Virus record (IMG/VR): IMGVR_UViG_3300048883_000513
Location: 1-32,982 of that record
Origin: a virus
DNA length: 32,982 nucleotides
Reading direction: 5' to 3' (one strand)
Made by a program: the position numbers and the translations under genes. A model generated the notes under the pieces. That model had not been told where the DNA came from, searched no databases, and saw nothing but the letters and a program-made list of their open reading frames with translations. Positions 1-32,982 of the stretch are shown in pieces (position 1 is the first letter of the stretch; every line of letters starts with the position of its first letter).

Positions 1-1226
1 AATACAGTACAACTAGTGGGGATTACAATACTGCAACTGGGCAAGGTTCGCTATATTCAAATACCACGGGTGGTTGGAATACTGCCGTGGGAACTAACTC
101 TTTATACGGGAACACCACAGGCTCAAAGAATATCGCTATTGGCAATGACGTATTATACGCTAGTACTACAGCCTCATATAGTACTGGACTTGGATATCAG
201 TCTTTAAGATATAGCACCACAGGTGGGGAAAATACAGCCTCCGGCTATAGGAGCTTGTTCACGAACACCACAGGCATAAAGAACGTAGCTTTTGGTAGGC
301 ATGGTCTGTTTAGCACAACCACAGCAGAAAAAAACACAGTCATTGGTGACGAAGCGGGATACTGGATAACAACAGGCTCAAAGAACACCATCCTCGGACG
401 CTACAGCGGCAACCAAGGTGGCTTAGATATTCGCACATCCAGTAACAACATCGTACTGTCTGATGGGGATGGGAATCCTAGGGTTAGTGTGAGTAATACG
501 GGTAGTATGAAACTACAAAAGGGGGACTTAACATTAACATCAAGCGGTGCTTCTTATATACGTTGGTATGATGTAAATACAAACACTATCACTATGCACA
601 GCAACTCTGTCGATTTAAGATGGAAAGATGCTGTTAATAGTGACCCTATAATGCAGATTAGCCAAGCAGGCAATCTAACCATTGATGGTTCATATAGCAC
701 ATCAGGCGTTGACTATGCCGAGTTCTTTGAGTCAACTGATGGTACTGCAATTCCTACAGGTTCAACTGTTACATTAGATAATGGTAAAGTTAGATTATGT
801 CAATCTGGTGAAATACCTTTGGGTGTAGTAAGACCAAACAGTACGTCAAGCACAATAGGTGGTGAACACCTGTTTAGCTGGAAAGGTAAATACCTTAAAG
901 ATGATTATGACGGTTATCTAACAGAAGATGTTAATTATTATTCTTGGGAAGATGGGGGCAATAGTTTTGCCTATTATACAGATAGGATGCCAGATGGGAT
1001 AACACCCCCTACGGATGCAACCCTATCAGTCCAAACACGGAAACTACTAAATCCAGATTACGATGAAACACAAGAAGAGTTTTATACCCCAAGAAGCACA
1101 AGGGAGGAGTGGAATGTCATTGGATTACTAGGACAAATTCCAATAACTAAAGGACAAGTAACTGGTGGAAGCTGGATTAAGATGAAAGATGTGTCTAATG
1201 CAGTTGAAATGTGGTTTGTTAAATAA
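1..1226 (+). CDS. Tail fibre, C-terminal part (5' truncated), with 17-residue repeats and Peptidase_G2 chaperone domain
   Basis: The frame is open from base 3 with no start, so the gene begins before the window. The first ~130 codons are NTTG-type 17-residue repeats. A beta-rich linker follows, then from about base 699 a domain beginning SGVDYAEFFESTDG, with TVTLDNGKVRL, PLGVVRP and a conserved end REEWNVIGLLGQ...WIKMKDV. This matches the Peptidase_G2 (intramolecular chaperone, autoproteolytic) domain at the C-terminus of phi29-type appendages, which trimerises the fibre and is then cut off. The role is host recognition at the virion surface. The repeats match those at 31957-32982, so this is most likely the end of the gene that starts at 31702. 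I recognise the domain by motif; the cleavage residue was not identified. Confidence 0.85.
   Translation, partial: YSTTSGDYNTATGQGSLYSNTTGGWNTAVGTNSLYGNTTGSKNIAIGNDVLYASTTASYSTGLGYQSLRYSTTGGENTASGYRSLFTNTTGIKNVAFGRHGLFSTTTAEKNTVIGDEAGYWITTGSKNTILGRYSGNQGGLDIRTSSNNIVLSDGDGNPRVSVSNTGSMKLQKGDLTLTSSGASYIRWYDVNTNTITMHSNSVDLRWKDAVNSDPIMQISQAGNLTIDGSYSTSGVDYAEFFESTDGTAIPTGSTVTLDNGKVRLCQSGEIPLGVVRPNSTSSTIGGEHLFSWKGKYLKDDYDGYLTEDVNYYSWEDGGNSFAYYTDRMPDGITPPTDATLSVQTRKLLNPDYDETQEEFYTPRSTREEWNVIGLLGQIPITKGQVTGGSWIKMKDVSNAVEMWFVK
27..434 (+). repeat. 17-residue (51-bp) fibre repeats, distal part of the array
   Basis: Seven full units of 17 codons run from base 27 to 383, each starting with an N-T/S/I/V-x-x-G pattern and ending in [NST]TT[GA]xx. 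A partial unit lies upstream, and a degenerate one (NTILGRYSGNQ) begins at 384 and runs out into the linker. The units are more diverged than those at the other end of the window. The pattern resembles YadA-head-like beta-roll repeats. It is coding sequence, not a DNA-level exact repeat. Confidence 0.85.
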
Positions 1227-1264
1227 TTAACGAGAAAATTCATAACACAACAAAGGAAAATACA

Positions 1265-1492
1265 ATGGAAGACGTAATATTAGAAGTACCAACAATAGAA
1301 GAAATCGCACAACACTTCTCAGCAATGGGTGACTCAGTTGACTTACTTAACGCAGGACAACCAGTAGGCATGGGCAATGACGAGTGGACAGATTGTAAGG
1401 CTCGTAATGTAGAACATCTTGAACTAATGGTTGCTAAAGACTTCTGGACAGATGAAGACATGACAGCAGTCAACGCGGCTATTGCGGCTTAA
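1265..1492 (+). CDS. Small acidic protein of unknown function downstream of tail fibre
   Basis: 75 residues, acidic, no membrane segment. AAGGAA sits about 8 bases before the ATG, the same leader style (AAGGAaaAyACaATG) as the next two genes. Its N-terminus is rich in E, I and V (MEDVILEVPTIEEI) and a central NDEWTDCKARN segment stands out. It lies 38 bases after the fibre stop and before the DUF6447-like gene, so it is probably expressed with the late genes. I do not recognise a family. A fibre-associated accessory role is only a guess from position. Confidence 0.75.
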   Translation: MEDVILEVPTIEEIAQHFSAMGDSVDLLNAGQPVGMGNDEWTDCKARNVEHLELMVAKDFWTDEDMTAVNAAIAA

Positions 1493-1518
1493 CTTAAACT
1501 TAACTATAGGAAAACACG

Positions 1519-1734
1519 ATGAGCGAAAAACAAAAAGAAACTCAGACTGTTGAAATTGATGAAGTGCAGTACGACATTGAATCTTTCACAGACCAACAGA
1601 AATCATTTCTTAATCATGTTGCTGATTTAGAGCGGAAGATTTCCAACGCTTCATTCAACTTAGACCAGTTGCAGTTTGGTAAGCAAGCGTTTGTCAGTGC
1701 TTTGAAAGAAAGTTTAAACGAGCCAGCAGAATAA
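1519..1734 (+). CDS. DUF6447-like small phage protein
   Basis: 71 residues. The layout is typical of a small phage family (DUF6447-like): an N-terminal 'TVEIDEVQYDIESFTDQQK' strand/turn region, then an amphipathic helix (residues ~25-65) containing a paired Leu/Gln pattern (LERKIS...LDQLQFGKQAF) that looks like a short coiled coil. AGGA lies 8 bases before the ATG. Such genes commonly sit at the end of the tail/fibre operon in environmental phages; their function is unknown. The family call is from memory of the pattern. Confidence 0.75.
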   Translation: MSEKQKETQTVEIDEVQYDIESFTDQQKSFLNHVADLERKISNASFNLDQLQFGKQAFVSALKESLNEPAE

Positions 1735-1746
1735 AAAAGGACACAA

Positions 1747-1947
1747 ATGGACGAGAAACGATGCTCGACAGCCGAAGCTAATATCATTGCGCTTGACAGG
1801 GAGATGGTAGATATGAGATTTCGTTTGGAAAAACTAGATGATAAATTGGATTCAATTGAGCGATTGATAACTCAAACGAGGGGCTTCATTTTTGGCTTAC
1901 TGGTATTAACTTTAGTGCCCGACTCAGTTCTCGATTTGCTGAAGTGA
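1747..1947 (+). CDS. Coiled-coil protein with C-terminal membrane segment (XhlA/holin-like)
   Basis: 66 residues. Residues ~10-45 form a heptad-like charged helix (MVDMRFRLEKLDDKLDSIER). A hydrophobic segment GFIFGLLVLTLVP follows at ~47-59 and would span the membrane once. This architecture matches XhlA-type holin accessory proteins, and the gene sits just ahead of the lysis cassette. AAGGA lies 6 bases before the ATG. The last codons overlap a possible 38-codon membrane peptide (start 1944) and precede a terminator hairpin. A function in lysis is inferred from structure and position only. Confidence 0.7.
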   Translation: MDEKRCSTAEANIIALDREMVDMRFRLEKLDDKLDSIERLITQTRGFIFGLLVLTLVPDSVLDLLK

Positions 1948-2060
1948 AAGCTTATTTGCAGTTCTTGAGTGAACTGCTTTTTTATATGGGGCTTGCGGTT
2001 TTGGGAAGTTCCGTGGGGGTTTGGTTTTTACAAATAATTCTAGGAGTCTATTATGTTTAA
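1944..2060 (+). CDS. Candidate 38-aa membrane peptide (possible holin), GTG start
   Basis: A GTG at 1944 overlaps the TGA of the previous gene (GTGA), and the frame stays open to TAA at 2058-2060, overlapping the start of the DUF1353 gene. The product is 38 residues with a long hydrophobic stretch (FYMGLAVLGSSVGVWFLQII), enough for one membrane span. Against it: no clear ribosome site for the GTG (coupling would be needed), and the segment carries a strong terminator-like hairpin. An internal ATG at 1986 would give 24 residues. It is either a coupled lysis peptide or a chance frame. Confidence 0.35.
   Translation: MKAYLQFLSELLFYMGLAVLGSSVGVWFLQIILGVYYV
1958..1983 (+). terminator. Rho-independent terminator after the fibre-distal genes
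   Basis: Perfect 7-bp stem GCAGTTC/GAACTGC (1958-1964 with 1971-1977), 6-base loop TTGAGT, then six T (1978-1983). It lies between the holin-like gene and the DUF1353 gene, so it would separate the tail operon from the lysis genes or attenuate read-through into them. Confidence 0.7.
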
Positions 2061-2421
2061 AAGCAAACTAAAGATTGAAGCAGTTGAAAGAGAAGACTTT
2101 TATATTCTCACTTCTCATCTTGCTTATATAACTAATCTTGGAGATAAGATCATTGTCCCCAGAGGATTCAAGACGAACTTTGCTTCAGTTCCACGGCTTG
2201 CCAAGTTCTACATAGATGATGATGATTGGCAGATTCGTGCGCCATCAGTTGTCCATGACTACTTATACAGTGCTGAGTCTGTGAAGCTTGGGTTTACTAG
2301 AGGTCAAGCAGATGGAGTCTTATTCGAAGCAATGGTTGGGTTAGGGATGAGGAAGACCAAAGCTTTACTTATTTACTATACACTACGTTTATTCGGAGGA
2401 GCTAACTATGAGCAACGCTAG
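2053..2421 (+). CDS. DUF1353 phage protein
   Basis: 122 residues. It shows the DUF1353 signature: VPRGFKTNFASVPR (35-48), VHDYLY (67-72), then an R-x-x-AD-x-x-F helix (83-92). The conserved His-Asp pair and the Asn/Ser of the first motif look like an active or metal site, but the biochemical role of the family is unknown. It is common next to lysis or tail genes in phages of Gram-negative hosts. AGGAG lies 7 bases before the ATG. Its 3' end overlaps the lipoprotein gene by 14 bases, which suggests translational coupling within a lysis cassette. Confidence 0.85.
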   Translation: MFKSKLKIEAVEREDFYILTSHLAYITNLGDKIIVPRGFKTNFASVPRLAKFYIDDDDWQIRAPSVVHDYLYSAESVKLGFTRGQADGVLFEAMVGLGMRKTKALLIYYTLRLFGGANYEQR

Positions 2422-2641
2422 TATCTATTTGCCTAGATGGTTTGTTTATATACTGATTATTATGATAACTGTACCTGTACTGAATGGCTGCTCGGCGGGT
2501 GCAGTCATCTCAAAGAGTGCGTCCTTCGCTGTGTCTAAATATTGTACCGTCCCACAAGGAGGAAGAAAGGCTATTCGCAAGGCTGTCAGTCGGGCTGTGC
2601 ATCCAAATACCATTAGAATAACGTGTGCCACAGATGATTAA
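2408..2641 (+). CDS. Small phage lipoprotein in lysis cassette
   Basis: 77 residues. After a short polar start comes a hydrophobic signal (WFVYILIIMITVPV, 11-24) and a lipobox L25-N-G-C28, so Cys28 should be lipidated and the ~50-residue mature part anchored to the outer or inner membrane. The mature part has SKYCTVPQGGRKAIRKAV, a pattern I associate with a recurrent phage family beside endolysins, and a second Cys near the end. It is not proline-rich like Rz1. The 3' end overlaps the lysozyme start by 17 bases. An o-spanin-like role is possible but unproven. Confidence 0.75.
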   Translation: MSNASIYLPRWFVYILIIMITVPVLNGCSAGAVISKSASFAVSKYCTVPQGGRKAIRKAVSRAVHPNTIRITCATDD

Positions 2642-3041
2642 AGAAACCGAAGATTACATCAAGTCGAATGAGGGTTTGCGGCTCATGCCTTATGACGACT
2701 CGCTTGGCTTAACGACTATCGGTTATGGGCGTTGCTTAGAAACTAACGGCATCACTCAAGCTGAAGCGGATATGCTATTCACTAATGACATGGATGTTGT
2801 CGTGTATGAGTTGCGTAAGATATTTACAAACTTTGATGGGTTAGGGTATAGCCAACAAAAATGCCTGATGGATATGTGCTTTAATCTTGGCTCAACCCGA
2901 TTGCGGAAGTTTAAAAAGATGATAGCCGCCATCGAAGCTGGTGACTTCAATAAAGCGTCTGTGGAGTTATTGGATAGCAGATATGCTAGACAATTACCAA
3001 GACGCTCTGGCGACAATGCTATTCTGATGCGGCTCGTCTAG
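2625..3041 (+). CDS. Endolysin, T4-type lysozyme (GH24 muramidase)
   Basis: 138 residues from a GTG at 2625; an ATG at 2634 would give 135. It cleaves the MurNAc-GlcNAc bond of peptidoglycan at the end of infection. The catalytic triad spacing of T4 lysozyme is intact: E16, D25 and T31 in NEGLRLMPYDDSLGLTTIGY. The C-terminal YARQLPRRSGDNAIL element is also conserved. No signal peptide or SAR helix is visible, so a holin must release it. It is a little shorter than most family members. Its start lies inside the lipoprotein gene and its 3' end converges on, and overlaps by 23 bases, a small minus-strand gene. Confidence 0.93.
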   Translation: MPQMIKETEDYIKSNEGLRLMPYDDSLGLTTIGYGRCLETNGITQAEADMLFTNDMDVVVYELRKIFTNFDGLGYSQQKCLMDMCFNLGSTRLRKFKKMIAAIEAGDFNKASVELLDSRYARQLPRRSGDNAILMRLV

Positions 3042-3159
3042 CACATAATTCGCGCAGTAAATAGATTGTCGTTTTTAACACTGCACGGGTTTTTATATTT
3101 TTATTTGCACTCAGGATTTCCTGGATAGAGGCAATAGTTGAATCTATTTGGTTTCTCAT
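3019..3159 (-). CDS. Candidate 46-aa helical protein at the end of the early operon
   Basis: Its ATG overlaps the TGA of the gene before it (ATGA), the usual sign of translational coupling, and the frame runs 46 codons to TAG at 3019-3021. The product is predicted helical with alternating I/L and polar residues (DSTIASIQEILSANKNIKTR) and a basic end. It accounts for the gap between the early operon and the lysozyme and overlaps the lysozyme 3' end tail to tail. No family is recognised. Supported by coupling and composition only. Confidence 0.5.
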   Translation of the reverse strand: MRNQIDSTIASIQEILSANKNIKTRAVLKTTIYLLRELCARRAASE

Positions 3160-3392
3160 TTGACTAACTCCCATTCTGTTATTTCGTCACTAAGTTCTAT
3201 AAGATATTTCTCTGTATCCTTAACTCGGGGGTTAATATCGTCGACTATTAAATAAAATTGATAATCCTCAAAATGCTGTTTACCGCTTGAAATATAGTCT
3301 AAATATTCACCATTCCCATTTGGACTAAAAATAGTAATCATTATTTTACCAATATTTGTCAACAACCACAGATTGAACGGGGGATTATTCAT
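3156..3392 (-). CDS. Hypothetical early protein
   Basis: 78 residues, acidic, no known motif. The ATG at 3392 overlaps the stop region of the upstream zinc-binding gene and has GGAG 10 bases before it, so this start is preferred over Met18. Residues 43-75 (DYQFYLIVDDINPRVKDTEK) look like an alpha/beta fold with an amphipathic helix. It is a distal member of the AT-rich leftward early operon, coupled on both sides by short overlaps. Confidence 0.7.
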   Translation of the reverse strand: MNNPPFNLWLLTNIGKIMITIFSPNGNGEYLDYISSGKQHFEDYQFYLIVDDINPRVKDTEKYLIELSDEITEWELVK

Positions 3393-3717
3393 TAATTGCT
3401 TCTCCGGTAATAATACTTTTTAAAGGTTTATTTATATCTGTGTCCCGTGGTAAATATAAATCTGTGAATATATTCCATAATTCTACTAGACTTGAATTAG
3501 ATAACCCCTCTCGTGGTTGATTCAAAACTTTACATATTCTATTATAATCAATTTTTGAATCTGAATATTTAATATTGGACAATTTGGCATAGTCTTTATG
3601 ACATTTTTTGCATTGCGCTGCTCTACCTCCTACCATTTTATTATTGATATAATATTCAGTATACGATTTTATAGTATTACAATTGCTACATTTCTTAAAA
3701 GTGATAGGTAATGCCAT
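3385..3717 (-). CDS. Small zinc-ribbon protein
   Basis: 110 residues. Two CxxC pairs, C10/C13 (KKCSNCNT) and C36/C39 (QCKKCHKDY), form a treble-clef-like zinc site. This N-terminal arrangement is common in phage proteins related to the recruitment domain of HNH homing endonucleases, but no HNH catalytic motif follows. The rest of the protein is predicted helical. DNA or RNA binding is likely; the specific target is unknown. It overlaps the next gene by 8 bases. Confidence 0.72.
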   Translation of the reverse strand: MALPITFKKCSNCNTIKSYTEYYINNKMVGGRAAQCKKCHKDYAKLSNIKYSDSKIDYNRICKVLNQPREGLSNSSLVELWNIFTDLYLPRDTDINKPLKSIITGEAINE

Positions 3718-3720
3718 GAT

Positions 3721-3837
3721 TTATTCCCAATTAAATAATAAATTAAATGCTGCAGCCTTGAGCATGAAGGATCTTGAGTATGTACCCAACCTGCAGCCGC
3801 CACGGTTATCGGGGAACACTAACCCCACGCCACTCAT
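3721..3837 (-). CDS. Ambiguous 38-codon frame over a structured element
   Basis: An ATG at 3837 opens a frame of 38 codons ending TAA at 3721-3723, three bases before the next ATG. The N-terminal part (GLVFPDNRGGCRLGTYS) uses G/C-ending codons, unlike the AT-rich neighbours, and no Shine-Dalgarno sequence precedes the ATG. The same DNA folds into several hairpins on the minus strand (3749-3826). I favour a structured RNA or exogenous insert over a protein, but both remain open. Confidence 0.3.
   Translation of the reverse strand: MSGVGLVFPDNRGGCRLGTYSRSFMLKAAAFNLLFNWE
3749..3826 (-). ncRNA. Candidate structured RNA element (three-way junction plus hairpin)
   Basis: On the minus strand GCTGCAG (3797-3791) pairs with CTGCAGC (3755-3749), closing two hairpins: TTGGG/CTCAA around TACATA (3789-3774) and CCTT/AAGG around seven bases (3770-3756). 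The TTGGG/CTCAA stem contains a G-U pair that would be an A-C mismatch on the plus strand, which favours minus-strand transcription. Upstream, GGTTA/TAACC (3824-3804) or GGGG/CCCC (3826-3811) forms a further hairpin. The region is G+C-richer than its surroundings. No match to a named RNA family is claimed. Confidence 0.4.
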
Positions 3838-3857
3838 TGACTATACGCGTTTATAAA

Positions 3858-4127
3858 CTAATTCTGCCTTGGTGTATAGTTACCATATTCTTTATTTCTT
3901 TTTTCAATATATACAATCAATCGCTCTAAGTATACAAGACATTCTTTTAGCGCCTCTATTCCTCCCTTTGATCGATATTGCAATAAAAGGGTAGTGCACG
4001 CAAACGCGTACGACGATTCTTTACCATCATTGATTTCTGCCACAACTGCATCCGTAACATCAATCACTTCAATTTTACTACTCCCCACTAAATGGAGTTG
4101 TGGAGTATTTATATTTTTATCCGTCAT
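3858..4127 (-). CDS. Hypothetical early protein
   Basis: 89 residues. The middle (VVAEINDGKESSYAFACTTL) and C-terminal helix (GGIEALKECLVYLERLIVY) suggest a compact helical fold; no catalytic motif is seen. GAGGA lies 5 bases before the ATG, and the ATG overlaps the TGA of the upstream gene. It is followed by a ~140-base stretch with the structured element. A perfect palindrome GTTTATAAAC (3849-3858) abuts its stop codon. Confidence 0.7.
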   Translation of the reverse strand: MTDKNINTPQLHLVGSSKIEVIDVTDAVVAEINDGKESSYAFACTTLLLQYRSKGGIEALKECLVYLERLIVYIEKRNKEYGNYTPRQN

Positions 4128-4387
4128 TCTAATCCTCTATTGGATTGTAGGTTAAGAATATCATCATCAAATTTATCAATTTCTGCCCTGTCATATACAC
4201 CAATTAAATTATCTCCTTTACCTATTAAACCCCTGGTAATGGCGGTGGAGGCAAATACTGACTCGAATATAAAGTATCGATCGTTATAATACACATGGTC
4301 AAGGGGTAAAGAAAACACTGCAATTTTCGAAAAACTAGTTGCAGTTGAAATACGATCTTTTATTAATTCATAATGAAGTGCGGTCAT
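4124..4387 (-). CDS. Hypothetical early protein
   Basis: 87 residues, mixed alpha/beta, with an acidic C-terminal region (RAEIDKFDDDILNLQ). No family is recognised. A strong GGAGG lies 6 bases upstream of the ATG, inside the small hydrophobic gene that precedes it. The stop overlaps the next start (ATGA). It is a member of the coupled run of small early genes downstream of the dCMP deaminase. Confidence 0.7.
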   Translation of the reverse strand: MTALHYELIKDRISTATSFSKIAVFSLPLDHVYYNDRYFIFESVFASTAITRGLIGKGDNLIGVYDRAEIDKFDDDILNLQSNRGLE

Positions 4388-4475
4388 TTGTTACCTCCAA
4401 AAATAAAACACACAAACCTATCAAAATAAGCCACGGCAATAGCATAATTGCGACTAATAATCTAATTATTGTCAT
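4368..4475 (-). CDS. Candidate 35-aa single-span membrane peptide
   Basis: The ATG at 4475 overlaps the 3' end of the deaminase gene and the frame runs 35 codons to TGA at 4368-4370, overlapping the next start. Residues 3-25 are strongly hydrophobic (IIRLLVAIMLLPWLILIGLC), a clear membrane span, followed by a short charged tail. A weak GAGATA lies upstream. It fills an otherwise empty gap of ~75 bases between coupled genes. Phages often carry such inner-membrane peptides among early genes; its role is unknown. Confidence 0.5.
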   Translation of the reverse strand: MTIIRLLVAIMLLPWLILIGLCVLFLEVTNDRTSL

Positions 4476-4875
4476 ATTTTATTATCTCAATATTAAAATT
4501 TTTTAATAAACGTAATCCCGCAATATCTCGATACTCGACTAGATAATGAACTTTTTTTATACCGCTAGTAATAATTAATTTGGCACATTCAACACAGGGG
4601 GATAAGGTTGTATATAATTCGCATTCATTGGTGCCTAACCCATACTTTGCACAAAACAGAATTGCATTTTGTTCGGCATGAGCAACTGTTTGCTTAGTGG
4701 TATTATCTGAATTTTCACAGCAGTTATCTTCTCCAGGAAGTGTGCCATTATATCCGGTTGCCACAATACGTCCATCTTTCGATATTACCGCTCCAACTTT
4801 ATTACGTTTCGAATAGGATGCTTCAGCCCATAATTCAGCAGTACCCATTAGGAATTTTTTATTTTTAATTTCCAT
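4462..4875 (-). CDS. dCMP deaminase (ComEB-type cytidine/deoxycytidylate deaminase)
   Basis: 137 residues, a usual length for the family. It deaminates dCMP to dUMP, feeding dTMP synthesis. The zinc site is complete: H66-A-E68 (catalytic Glu) and P93-C94-V-E-C97. The N-terminal substrate region includes NKVGAVISKDGRIVATGYNG, and NCCENS gives the extra metal-binding region seen in dCMP deaminases. It overlaps the methyltransferase gene by 28 bases. Together with the thymidylate-synthase-family gene and the MazG-like gene it forms a nucleotide-metabolism group next to the DNA polymerase. Allosteric control by dCTP/dTTP, known in the family, was not assessed. Confidence 0.92.
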   Translation of the reverse strand: MEIKNKKFLMGTAELWAEASYSKRNKVGAVISKDGRIVATGYNGTLPGEDNCCENSDNTTKQTVAHAEQNAILFCAKYGLGTNECELYTTLSPCVECAKLIITSGIKKVHYLVEYRDIAGLRLLKNFNIEIIKYDNN

Positions 4876-5759
4876 ATCACATTTCTCGAGTATTCTGGGA
4901 AAAGAGGCGCCATAATTACTGAAATCATATTTGAATCATAATAAGCTCTTAAATTATCAAATATTTCACGTTGGGCATCCGTTAAGTGCGGTTTGTAATC
5001 TTTCACTGACGCAAATGTTCCATATTTTTCAATGATTTCAAATCCAGCAGTTGTTAAAATATTCTCCATTTCCGAATAAGTATATTCATTAACCTCATTG
5101 TCAGTAATATGATTCCCTGCAGCTGCTGAATTATGATCATAACACGGGGTGGACAATAGAATAGTTGTATTTAGGTTTGCAAATGATTTAAGATTTTTTA
5201 AATATTTATCCGCATTATCAACTCCGATATGCTCAATGACTTCAAATGATGTGATAATGTCAAAATCAATATTAAACTTTGGCAACGTATCAGAAGTCAA
5301 ATCACATTGTTTGAATTCTGCCCATCCTACATTTTCAAATTTATGAGTTGCTTGATTAACAGTATTTTCACGATATTCCAACCCAATATATTTGTTCGGT
5401 TTGAATCGATTTCGATAGAATACATCTGCAATTTCCCCAGATCCCGATCCAAAATCTAAAATGTTCATACCAATTTTAGCACATTTCAAAACATGTGTCC
5501 ATCTTAAATAATGAGCAAATTGATCGCGATGATAAATATGCCGCTCAAATTCTCCTTGCGGGGATAATTGAGTACAATTAAATGATTTTGATTTCATTGT
5601 TGTATCCTTTTCATTGGAAATAGCGGATAAGTTGATAGGATTATCACTTATGGAGGTCATCACATACTGTTCGCCATCCATATCAAATGGTTCGGACATT
5701 ATAGTTGCACGTTTAAATTGACCTTTTTTGTTTTTAATATATACTAAGTTGTTATTCAT
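4848..5759 (-). CDS. Class I SAM-dependent methyltransferase
   Basis: 303 residues. Motif I is MNILDFGSGSGEIADVF (~98-114), motif II-like GLEYRENT (~126-133), then a DIITSFEVIEHI segment and a LLSTPCYDH strand, matching Methyltransf_11/23 (UbiG-like) proteins. The first ~60 residues (KKGQFKRATIMSEPFDM) form a separate extension. No NPPY or PC motif of DNA N6A or C5 methylases is present, so the substrate is unlikely to be DNA in the ordinary restriction-modification sense; a small molecule, a modified nucleotide or a cell-surface group are all possible. AGGA lies 8 bases before the ATG. It sits between the TS-family gene and the deaminase. Confidence 0.85.
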   Translation of the reverse strand: MNNNLVYIKNKKGQFKRATIMSEPFDMDGEQYVMTSISDNPINLSAISNEKDTTMKSKSFNCTQLSPQGEFERHIYHRDQFAHYLRWTHVLKCAKIGMNILDFGSGSGEIADVFYRNRFKPNKYIGLEYRENTVNQATHKFENVGWAEFKQCDLTSDTLPKFNIDFDIITSFEVIEHIGVDNADKYLKNLKSFANLNTTILLSTPCYDHNSAAAGNHITDNEVNEYTYSEMENILTTAGFEIIEKYGTFASVKDYKPHLTDAQREIFDNLRAYYDSNMISVIMAPLFPEYSRNVIWKLKIKNS

Positions 5760-5762
5760 TAC

Positions 5763-6407
5763 TCATTCCTTAATTAGATTGAAGTGCCGATTATAAATAT
5801 GTAATGATGCGACATTCCAATACATATCTCCCATTATTAGTCGCGGGTAATATTTTATTAAGTGATTATATATTTGGTCGAATACAAAATCATGCCAAAA
5901 TTTATCATTTTTATATCCATATACCGCATCATTTGATCTCATATAGACATGGTAAGACAATATATTTGATCTAATAAATAATTGAACTGAAAATGTACAC
6001 ATGAAATCAGATTTTCCATTATCGATAGATCGCTCATGCATGTCTGTTGGGATATATAACATGGCAGCCTGACGGGTATGCTTATCATTAATCAATGCGT
6101 AAAGGCAATTATGAAATTGGTAATGATTTTCTTCAGAATAAATGCACCATCCGTAATTTGAATTAATAAATCCATCTTTATCGGCTATCTCTTTCCAAAT
6201 TGTTGGAGCCCCGCCCGTTATATCTTGAACATTTAAACTTTGAGACCGGTACCATTCTACTTCGTGGCATGCATATTCCAAATTAAGAGATCCAAATATT
6301 GATTCCTCATTTGCAATAAATGAGGCGTTTAATATCTCAATGGTCCCGTTTTCGCACACATCATTATTATTTAATTTTTCAATGAATGTATTTCTAATTT
6401 TTTGCAT
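5763..6407 (-). CDS. Thymidylate-synthase-family enzyme, probably dCMP (hydroxy)methylase-like
   Basis: 214 residues, shorter than bacterial ThyA (~264). Family landmarks can be placed by eye: E49 (CHEVEWY, catalytic Glu), NSNYGW (82-87), R112 (TRQAA), catalytic Cys C137 (DFMCTFSVQ), R157-S-N-D (MRSND), and the C-terminal SLHIY that supplies the sugar-binding His/Tyr. In ThyA an Asn (N177) reads uracil; in T4 dCMP hydroxymethylase and other cytosine-specific members it is Asp. Here the aligned residue is D168 (GYKND). This suggests dCMP as substrate, giving 5-hydroxymethyl- or 5-methyl-dCMP. Substrate assignment is inference from one residue; family membership is firm. Confidence 0.85.
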   Translation of the reverse strand: MQKIRNTFIEKLNNNDVCENGTIEILNASFIANEESIFGSLNLEYACHEVEWYRSQSLNVQDITGGAPTIWKEIADKDGFINSNYGWCIYSEENHYQFHNCLYALINDKHTRQAAMLYIPTDMHERSIDNGKSDFMCTFSVQLFIRSNILSYHVYMRSNDAVYGYKNDKFWHDFVFDQIYNHLIKYYPRLIMGDMYWNVASLHIYNRHFNLIKE

Positions 6408-6657
6408 TTAAGTATGTCTCCAAAAGCATTGCATATCCCGCAATGTCATGTGCATTATCTGCATAGTCTGGATCACCACATACCATTCTAGAAATTTTAT
6501 GAAAAATCATGTGGATAGCTTCGAGATGTGCATTATCTAGCTTATCAAAACTAGGAGCTGATTTAATAACTAATATTAATTCCTGACATATTCTAGAGTT
6601 ATCTTCGAATGACCCATAACGATCACCCCTAGATTTTAAAGTATCATTTACTTCCAT
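6394..6657 (-). CDS. DUF6378 protein
   Basis: 87 residues matching a small phage family (DUF6378): RGDRYGSF (10-17), then a helix and the conserved KISRMVCGDPDYADNAHDIA (54-73) ending in GYAML. The Asp/His-rich second motif resembles those of all-alpha nucleotide pyrophosphatases, and the gene lies between a MazG-like gene and the TS-family gene. A nucleotide-related role is plausible but not shown. Both ends overlap neighbouring genes by 14 bases. Confidence 0.85.
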   Translation of the reverse strand: MEVNDTLKSRGDRYGSFEDNSRICQELILVIKSAPSFDKLDNAHLEAIHMIFHKISRMVCGDPDYADNAHDIAGYAMLLETYLNAKN

Positions 6658-7057
6658 TGTCTTCTCCTAATATTTCTTTAAAGTTAGGAGGTATCCATCC
6701 CTCAGGTTTTACCACATCTAGGCTATGTTTACGTTTTGATCGTTGATCGTGTGGTGCTTGAACCCTTTCCTTTGCCATATTTGCTCGTTGAACCTCATCC
6801 CATAAACTTTCCCATGGTAACCCCATCATCACTGCTGTGCCCATGATAACATACACCATATCAACTAAAGCATCCGCAGCATCTATAAGATCTCCATCAT
6901 CATTTGCTTTAACCCATTCATTAAATTCTTCTTTTATAAAATTGGTTCTAAACTTATAAGTATCATAATCCAACATTTGAGGTTTATCTGGTGTAGGCAA
7001 TCCAAATGCCAAATGAAATATTAATACATCTTTATGATTCGAGAATTTACTATTCAT
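6644..7057 (-). CDS. MazG-like all-alpha NTP pyrophosphohydrolase
   Basis: 137 residues. The all-alpha NTP-PPase metal motif is visible: E43/E44...E47 in KEEFNE and D62...D66 in ADALVDMVYV, followed by GTAVMMGLPWESLWDEVQRANMAK. Such enzymes hydrolyse (d)NTPs to (d)NMP and pyrophosphate; T4 dCTPase belongs to the same superfamily. It is placed directly after the DNA polymerase gene and two genes before the TS-family enzyme, so a dCTP- or dUTP-removing role is plausible. AAGGAG lies 8 bases upstream of the ATG. The start overlaps the polymerase 3' end. Confidence 0.88.
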   Translation of the reverse strand: MNSKFSNHKDVLIFHLAFGLPTPDKPQMLDYDTYKFRTNFIKEEFNEWVKANDDGDLIDAADALVDMVYVIMGTAVMMGLPWESLWDEVQRANMAKERVQAPHDQRSKRKHSLDVVKPEGWIPPNFKEILGEDNGSK

Positions 7058-8876
7058 CTTTTAACTCCTTCAATAATTTATAAGCCTTTGAAACGTAATA
7101 GGTTTTATCGATGTTGTTTAAACATTTTAAACCGGTATATTGGTTTTGTAAACAAATTTTATAACTGTTTGGTATTTTAATGACATTATTTCTTTTGCCT
7201 CCCTTTTTAGTAAGCTGTTGAATATTGTAATCAATTGCAACATACCATCGATTTGATTTTTGAATTTCTTTATTGTCAGCATACATTTTAAATTCCGAAG
7301 TTGCGGAGAAAGAATAAAGAAAATCAAAAACATCATCATGGTCATTAATTGTTTCTTCAATGGGAGTTCCGCGTAATAAATAATTTACTACAGATTTTGC
7401 AATTATAGGAACGGGTGTATCTTTCTTAATGTGCGGGGTATTAAATATTCCTTTTGCTTTTTGCTCGCCATTGAGTGTCACCGCGAGATAATTATTGACG
7501 TCCCTACGGATCAATGATCGGTAATGAGTTTCTTCTAAATCGAAACCTGTAACTATTTCCCATTTGTGATAAATCTCACGAATATGATCTATGGCCATTG
7601 GGCTGTCTGACCCAATATCTATCGTTATCCCATCGGTATTAGCAGATATGACTGCATAATTATTTGATTCTAATTGTTCGATCAACATTAATAATGACAA
7701 CTGCCCGTTGACGGTTGTTGATAATAACAAATGTGGATCATAATTTACCGAATGGCGCGATCCAAATTTACCAAACACCGAATTAATAATGATCTTTAAT
7801 GCATTTGATTCAACTTTATTACCTTTTTTTTTGTGGTATAGTCGTTCATCGCGAATTGATTTATAAACATTGTTCCAACTTTTAGTGAATGATTTTGGAT
7901 ATAAGCCGTTATTAATTACAATAGATGGGTAATAGGATACCACGTCGACATCGACATAACGAGCATTGATATTTATTAGTGGCTTGTCTATCGAATGTAA
8001 CCCGCCTATACCTAATTGATATTCGGTATTGCCGATTTTTATTTTTCTAGTCATTAATTTGGCATCAGGATAGCCCTTAACCGAAAGTGGAACAACAGTG
8101 GCTTTTATATCGTTTAATAACTCCACCAGATTCTCGTCATAAAAATAAATCCAATCAAATACGAAATCAGAAATGCCATACCTTCTAAAATAATGATATA
8201 GCTCATTAGTTGAATGTTCAATATCTGGATTTGGAACTAACTTTCTAATTATACTTTCTGCAACCGCCGCCTCAGATGAGGACGCAAGTCTATCTGTGTG
8301 AAATTTATCTTCCAAATAAAGTCGTAATGAATGTTCGGATTTATTCCCAACCCATACTTGTTCAGTGGCATTCACATCCATTTCGCAATATTCTTTAAGT
8401 TGGATTATTTGAGATTGGTCAAGGCATAAGTGAGGATTAAACGGCAAATCCCTAACATCCTTACATCTTATTCTAATCTCTACTTTTTTAAGAGATGGCA
8501 TTGGGTTAAGGATTGCCTTTATATCAATCGATTTAACCATATTATTTCTATCATTCCATCTTATTTTATTGAGACTATTTATTAACCCTGTATCATTTGG
8601 ACCAGGTTCTATAATAGCTTTTGATGCACGATATAAAGCATTTGTATTGCTTGCTCCTTTTAGTAAATAATTCAATAGTACGTCATCGTATGATAATGAG
8701 TTCCATCCTACAAGATCATGCCCATGGGTATTTAAAAATGAAATTAGTTTTTGAGTATCGTTTATGACTGCATCTGGATTAATCTCAAAACTTTGGTATT
8801 TACCAGAATTTTCATTTTTAAATAGTGCATAGAAGTAATTTGGATAAACCTCTAAATCATAAATCCATTTTGACAT
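7050..8876 (-). CDS. Family B DNA polymerase with 3'-5' exonuclease
   Basis: 608 residues, compact for family B. Exonuclease motifs: D7-L-E9 (ExoI), N59...D64 in VGWNSLSYDD (ExoII) and Y163...D167 in EYCEMDVNA (ExoIII). Polymerase motif A is VDVVSYYPSIV with D311; motif B is K361-IIINSVFGKFG. Motif C reads N413-T-D415-G instead of the usual D-T-D-S, so the catalytic second Asp is kept but the first is Asn. No terminal-protein region is evident. It begins one base after the stop of the exonuclease gene and is the main replicative polymerase candidate, alongside a separate PrimPol-helicase at 13840. Confidence 0.92.
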   Translation of the reverse strand: MSKWIYDLEVYPNYFYALFKNENSGKYQSFEINPDAVINDTQKLISFLNTHGHDLVGWNSLSYDDVLLNYLLKGASNTNALYRASKAIIEPGPNDTGLINSLNKIRWNDRNNMVKSIDIKAILNPMPSLKKVEIRIRCKDVRDLPFNPHLCLDQSQIIQLKEYCEMDVNATEQVWVGNKSEHSLRLYLEDKFHTDRLASSSEAAVAESIIRKLVPNPDIEHSTNELYHYFRRYGISDFVFDWIYFYDENLVELLNDIKATVVPLSVKGYPDAKLMTRKIKIGNTEYQLGIGGLHSIDKPLININARYVDVDVVSYYPSIVINNGLYPKSFTKSWNNVYKSIRDERLYHKKKGNKVESNALKIIINSVFGKFGSRHSVNYDPHLLLSTTVNGQLSLLMLIEQLESNNYAVISANTDGITIDIGSDSPMAIDHIREIYHKWEIVTGFDLEETHYRSLIRRDVNNYLAVTLNGEQKAKGIFNTPHIKKDTPVPIIAKSVVNYLLRGTPIEETINDHDDVFDFLYSFSATSEFKMYADNKEIQKSNRWYVAIDYNIQQLTKKGGKRNNVIKIPNSYKICLQNQYTGLKCLNNIDKTYYVSKAYKLLKELKDE

Positions 8877-8877
8877 A

Positions 8878-9642
8878 CTATTTCATCCATTCAGGTTTAG
8901 CTAATTCTTGAGCACCTGATTGCGAGTAATCGCCCCATTGATTATATTCTTTGCATCTCAATAGTGTATCTAAATTACGATTTCTTATTTTTAAACCTTC
9001 ATTAATATATTCATCTGATAAAGTATAAATACCAACCTGATAAGGAGGTGTTTTCTCAACCGCTACAAATATAAATTGATGGAAAGGTTTGTTGTTAAAC
9101 CCATCTAAATAATGAGCAGCTTGTACGTGGTATCGATATTTCCACACAGATTGTGCGAATCCTTTAGGGCTTGCATCGGCAGTAGTCTTAAGATCAATTA
9201 CTTGTCCCTGCTTTAAATAATCGGGTCGGCATTTTAATTCAGCATGAGTTCTTGGATCTTCCCAGAATACTGAAGTTTCAGCAGCCCCATTTTGGAATAA
9301 ATCACCTGCTGCGCTTTGACTAACGGAATATGCCATATCGGCAGCAATGGATAAGTCCGATTGTGATATAACTTTTTTATTTTCATTTTCTTTTTGAAAT
9401 TTAGCATAACGTTCTTTACCTATCTTGGTGCGTCTATCTACAAGAGGAGCAATCGCATATTCTGAATTAAATAGATCCGGTTCTAAGATTAAAGTATGAA
9501 CCAATGAACCGAATACGAATGCGGGTTTTGTGTCAGGTTCAGGATTGTCCATGCGATAACGATAGTGTGCCGGACTAACATTTATTAAATCTAATTGGGA
9601 TTTTGAAATAGCAGAAGTTTTATGATATTTTTTATTATCCAT
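8878..9642 (-). CDS. PD-(D/E)XK exonuclease (RecE/ExoVIII-like, DUF3799)
   Basis: 254 residues from the ATG at 9642, which has GGA 8 bases upstream; an earlier in-frame ATG at 9654 has no ribosome site. RecB/Cas4-type motifs are complete: H49 (FGSLVHTLIL), D141 (CRPDYL), D150-L-K152 (VIDLKTT) and Q174 in the QAAHYLDGF helix. It would degrade one strand of duplex ends to make 3' tails for annealing or recombination. It works naturally with the Sak4-like ATPase and the DUF669 protein further up the operon. The start lies inside the upstream gene by 8 bases. Confidence 0.9.
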   Translation of the reverse strand: MDNKKYHKTSAISKSQLDLINVSPAHYRYRMDNPEPDTKPAFVFGSLVHTLILEPDLFNSEYAIAPLVDRRTKIGKERYAKFQKENENKKVISQSDLSIAADMAYSVSQSAAGDLFQNGAAETSVFWEDPRTHAELKCRPDYLKQGQVIDLKTTADASPKGFAQSVWKYRYHVQAAHYLDGFNNKPFHQFIFVAVEKTPPYQVGIYTLSDEYINEGLKIRNRNLDTLLRCKEYNQWGDYSQSGAQELAKPEWMK

Positions 9643-9901
9643 TTTTATTTCCATTAATTTGAGGTCTTAGGCCATCAACTTCATTTCGCAAGGGGCGGTA
9701 ATGTTGACTTGACCACGCTTGTAGCAATCTGTTGATGATCACAAGATCTCTCATAGGCATCTCGGTAGAGTTCATCACGACATGACTTATGCCACTCAGT
9801 CTCGAGGTGGCATCGTCATATTTTAGGAATCGAGATTTGTAGCCCACGATAGTCTTAACGGATGTTCTTATTCCTTTGTGCTGTATCTTAATTAGTGTCA
9901 T
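9635..9901 (-). CDS. Hypothetical basic early protein
   Basis: 88 residues, basic, with codon use somewhat richer in G+C than its neighbours. The N-terminal half looks beta-rich (TLIKIQHKGIRTSVKTIVGY) and the C-terminal half helical. No family is recognised. GGAG lies 9 bases before the ATG, within the end of the upstream gene, three bases after whose stop it begins. The different composition may mean it was acquired separately. Confidence 0.65.
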   Translation of the reverse strand: MTLIKIQHKGIRTSVKTIVGYKSRFLKYDDATSRLSGISHVVMNSTEMPMRDLVIINRLLQAWSSQHYRPLRNEVDGLRPQINGNKNG

Positions 9902-9904
9902 GAT

Positions 9905-10087
9905 TTATTCTCCAAATAATTCTTTATAAACGCATTTAGCCTCACGGTTGATTGTGGCTTGTGAGTCTTGCGACCAATCTACTAGCCATTGATTATTCAT
10001 TTCGCATTCAACTTTCTGTGCTTGCTCGGCTGAACATTTAGTTGCTTTCATGATGTCTTTTATTGCTAACGTAAGTTTTATTGCCAT
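9905..10087 (-). CDS. Hypothetical helical protein, first gene after the second leftward promoter
   Basis: 60 residues from ATG 10087, which has TGAGGA at a 7-base spacing; an ATG two codons earlier (10093) would be only one base from that site, so it is rejected. The residues AIKDIMKATKCSAEQAQKVE look like a UBA- or HTH-like helical module and NQWLVDW is a conserved-looking patch. It is the first gene downstream of the promoter/operator at 10129-10171. Function unknown. Confidence 0.65.
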   Translation of the reverse strand: MAIKLTLAIKDIMKATKCSAEQAQKVECEMNNQWLVDWSQDSQATINREAKCVYKELFGE

Positions 10088-10128
10088 TTTCATATCCTCA
10101 TTTAATGGTTTTCGTTGATGGTAGGTTA

Positions 10129-10157
10129 ATTATAAGCTGTTCTACTATAATTGTAAA
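10129..10157 (-). promoter_or_regulatory. Leftward sigma70-type promoter for genes 10087 to 3019
   Basis: Reading the minus strand: -35 TTTACA (10157-10152), 17-base spacer, -10 TATAAT (10134-10129), a near-consensus promoter. A 9+9 bp palindrome covers the -35 box. The downstream untranslated leader is about 35 bases. The sequence CGTTTAC is shared with the -35 region of the other leftward promoter at 13455-13484. Confidence 0.75.
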
Positions 10158-10171
10158 CGTATTTTACAATT
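10149..10171. promoter_or_regulatory. Operator-like perfect palindrome over the -35 box
   Basis: AATTGTAAA (10149-10157) and its exact inverse TTTACAATT (10163-10171) flank CGTAT. The 23-bp site overlaps the -35 box of the leftward promoter, the position expected for a repressor. The Cro-like protein at 13577 is the only DNA-binding regulator seen in the window, so it is the candidate ligand. Confidence 0.65.
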
Positions 10172-10173
10172 GC

Positions 10174-10191
10174 TTTATAATCAATTATAAA
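10174..10191. repeat. Second AT-rich palindrome at the helicase stop codon
   Basis: TTTATAAT-CA-ATTATAAA, perfect 8-bp arms, spans the helicase TAA (10185-10187), two bases from the operator-like palindrome. It lacks a T-run on the minus strand, so it is not a standard terminator. A second binding site or an RNA hairpin protecting the 3' end are possible. Confidence 0.45.
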
Positions 10192-11813
10192 AAATTAACA
10201 CCTACAACTTTTGGAAATTTGCTATTTAAATCAACAAGAATACTCTTTGGATTCAATAACCTACGACTATTCACTAACGCTTCATCTACCGATAAAGGAG
10301 GATCAAGATTAATTCCTATCTTGCTTAGTGGCTTAGTACGTTCTAACCACCAACATTCTGCTTTGGATCTAGCAAATCGAGACGCTGATTCGAATGCAAC
10401 CCATTCTGAATACGCCGATACCCCACATTGATAAGTAACTTTTAAAGTTGGAGGCTTACCATTTCTACCAGAATGTTTAGAATATCGTACTTTTGTCACG
10501 GTAGCTTTTGAAGGAGGTAATTTACGGGATAAAATATCAGCTAGCGATATATCATTCGAGTGTGTGGGATTTTCATTTATAGGAAAAGGAGTTCCGCATT
10601 CTGGACAAATTTTAGTAGATGGAAAACACATTTCCCCACACACTTCGCAGAGCTTGATGATAGGCTCTGAATTTTCATTTTTACGTCGTTCTACAGGGGC
10701 TTTTATTTCATCTAATGGTCCCAATTCTTCTGTAGTATCTGTAAAATCTAACCAAAGGGCATTCTTTTTACCTGGATAAGGTCTTAAGAATCTACCTGCA
10801 ATTTGAACGAATAAACCTGGACTAGCGGTTGGCCTAAGTAATATCCCACAATCTAGCGCTGGAAAATCGAAACCTGTAGTCAAAACCCCAATGTTACATA
10901 AAAATTCAATTTTACCCGATTTGAAATCACTAATAATTCTGTTACGTTCTATTTTAGATGTTTTACCATTAACCACTTCACAGATCTTATTATTTGATCT
11001 TATTTCGGAACATACCATTTCGGCGTGTTTAATTGACGAACAGAATACTAATTTATGATTTCGGCCTTGAGACAAATTAATAGCTTGTGCAACAGCTTGG
11101 CGGATAATTAACGGATTCCCTGTCACTAGCTTATCAACATCTTTTTGAGTATATTCACCCGCCTTAGATTTATTTAAATTTAAGGTTTTTGCTTTGTAAA
11201 ATATTTCATGGTGCGGGGAAATTAGAGGAACTAAATGGTTATCAGTTAGGGCTTGCTTAATTCCATAAGTATAAATGATCTCAGTAAATAACCGATTTTC
11301 ACCAACGGTCAAGCACCCACCTTTCATTCGATAAGGGGTACCAGTAAATCCTATGACTTTCAATTGTGGATTAATTTCTGTTAATTTAGAAATCAATTTG
11401 CCATACATTCCTCTTTCTGATTCTTTTGAAATTAGATGGGCTTCATCAACAATTATCAAGTCCCGATGTGAGAATAATTCTGCATCAGAGTACATCGATT
11501 GAATGGATCCGTAAATCACATCTGCTTTAGTATTCCGCTCATTGAAAGCTGCAGAATTAATCCCATGCGAATATTCAGGATCTAATGCGGTTAGCTTAGA
11601 ATAGTTCTGTTCTACTAATTCTTTGACATGAACCAAAATTAACACCTTCTGGTCAGGCCATTTATTTTTTAAATCATCAACAAAATGTGCAATGACATGA
11701 CTTTTACCACTCCCCACACACATATCAATTAGGGGGTGACCAACCCCGTTTGTCATTTTATAATAATGGTATATTCTGTCAATGGCAGCTTGCTGGTAAG
11801 TTCTTAGTTTCAT
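10185..11813 (-). CDS. SF2 DEAD/DEAH-box helicase with zinc ribbon
   Basis: 542 residues. Motifs: Q-like RTYQQAAID (4-12), Walker A CVGSGKS (32-38), DEAH (123-126), motif III GFTGTPYR (155-162), motif VI QIAGRFLRP (337-345). A four-Cys zinc ribbon follows (C389, C392, C403, C406) and then a ~130-residue C-terminal domain with aromatic and basic patches. It is of the UvsW/RadD-like type: an ATP-driven DNA helicase for branch migration, repair or replication restart. The ATG lies 32 bases inside the upstream gene and has no strong ribosome site, so coupling is likely. Confidence 0.9.
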   Translation of the reverse strand: MKLRTYQQAAIDRIYHYYKMTNGVGHPLIDMCVGSGKSHVIAHFVDDLKNKWPDQKVLILVHVKELVEQNYSKLTALDPEYSHGINSAAFNERNTKADVIYGSIQSMYSDAELFSHRDLIIVDEAHLISKESERGMYGKLISKLTEINPQLKVIGFTGTPYRMKGGCLTVGENRLFTEIIYTYGIKQALTDNHLVPLISPHHEIFYKAKTLNLNKSKAGEYTQKDVDKLVTGNPLIIRQAVAQAINLSQGRNHKLVFCSSIKHAEMVCSEIRSNNKICEVVNGKTSKIERNRIISDFKSGKIEFLCNIGVLTTGFDFPALDCGILLRPTASPGLFVQIAGRFLRPYPGKKNALWLDFTDTTEELGPLDEIKAPVERRKNENSEPIIKLCEVCGEMCFPSTKICPECGTPFPINENPTHSNDISLADILSRKLPPSKATVTKVRYSKHSGRNGKPPTLKVTYQCGVSAYSEWVAFESASRFARSKAECWWLERTKPLSKIGINLDPPLSVDEALVNSRRLLNPKSILVDLNSKFPKVVGVNFL

Positions 11814-12063
11814 CGTTTACTATTTCGTTGATTAATTTTTTAATTTCGCTTTTCTGCGAATCGATTTCAGCTTCAACTTCTTCATAAAATTGGTCAGTTG
11901 CTGCAGTATTAAAACTGAAATCATTTCTTAATCCTAACAATTTAATTAATAATTCTTGATGATGAACTAAAACCAATTCTTTTTCTCTAGCTTCTTCTGA
12001 TTTAGCTTCTTCAATTTGATTATCGATTGATAAGGTGCGGGATAATTCATCAAACAAACTCAT
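11779..12063 (-). CDS. Coiled-coil early protein
   Basis: 94 residues from ATG 12063, chosen because GGGGAG lies 8 bases upstream; the frame is open further upstream but that part overlaps the previous gene. The body is one long acidic helix (IEEAKSEEAREKELVLVHHQ ... EIDSQKSEIKKLINEI), a likely coiled coil and dimer. It overlaps the helicase start by 35 bases and the upstream stop by ATGA. No family is recognised; a helicase partner is a guess from the tight linkage. Confidence 0.7.
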   Translation of the reverse strand: MSLFDELSRTLSIDNQIEEAKSEEAREKELVLVHHQELLIKLLGLRNDFSFNTAATDQFYEEVEAEIDSQKSEIKKLINEIVNDETKNLPASCH

Positions 12064-12218
12064 GACATATACTCCCCAAGCATGATTACGACTACCCACG
12101 AGGCGGCTAGTGCAACCATAAATGCAACGCCAACTAAACCTACATCTAACCAATTTTCGCTGTTAGAATCAACTTTCATGTCTAAATAATCCCGTATATC
12201 TTCATTTTTATTTTTCAT
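12060..12218 (-). CDS. 52-aa single-span membrane protein
   Basis: The ATG at 12218 has GGGGA 5 bases upstream and follows a terminator. A charged N-terminus (KNKNEDIRDYLDMKVD) is followed by a hydrophobic span (VGLVGVAFMVALAASWVVVI, ~28-47) and a short tail. An N-in, C-out or the reverse inner-membrane peptide is expected. Its stop overlaps the next start (ATGA). Its role is unknown; small membrane proteins in early operons can act on host processes such as superinfection exclusion, but nothing here shows that. Confidence 0.7.
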   Translation of the reverse strand: MKNKNEDIRDYLDMKVDSNSENWLDVGLVGVAFMVALAASWVVVIMLGEYMS

Positions 12219-12237
12219 AACTATCCCCAATTTAATT

Positions 12238-12263
12238 AAAAAAGCCCCACCCGAAGGCGGGAC
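12238..12263 (-). terminator. Strong Rho-independent terminator inside the early block
   Basis: On the minus strand GTCCCGCC-TTCG-GGTGGGGC followed by TTTTTT: an 8-bp stem (two G-U pairs) capped by a UUCG tetraloop. It lies just after the DUF669 gene, so transcripts from the 13455 promoter should mostly stop after two genes, unless antitermination or read-through occurs. Confidence 0.88.
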
Positions 12264-12277
12264 AATGGAGGGAAATC

Positions 12278-12727
12278 TTAACCAGCCCATCCAGGTTTAG
12301 ACTCAGCATTTGGATTTATACTTTTCGCACTACCAGCATACGCTTTTACATCATTTGAGGCTTCCCATTCCCCTTGTGCTGGGCGGATTGCTAATTTGCA
12401 TGAAAATGGTTTGCCATGCAATTGCTCAGTATCGGACAATTCAGCTACATTGGTAGCTTTACATAATGCCTTAATTGCTGCCTTTGCGATACTCACAGCA
12501 GTTGCACTAGGATTGTCAAAATTAAGACGATCCCAAATCATTCTTCCGCTATGGGTAGGTCCTAAAATTTCAATTTGCAATTGAATATATTTACCAGTTC
12601 CTGCTTTGGTTGTTTTAATTTCAGAATTAACAATTTGAGCATCATACCAACCTGGTGGCAATGGTTGAAAATCAGGAGTTGTTTCTTCAATTTCATCTAC
12701 TTTGATTGCACTATCTAAAAAAGCCAT
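12278..12727 (-). CDS. DUF669 protein (likely ssDNA-binding / replication accessory)
   Basis: 149 residues with the DUF669 pattern: PLPPGWYDAQIVNSEIKTTK (22-41), AGTGKYIQLQIEILG, then GRMIWDRLNFDNPSATA and an LC-A-x-N-V helix. These proteins are regularly encoded next to AAA ATPases, recombinases or polymerases in phages and are thought to bind single-stranded DNA in an OB-like way; that role is inferred. AGGA lies upstream of the ATG. It is the second gene of the short transcript from the 13455 promoter and is followed directly by a terminator. Confidence 0.85.
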   Translation of the reverse strand: MAFLDSAIKVDEIEETTPDFQPLPPGWYDAQIVNSEIKTTKAGTGKYIQLQIEILGPTHSGRMIWDRLNFDNPSATAVSIAKAAIKALCKATNVAELSDTEQLHGKPFSCKLAIRPAQGEWEASNDVKAYAGSAKSINPNAESKPGWAG

Positions 12728-12746
12728 AATATTTTCCTATATAAAG

Positions 12747-13421
12747 TTAGTTATAAATTTTTGCAGCAATTGATTCAAAAGAAGGTTTTTCCAAAGAATC
12801 TAATTTTCCCGACCGGTCTTTACAAGCATATTGCAAGTCTGGTTGAGTTTGGAAAGCACGATAAGTCCCGCCATCACCATCGTCGATAATTCTCAAAGCA
12901 AATACCCCATCGAAAAAATAAGGAATTTGTTGGCCTAATTTTGCGCCCGGTAACCCAGGGCTAAATACTAAACGATTAAGATTATCTTGAACTCTTTCTT
13001 GCTTACAAGTCATGACCACGTTTCGTTTTGGTAAATCCCGGAAAGCTCTAATTATTGATCCCATTTCTTCGATTATTACGCCATACGCTTGGCGTGGATC
13101 ATTAACTTTTTTCTTTTCTTCAGAAAGTAAAACTTCTGCAATATCTGACAACGAATCAATGAATATCCATTGATGATCAGATTTATCAGAATTTAAAAAA
13201 CTATAAACTTCCTTTAGCTCTTGAATTGAATTGATTGCCACACTGTCAATTGTGGAATCTTTAATTGATAAAAGTCCGGCTTCAGAAGAAATCAAGATGG
13301 ACTTTTCAGATGAAGGGGCTGTAGTACACGCCACTGTTTTACCAACCCCTGCCGGACCGAAAATTAGGATTTTTAATCCCTGGTCCATATACGCCTGGTT
13401 GATGGGTTTAATGTTTATCAT
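12747..13421 (-). CDS. P-loop ATPase, AAA_24 / Sak4-like recombinase
   Basis: 224 residues from the ATG at 13421. This start has CGAGG at a 7-base spacing and lies downstream of the promoter; an in-frame ATG at 13472 is upstream of the expected transcript start. Walker A is GPAGVGKT (22-29), E47 sits in SSEAGLLS, Walker B is WIFIDSLSD (85-93), and CKQERVQDN follows. This is the RecA-core, Sak4-like ATPase family, which promotes strand annealing or exchange together with a single-strand binding protein. It is the first gene of the leftward block, upstream of DUF669 and the exonuclease. Confidence 0.88.
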   Translation of the reverse strand: MINIKPINQAYMDQGLKILIFGPAGVGKTVACTTAPSSEKSILISSEAGLLSIKDSTIDSVAINSIQELKEVYSFLNSDKSDHQWIFIDSLSDIAEVLLSEEKKKVNDPRQAYGVIIEEMGSIIRAFRDLPKRNVVMTCKQERVQDNLNRLVFSPGLPGAKLGQQIPYFFDGVFALRIIDDGDGGTYRAFQTQPDLQYACKDRSGKLDSLEKPSFESIAAKIYN

Positions 13422-13454
13422 TTCGTTGCCTCGTTTTGTAATGTATGAATGTTC

Positions 13455-13484
13455 ATTATATCCTGGAATCACTAGAATAGTAAA
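13455..13484 (-). promoter_or_regulatory. Leftward early promoter for the ATPase-DUF669 transcript
   Basis: On the minus strand: -35 TTTACT (13484-13479), 18-base spacer, -10 TATAAT (13460-13455). It shares CGTTTAC and the following TAGT with the promoter at 10129-10157. The expected transcript start is near 13448, about 27 bases before the ATG at 13421. Confidence 0.72.
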
Positions 13485-13511
13485 CGCTTATTTTTTATAT
13501 TTTAAAATTAG

Positions 13512-13541
13512 TTGTTACAGTGTATAATTATAAATGATAAT
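13512..13541 (+). promoter_or_regulatory. Rightward promoter for the Cro-like gene and PrimPol
   Basis: TTGTTA (13512-13517), 18-base spacer, GATAAT (13536-13541; five of six consensus bases). It is divergent from the leftward promoter, with about 27 bases between the two -35 boxes. AGGTGG then sits 8-9 bases before the ATG at 13577. Weaker than the leftward promoter by consensus. Confidence 0.55.
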
Positions 13542-13576
13542 CTATTTTTAATTTAATCAACCAGGTGGAAATTATA

Positions 13577-13840
13577 ATGGCAAGAATATCTACATACAAA
13601 TATGAAAATGAGGCAATCCAAGAGTTAATTGACAAAGCCGGGAGTCCGGAGCTAGTTGCACATGCTTTAGGGGTTTCTAGAATGTGCTTATATAATTGGC
13701 AACGTAAAGGAGAATTTAATCCATTTGAAGCATTATTGGCTGAGTCAAAATTTGGGATCAGCAAAGAAAAATTAGCTCCTCAAGTTATTGATTGGCCAGC
13801 ACAATGTAATACTGTTGGAGATCATCTTGAGGATATTTGA
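13577..13840 (+). CDS. Cro-like HTH regulator (YdaS type)
   Basis: 87 residues from the ATG at 13577; a GTG at 13565 lies within the AGGTGG ribosome site and is rejected. A helix-turn-helix is visible at 23-45: SPELVAHALGVSRMCLYNW, with GV in the turn and SRMCLYNW as recognition helix, the pattern of YdaS/Cro-type proteins. It would bind operators in the divergent region 13421-13577 and perhaps the palindrome at 10149-10171. No separate CI-type repressor is seen. Its stop overlaps the next start (TGATG). Confidence 0.85.
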   Translation: MARISTYKYENEAIQELIDKAGSPELVAHALGVSRMCLYNWQRKGEFNPFEALLAESKFGISKEKLAPQVIDWPAQCNTVGDHLEDI

Positions 13841-16248
13841 TGGAATCAATTGAAATGTTCGATTTCCTTTTTCAAGGAAAGATGAAGGATGAAAAAATAT
13901 ATGCGGGCAAAATAAATTCACAATTAGGTTTTTCTGAAGTTCCTGAATTGGTTAATTATACCCATCACAAAGAAAAACAATATTTCCACATGTGTAGCCA
14001 TGACGCCAGTAAATTAGGCAAGGGCAGAGGGACAAATGCGTCGGCATTAGGTTTATTCTTTTTATGGGCGGATATAGACACGGAAGAAAAACCCGATTCT
14101 CATCTTAATTCCAAAACCTATTTCCCTACAAAACGTGATGCATTTGAATGGTTAGAATCATTAGATCAACCCCCCACTGTGATTGTGGAAAGTCAATACG
14201 GCTATCATGCGTACTGGAAACTGGATAAAAAATATTCAGCTCAAGAATATAAACACAGTCCTAAAGAGTGGATTAAAGGATACCTTACTGATAATTTACC
14301 CCACGGAATTGTTATTGATCCAGTCGTGGATTTAGCCCGTGTGTTAGGCGTTCCAGGTTCTACAAAAGCCGGATTTGAATTAAAAGTTGTTAAGTTTGAT
14401 GGGGATTTAATTTACCCACTGTCATCTTCACCTCTTGAATCTTCGTCGACCGATATTAATTCGTTAGATATTATTGATTCAATTATTATTAATAAGGTAT
14501 ATACTCCACCTGATTCTAAATTCGCAAAAATGATGTCTAATTCATATTTTAATAAGATATGGAATAAAGATATTATAATTGGGGATGGATCAAACAGCTC
14601 GTATGATTTTTCATTGCTTTCATTAGTTGCCCAGCATGCCTGGACTCCTCAGGAAATGGCCAATTTACTAGTTTCATATCGTGTAAAATGGAAATGTTTT
14701 GAAGAAAAAGGCAGTAATCGAGTTGATTACTATAAGCGATCAATTTTAAAAGTTTGTGATGAATACCAAATCGATATAAATTCTATTCAAGATACGTTAC
14801 ATACTTCGGACTCAGTTATCAATGCATTGAGCAAAATGGATAAATCTGATTTAAAAGTCTCAGGATGTAAATTAGTTGCAGAATCTGAATTATCTGAGAT
14901 TGATTTAGATGAATGTATTGAATATGTTTTTGCTGAAATGAAAGGAGTTAAAAAATCTTCGGTCCGAAAGCAGATTATGAGCTTTAAACGTCTTGACTAT
15001 AAAGAAGAATCTACAGGTGATCGTTGGATTAACAATTACAATTCAAAGTACGCATTATTCACAGGGGGCGGCCGAACTGAAATATTAGATATTGAAGACA
15101 ATTGCTTAAATAATAGACTTGTAAAAGATGCCTTTTTAACAATGACAGCAAATGATAAAATTGGCGATGAAGGTAAAGGTCAGCTATGGATTGAACATCC
15201 TAAACGGCGAGATATTCATGAAATAGTCATGGATCCAGATTTAGAACCAGGAGTATCAGGGAGTTTAGTTAATATGTGGAATGGTTTTAATATTGAACCG
15301 AATGAATATGGATCTAGTGATAAATTCTGGGAATTAACAAGCACTATAATTTGCTCAAATGACGAATCTCGATACCAATATGTCCGTAAATGGATGGCTC
15401 ATGCAATTCAAAAAACTGGAGAAATACCAGGTATTGCTCTTGTTTTGCAAGGACAAAAAGGAACGGGTAAAAATATTTTTGCAGATACTTTTGGACATAT
15501 ATTTGGTCCTAATCATTATTATATGGAACCCAGCCTGCAAGGATTATTTGATGATAAAAATCCTAGATATGGCAAAAGTATTGTTATTTTTGCAAATGAA
15601 GCAACCTGGGGTGGGGATAAAAGACACGAAGGTATGCTTAAATCATTAATTACTGACAAAACTAAAAAGCTCCGGGAAATGTACAAAAATCCGATTGATG
15701 TCAAAAATATGACAAGATTAATAATTGCATCAAATGAGGAATGGGTAATCCCTGCAACTGAAGAAGAAAGAAGATTTTTATTTTGTAATGTTTCAAATAA
15801 AAAAAGACAAAATAGAACATATTTTGGGGCAATAATTAATGAATTAGAAAAGGAAAACGGCTATGGTAAAATATTATTTGATCTACTTAACGAAGATTTA
15901 GTAGGTTTTGATGTGGGGGATTTAACAAGTATTAGTAATGATGGATTAAAATCACAAATTTCAAGGGGTTTATCTAGCAGCCTTGAATGGTTTGGTGACT
16001 GTATATTTGACTGGCCATGGGCGACTAATGAGATACGAAATGACGTATTTATCATGGAATATATTATATGGTGTAAAAATCATAATCGTAAACCATTAAG
16101 CAAAAGAAAATTAGGAATTGATATAAAAAACAATTTTTGCTATGAATTATCCTCGGCTTTGGTAGATGGAAAGATGACACAAGTGAAAATATTTCCACCT
16201 GTCGAAGCCTTAAAAGATATATGGAACGAGAAATTTGGTGAGCTTTAA
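13840..16248 (+). CDS. PrimPol-helicase fusion (NrS-1-like primase/polymerase with SF3-type helicase)
   Basis: 802 residues from the ATG at 13840 (GAGG 7 bases upstream). The N-terminal archaeo-eukaryotic primase domain has the metal pair D78-x-D80 (FLWADIDTEE), SQYGYHAYWKL with H123, and DPVVDLARVLGVPGS (160-174). The C-terminal helicase has Walker A LQGQKGTGKN (~536-545), Walker B-like SIVIFANEAT (~579-588), and SNEEWVIPATEEERRF, the DUF5906-type motor. Such fusions, typified by phage NrS-1, can start and extend DNA chains de novo and unwind the origin. It is followed by the AT-rich candidate origin. It occurs together with a family B polymerase, so it may act mainly as primase-helicase. 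Confidence 0.9.
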   Translation: MESIEMFDFLFQGKMKDEKIYAGKINSQLGFSEVPELVNYTHHKEKQYFHMCSHDASKLGKGRGTNASALGLFFLWADIDTEEKPDSHLNSKTYFPTKRDAFEWLESLDQPPTVIVESQYGYHAYWKLDKKYSAQEYKHSPKEWIKGYLTDNLPHGIVIDPVVDLARVLGVPGSTKAGFELKVVKFDGDLIYPLSSSPLESSSTDINSLDIIDSIIINKVYTPPDSKFAKMMSNSYFNKIWNKDIIIGDGSNSSYDFSLLSLVAQHAWTPQEMANLLVSYRVKWKCFEEKGSNRVDYYKRSILKVCDEYQIDINSIQDTLHTSDSVINALSKMDKSDLKVSGCKLVAESELSEIDLDECIEYVFAEMKGVKKSSVRKQIMSFKRLDYKEESTGDRWINNYNSKYALFTGGGRTEILDIEDNCLNNRLVKDAFLTMTANDKIGDEGKGQLWIEHPKRRDIHEIVMDPDLEPGVSGSLVNMWNGFNIEPNEYGSSDKFWELTSTIICSNDESRYQYVRKWMAHAIQKTGEIPGIALVLQGQKGTGKNIFADTFGHIFGPNHYYMEPSLQGLFDDKNPRYGKSIVIFANEATWGGDKRHEGMLKSLITDKTKKLREMYKNPIDVKNMTRLIIASNEEWVIPATEEERRFLFCNVSNKKRQNRTYFGAIINELEKENGYGKILFDLLNEDLVGFDVGDLTSISNDGLKSQISRGLSSSLEWFGDCIFDWPWATNEIRNDVFIMEYIIWCKNHNRKPLSKRKLGIDIKNNFCYELSSALVDGKMTQVKIFPPVEALKDIWNEKFGEL

Positions 16249-16599
16249 GCTATATTATTCAATATTTATATGCTTATTTATATTTATAAAGTTGAATTTT
16301 TAGTAAAAATTTATAATTAAATTTCATAATCATTATTTAAAATAATTAATTGACCAATTATTGGCCAGTTGTATAAGGGTTGTACTAAATATAAATATTA
16401 AATATAGTATAAATATATAACTCGATTTGGAAAAATTTAATAAAATCAATATGTTAAGGGTTATATATATTTATATATTCTTATATTTATAAAAGAATAA
16501 TAATAGAGTTAATAGAGAAAAATGGTAATTCATTTTTTTTTCTATAGAAAAGAAGTTTGCTAAAGAACTATATATAAATATATAAATATAAATGACAAA
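16249..16599. other. AT-rich non-coding region, candidate replication origin
   Basis: About 350 bases with no gene and very high A+T, immediately after the PrimPol-helicase. It contains direct repeats TAAGGGTT (16374-16381 and 16455-16462), repeated TTATATTTATAAA blocks (16278-16290 and 16481-16493), many short TATA-type palindromes, and one promoter with a palindrome (16350-16377). These are features expected of an origin with an easily melted region, but no replication protein binding site can be proved from sequence. Confidence 0.45.
16350..16377 (+). promoter_or_regulatory. Candidate rightward promoter with embedded palindrome
   Basis: TTGACC (16350-16355), 16-base spacer, TATAAG (16372-16377). 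Between and over the boxes lies TGACCAATTATTGGCCA (16351-16367), CCAAT/ATTGG arms with one central base and near-symmetrical flanks, suited to a dimeric regulator. It could drive the nuclease-terminase-head genes. The long leader (~215 bases) makes this less certain. Confidence 0.5.
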
Positions 16600-16962
16600 A
16601 TGGATAGTGAAAAATTAGAACAAATTAAAGTTAGAAGTTGGATGATTCGGAATTATCCAATTGAGGAAAAATATTTAATTCATATTGCAAATGAGGGAAC
16701 AGGATCAGCAAAAAGAGGAATGGACATGAAAGCTCTAGGATTAAAAGCAGGATTTCCTGATTTATTCTTATTTATTCCTAAAGCGCAATATTGTGGATTA
16801 GCGATAGAAATGAAAAAGAGAAAAGGGGGTAAGGTATCCATCAAGCAAAATGAATGGATTAAGAGACTAAATAAAAACTATTTGGCAATTGTTGCAAACG
16901 GACATGAGGAAGCAATTGAAAATATTATTAAATATTTAAATAATCATAATTTTATAATATAA
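16600..16962 (+). CDS. VRR-NUC domain nuclease
   Basis: 120 residues, a minimal stand-alone VRR-NUC (PD-(D/E)XK). Visible are IANEG (29-33), GLKAGFPDLFLFIP with D54, GLAIEMKK with E70 and K72, and Q83 in IKQNEWI, the full active site. Phage versions are structure-selective nucleases, often proposed to resolve Holliday junctions or trim replication intermediates before packaging. No clear ribosome site precedes the ATG. It sits between the candidate origin and the terminase genes. Confidence 0.9.
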   Translation: MDSEKLEQIKVRSWMIRNYPIEEKYLIHIANEGTGSAKRGMDMKALGLKAGFPDLFLFIPKAQYCGLAIEMKKRKGGKVSIKQNEWIKRLNKNYLAIVANGHEEAIENIIKYLNNHNFII

Positions 16963-16991
16963 TATGATTGAATTAATTATAATTTACGTAT

Positions 16992-17252
16992 ATGCCTGCT
17001 TTTAAAAAAGAAATAAAAGACTTAATCCAAAATATCTATGACGGATATGATCCCATTGTTGCACTTGTCGATATTGGTTTAAACCCTACTGTTGATGTGG
17101 GAATACGAGTTGCATGCCATAAAGAAGTAGCTAAATACTTTCATGCCCCAATGCGATCAAAAGAAGAATCTTATTCTAAATCTGAAGACAATCAAATTAC
17201 AGGTATCCATTTTCAGATAATAGGGCAAAATGGTTCAACCCTTCCTCACTAA
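16992..17252 (+). CDS. Putative terminase small subunit
   Basis: 86 residues just before, and overlapping by one base, the large terminase gene. A helical core DPIVALVDIGLNPTVDVGIR then VACHKEVAKYFHAP matches a short phage family (D-P-x-x-x-L-x-D-I-x-x-x-P...H-K-E-x-A-K-Y) usually found beside terminase. It would recognise phage DNA for packaging. No canonical HTH is clear. The call rests mainly on position. Confidence 0.6.
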   Translation: MPAFKKEIKDLIQNIYDGYDPIVALVDIGLNPTVDVGIRVACHKEVAKYFHAPMRSKEESYSKSEDNQITGIHFQIIGQNGSTLPH

Positions 17253-18514
17253 TGAGTATAATTGGATTCCAGGTAACTCAACCGCAATACGATTTTCATC
17301 AATTAGATTGTAAATACCCAGCATTTATTGCTGGATTCGGTTCTGGTAAAACTGAAACTCTCATCCAGTCTGCAATTAAGGATAAACTATTAGCCCCTCG
17401 TTACAATGTTGCATGTTACGCTCCGACTTATGATTTATTAAAATTGATTATTGCTCCTAGATTAATTGAAGCATTGGAAGAATTAGGAATTATTCATACA
17501 TATAACAAAAGTGATAATACAATATCCTGCTATAAATATGGAAAATTTATATTGCGAAGTTTAGATAACCCGGCCAGAATTGTAGGTTATGAAACATTTA
17601 GGGCTCATGTTGATGAATTAGATACACTTAGATTACAAAGTGCAAAAGATGCATGGAATAAAATCATTGCCCGTAACCGATCAAAAGTAGAAGGAGTACA
17701 AAATAAAGTTAGCGCTTATTCGACTCCTGAGGGATTTCAATTTGTATATGAACGCTGGGCTAAAAACCCAAATGAAGATTACAAGTACATAACTGCCCCC
17801 ACATATTCTAATCCTTTTCTTCCTGAAGGATATATTGAGGGATTAAAAGCAACTTATCCTCCTCAATTAATTGAATCATATATTGAGGGAAAATTTGTAA
17901 ATCTAACAACTGGAAGTGTATATCCTAATTTTGACAGACTTGATAATCTCGACAATGACAATGTAATTGAAAAACCATACGAAGCATTGCATATCGGAAT
18001 GGATTTCAATGTAAACAATATGGCAGCCGTTGTGCATGTCATGAGAAATGGCATTGCATACGCCGTTAATGAGTTCACAAATGGTAGAGATACCCCTAGC
18101 ATTGTAGAAACGATATTTGAATATTATCCAGTTGATAAACATTCGATAATTATTTATCCTGACGCCAGCGGTAGGGCAACAAAGTCCACCAACGCAAGTC
18201 AATCGGATATAACTATATTAAAAAATGCGGGTCTAACTGTTTCAGCTCCGAGAAGCAACGGGCCAATTAAAGATCGGATTGCGTCATTTAATAAGGCATT
18301 ACGAGACCCAAACGGGTTTAGACAATATCATGTAAATTTGGAACGCTGCCCCGTATTAGCCCTGTCATTGGAGCAACAATGCTATGATAAAAACGGAATG
18401 CCTGATAAATCTTCAGGACTGGATCATATACTAGACGCCTCTGGCTATTTTGCGGTACGGCAATTCCCTATAAAAGCTAAACCTATTCATTATCCTAAAC
18501 AAAGATGGACATAA
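17252..18514 (+). CDS. terL: Terminase large subunit (ATPase-nuclease)
   Basis: 420 residues. ATPase: Walker A GFGSGKT (28-34), adenine-binding YAPTYDLL, Walker B AHVDELD (D121, E122), and coupling motif AYSTPEG (155-161). RNase H-fold nuclease: D251 (IGMDFNVNN), D304 (YPDASGR) and a third acidic residue in SGLDHILDASGY (~394-405). It drives DNA into the prohead and cuts it. The start overlaps the previous stop (TAATGA). Codon use is AT-rich like the replication genes, unlike the portal that follows. Confidence 0.95.
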   Translation: MSIIGFQVTQPQYDFHQLDCKYPAFIAGFGSGKTETLIQSAIKDKLLAPRYNVACYAPTYDLLKLIIAPRLIEALEELGIIHTYNKSDNTISCYKYGKFILRSLDNPARIVGYETFRAHVDELDTLRLQSAKDAWNKIIARNRSKVEGVQNKVSAYSTPEGFQFVYERWAKNPNEDYKYITAPTYSNPFLPEGYIEGLKATYPPQLIESYIEGKFVNLTTGSVYPNFDRLDNLDNDNVIEKPYEALHIGMDFNVNNMAAVVHVMRNGIAYAVNEFTNGRDTPSIVETIFEYYPVDKHSIIIYPDASGRATKSTNASQSDITILKNAGLTVSAPRSNGPIKDRIASFNKALRDPNGFRQYHVNLERCPVLALSLEQQCYDKNGMPDKSSGLDHILDASGYFAVRQFPIKAKPIHYPKQRWT

Positions 18515-18515
18515 T

Positions 18516-19871
18516 ATGAGCATTACAGAACCCAATGATATATTTACACAACATCAAACACTTTGGGAATTCCATTTAAGGAGTTTCTTGGGCGGCGATG
18601 ATTATAAGAGCGGCAATTATCTAGTTAAATATACACTAGAGGATGCAGATGAATATAACAAGCGGATAGATTTAACACCCATCGACAATCATTGCAGAAA
18701 TGTCGTGCAGATATTCTCCAGCTTTGTTTGGCGTGTACCACCCAAAAGGGATTTGGGTAGCTTAGGCGATGACCCAGCCATTAATGCTTTCCTTGGGGAT
18801 GCTGATTTAGATGGGCGCGAACTGAATGAGTTTATGCGTGATGCTCAAATCTGGGCTAGTGTTTATGGTCATTGCTGGCTGGTTGTGGATAAGCCACCAT
18901 CTAATGCTAAAACCAGAGCGGAAGAATTAGACCAAGACATTCGACCTTACATCCAACTCATCACTCCAGAGAATGTCTTTGATTGGCGTTATGAACGCGC
19001 CGAGTCTGGGCGATATGTCCTAACTTATTTGAAAGTGCGTGAGTGGGTTGAGGGCGATGAGCAGTTCTTTCGGGTGTGGACGAATGACCGAATTGAGGGC
19101 TGGAGTGTTATTGGTGACGAGGAAAAGAAAGTAAGCGATATTCCGAATCCATTAGGCATTGTTCCAGCAGTCTGCTTATACGCGCAACGCTCACCGATTC
19201 GTGGCACAGGTATTTCGGACATTGGTGACATTGCTTTAAAACAAAAAAGCATCTACAACAAGCTGTCTGAAATTGAGCAGTTAATTCGTATTACTAACCA
19301 CCCATCGTTAGTTAAAACACAGGGAACAGATGCAACGGCTGGTGCTGGGGCAATCATTCACATGGATGACGACCTTGACGCTGGATTGAAGCCTTATTTG
19401 TTGCAACCCTCTGGAACTAACTTAGATGCAATTAGAGCTTGTATAACGGACGAAGTTGAAGCTATCAACAGAATGGCGCACATGGGCGCAGTTCGTGCGA
19501 CAGAAGCGCAGACAAAGAGTGGTGTGGCATTACAAACCGAGTTTCAGTTGTTAAATGCGCGGTTATCTGAGAAAGCATCATTATTAGCGTTAGCTGAAGA
19601 ACAAATCTGGGATATATTCGCTAAATGGCAAGGCATTGAAAATCAAGTGCTGACCGATTACAACAACGACTTTGACTTGCATGACTTGGGTGCTGAACTG
19701 GACTTTTTACAACGCGCCAAAGCATCAGGGATTAAATCAACAGCATTTGTTCACGGCGTTGATGAGGGCATTGCTAAATTGGTTCTTAAAGATAAAGAAC
19801 TGGATGAAGCACTAAGCCAAATCAAGGCAAATACTATTGTAGTTGGTGAGTTTACTGATGGCATCGAATAA
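18516..19871 (+). CDS. Portal protein (DUF4055-like)
   Basis: 451 residues. The order of elements fits a portal: an N-terminal helical region, a central domain with PYIQLITPENVFDWR and LGIVPAVCLYAQ, a long helix LKQKSIYNKLSEIEQLIR, and a KSGVALQTEFQLLNARLSEKASLL stem region (given here in two parts: KSGVALQTEFQL, then NARLSEKASLL). These are hallmarks of DUF4055-type portals. It forms the dodecameric channel for DNA entry and exit. It begins one base after the terminase stop. Base composition turns richer in G+C within its first ~60 codons. Confidence 0.85.
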   Translation: MSITEPNDIFTQHQTLWEFHLRSFLGGDDYKSGNYLVKYTLEDADEYNKRIDLTPIDNHCRNVVQIFSSFVWRVPPKRDLGSLGDDPAINAFLGDADLDGRELNEFMRDAQIWASVYGHCWLVVDKPPSNAKTRAEELDQDIRPYIQLITPENVFDWRYERAESGRYVLTYLKVREWVEGDEQFFRVWTNDRIEGWSVIGDEEKKVSDIPNPLGIVPAVCLYAQRSPIRGTGISDIGDIALKQKSIYNKLSEIEQLIRITNHPSLVKTQGTDATAGAGAIIHMDDDLDAGLKPYLLQPSGTNLDAIRACITDEVEAINRMAHMGAVRATEAQTKSGVALQTEFQLLNARLSEKASLLALAEEQIWDIFAKWQGIENQVLTDYNNDFDLHDLGAELDFLQRAKASGIKSTAFVHGVDEGIAKLVLKDKELDEALSQIKANTIVVGEFTDGIE

Positions 19872-20766
19872 CCGACACGCAAGGACGCTGGAAAAGCTGG
19901 CTGACCAATACGAGCGGCTTTTAAACGAGTCGCTTGTTAAGTTTGAAAAGTCTATTGTCACTAAGTTAGCCAGTGCGCCAACATCAGCAGACAAGTTATT
20001 TGATTTGCAGTTTGCGCTAGGTATGCGCCAATCATTACGCGAAGCGGTTGAAAAGGAAGTGTTGACCGAGGTGCATAAGGCGATTGCTAACTTTGACGGT
20101 GCTGAGAAATCATTGATTGAAATGTATGGCGCATCTGGCATTGATAAAGCCTTGCTGACTGTTGACCGCTCCATTGTCAGGCAACTTAAAAAGCTAACAT
20201 TCCAAGGCTTTGAGGATGTCGCTGAAACCTTTATTGATTCCATTAGTCGTGAGATTTACCAAAGCACGTTAACGGGTAAGCCCTTGGCTGATTCAATACG
20301 TTCAGTTCAGCAACAAATCAATGGCGTGTATATCCAGACCAATGACGTTGAAGCGCAAGAACTGGTTGAGTTCATTGCGGAAAGTAAGTTTGACCCCAGC
20401 AAACAGGGCGCAGTGGATTCGGCAGTGGAGCAGTTGCATACTAAATACGCAAGAGATAGGGTTGGCAACAATCTCAGGCGTTATGCAACGCAACAACTAC
20501 ACGATGGCTTAATGCAATATTCCGCATCCATCAATATGCAGATGGCTAATCAGTTAGGTGCTGACAAGTTCAAGTATTTTGGAACGGTGGTTGAGGATAC
20601 GCGCCAATGGTGTAAAGACCATATAGGTCGTGTTATGACAGAACAAGAAATCAGGGATGAATGGTCGAATAATAGCTGGGCTGGCAAATCGTCAAGCGAC
20701 CCATTTATAGCGCGTGGTGGTTACAATTGTCGCCATCATTTCAGAGCAGTTTTTAACGAAGATTAG
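19858..20766 (+). CDS. Head morphogenesis protein, Mu F-like
   Basis: 302 residues from ATG 19858, which has GGTGAG 7 bases upstream; TTG and GTG codons just before it are rejected because they precede the ribosome site. The N-terminal two thirds are helical. The C-terminal domain carries the Mu F signature D-T-R-x-W-C (VVEDTRQWCKDHIG), then GGYNCRHHF near the end. Such minor capsid proteins sit at the portal vertex and assist prohead assembly. It overlaps the portal 3' end by 14 bases. Confidence 0.88.
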   Translation: MASNNRHARTLEKLADQYERLLNESLVKFEKSIVTKLASAPTSADKLFDLQFALGMRQSLREAVEKEVLTEVHKAIANFDGAEKSLIEMYGASGIDKALLTVDRSIVRQLKKLTFQGFEDVAETFIDSISREIYQSTLTGKPLADSIRSVQQQINGVYIQTNDVEAQELVEFIAESKFDPSKQGAVDSAVEQLHTKYARDRVGNNLRRYATQQLHDGLMQYSASINMQMANQLGADKFKYFGTVVEDTRQWCKDHIGRVMTEQEIRDEWSNNSWAGKSSSDPFIARGGYNCRHHFRAVFNED

Positions 20767-20776
20767 AGGACACACA

Positions 20777-21439
20777 ATGGCAGAAGAATTAGAGCAAGAA
20801 GTAATTGAAGAAGCAAAAGCGTCAGAACCATCATTCACCCAAGAACAAATGGATAAAGTTGTTGCAGACCGAGTAGCACGTGAGCGTAAGAAATACGATA
20901 AGAAGTTTGCCGGTGTTGATGTTGACGCTTACAAAGGCTGGCAAGCCGAACAGGAACAGGCTGAAGTTAATCGACAAAAGGAACGCGGCGACTTTGAAAC
21001 GGTCTTAAAAAATACAGTTGGCAAGAAAGATGATGAAATTAAGCAACTAAAGAATCGATTAACCGAAACAGAAGTAGATGGCTCATTATTGCGGGCAGCT
21101 AGCGGTCTAAACGCGGTATCCCCAGAGCAAGTCGTGTCACTATTGCGGGACCAGGTTAAATTAAATGACGAAGGAAATGCAGAAATCGTTAACAAATCTG
21201 GTGCAATAGTATATAATGACAACGGCGAGTTAAAAAATGTTACCGAATTAGTTGGTGATTTTCTTACGACAAACCCTCATTTTGTTAGAGCATCCGCGTC
21301 GGGTGTTGGAAGTGTTGGTAAAGTCGGCGGTGGTACACATGCACCTAAACCTGTGGCTGAGATGACTCATGACGAATACCGTGAGCATCGTAAATCAATA
21401 GGGCGGGGTGAATATAAAGCCAAGCCTTACATAAATTAA
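20777..21439 (+). CDS. Scaffold protein
   Basis: 220 residues from ATG 20777 (GAGGA 7 bases upstream). It is highly charged and coiled-coil-rich (FTQEQMDKVVADRVARERKK at ~20-39; then KKDDEIKQLKNRLTETEVDG), with a Gly-rich hinge (GVGSVGKVGGG) and a basic tail, the usual form of HK97-type scaffolds encoded just before the capsid gene. It guides capsid assembly and is then lost. No protease gene is seen nearby. Confidence 0.85.
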   Translation: MAEELEQEVIEEAKASEPSFTQEQMDKVVADRVARERKKYDKKFAGVDVDAYKGWQAEQEQAEVNRQKERGDFETVLKNTVGKKDDEIKQLKNRLTETEVDGSLLRAASGLNAVSPEQVVSLLRDQVKLNDEGNAEIVNKSGAIVYNDNGELKNVTELVGDFLTTNPHFVRASASGVGSVGKVGGGTHAPKPVAEMTHDEYREHRKSIGRGEYKAKPYIN

Positions 21440-21458
21440 TTTTATTTAGGGACATACA

Positions 21459-22295
21459 ATGGCAGCTTCAACTACCTCAACCCTTGATGATCTATTTGCA
21501 AATATCATCCAGGAAGCAATATTCACTGCACAAGAACAATCTCTTGTTCGTAATCTAGTCACTCTTTATGACATTTCCGGCGAGTCCGGTAAAACTGTCC
21601 AAGTCCCAGTCTATCCTGCCGTTTCTGCAGCAGCTTTGACTGAAGGGTCAGATATGTCATCCACCGCAGTATCAACGAGCAGCAAAACAATTACTGTCGC
21701 TGAAGTGGGTGTGCAAGCAGTATTAACTGATTTAGCGGCTAAAACAGCAGCGCGTGACGTGGCTGGTGATTTAGGTCGAGTGCTTGGCGAGGGTATCGCT
21801 AAAAAGATGGACGAAGATTTAATTGCTTTGTTCGATGGCTTTAGCACTTCATTCGGCGCAACCACAACTGAACTAACGGCGGCTCATATCTTCCAAGCAG
21901 CGGCAACTTTACGCGCTAATAATGTTGCAGGAACCCCTGTTGCTGTACTTCATCCGTATCAAGCATACGCATTAAAAGCTAACTTAACCAACACATTCGC
22001 TAATCCAAACGGTGGCGATGCTCAGAACGCGGCAATGCGCTCTGGATACGTTGGATCACTCGCGGGCGTTGATATTTATGAATCTTCTAATCTCACCGTT
22101 GATGGATCTGGCGATTCTAAAGGAGCAATGTTTGTACCATCTGCATTAGGCTTAGCTATCAAATGGGATATTAAAGTCGAACCTCAACGGGATGCTTCAT
22201 TACGCGGTTGGGAATTGAACGCAACGGCAGCTTATGGTGTCGCCGAGCTTCAAGACTCAATGGGTGTTGAACTTTACTTTGACGCTGGTCTGTAA
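21459..22295 (+). CDS. Major capsid protein (HK97 fold)
   Basis: 278 residues. N-arm helix TLDDLFANIIQEAIFTAQE, then a beta-rich E-loop-like region (SGKTVQVPVYPAVSAAALTE), the spine helix RDVAGDLGRVLGEGIAKKMD and the P-domain LHPYQAYALKANL. The C-terminal part VEPQRDASLRGWELNATAAY is typical. Position between scaffold and connectors agrees. GGGAC precedes the ATG. No cleaved delta domain is apparent, which fits the absence of a prohead protease. Confidence 0.92.
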   Translation: MAASTTSTLDDLFANIIQEAIFTAQEQSLVRNLVTLYDISGESGKTVQVPVYPAVSAAALTEGSDMSSTAVSTSSKTITVAEVGVQAVLTDLAAKTAARDVAGDLGRVLGEGIAKKMDEDLIALFDGFSTSFGATTTELTAAHIFQAAATLRANNVAGTPVAVLHPYQAYALKANLTNTFANPNGGDAQNAAMRSGYVGSLAGVDIYESSNLTVDGSGDSKGAMFVPSALGLAIKWDIKVEPQRDASLRGWELNATAAYGVAELQDSMGVELYFDAGL

Positions 22296-22298
22296 ATC

Positions 22299-22712
22299 AT
22301 GGCAATGTCGCAAGACAGTGACTTAACGGCACTTCAGCCCGACATTTTGTCACTTGGTATCTCTGCGTTCACATCGGAACACGCAAAGAGCCAAGCTGAC
22401 ATTGAGCGCGAGTTAAGGAACATTTGGTGGGCTAAGACCGGCAGAACTGGTGAACTAACTTCTAGCAAACTAACCGAGTCACAGTTTACCCGATGTTCCG
22501 CTTTCCTTGTGCTGTGGAAATACGCACTTCCTAAGTTATCCACTTGGGGCGATGGCGACAGATTTCTGGAAATGATTAAATTCTATCGAATACGTTTTGA
22601 TGAGGAATTTGCCCAAATCCTAAAAGATGGCGTTGAGTATGATGCTGATGGTGATGGAACTATCACTAACGATGAGAAAGTTGCATTGCATCACGGCAGA
22701 TTGACACGATGA
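22299..22712 (+). CDS. Head-tail connector with an EF-hand loop
   Basis: 137 residues, helical, placed where the first adaptor of siphovirus necks is encoded. Its C-terminal region holds a canonical 12-residue calcium-binding loop: D115, D117, D119, G120, I122, E126 (DADGDGTITNDE). This suggests that calcium stabilises the neck or triggers a change at infection. It starts three bases after the capsid stop and overlaps the next gene by four (ATGA). The adaptor role is inferred from order; the EF-hand loop is seen directly. Confidence 0.8.
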   Translation: MAMSQDSDLTALQPDILSLGISAFTSEHAKSQADIERELRNIWWAKTGRTGELTSSKLTESQFTRCSAFLVLWKYALPKLSTWGDGDRFLEMIKFYRIRFDEEFAQILKDGVEYDADGDGTITNDEKVALHHGRLTR

Positions 22713-23128
22713 TTGCTTTGAAAATAGATACAAGCCAACTGGATAAGCGGTTGGCAACTATCGTTAAGAAGCAACCGAAGAAAGTTAAGAAAGCGTTAGG
22801 CAAGACCGCCACGTTAGGCATCAAGATATTGCTTGAGCGTTTAGCGGTTGGGCAAGGCTTGAAAGGGGCTTTTAAACCGTACTCGGAAAGTTATGCTTTA
22901 TTCCGTGAAATGAGTGGCAAGCAAGCCGCATTAGTTGACCTCAATTTTGATGGCGATATGTGGAGCAGTTTAACTATCTCTAAGTTAACTGCTAAGAAAG
23001 CAGTTATCTCTGCAACATCAGCACTTGAGAAAAGGAAAATTGCTAAGACGGACAAGCAACGACCTTGGTTTGGCTTTAAGCCCGATGAGGAAAAACGTTT
23101 GGCTAAATTCTTTGGGAAACAGTTATGA
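22709..23128 (+). CDS. Tail completion / neck protein, HK97 gp10-like
   Basis: 139 residues, strongly basic N-terminal helix (LATIVKKQPKKVKKALGKTA), then an alpha/beta core and a C-terminal RPWFGFKPDEEKRLAKFF, a pattern seen in virion morphogenesis proteins of the gp10/gpZ group (R-x-F-x-G-x-x-x-x-D). It links head and tail by position between connector and tail terminator. Four-base overlaps (ATGA) on both sides indicate coupled translation. Confidence 0.8.
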   Translation: MIALKIDTSQLDKRLATIVKKQPKKVKKALGKTATLGIKILLERLAVGQGLKGAFKPYSESYALFREMSGKQAALVDLNFDGDMWSSLTISKLTAKKAVISATSALEKRKIAKTDKQRPWFGFKPDEEKRLAKFFGKQL

Positions 23129-23559
23129 GTATTCGTGAATCTATTGCCGCGAATCTGATAACAACTTTGTCAGGGATGACCTCACCAATTACATTGAAAA
23201 AGGTTGAACGAAATCCTTTTGATTTTGAGAAATTGAGTAACGCCCAATTTCCAGCTTGCTGGATTCAGAGCGGCGAAGAAACAAGAGGGGATTCGACAAT
23301 AAGTGAATCATCTTCTAAACGTGCGGCAGTGGTTAATTATCGGGTGATTGGCTTTGTGAAAAGTTCAACGATAGACACAGCACGAAACGAGTTGATTGAG
23401 GGCATCGAAGAAGTGCTTGATGACGACAGGACTCGCGGCGGTTATGCGTTAGACACGCAAGTCACTGAAGTCGGAACAGACGAGGGGGCAATTGACCCTA
23501 TAGGCGGCATTATTATTAATGTGCGCGTTGAATATAATTATGTTCGAGGAGCAACATAA
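23125..23559 (+). CDS. Tail terminator protein
   Basis: 144 residues, alpha/beta, with an N-terminal helix, FPACWIQSGEE, a central VVNYRVIGFV strand, a helix ARNELIEGIEEVLDDD, and GGIIINVRVEYNY at the end. This matches lambda gpU-type or Phage minor tail proteins that cap the tail tube. The order neck-terminator-tube supports it. Its TAA overlaps the ATG of the next small gene. Confidence 0.82.
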   Translation: MSIRESIAANLITTLSGMTSPITLKKVERNPFDFEKLSNAQFPACWIQSGEETRGDSTISESSSKRAAVVNYRVIGFVKSSTIDTARNELIEGIEEVLDDDRTRGGYALDTQVTEVGTDEGAIDPIGGIIINVRVEYNYVRGAT

Positions 23560-23705
23560 TGCAAATGAGAATTGGCAAAAGTGGCACTGTCATCACAGTT
23601 GATGAGCGTGGCGTTGAGCGAATGAAGTCGATGGGTTGGCAAGAAATCAAACCATCAAAACCTAAATCTAAATCTAAAAAGGTGAACAAAGATGGCAACC
23701 CATAA
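23559..23705 (+). CDS. 48-aa basic protein between tail terminator and tail tube
   Basis: The ATG at 23559 shares its A with the previous stop (TAATG) and has GAGGAG 7 bases upstream; the frame runs 48 codons to TAA at 23703-23705, overlapping the tube protein start by 14 bases. The N-terminal part looks like a small beta/alpha module (GTVITVDERGVERMKSMGW) and the C-terminus is a Lys/Pro-rich tail (KPSKPKSKSKKVNK). Similar small basic genes often occur at this point in siphovirus tails. Function unknown. Confidence 0.8.
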   Translation: MQMRIGKSGTVITVDERGVERMKSMGWQEIKPSKPKSKSKKVNKDGNP

Positions 23706-24084
23706 AGGCTCTGAGGGCGTAGTTAAAGTTGGCGCAAATACCATTGCTGAACTGAAAAGCTATAGCATCGAAGAAACAGCAAACACAATTGACACAACCA
23801 CATTGGATGATTCTTCTGAAACCCATGTCACTGGCTTAACAAAGTGGTCAGGTTCAGCAGATTGTTTCTGGGATGAAACGGACACAAATGGACAAGTGGC
23901 ATTAGCTATTGGCTCATCAGTGACGATGAACTTTTACCCAGAGGGCGCGACTACTGGCGACAGATATGCGACAGGAACGGCAACCGTTGTTGGTGCAAAT
24001 GTTACTGCTGAATCTGATGGGATTGTTGAAACATCATTTAGCTTCACTGGCAATGGCGACTTAACATGGGGTACAGCTAGTTAA
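23692..24084 (+). CDS. Major tail tube protein
   Basis: 130 residues, beta-rich and Thr-rich. The pattern VVKVGANTIAELKSYSIEE, then TIDTTTLDDSSE and HVTGLTKWSGSADCFWDE, matches the tube proteins of lambda-like siphoviruses (a beta-sandwich that stacks as hexamers). AAGGTG lies 8 bases before the ATG. It is followed directly by the tail assembly chaperones, the standard order. Confidence 0.9.
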   Translation: MATHKGSEGVVKVGANTIAELKSYSIEETANTIDTTTLDDSSETHVTGLTKWSGSADCFWDETDTNGQVALAIGSSVTMNFYPEGATTGDRYATGTATVVGANVTAESDGIVETSFSFTGNGDLTWGTAS

Positions 24085-24440
24085 TGTCAAATGTTTTAGA
24101 AGCGGCTAAAATCCAGTTCCGTGACAGGCTATCAGGTGGCTTGTCCGAACTGGCTGTACCCGAATGGACAGTTAACGGTAAGCCGACAACTATTTATTTT
24201 AAACCATCAATGACCATGAAAGAACAGGGAGAAGTTCTTAAATTGGCTAACGACAATAAGCAAGCCGAGTCTATAGTGATGACGCTTATTATTCGAGCGT
24301 TAGATGCCGATGGCAACAAGATGTTTAAACGAGCGCACATGACTGAGCTTATGAATCAGACTGACCCAGAAATAATCAGTCGTATTGTGATTGATATGGA
24401 CGGGGATGAGCCTGACTTGGATGACGCAGTAAAAAACTAA
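24084..24440 (+). CDS. Tail assembly chaperone (G-like, unshifted product)
   Basis: 118 residues. A helical protein with FKPSMTMKEQGEVLKLAND and LIIRALDADGNKMFKRAH, typical of gpG-type (TAC) proteins that coat the tape measure during assembly. Its last codons GTA AAA AAC TAA contain a slippery heptamer, so a fraction of ribosomes should continue in the -1 frame. Starts on the last base of the tube stop codon (TAATG). Confidence 0.85.
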   Translation: MSNVLEAAKIQFRDRLSGGLSELAVPEWTVNGKPTTIYFKPSMTMKEQGEVLKLANDNKQAESIVMTLIIRALDADGNKMFKRAHMTELMNQTDPEIISRIVIDMDGDEPDLDDAVKN

Positions 24441-24577
24441 AAAGTGACCATGATTTAAGGTTCTGTTTGAGTCTGGCAGAACATTTACACAAGTCGTTAG
24501 ACGAAATCATGGCACTGAGTACAGATGAAGTTTTGTTGTGGTTGGCACATTTGGAGTTAAAAAGCGATGGCAAATGA
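24084..24577 (+). CDS. Tail assembly chaperone fusion (GT-like, via -1 frameshift)
   Basis: If ribosomes slip back one base at 24431-24437, translation continues from CTA at 24437 to TGA at 24575-24577. This adds 46 residues to the 118 (164 in all). The extension LRFCLSLAEHLHKSLDEIMA then LSTDEVLLWLAHLEL has the typical T-domain layout (hydrophobic helix with Cys, short turn, x-W-L-A-x-x-x-L helix). It ends 11 bases inside the tape measure gene, as in lambda-type G/GT systems. The extension has no start of its own in this frame that fits. Confidence 0.85.
24431..24437 (+). promoter_or_regulatory. Programmed -1 frameshift site A AAA AAC
   Basis: The heptamer lies in the correct phase (GTA AAA AAC), three codons' length from the zero-frame stop TAA at 24438-24440. 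The -1 frame is open for 46 further codons. A-AAA-AAC is among the more efficient slippery sequences in bacteria. A clear downstream stem-loop was not found. Confidence 0.88.
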
Positions 24578-26270
24578 TGTAAAAATAGTAATTACCGCAC
24601 AGAACAAAACAAAGAAAGCATTATCATCAGTTAATCGTGGGCTGGCAGGGTTAAAAAGGGCGGCGTTTTCTGCTAAATCTGCTGTCGCGGCTGTAGCTGG
24701 TGCGCTTGGGATAGGGCTATTAATTCGTAATAGCTTTAAAGCCATAGACGCATTAGCCAAGACCTCCGCAAAATTAGGTATTGCTACTGAAGCGTTAGTT
24801 GGTTTGCGTCATGCGGCTGAAAGGACAGGTGTGGCATCGAACACGCTTGACATGGCTTTGCAACGGATGACCAGACGAATCGCTGAAGCCGCACAAGGCA
24901 CAGGCGAAGCTAAATCAGCGTTAAAAGAACTCGGTTTAGACGCACAAGCATTAGCCGCAATGTCGCCTGACCAAGCATTTACCGCAATCACTGCCGCAAT
25001 GGAGGGGGTGACGCGCCAATCAGACAAAGTAAGATTAGCATTTAAACTCTTTGACAGCGAGGGCGTTAACTTAGTTAATACGATGGCTCTTGGCGAAAGT
25101 GGGTTGAGTGCGATGGCTCGCGAAGCACAAGAATTGGGCTTAATTATCAGTAATGTTGACGCGCGGAAGATAGAAGCGGCTGGCGATGCGTTCTCAAATG
25201 TGGGGAAAGCAACTGAGGGCATAGCAAATCAAGTGTCAATAGGACTTGCGCCTGCTGTAGAGGGATTATCAAAGTTATTCATACAAAACACGAAAGATAT
25301 GATTGGCTTTGGCACGATGAGCGATGCCGTCCTGAGTGGCGTTAAAGATGCAGTGGTTATTCTCGGGGACACATGGTGGACGTTGCGGTTTGTCTATCTT
25401 GAACTAAAGAAACAGGTGCTTAATATGGTTGCCAGTTGGCTTGGTGTTTTGGCTAAAGCTGACACTGCGCTAACCAACTTCATCAACAAAATTCCGGGCA
25501 TGAGCGCGGAAACATCGACAGCACTGCAAAGCGCGGCAGACAACGCCCAATCATTATATGCAAACGCTTCAATAGCCGCAACGGAATACTGGGCATCATC
25601 ATTAACAGGCTCGGTTACTCTGCTAAATAGCATCAATGAGGTTATCGCTAAAAATAAAGAACTGGCTAACGCACCAATCAAAACAGAATCCACCACAAAA
25701 GTAGCTATTAATGGGGTTAAGTCATTTAACTCTCAGATGGATGCTATGGCTGAAAAACTCTCTGATGTGGACACGCAAGCCGCAGGGTTCATTGATAGGT
25801 TCTCTACAGGGCTATCTACGCAATTAACGCAAGCATTGATGACAGGTAAATTTGCGTTCAAGGAGTTTGCGCTGTCTATTATTGCCGACTTAACCGCGAT
25901 GATACTTAAAGCGATTATATTTACACAGATAAAACTTGCATTAAACGCTATTGGGTTCGGTGGGTTGTTGGGTGGCGCATCTGGCGGCAATGTTACTGCG
26001 GTAAAAGGGAAAGCGTCTGGTGGCGGCTTAAACAGAGGGCGACCATTCATGGTGGGTGAGCAAGGCAGGGAGTTATTTGTTCCGAAAACAGATGGGCAAT
26101 TAGTGCCTAATCACAAGCTAGGCGGCGGCGACCCATTAACGGTTAACTTCAATATCAATGCTATCGATACTCAAACAGGCACAGGCTTCTTAATCAAGAA
26201 CAAACAATCCATCGTGGGCATGATTGACCAAGCTTATCGCAAACAAGGCAGACAAGGAGTGATGGCGTAA
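24567..26270 (+). CDS. Tape measure protein (lambda type)
   Basis: 567 residues. N-terminal helix, a hydrophobic segment (AVAAVAGALGIGLLI, ~39-53), long Ala/Leu/Lys helices, a second hydrophobic region near 450-470 (LTAMILKAIIFTQIKLAL), and a Gly-rich C-terminus with GRPFMVGEQGRELFVPKTDG, the lambda tape-measure C-terminal motif. It sets tail length and is probably ejected into the host envelope. By the usual ~0.15 nm per residue the tail would be about 85 nm (inference). It overlaps the frameshift extension by 11 bases. Confidence 0.9.
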   Translation: MANDVKIVITAQNKTKKALSSVNRGLAGLKRAAFSAKSAVAAVAGALGIGLLIRNSFKAIDALAKTSAKLGIATEALVGLRHAAERTGVASNTLDMALQRMTRRIAEAAQGTGEAKSALKELGLDAQALAAMSPDQAFTAITAAMEGVTRQSDKVRLAFKLFDSEGVNLVNTMALGESGLSAMAREAQELGLIISNVDARKIEAAGDAFSNVGKATEGIANQVSIGLAPAVEGLSKLFIQNTKDMIGFGTMSDAVLSGVKDAVVILGDTWWTLRFVYLELKKQVLNMVASWLGVLAKADTALTNFINKIPGMSAETSTALQSAADNAQSLYANASIAATEYWASSLTGSVTLLNSINEVIAKNKELANAPIKTESTTKVAINGVKSFNSQMDAMAEKLSDVDTQAAGFIDRFSTGLSTQLTQALMTGKFAFKEFALSIIADLTAMILKAIIFTQIKLALNAIGFGGLLGGASGGNVTAVKGKASGGGLNRGRPFMVGEQGRELFVPKTDGQLVPNHKLGGGDPLTVNFNINAIDTQTGTGFLIKNKQSIVGMIDQAYRKQGRQGVMA

Positions 26271-26833
26271 TGGCTTTTCCAACAACACCAAAACCGCGCT
26301 CCATACGGGTTCGCTCAATCACGCCAAACTTAGTCAGTGAAACACATAGTTTAAAGCGGCAAGTCAGACAGCGTGGCGGTCATCGTTGGCTCATTGAAGC
26401 CACCTACCCACCCATGACACGCGCACAGTTTGCGCCACTTTGGGCTTTTATCGTAGCGCAGAAAGGGCAGTATTCAACTTTCAGCTATACCCCAGCAGAA
26501 GTATCTGATTCGACAGGCACAGCAACAGGCACTTTAACCACTAGCGCGGCAAGCGTTGGCGCATCTTCAGTGACGGTTTCTGGATTGACGGGCACACTCA
26601 AAGCTGGCGACTTTGTGAAGTTCTCAGGGCATGACAAAGTTTATATGTTGACGGCTGATGGCACGACTTCATTAGCGATTGAGCCGCCATTAACCAGCGC
26701 GGTTGCGTCTGGTGAAACGGTCACTTATAACGCAGTGCCTTTCACAATGGCTTTGGCTGATGACCAACAAGAAACAGGCATGGATATTAACCAGATGCAC
26801 TCTTTTGAACTATCTGTGGTTGAGGTGCTTTAA
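26270..26833 (+). CDS. Minor tail / distal tail protein
   Basis: 187 residues, beta-rich. N-terminal basic strand region, then HRWLIEATYPPMTRAQFAPL and WAFIVAQKGQYSTFSYTP, a pattern common in the first tail-tip gene after the tape measure. The middle is a Thr/Ser/Ala/Gly-rich beta domain (TLTTSAASVGASSVTVSGL). One-base overlaps (TAATG) link it to both neighbours. Exact position in the tip (Dit or gpM-like) is not determined. Confidence 0.75.
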   Translation: MAFPTTPKPRSIRVRSITPNLVSETHSLKRQVRQRGGHRWLIEATYPPMTRAQFAPLWAFIVAQKGQYSTFSYTPAEVSDSTGTATGTLTTSAASVGASSVTVSGLTGTLKAGDFVKFSGHDKVYMLTADGTTSLAIEPPLTSAVASGETVTYNAVPFTMALADDQQETGMDINQMHSFELSVVEVL

Positions 26834-27396
26834 TGGATAGGGGTGCAGATTCAGCAACACTTGCTGAGATAAATGCCGACCAGTGCATCCCTGTCAATTT
26901 ATTAGAGATTCATTGGGATGACCAGATTTCGCGCATTAGCGATTTCAACCAAACGGTCACCCATGGCAGTAATGACTACACGGCAATGGGTCATTTCTTA
27001 TCGTTCAGTGATGTTGAAGAAACATCCGAACTCATGACAGGAACGTTAACCGGCTCATTGTCTGGTGTTGATAAAACATTCATATCACTGTTTTTAAGTG
27101 AAGACTATATTGACCGCAAAATTGACTTATACAAAGGCTTTTTGGATTCATCACTAACGCTAGTTTCTGCCCCATTATTAATATTTAGTGGACGGATGCA
27201 CAAGCCCGTTATTCAAGAAAACCCTGATGAGGGAACGTGTACGCTAGCCATTGAAGCCGCAAGCCATTGGGTTGATTTTGAAAGGCGTTCTGGCAGACAT
27301 ACCAACCATGCCGAGCAACAAGTTTGGTTTGCTGGCGATAAGGGTTTTGAATTTGCATCTGAAGTGATGAAAGACATTCCTTGGGGGCGCAAATGA
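26833..27396 (+). CDS. Tail tip protein, DUF2163-like
   Basis: 187 residues. The segments PVNLLEIHWDD, FSDVEETSELMTGTLTGSLS and IDRKIDLYKGFLD, then CTLAIEAASHWVDFERRSGR, match short members of the DUF2163/gpL-like tail tip group that join tube and hub. It is followed by a cysteine-His peptidase-like gene and the J-like hub, the same order as L-K-J in lambda and the equivalent genes of gene transfer agents. It lacks the metal-binding C-terminus of longer DUF2163 proteins. Confidence 0.75.
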   Translation: MDRGADSATLAEINADQCIPVNLLEIHWDDQISRISDFNQTVTHGSNDYTAMGHFLSFSDVEETSELMTGTLTGSLSGVDKTFISLFLSEDYIDRKIDLYKGFLDSSLTLVSAPLLIFSGRMHKPVIQENPDEGTCTLAIEAASHWVDFERRSGRHTNHAEQQVWFAGDKGFEFASEVMKDIPWGRK

Positions 27397-27794
27397 ATCC
27401 GTCTGACGAAGTTTATTTAATTCAAATGCTAGACAAGTCGGCATTGCAGAAATTCAAGTGGGGGCAAAATGATTGCAACACCTTATGCGTTGAGTGGGTT
27501 GACCGCGTTTGTGGAACGGACTATCTCAGCCATGTTAAAAATCATTACAAAACTAAGAAAGGCGCAGTGAAGTTTTACCATAACTTTGTGCAATGGGTAT
27601 CTGAACTCAAAGAGTTGGGATGGCAAGAGGTTGAACAACCTCAAACTGGCGACTTGGTTCTGCATATCGACAAGCACTTTGTGTACGCTCATATTTTCGC
27701 GAGTGGCAAACTGTTTTCAGTAGACCCAAAGCAAGGGTTAATCACTGGCTTGCCTGTTCCAGACGCGGAATATACCATTATGAGGTTCGTGTAA
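27393..27794 (+). CDS. NlpC/P60-like tail protein (DUF6950 type)
   Basis: 133 residues from ATG 27393 (a GGGGG run 5-9 bases upstream). It has the likely Cys nucleophile C28 in FKWGQNDCNTLC and a His at H100 in FVYAHIFASG, with GTDY and KKGAVKF between, which fits the papain-like NlpC/P60 fold of DUF6950. In phage tails such proteins are the K-type component, a peptidoglycan-cleaving or assembly enzyme at the tip. It overlaps the previous gene by four bases (ATGA). Confidence 0.82.
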   Translation: MNPSDEVYLIQMLDKSALQKFKWGQNDCNTLCVEWVDRVCGTDYLSHVKNHYKTKKGAVKFYHNFVQWVSELKELGWQEVEQPQTGDLVLHIDKHFVYAHIFASGKLFSVDPKQGLITGLPVPDAEYTIMRFV

Positions 27795-27795
27795 T

Positions 27796-30606
27796 ATGCC
27801 ACCACTCATTTTACCGTTAGCGGTTGCATTAGCATCGGTTGGGATTCCATCAGGAATAGCGTTGTCTTTGGCGATAGGAACTGTCTGGGCGGTTGTCGGC
27901 ACGATGGTCGGCATGGCTATCAACAGCTTAGTCGGCATGAGTGACATGGATGTTGGCGACTTTGATGCGGCAGACACAGGTCAGGGCTTGTTGATTAGTA
28001 AAGCATCTAGTTCCGAGCCATTAAAAATTGTTTATGGTTTTAGGCGCGTGGGTGGTGTTCGGGTTTTTACCGAAGCCGAGGGCGGTGATAATCATAAGTA
28101 TTTACACATGATTATTGCGCTTGCAGAGGGCGAGATTGAAAGCATAGACAACATCTATTTCAATGACACGCTTTCAACGGACAGCCAATATTCTGGGGTG
28201 CATGAGATATACAAGCACTTAGGGGCTGATGGTCAAGCGGCAGACAGCACCTTGGTTTCGCGTATTACCAACTGGACGACCTCGCATAAACTATCTGGCG
28301 TTGCATATATTTATACACGTTTAGAGTTTGACCAAGATGCGTGGAGCGGTGGATTGCCGCCCATAACGGCTGACATCAAAGGGGTTAAAGTTTACGACCC
28401 TCGCGACAGCGCAACGGCTTGGAGCGATAACCCAGCATTATGTGTGCGTGATTACATGACGAACACGCGATATGGGCGCGGTATTCCAGCCAACCAAATT
28501 GATGATGCGGCTTTTATAGTCGCGGCTAATTATTGTGATGAAATGGTCACAAAGGGTGGCTCAAGCCAGAAACGTTACACCTGCAACGGTGTCATTAATG
28601 TCGAAAATAAACCCATGACGGTGGTCAACAAAATGCTGTCATCATGTCGGGGAATGTTGGTTTTCTCTGGTGGCAAATACAAGATTATTATCGACAAGCC
28701 AGAAACGGCATCCTTTGTATTCGATGAAGATAATATTGTTGGCTCTTGGTCGATAGCGATGGGCGACAAGACCACGACTTATAACCGCATCAAGGCTAAA
28801 ATCTACAACAAAGACAGGTCTTGGCAAGATGATTTTATAACCATCGATTCACCAGATTTACGAACCAAAGATAATGAGTTAATGTTGCAACGCGAAACAC
28901 AGTTGCCATTCACGAGCGATGAAGCGACTGCCAGACAGATTGCCACCATTAACTTGAACCAATCACGCCAACAGTTATTCTGTGAATTTACCGCAACCAT
29001 TCAAGGGATGCGAGCCGAGGTTGGTGATGTTATTTATATCAGCCATGAAACCCCAGCGTGGACGAATAAGAAGTTCCGCGTGATGAAAATATCATTGCAG
29101 AATAATGATGAGGTATTGATTGCCGCATTGGAATACGATGTGACCGTTTATGATTTCGGCACTATCTCAACCGTTGATGCTACGCCAAACACAAATCTGC
29201 CTAACCCTTTCGTTGTTAATCAGCCCACAGGGTTGACGGTTTCAGAGGAGTTATATTACACCTCATCTTCTGCTGGTGTTAAAGCCAGAGCATTGCTGTC
29301 GTGGACTAATGCAGATGCTTTTGCTTATGAGTACGAAGTTGAATTTAAAGAAACCAGCGACAGTGCATGGACGTTTGTCACTGTCACTAAAGCAACATCA
29401 GCGCGAGTGGATGATTTAGCGACTAACGGTTATGATTTTCGGGTTCGCACCGTCAACGCCAGTTTAGTTCGGTCATCGTGGACATCAGTAACCAGCACCC
29501 TTGCTGGCTTAACTACACCACCAGCAGATATGTCAGGGTTTAGTGTTCGGGCGTTGGATGGTTCAGCTTATCTTTCGTGGACGGCGGTTGATGATTTAGA
29601 TGTTATTCATGGCGGCTATATTCGGGTTAGACATTCAAACTTAACCTCTGGCGCAACGTGGGATTCGGGCGTTGATATTGGTAAGAAATTAGGCGGCAAC
29701 GTAACCGATGTAGTGTTGCCATTATTGGCTGGCACATATTTAATCAAAGCCGTTGATTCGACCGACAACTTTTCTGTCAATGCAGTGGCATCAATTACGA
29801 CTGTTAAAAACGTTAATGTATTCAACGTGGTCACAAGCCTTGATGAAGCGGCTGGCGGTTTCGCTGGTGTTAAAGAAGATATGAAAGTCACTGGCTCAAA
29901 CTTACGTTTAGCCGATGCGCCTTATTGGGTATTCTTGGAAGACGGCTCACAGATTCTTATGGAGTCAGGTGAACTGCTTGAACGTGAAATAGGCAACACT
30001 GGTGCAGTGGACAGTTATGGAACTTACGACTTCAGCACTCATATTGATTTAGGGCAAGTCTACACTAGCCGTGTGTATTCTGAATTTGAAACATCTTCAT
30101 TTAAAGTGGGCGATTTAATCGACCAGCGCGTAACCAATATGGACACATGGCAGAACTTTGACGGTGAGCCATCGGATAAAGTAACGGCTGAACTCCAAAT
30201 GCGAATGACTGACGATAATCCAGCATCAAGCCCTACATGGACAACATGGCAGAAATTATTAATCGGTGATTTTAAAGCCAGAGCATTTGATTTTAGAGTG
30301 GTTGCTGAATCAGCCGACAGTTTATATAACATCGACATTTCAAAGCTGAAAGCGGTTGTTGATATGCCAGACCGAGTGGAAAGGGCGCATGACATTACTT
30401 CTGGCTCAACCACCAAATCTATCACTTACGTTCAAGCGTATTACGCAACCCCAACAGTGGGTATTACTGCAAACAGCTTAGACAGTGGCGGTCATTTTGT
30501 TGTGTCCAATTCAACGCGCACAGGATTCGATATTAACTTCTATTCGGGCAGTGGCACAGGTTCGCCATCCAGCGCAAATTTCAATTATCAATCCATAGGT
30601 TATTAA
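27796..30606 (+). CDS. Central tail hub / host specificity protein (J-like)
   Basis: 936 residues. The first ~55 are hydrophobic and glycine-rich (PLAVALASVGIPSGIALSL). Then comes the J-type hub region: EPLKIVYGFRRVGG, ALAEGEIESIDNIYFND, LPPITADIKGVKVYDPR and CVRDYMTNTRYGRGIP. Fibronectin-III-like domains follow from ~475 (LTVSEELYYTSS, then ALLSWTNADAFAYEYEVEF). The last ~75 residues end in FDINFYSGSGTGSPSSANF and YQSIGY, a tail-tip C-terminal beta domain common in such hubs. It forms the tip that contacts the host and opens the tail. Starts one base after the previous stop. Confidence 0.9.
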   Translation: MPPLILPLAVALASVGIPSGIALSLAIGTVWAVVGTMVGMAINSLVGMSDMDVGDFDAADTGQGLLISKASSSEPLKIVYGFRRVGGVRVFTEAEGGDNHKYLHMIIALAEGEIESIDNIYFNDTLSTDSQYSGVHEIYKHLGADGQAADSTLVSRITNWTTSHKLSGVAYIYTRLEFDQDAWSGGLPPITADIKGVKVYDPRDSATAWSDNPALCVRDYMTNTRYGRGIPANQIDDAAFIVAANYCDEMVTKGGSSQKRYTCNGVINVENKPMTVVNKMLSSCRGMLVFSGGKYKIIIDKPETASFVFDEDNIVGSWSIAMGDKTTTYNRIKAKIYNKDRSWQDDFITIDSPDLRTKDNELMLQRETQLPFTSDEATARQIATINLNQSRQQLFCEFTATIQGMRAEVGDVIYISHETPAWTNKKFRVMKISLQNNDEVLIAALEYDVTVYDFGTISTVDATPNTNLPNPFVVNQPTGLTVSEELYYTSSSAGVKARALLSWTNADAFAYEYEVEFKETSDSAWTFVTVTKATSARVDDLATNGYDFRVRTVNASLVRSSWTSVTSTLAGLTTPPADMSGFSVRALDGSAYLSWTAVDDLDVIHGGYIRVRHSNLTSGATWDSGVDIGKKLGGNVTDVVLPLLAGTYLIKAVDSTDNFSVNAVASITTVKNVNVFNVVTSLDEAAGGFAGVKEDMKVTGSNLRLADAPYWVFLEDGSQILMESGELLEREIGNTGAVDSYGTYDFSTHIDLGQVYTSRVYSEFETSSFKVGDLIDQRVTNMDTWQNFDGEPSDKVTAELQMRMTDDNPASSPTWTTWQKLLIGDFKARAFDFRVVAESADSLYNIDISKLKAVVDMPDRVERAHDITSGSTTKSITYVQAYYATPTVGITANSLDSGGHFVVSNSTRTGFDINFYSGSGTGSPSSANFNYQSIGY

Positions 30607-31413
30607 ATGAGTCAGTCAACAGATTACTCCATAGCAAATGCCACAGGGTCGGCAGTCAGGTCAGATTTAAACACTGTGCTTGGCGCAATAGCCACACTCA
30701 ATTCTGGCGCAACTGCACCATCGACCATGTACGCTTATATGCTCTGGGCAGACACATCGACAACCAAGTTGATGATTCGCAACGGTGCAAATTCAGCATG
30801 GGTTGAAGTCGGCACACTAGACCAAGCTGGACTGAACATTGTAGCGAGTAAGTTTCCCAATGTGTCATCAAGTGTCACGCTGACGCATACCCAGCTAAAC
30901 AACACGGTGTATTTAGTTGCTGGCACGAAGATGATTTTCTTCCAATCTGCGCCGCCGACAGGCTGGACGCAAGACACGGCTAACAACGACAAAGCATTGC
31001 GTGTTGTATCTGGAACTGGTGGTGGCACTGGCGGTTCAATGGGGTTAAGCGCAGTGTGGTCACACAGTCATAGTGTGAGTGGCACAACTGACGCTCATGC
31101 GTTAACAGAATCAGAAATGCCGAAGCATTATCATCGGTCTATAAGCACTTTTACCAGTAGCACAGGGAGACCATACTCTTACATTCAATACAGTTCGAGT
31201 AATGACCCCAATAACGCGTCTGGCGGTAGTGCTGATGATAGATGGTCTGAGTCAAGCACAACTTCAACAGGTGGTGGCGCAAGTTCTGGCACTAGAAGTT
31301 TTGGCACAGCCAACGGTAGCTCTCACACCCACACCCTTTCGACAATAGGTACATCGACTACTAGCGCAATCGTTCCGTATTACATTGACGTTATCGTGTG
31401 TAGCAAAGACTAA
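30607..31413 (+). CDS. Tail fibre / collar-like receptor-binding protein
   Basis: 268 residues. An N-terminal attachment region (SDLNTVLGAIATLNSGATAP, WADTSTTKLMIRNGANSAW) of the kind common on short phage fibres is followed by MIFFQSAPPTGWTQ, a tail-collar-like motif, and several His-x-His stretches (HSHSVSG, KHYHRS, HTHTL) within Ser/Gly/Thr-rich sequence. It ends with VPYYIDVIVCSKD, the usual collar-fibre end. The HxH motifs often hold iron or other metals in trimeric fibres. Starts immediately after the hub stop. Confidence 0.82.
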   Translation: MSQSTDYSIANATGSAVRSDLNTVLGAIATLNSGATAPSTMYAYMLWADTSTTKLMIRNGANSAWVEVGTLDQAGLNIVASKFPNVSSSVTLTHTQLNNTVYLVAGTKMIFFQSAPPTGWTQDTANNDKALRVVSGTGGGTGGSMGLSAVWSHSHSVSGTTDAHALTESEMPKHYHRSISTFTSSTGRPYSYIQYSSSNDPNNASGGSADDRWSESSTTSTGGGASSGTRSFGTANGSSHTHTLSTIGTSTTSAIVPYYIDVIVCSKD

Positions 31414-31709
31414 TGGAGATTAAAACCACTTGCCCATTGGGAAGCCAGTGCGAGGAAATAAAAGATAACCAGATGCACCGTTGTGCTTGGTATACGAACA
31501 TCAAGGGCAAAGAACCACAGTCAGAAGAAATGATTGATAAGTGGGAATGTGCGATTGCGTTCATGCCGATGTTACAAATTGAGATGTCGCAAACCAACAG
31601 AGGGCAGACAAATGCACTGTGTTCTTTCCGTGATGAGATGATTAAAACAAATGAAAAAGCGTTGGCTATTCAGTCAGCAAAATTGATGATTGGAGAAGAA
31701 ATTGGCTGA
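31413..31709 (+). CDS. Conserved phage protein with cysteine pattern
   Basis: 98 residues. Five Cys (7, 13, 24, 46, 70) within TTCPLGSQC, HRCAWYTNIKGKEP and DKWECAIAFMPMLQIEM. I associate this pattern with a small recurrent family located among fibre genes of environmental phages; the Cys could bind a metal or an Fe-S cluster. The ATG shares a base with the previous stop (TAATG). Its end overlaps the start of the large fibre by eight bases. Function unknown. Confidence 0.75.
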   Translation: MEIKTTCPLGSQCEEIKDNQMHRCAWYTNIKGKEPQSEEMIDKWECAIAFMPMLQIEMSQTNRGQTNALCSFRDEMIKTNEKALAIQSAKLMIGEEIG

Positions 31710-32982
31710 TAAAAAAATAAGTGAGTTAACTGCGCTCACGACTGCAAATGACAGTATTGAATTTGTTATTAATGATGGTGGCGCGTCTAAGAAGATAACT
31801 AGGGCAACATTGCTTACAGGTGTAGGCGTTGATACTCAGCTAACAGCAACAAGCAATATCGGATTAGGTTCTGGTGCTGTCGATTCGATTACTACGGGTG
31901 ATTTCAATGTGGGGTTGGGTGATTCTGCGCTGACCTCGGTTACTTCATCAAATGATAATACCGCTGTAGGCTCCTCTGCTTTAACAGCAACCACTACAGG
32001 TAATAAAAATTCTGCATTAGGACGTTCCACTCTATGGACAAACACCACAGGTTCAAGTAATGTCGCTATTGGTTATGGTTCTATGTTCTACAACACAACA
32101 GCGCATTACAACACAGCTGTTGGTGTAGAATCACTACTATCCAACACAACAGGCACAAACAATACTGCCTCTGGTTATCAGAGTTTGTACTCGAATACTA
32201 CAGCTTCTGGAAATACAGCAGTTGGTGATGTAGCTTTAAAAGCAAACACTACAGGTGCTTCTAACACATCAGTTGGTAAAAATGCTCTGACAGCTAATAC
32301 TACAGCGCATGACAATACAGCAGTTGGCTGGAACGCTTTAGCATCCAATACTACAGGCTCTACTAATGTTGCTGTTGGGACTGCTTCTTTAGATGCTAAT
32401 ACGACAGCTTCTAATAACACAGCAATTGGTATGCACTCTCTTGGGTCTACCACTACAGGCGCAAACAATACTGCATCTGGTCGTAGTGCTTTACACTCAA
32501 ACACCACAGGCTTGGATAATACTGCCTCTGGTTATCGGGCTTTGTACTCAAATACTACTGGCTCATATAATACTGCTGTTGGTAGAGAGTCACTTAGAAA
32601 CAACACCACAGCGCATTACAATGCCGCGTTTGGTCAGAACTCAATGTATCAAAACACCACAGGCACAAACAATACTGCTTCTGGTTCTCATGCTTTGTTC
32701 TCAAACACCACAGGCTCATACAACGCCACTGGTGGTGTAGGTGCTTTATACAATAACACCACAGCGCATTACAATGCCGCTTATGGGTTTAATGCTTTGT
32801 ACTCAAACACCACAGGCGGTTACAATACATCAGTTGGTTCTAATTCTCTATTCACAAACACCACAGGCGCGAGCAATACTGCTTCTGGTTATCAAGCGTT
32901 GTACTCGAATACTACGGGTGCTGAGAATAACGCTTTTGGTTTAAACGCCTTATATTCCAACACAACAGGGAGTACCAATACT
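31702..32982 (+). CDS. Large tail fibre, N-terminal part (3' end beyond window), TTG start
   Basis: TTG at 31702 has GGAG at a 6-base spacing and is followed by ADKKISELTALTTANDS and KKITRATLL, the typical N-terminal attachment element of phage fibres. From base 31957 the chain is made of 17-residue repeats until the window ends in-frame at 32982 after 427 codons. The C-terminal part is most likely the open frame at 1-1226. If the two ends are joined, the protein would exceed 830 residues. The TTG start is unusual but the only one with a good ribosome site. Confidence 0.85.
   Translation, partial: MADKKISELTALTTANDSIEFVINDGGASKKITRATLLTGVGVDTQLTATSNIGLGSGAVDSITTGDFNVGLGDSALTSVTSSNDNTAVGSSALTATTTGNKNSALGRSTLWTNTTGSSNVAIGYGSMFYNTTAHYNTAVGVESLLSNTTGTNNTASGYQSLYSNTTASGNTAVGDVALKANTTGASNTSVGKNALTANTTAHDNTAVGWNALASNTTGSTNVAVGTASLDANTTASNNTAIGMHSLGSTTTGANNTASGRSALHSNTTGLDNTASGYRALYSNTTGSYNTAVGRESLRNNTTAHYNAAFGQNSMYQNTTGTNNTASGSHALFSNTTGSYNATGGVGALYNNTTAHYNAAYGFNALYSNTTGGYNTSVGSNSLFTNTTGASNTASGYQALYSNTTGAENNAFGLNALYSNTTGSTNT
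31957..32982 (+). repeat. Twenty tandem 17-residue (51-bp) repeats of the fibre
   Basis: Twenty complete units plus two residues, each of the form N-T-A-x-G-x-x-[AS]-L-x-x-N-T-T-[GA]-x-x. Units differ at DNA level, but blocks such as AACACCACAGG and AATACTGC recur many times. The period is constant at 51 bp. Such arrays fold as elongated beta-roll or beta-helix shafts, and unequal recombination between units can change shaft length. Confidence 0.9.

Follow-up and report, generated by a model that had tools for sequence, protein, structure and literature searches.

Phages cap the 5-hydroxymethylcytosine (hmC) of their DNA with sugars or with a carbamoyl group and thereby escape restriction. 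A dCMP deaminase and a thymidylate synthase (TS) together form the textbook route to dTMP. In T4 gp42, the dCMP hydroxymethylase, Asp145 lies three residues before the catalytic Cys and activates the hydroxylating water; PMC6400193 describes it as a signature of the hydroxymethylase and places Leu at this position in thymidylate synthases. The MetaGPA study found TS homologues with Asp177, PRA-PH domains and dCMP deaminase domains in cytosine-modified contigs, and described a carbamoyl cap; the word methyltransferase is absent from its main text and occurs five times in a fuller text (PMC8670742). Phage AXL1 is a relative of the 5-methylcytosine phage Xp12, and its authors have suggested 5-methylcytosine for AXL1 as well (PMC9206674). 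In the literature searched, we found no report of 5-methoxymethylcytosine, of its nucleoside, or of an hmC O-methyltransferase in a phage.

Here, we analyzed 32,982 nucleotides of viral DNA, the whole stretch from position 1 to 32,982 of IMG/VR record IMGVR_UViG_3300048883_000513 (the window). Six minus-strand genes that overlap or lie 3 bases apart encode, in this order, a B-family polymerase (PolB), a MazG-like protein, a DUF6378 protein, a hydroxymethylase, a SAM-dependent methyltransferase (MT) and a dCMP deaminase (Table 1). An earlier reading of the sequence alone (the sequence-only reading) had given these names to the neighbours of the TS-family gene, and Pfam and PHROG matches agree with them. 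It had also seen no dNMP kinase and no glucosyltransferase. Likewise, we found neither a glycosyltransferase nor a nucleotide kinase, the latter also by a kinase profile, among the window ORFs scanned, a set that leaves out some small ORFs. The rest of the window includes head and tail genes of siphovirus-like type as well as genes for a primase, a helicase and recombination. At both window ends (1-1226 and 31690-32982), the frame of a tail-fibre-like gene built of degenerate repeats runs open. Its two open frames are out of phase, which could mean that a portion of the gene is missing from the record.

Table 1. Genes of the minus-strand cluster and key residues of the hydroxymethylase.
Feature	Position	Strand	Basis
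B-family DNA polymerase, 608 aa, first of the overlapping run	7050..8876	(-)	phrog_1252 3e-142
MazG-like / PRA-PH nucleotide pyrophosphohydrolase, 137 aa; putative dCTP hydrolysis	6644..7057	(-)	PF01503 1.5e-15
DUF6378 protein, 87 aa; kept beside gp42-type genes in relatives	6394..6657	(-)	PF19905 3e-6
T4 gp42-type dCMP hydroxymethylase, 214 aa	5763..6407	(-)	intact ORF; phmmer, alignment, tree
Hydroxylation residue D134 of hydroxymethylase	codon 6006-6008	(-)	counted from ORF start
Catalytic C137 of hydroxymethylase	codon 5997-5999	(-)	counted from ORF start
Base-reading D168 of hydroxymethylase	codon 5904-5906	(-)	counted from ORF start
SAM-dependent methyltransferase, 303 aa; putative O-methyltransferase on 5-hydroxymethylcytosine	4848..5759	(-)	Methyltransf_23 4.7e-17
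dCMP deaminase, 137 aa	4462..4875	(-)	PF00383 4.7e-23; phrog_174 1.8e-53

We compared the hydroxymethylase ORF with PDB proteins and found T4 dCMP hydroxymethylase (1b49) as the best match (phmmer, E = 4.9e-52). The CMP hydroxymethylase MilA matched at 2.3e-7, and thymidylate synthases matched at 2.2e-5 or weaker. A tblastn search of 50,697 phage records gave 1,070 matches, none of them at an identity of at least 60%; the 60 matches listed of these 1,070 were made up of T4-like phages at 46-50% identity. In a TS tree, from which rows shorter than 150 aa or near-identical (85% and 80%) had been removed beforehand, the window enzyme was located inside the T4 gp42 clade (52 rows, SH-aLRT 99). The alignment equates C137, D168 and D134 of the window with Cys148, Asp179 and Asp145 of gp42, S83 and Y85 with Ser94 and Tyr96, E49 with Glu60, and D160 with Asp171; that is, the full T4 set is kept. 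The sequence-only reading had taken C137 as the catalytic Cys and D168 as the cytosine-type Asp. Both assignments hold, with an Asp and not an Asn at the base-reading site, and its proposal of a candidate cytosine-modification cluster is supported by the gp42 clade and by the presence of both Asp179 and Asp145.

Judged by its sequence, the ORF is a member of the gp42 family, and the enzyme should convert C to hydroxymethylated C. It has the clade and the catalytic, base-reading, hydroxylation and folate-binding residues in common with T4 gp42. However, its C-terminus is shorter, Lys28 and Val85 are not kept, and the surrounding genome is siphovirus-like, measures 33 kb and has no glucosyltransferase adjoining the hydroxymethylase.

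The residues at positions 145 and 179 separate the related enzymes. In one alignment, T4 gp42 and the window enzyme have Asp/Asp, the SPO1 dUMP hydroxymethylase has Asp/Asn, a canonical TS has Leu/Asn, the TS of AXL1, which represented the Xp12-type enzyme, has Asn/Asp, and the RB69 homologue has Glu/Asp with Asn in place of Asp171. A dCMP methylase making 5-methylcytosine, as in Xp12, would fit the base-reading Asp of the window enzyme too, because the AXL1 enzyme also has it. However, Asp145 is present in the window as in the T4 and SPO1 hydroxymethylases, against Asn in AXL1 and Leu in canonical TS, and the window enzyme lies inside the gp42 clade. AXL1 also differs by a DHFR gene beside its TS. 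The Xp12-type pattern (Asp179 without Asp145) was rejected for the window, and we consider a methylase very unlikely. The combination of Asp179 and Asn145 in the AXL1 TS (L355:8623-9564) is a possible dCMP methylase signature.

The enzyme might also make 5-hydroxy-dCMP like the RB69 homologue, in which case MT would make 5-methoxycytosine. RB69-type synthases share the superfamily and the base-reading Asp (PMC13390438). However, the window enzyme is 23% identical to the RB69 protein as against 43% to T4 gp42, and it keeps both the folate-binding Asp171, which is Asn in RB69, and the RSND-G motif, which RB69 lacks. The RB69 type was rejected on this identity and on the kept RSND and G, and such a product is scarcely probable. 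Two observations on other TS-like genes were made in passing. Pelagibacter phage HTVC200P (L353:4974-5792) has an annotated thymidylate synthase with Asp145/Asp179, and no MT match was found in this phage. In L271, L273, L283, L287 and L296, TS-like proteins of about 250 aa give a pattern match that ends in Cys instead of Asp or Asn (e.g. RAKDLKEGINNC), and their genes adjoin the same polymerase type as the window's.

The separate contig L001 has PolB, MazG, DUF6378, hydroxymethylase, MT and deaminase in the same order as the window. Its hydroxymethylase is 54% identical to the window's, and the gene arrangement, repeated in this way, is not a matter of chance. The DUF6378 protein was present in 25 of 81 loci with gp42-type genes; hhalign found no significant match between it and MazG, or between it and another small protein that occupies the same place in relatives. 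Taken by sequence, a cytosine-directed cluster is supported as the best reading of the locus, as a candidate.

We then considered the chemistry of MT. The MT alignment (A4) was built without near-identical rows (88%), L006 and the long L022, and a second one (A5) also without L003, L004 and L005. Invariant in the family are H77-R78-D79, E173, E176, H177, H217 and R292-N293, with E173, E176, H177 and H217 found in all 46 MT sequences. The MT profile (49 members) matched HEN1 (1.3e-11), bacterial Hen1 (1e-10) and UbiG (8e-8) in the PDB, and also a protein lysine methyltransferase (5doo, 1.7e-10). In the alignment with HEN1, the ExxEH of that enzyme falls on E173, E176 and H177, and H217 would correspond to the fourth HEN1 ligand. 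A His after motif II has been described as magnesium-binding in HEN1 and as needed for growth in UbiG (PMC9774615).

The AlphaFold model of MT has a mean pLDDT of 84.8 and a pTM of 0.77. Foldseek ranked phosphoethanolamine N-methyltransferases first, and VIA-align ranked CmoM first (8joz, Z 20.5; 4htf, which we take to be CmoM as well, Z 19.6), with other class I enzymes at 17-19; the CmoM value of 20.5 is only 1.3 above the best non-CmoM row. The substrate of CmoM is an oxygen in the side chain that a tRNA uridine carries at C5. Because the two programs favour different enzymes, the fold of MT alone does not decide the chemistry. The amino-methyltransferase motif [DNS]PP[YFWH] was found in 0/46 MT sequences, by which an N4-cytosine or N6-adenine DNA methyltransferase was rejected, and the C5-DNA-methyltransferase motif PCQ was also found in 0/46. 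MT resembles the O-methyltransferases HEN1, UbiG and CmoM in its aligned ExxEH, its further His and the first rank of CmoM in VIA-align. It differs from them in forming a phage family apart, with HRD, NH and RN motifs not shared with them, whose substrate we infer. Since the products of the partner enzymes should carry a hydroxyl on C5, the simplest chemistry for MT is to O-methylate it, and MT may act like an O-methyltransferase on hmC.

We explored how MT is distributed. The family occurred in 5 of the 50,697 phage records, which represent 4 genomes, and searches with two further members retrieved the same 5. All four MT regions that were opened contain MT, an NTP-pyrophosphohydrolase, a TS-like gene and a dCMP deaminase; a thymidylate-kinase-like gene is annotated in two of them and detected by profile in all four. 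Among viral contigs, 260 stretches had MT relatives at E 1e-3, of which the best 80 were kept as a ranked and related sample. A TS-like gene accompanied MT in 80 of 86 MT-bearing sources (74 on the stretch and 6 elsewhere on the contig) and was absent from the whole contig in the other 6; it lay on the MT strand in 74/74. The sequence-only reading had left the substrate of MT open, and these related loci tie MT to the same pathway.

The base-reading Asp was present in 80/80 readable TS-like genes on these MT-bearing viral sources, that is, on related sequences from the best 80 of 260 loci and the phage records, of which 60 TS rows remain after removal of near-copies. In L170 the Asp was found in a register shifted by one residue, and the L066 motif ending in Ala was rejected as a false pattern match. 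Thr follows the catalytic Cys in 78 of the 80. Asp145 is present in 77; the rest are one truncated gene (L068) and two exceptions, L033 with Tyr at position 145 and Asp one residue earlier, and L036 with Asn. A MazG-like gene was found in 62 and a deaminase in 54 of the 86 sources. A kinase-like gene was detected by profile in 46/86, against 3/78 gp42-type loci without MT.

In the controls, MT was found in none of 25 viral contigs collected through canonical TS (23 Asn, 1 Asp in L342 and 1 unreadable in L338). Of 78 polymerase-anchored loci, 26 have an Asp-type TS, and one of these carries MT; none of the remaining 52 does, and 37 of them have no TS on the stretch. This set overlaps the gp42 set, and its sole MT locus, L285, is the contig of L097. 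The base rate of Asp-type TS among viruses with which the 80/80 can be compared is a biased one, and among the polymerase kin it is high (26 of 33 readable). New loci found via the gp42 lineage carried MT in 1 of 79 cases. MT is thus rare among gp42-lineage loci and absent from the 25 contigs found with a canonical TS, which means that MT accompanies the Asp-type enzyme and not vice versa.

Within the gp42 clade of the TS tree, MT-bearing rows sit in four places, with 4 label changes, 2 of which are forced by strongly supported branches. Gp42-type partners in the MT tree show 5 changes, and strongly supported branches force every one of them. The pairing has persisted through exchanges of partner between MT and hydroxymethylase lineages. 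In L022, a single ORF of 483 aa encodes both a P-loop kinase-like domain and MT, and the contig also has an Asp-type TS; the kinase-type Pfam matches of this ORF (0.004 to 0.02) are weak and fall short of the curated cut-offs. This fusion hints that MT acts at the mononucleotide stage.

It could be argued that the cluster makes hmC or a nucleotide-level product and that MT does something else, acting on another atom of the base, on tRNA or on a host protein. The fold of MT and its ExxEH-like motifs are common in class I methyltransferases, among N-, C- and O-methyltransferases of many substrates, and 78 of the 79 new gp42-lineage loci lack MT. However, the 80 partners come from several TS lineages with exchanged pairings and are all Asp-type, MT is absent from the 25 canonical-TS contigs, it occurs fused to the kinase-like domain, and none of the 46 sequences has the amino-methyltransferase motif. 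We regard such a different role of MT as rather unlikely.

Among prokaryote genomes (84,980 species), a search for the family gave 71 loci, of which only 4 are clear members (scores 273-306, next 76). The contigs of three of them, L172, L173 and L174, measure 15, 5.5 and 4.2 kb; a TS of the Asn type was found on a different contig in two of the three genomes, and no TS in the third. The fourth (L175:7926-8876) is on a contig of 305,838 bases that was binned as Methylococcaceae and also has an Asp-type TS, which suggests a large phage put in the wrong bin.

We also examined which gene follows the hydroxymethylase, counting same-strand ORFs of at least 85 aa. MT follows directly in the window and in L001, and one small ORF lies between in L097. 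In 15 close relatives, another family of about 339 aa follows the hydroxymethylase, and in T4 the beta-glucosyltransferase gene (b-gt) follows gene 42. MT thus occupies the position that a known or likely decorator has in relatives. The T4-type alpha-glucosyltransferase PF11440 was found in 0/50 MT contigs and 7/50 gp42 contigs without MT (Fisher p 0.012), a weak comparison in which the sets are not matched and the records may be fragments. The hmC carbamoyltransferase clusters likewise place an Asp-type TS homologue, PRA-PH and dCMP deaminase beside a decorating enzyme (PMC8670742), but the decorator candidate of the window is a SAM methyltransferase, and the carbamoyltransferase PF16861 was found in 0/50 MT contigs. 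Because it was also found in 0/50 gp42 contigs without MT, this comparison is uninformative, and PF16861 was rejected as an exclusive alternative decorator. The 50 MT contigs of both comparisons are a subset of the MT-bearing records.

Other genes near gp42-type genes were noted in these loci. A gp42-type gene followed by the family of about 339 aa is found at L087:3472-4110 and downstream, and also in L088-L090, L092-L096, L102, L112, L114 and L116. These loci often also have a family of about 320 aa, weakly matched to PLP enzymes, and another of about 390 aa; no Pfam match was obtained with representatives of the 339-aa and 390-aa families. The three families are a candidate hypermodification pathway for cytosine. 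C5-cytosine DNA methylase-like genes (L111:10666-11877, PF00145 2.5e-17, and similar ORFs in 10 loci) lie near a T4-type alpha-glucosyltransferase gene in gp42-type phages.

Ordinary nucleotide metabolism, in which the deaminase and the TS-like enzyme make dTMP and no modified base, has to be considered as well. The sequence-only reading had remarked that the deaminase fits plain dTMP synthesis. This remains true of the textbook route, but both specificity positions of the TS-like enzyme are of the dCMP hydroxymethylase type. The authors of Stenotrophomonas phage AXL3 read gp27-gp29 as dTMP synthesis, noted a second, ThyX-type synthase, and suspected that hypothetical proteins of the module make altered nucleotides (PMC7504290). 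They also reported that, of 37 restriction enzymes, only TasI and Tru1I, both with A/T-only sites, cut the genomic DNA of AXL3 (PMC7504290). The separate synthase and the resistance at G/C sites argue against ordinary metabolism, which we consider highly improbable.

AXL3 gp28 is an Asp145/Asp179 enzyme and adjoins a kinase, a pyrophosphohydrolase and MT (gp31). The restriction pattern is compatible with a modified cytosine without showing which base it is, and the resistance could stem from other genes of AXL3. The phenotype transfers to the window by inference, because the AXL3 TS belongs to another lineage and the MTs of AXL3 and the window share only 27% identity. AXL3 and Pseudoxanthomonas phage PW916 have the MT family, an NTP-pyrophosphohydrolase, an Asp-type TS and a deaminase in common with the window. 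They differ from it in that TS lineage and in a detected kinase-like gene, and their records read the genes as thymidylate or dUMP metabolism. The words restriction and digest do not occur in the PW916 paper (PMC9414467).

Taken together, we think it somewhat more probable than an even chance that MT O-methylates the 5-hydroxymethyl group to give 5-methoxymethylcytosine and that the cluster replaces cytosine by this capped hydroxymethylcytosine in the phage DNA. The MazG-like protein would lower dCTP and supply dCMP for the hydroxymethylase. A kinase, the host's in this phage and phage-encoded in many relatives, would take the modified nucleotide towards the triphosphate. With SAM as donor and probably a divalent metal, MT would methylate the oxygen of the 5-hydroxymethyl group, either on the mononucleotide or after incorporation. 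The methyl cap would stand in for the sugar added by T4 and would blunt restriction, and the deaminase, by the established function of its family, would feed dTMP synthesis from the remaining dCMP.

We regard the cluster as a putative variant of phage cytosine hypermodification in which MT is the new part. We suggest, tentatively and with slightly less than even confidence, that a mostly uncultured phage group writes its genome with 5-methoxymethylcytosine by means of a hydroxymethylase and a metal-dependent O-methyltransferase, partly at the mononucleotide stage, with SAM replacing UDP-glucose as the cap source. If this is true, the cap would be very small, would need only SAM, and would shield the hydroxyl from enzymes that recognise or glucosylate hmC; both the DNA base and the enzyme acting on hmC would be new. 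The assignment of these genes to dTMP synthesis is corrected by this reading, and two cultured phages, AXL3 and PW916, carry the gene set, AXL3 being already restriction-resistant.

Follow-up and report, generated by a model that had tools for sequence, protein, structure and literature searches.

The window, that is, the whole stretch of DNA analysed here, corresponds to an entire IMG/VR record (32,982 bases), which is classed linear and for which no end repeats are recorded. One open reading frame (ORF) runs open up to the final base, with its last codon closing at 32982, and another is open from base 3 and stops at 1226. These ORF coordinates confirmed the frames that the initial annotation had read at the two ends, from which it had proposed that both fragments are one gene broken by the assembly in a repeat and that the genome is near-complete and circular as a map. 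The question raised by this locus is whether one gene runs across the two contig ends. Both ends were found to fall inside one gene, on the same strand and in compatible frame, and the evidence set out below indicates that the window is very probably one near-complete marine tailed-phage genome with a circular map, which the assembler opened into a linear contig within the tail-fibre gene. Closure by terminal overlap, by which IMG/VR and CheckV recognise circular contigs, was ruled out, since no suffix-prefix identity was found between the two ends of the window. Within the window, end sequences of at least 10 bases each occurred only once.

Fibre fragments at the two contig ends

The N-terminus of the right fragment, ADKKISELTALTTANDSIEFVIND, matches the gene at the same position in relatives, and its first residues, MADKKISEL, match the start of the equivalent gene in contigs L092, L093 and L100. 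Because the relatives begin MADKK[LI]SEL at that point, the fibre probably starts with the TTG at 31702, which lies where the gene upstream has its stop (31702-31709); the mechanical ORF listing had given a TTG at 31690. The right fragment thus has a fibre N-terminus and lacks the C-terminal domain. The left fragment has the conserved cap GRYSGNQGGLDIRTSSNNIVLSDGDGNP followed by a Peptidase_G2 domain and lacks an N-terminus. Since the N-terminus is present only on the right and the C-terminus only on the left, each fragment represents half of a tail fibre (Table 1).

The Peptidase_G2 match (PF11962, residues 220-382) had an E-value of 4.8e-33 and a score of 114.9 bits against a curated cut-off of 25, and the left-fragment C-terminus matched the phi29 preneck appendage (3gqh) at 1.4e-19. 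The window fibre thus has its C-terminal autochaperone in common with phi29 gp12 and other Peptidase_G2 proteins, but differs from them in its shaft, which is an array of 17-residue repeats. The residue before the Asp of the DYAEFFES motif is Val in the window and the aligned residue in 3suc is Ser; self-cleavage at this motif would be a putative activity of the domain. Structure modelling of the right fragment gave an all-beta repeat (pLDDT 72.5) with no significant match in the PDB, and the model of the left fragment was poor (57.3), so both models were too weak to be used for anything beyond a beta-rich shaft. The fibre would probably be a trimeric beta-rich shaft (beta-solenoid) whose G2 domain guides trimer folding in the manner of phi29 gp12. 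No such fibre was found in the bacterial genomes searched.

Table 1. Coordinates of the features bearing on the junction of the two window ends
Feature	Position	Strand	Description
Left array part	3..413	+	1 irregular 18-residue unit and 7 full units (unit listing); ends in conserved cap GRYSGNQ
Fibre C-terminal part	414..1226	+	Linker DIRTSSNNIVLSDGDGNP and Peptidase_G2 autochaperone (~660-1148); stop at 1226
orf75	1265..1492	+	Follows fibre C-terminus; homologue after the intact fibre in CRP-831 (60%), also in G011 (96%)
orf71	1519..1734	+	PHROG 21153; next gene after orf75; homologues in CRP-831 (58%) and G011 (99%)
Phage lysozyme	2625..3041	+	PF00959, 7.4e-14; 87% identical protein downstream of the tail module in G006 and G008
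Terminase large subunit	17252..18514	+	Mid-contig; Terminase_6N, 1.5e-11; ~50% identical to Guernseyvirinae terminases
Tail protein, 936 aa	27796..30606	+	Phage-tail_3, 2.9e-10; homologue directly upstream of the intact CRP-831 fibre; marks tail side of the junction
Two genes, 268 and 98 aa	30607..31709	+	Separate the tail protein from the fibre; order conserved in G008, L092 and L093
Fibre N-terminal part	31702..32982	+	427 codons, open at the contig end; begins at a TTG that overlaps the stop of the preceding gene; PHROG 23837, 1.5e-102
Right array part	31837..32982	+	~22.5 units (unit listing); TRF period 51 at 32451-32906
Terminal 127 bases	32856..32982	+	Same sequence closes IMGVR_UViG_3300048883_000251 (G010); fork in the assembly graph

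Repeat array and length of the missing bridge

Both fragments contain the same array, with the unit consensus NTTGxxNTAxGxxALYS (17 residues, 51 bases), and the unit listing agrees with the earlier reading that the repeat register is compatible at both ends. The array had been placed at 31957-32982; its end holds, but its start lies further upstream, where units are already recognisable (Table 1). All units of the right fragment are exactly 17 residues long with zero insertions. Since both fragments match PHROG 23837 (left fragment, 6.4e-32) and the array motif is absent from the rest of the window, a common array at the two ends is far from chance. By contrast, unit similarity alone is no proof of one gene: the mean best similarity of the left array was 0.64 to the right array, 0.59 to Roseobacter phage CRP-831, 0.54 to contig L089 and 0.63 to L121, a fibre locus of the contig G011 described below, so that the left-right value is the same as that to L121. 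At the DNA level, the last left unit is 94% identical to L121 and 80% to CRP-831. Alignment of array segments in shifted register was dropped, as it aligned identical overlaps only.

The initial annotation had given 22+51n bases as the length of sequence needed to bridge the two ends in phase. Pairing NTT with the STT found in the first left unit yields this length; if YNTA is taken as the anchor, the extra residue in that unit changes it to 19+51n. Position 15 of the unit is Leu in 24, Met in 2 and Gly in 2 of the 28 units, and 19+51n would put an xAA codon there, which never encodes any of these three residues; 22+51n is therefore favoured. The two fibre halves would thus form one gene whose missing middle would most simply measure 22+51n bases, with n free. 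With an irregular unit at the left end and a break of this special kind, the proposed bridge is only the likelier of the two registers, and the assembly fork lends support to no specific length.

An assembly fork at the right end

When the last 30 bases of the window were used as a query, they were found in one other contig, 3300048883_000251 (G010). The two contigs share exactly 127 bases at their ends and no other exact match of at least 40 bases, and upstream of the common segment their arrays are only ~40-70% alike. Exactly 127 terminal bases are also common to the contigs G006 and G008 (both from 3300025673) and to L074 and L075 (both from 3300024346); 144 bases are common to one more pair, whose members come from separate assemblies. 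The JGI pipeline assembles with k up to 127, and an exact common end of 127 bases is expected where a de Bruijn graph with k=127 forks. In a reported case, SPAdes likewise left k-length identity, there of 77 bases, at contig ends (PMC9409062). As exactly 127 end bases are common to the contig of another phage, the right end of the window is an assembly fork and not a physical terminus.

The break is thus caused by at least 127 bases identical to a different phage in the sample. The idea that the assembly was broken by this genome's own repeat was not borne out, as the longest exact repeat within the two array parts of the window is 26 bases; a tandem repeat as the sole cause was accordingly rejected, since repeats of that length do not halt an assembly at k=127. 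The fork is proved for the right end only, since the first bases of the left end had no exact match in any other viral contig. Among sister contigs, the left end was represented only by one 75% C-terminal relative without the array. Contig L088, which differs from the window at a single base out of 7,189 (99.986% identity), ends in the array, as does L089, and no contig of the same virus containing the join was found.

That the genome is linear, with physical ends that happen to lie in the fibre array, is hardly credible. The linear classification of the record and its lack of an end overlap would fit such a genome, but sharing an exact 127-base end with an unrelated backbone is a mark of assembly, such arrays are interrupted at differing points in several contigs, and tail and lysozyme genes are contiguous in relatives.

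Gene order across the junction in related phages

The isolate CRP-831, deposited as circular, encodes a single intact repeat fibre (567 aa) directly after its tail protein, and homologues of orf75 and orf71 come next in that order. On each of the contigs G006 and G008, the genes for portal, capsid and tail, a fibre region of a different type and the 87% identical lysozyme lie together without a break. From these gene orders, the genes at the right and left ends of the window are neighbours in related genomes. The window contains packaging, head, tail, lysis and replication genes, and its size of 33.0 kb compares with 29.1-32.6 kb for CRP roseophages. Three proposals of the initial annotation are supported, namely one gene broken by assembly, a circular map and a near-complete genome; the evidence lies in the complementary halves, the intact CRP-831 gene with the same neighbours, the tail-to-lysozyme contigs G006 and G008, and the right-end fork.

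We also considered two fibre genes, one whose front lies at the right end and another whose back lies at the left end, with whole genes missing between them. The gap length is not fixed, and G011 does stack a fibre C-terminus, orf75, orf71 and a second 268/98-aa gene pair, yet CRP-831 has a single fibre here with the same neighbours, the fragments lack exactly complementary halves, and the window is already as large as its relatives, making two fibre genes improbable.

CRP-831 (PV211014; 31 kb, circular record), a member of the CRP-822-type group (PMC12629253), resembles the window in its tail protein, its single fibre with the same 17-residue units and its orf75 and orf71 homologues. Both fibres have the cap NTIxGRYxGNQGGLDIRTSSNNIVLSDGDGNP, but that of CRP-831 has fewer units, an unrelated C-terminus and the N-terminal domain of the 268-aa gene fused on. 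The conserved terminase, portal and capsid of the CRP-822-type family were not found in the window: its own gave no match in CRP-831 at 1e-6, although the tail and fibre genes do match. The Pelagibacter phage HTVC202P (MN698248; 32.2 kb) has the same order of terminase, portal, scaffold, capsid and tail genes (capsid 57%, portal 50%), but its terminase is only 30% identical and no repeat fibre was detected in it. The tail module of the window is siphovirus-like.

Terminase and packaging

The best annotated matches of the window's terminase are those of Guernseyvirinae, at ~50% identity over 98%; no close match was found among solved terminase structures. Permuted, redundant ends have been measured for Jerseyvirus SeF1, a member of Guernseyvirinae (PMC9409062), and K1G/K1H-type terminases of the same subfamily group with those of headful phages (PMC5582158). 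Judging from the terminase, the virion DNA is likely circularly permuted by headful packaging; the virion would carry permuted DNA cut from a concatemer.

Alternatively, the circular map may be real but derive from concatemers of a phage with cos or direct terminal repeats. We regard this as unlikely, though with an appreciable chance: the packaging type is read from the terminase alone and terminases are exchanged within the group, but the closest annotated terminases belong to Guernseyvirinae, for which the SeF1 ends are permuted and redundant, and the contig is unbroken through the terminase region, the usual location of cos. In the region 17252-20766, the portal and MuF-type proteins of the window are 93-94% identical to those of G006 and G008 and the terminase only 25%, indicating a swapped terminase. 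Packaging type is therefore not transferable within the group.

A second phage split inside its fibre array

The contig that ends in the same 127 bases, G010 (31,100 bases), also ends in a fibre array, and its backbone is podovirus-like (portal PHROG 1216; terminase 55% identical to that of Sinorhizobium phage phiM5). G011 (3300048882_000412) represents the same virus, with 99.994% identity over 16,422 bases. Its sequence opens within the fibre array, passes through an S74 C-terminus and then orf75 and orf71, and reaches the first base of G010 after 5,830 bases. As G011 runs into the start of G010, this second phage also closes as a circle, save for a gap inside the fibre. Like the window, it is split inside a fibre array, with 127 identical bases and orf75 and orf71 at 96-99%, but it differs in its backbone and in its fibre tip (S74 versus G2).

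Since the two contigs run into one and the same 127-base vertex, their continuations cannot be phased from the assembly alone, and in principle the true partner of the window's N-terminal half might be the S74 end of the other phage, that phage's N-terminus then going with the left half. Such cross-pairing is highly improbable, however, given that both window halves lie on one 33-kb contig and that two phages with two terminases would be fused into a circle of ~70 kb.

Comparison of window positions 366-1725 with positions 124-1266 of G011 (L121) showed the cap in common at 91% and orf75 and orf71 at 97.6% DNA identity, with Peptidase_G2 in the one and Peptidase_S74 in the other between them. 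The identity of positions 32856-32982 to the G010 end (L126/L130) extends over at least 127 bases, while the arrays differ elsewhere, which suggests recent recombination inside the fibre array. Somewhat short of an even chance, we tentatively propose that the array is an exchange site for receptor-binding parts among unrelated co-occurring phages, siphovirus-like and podovirus-like, with G2 or S74 tips placed between the cap and the downstream genes. After orf71 in G011 (L121), the 268/98-aa gene pair is present again, at 1282-2387, so that related phages can carry fibre modules one behind the other.

With the window read as a split circle, what was filed as a linear fragment becomes a near-complete genome with a circular map. 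This reading also explains the systematic cutting of such fibre genes in short-read viromes: four contigs, from three viruses, stop inside such arrays. A common end of exactly 127 bases can be used as a computational test for such breaks. The split gene itself is ordinary genome bookkeeping; less ordinary is that two otherwise different phages of one site have identical fibre-array DNA and exchanged tip domains. The common segment points to a recent exchange of fibre parts between phages of different virion architecture in the same water.

Other regions of the genome

The early/replication region of the window (3156-16248) is almost without relatives, unlike the structural genes. Searches of viral contigs with the window's DNA polymerase and primase gave no match, and no whole-genome relatives were obtained in that way. 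Between the lysozyme and the DNA polymerase, the minus strand carries a cluster of nucleotide and methyltransferase genes at 4462-7057, including those for a dCMP deaminase and a class I methyltransferase.
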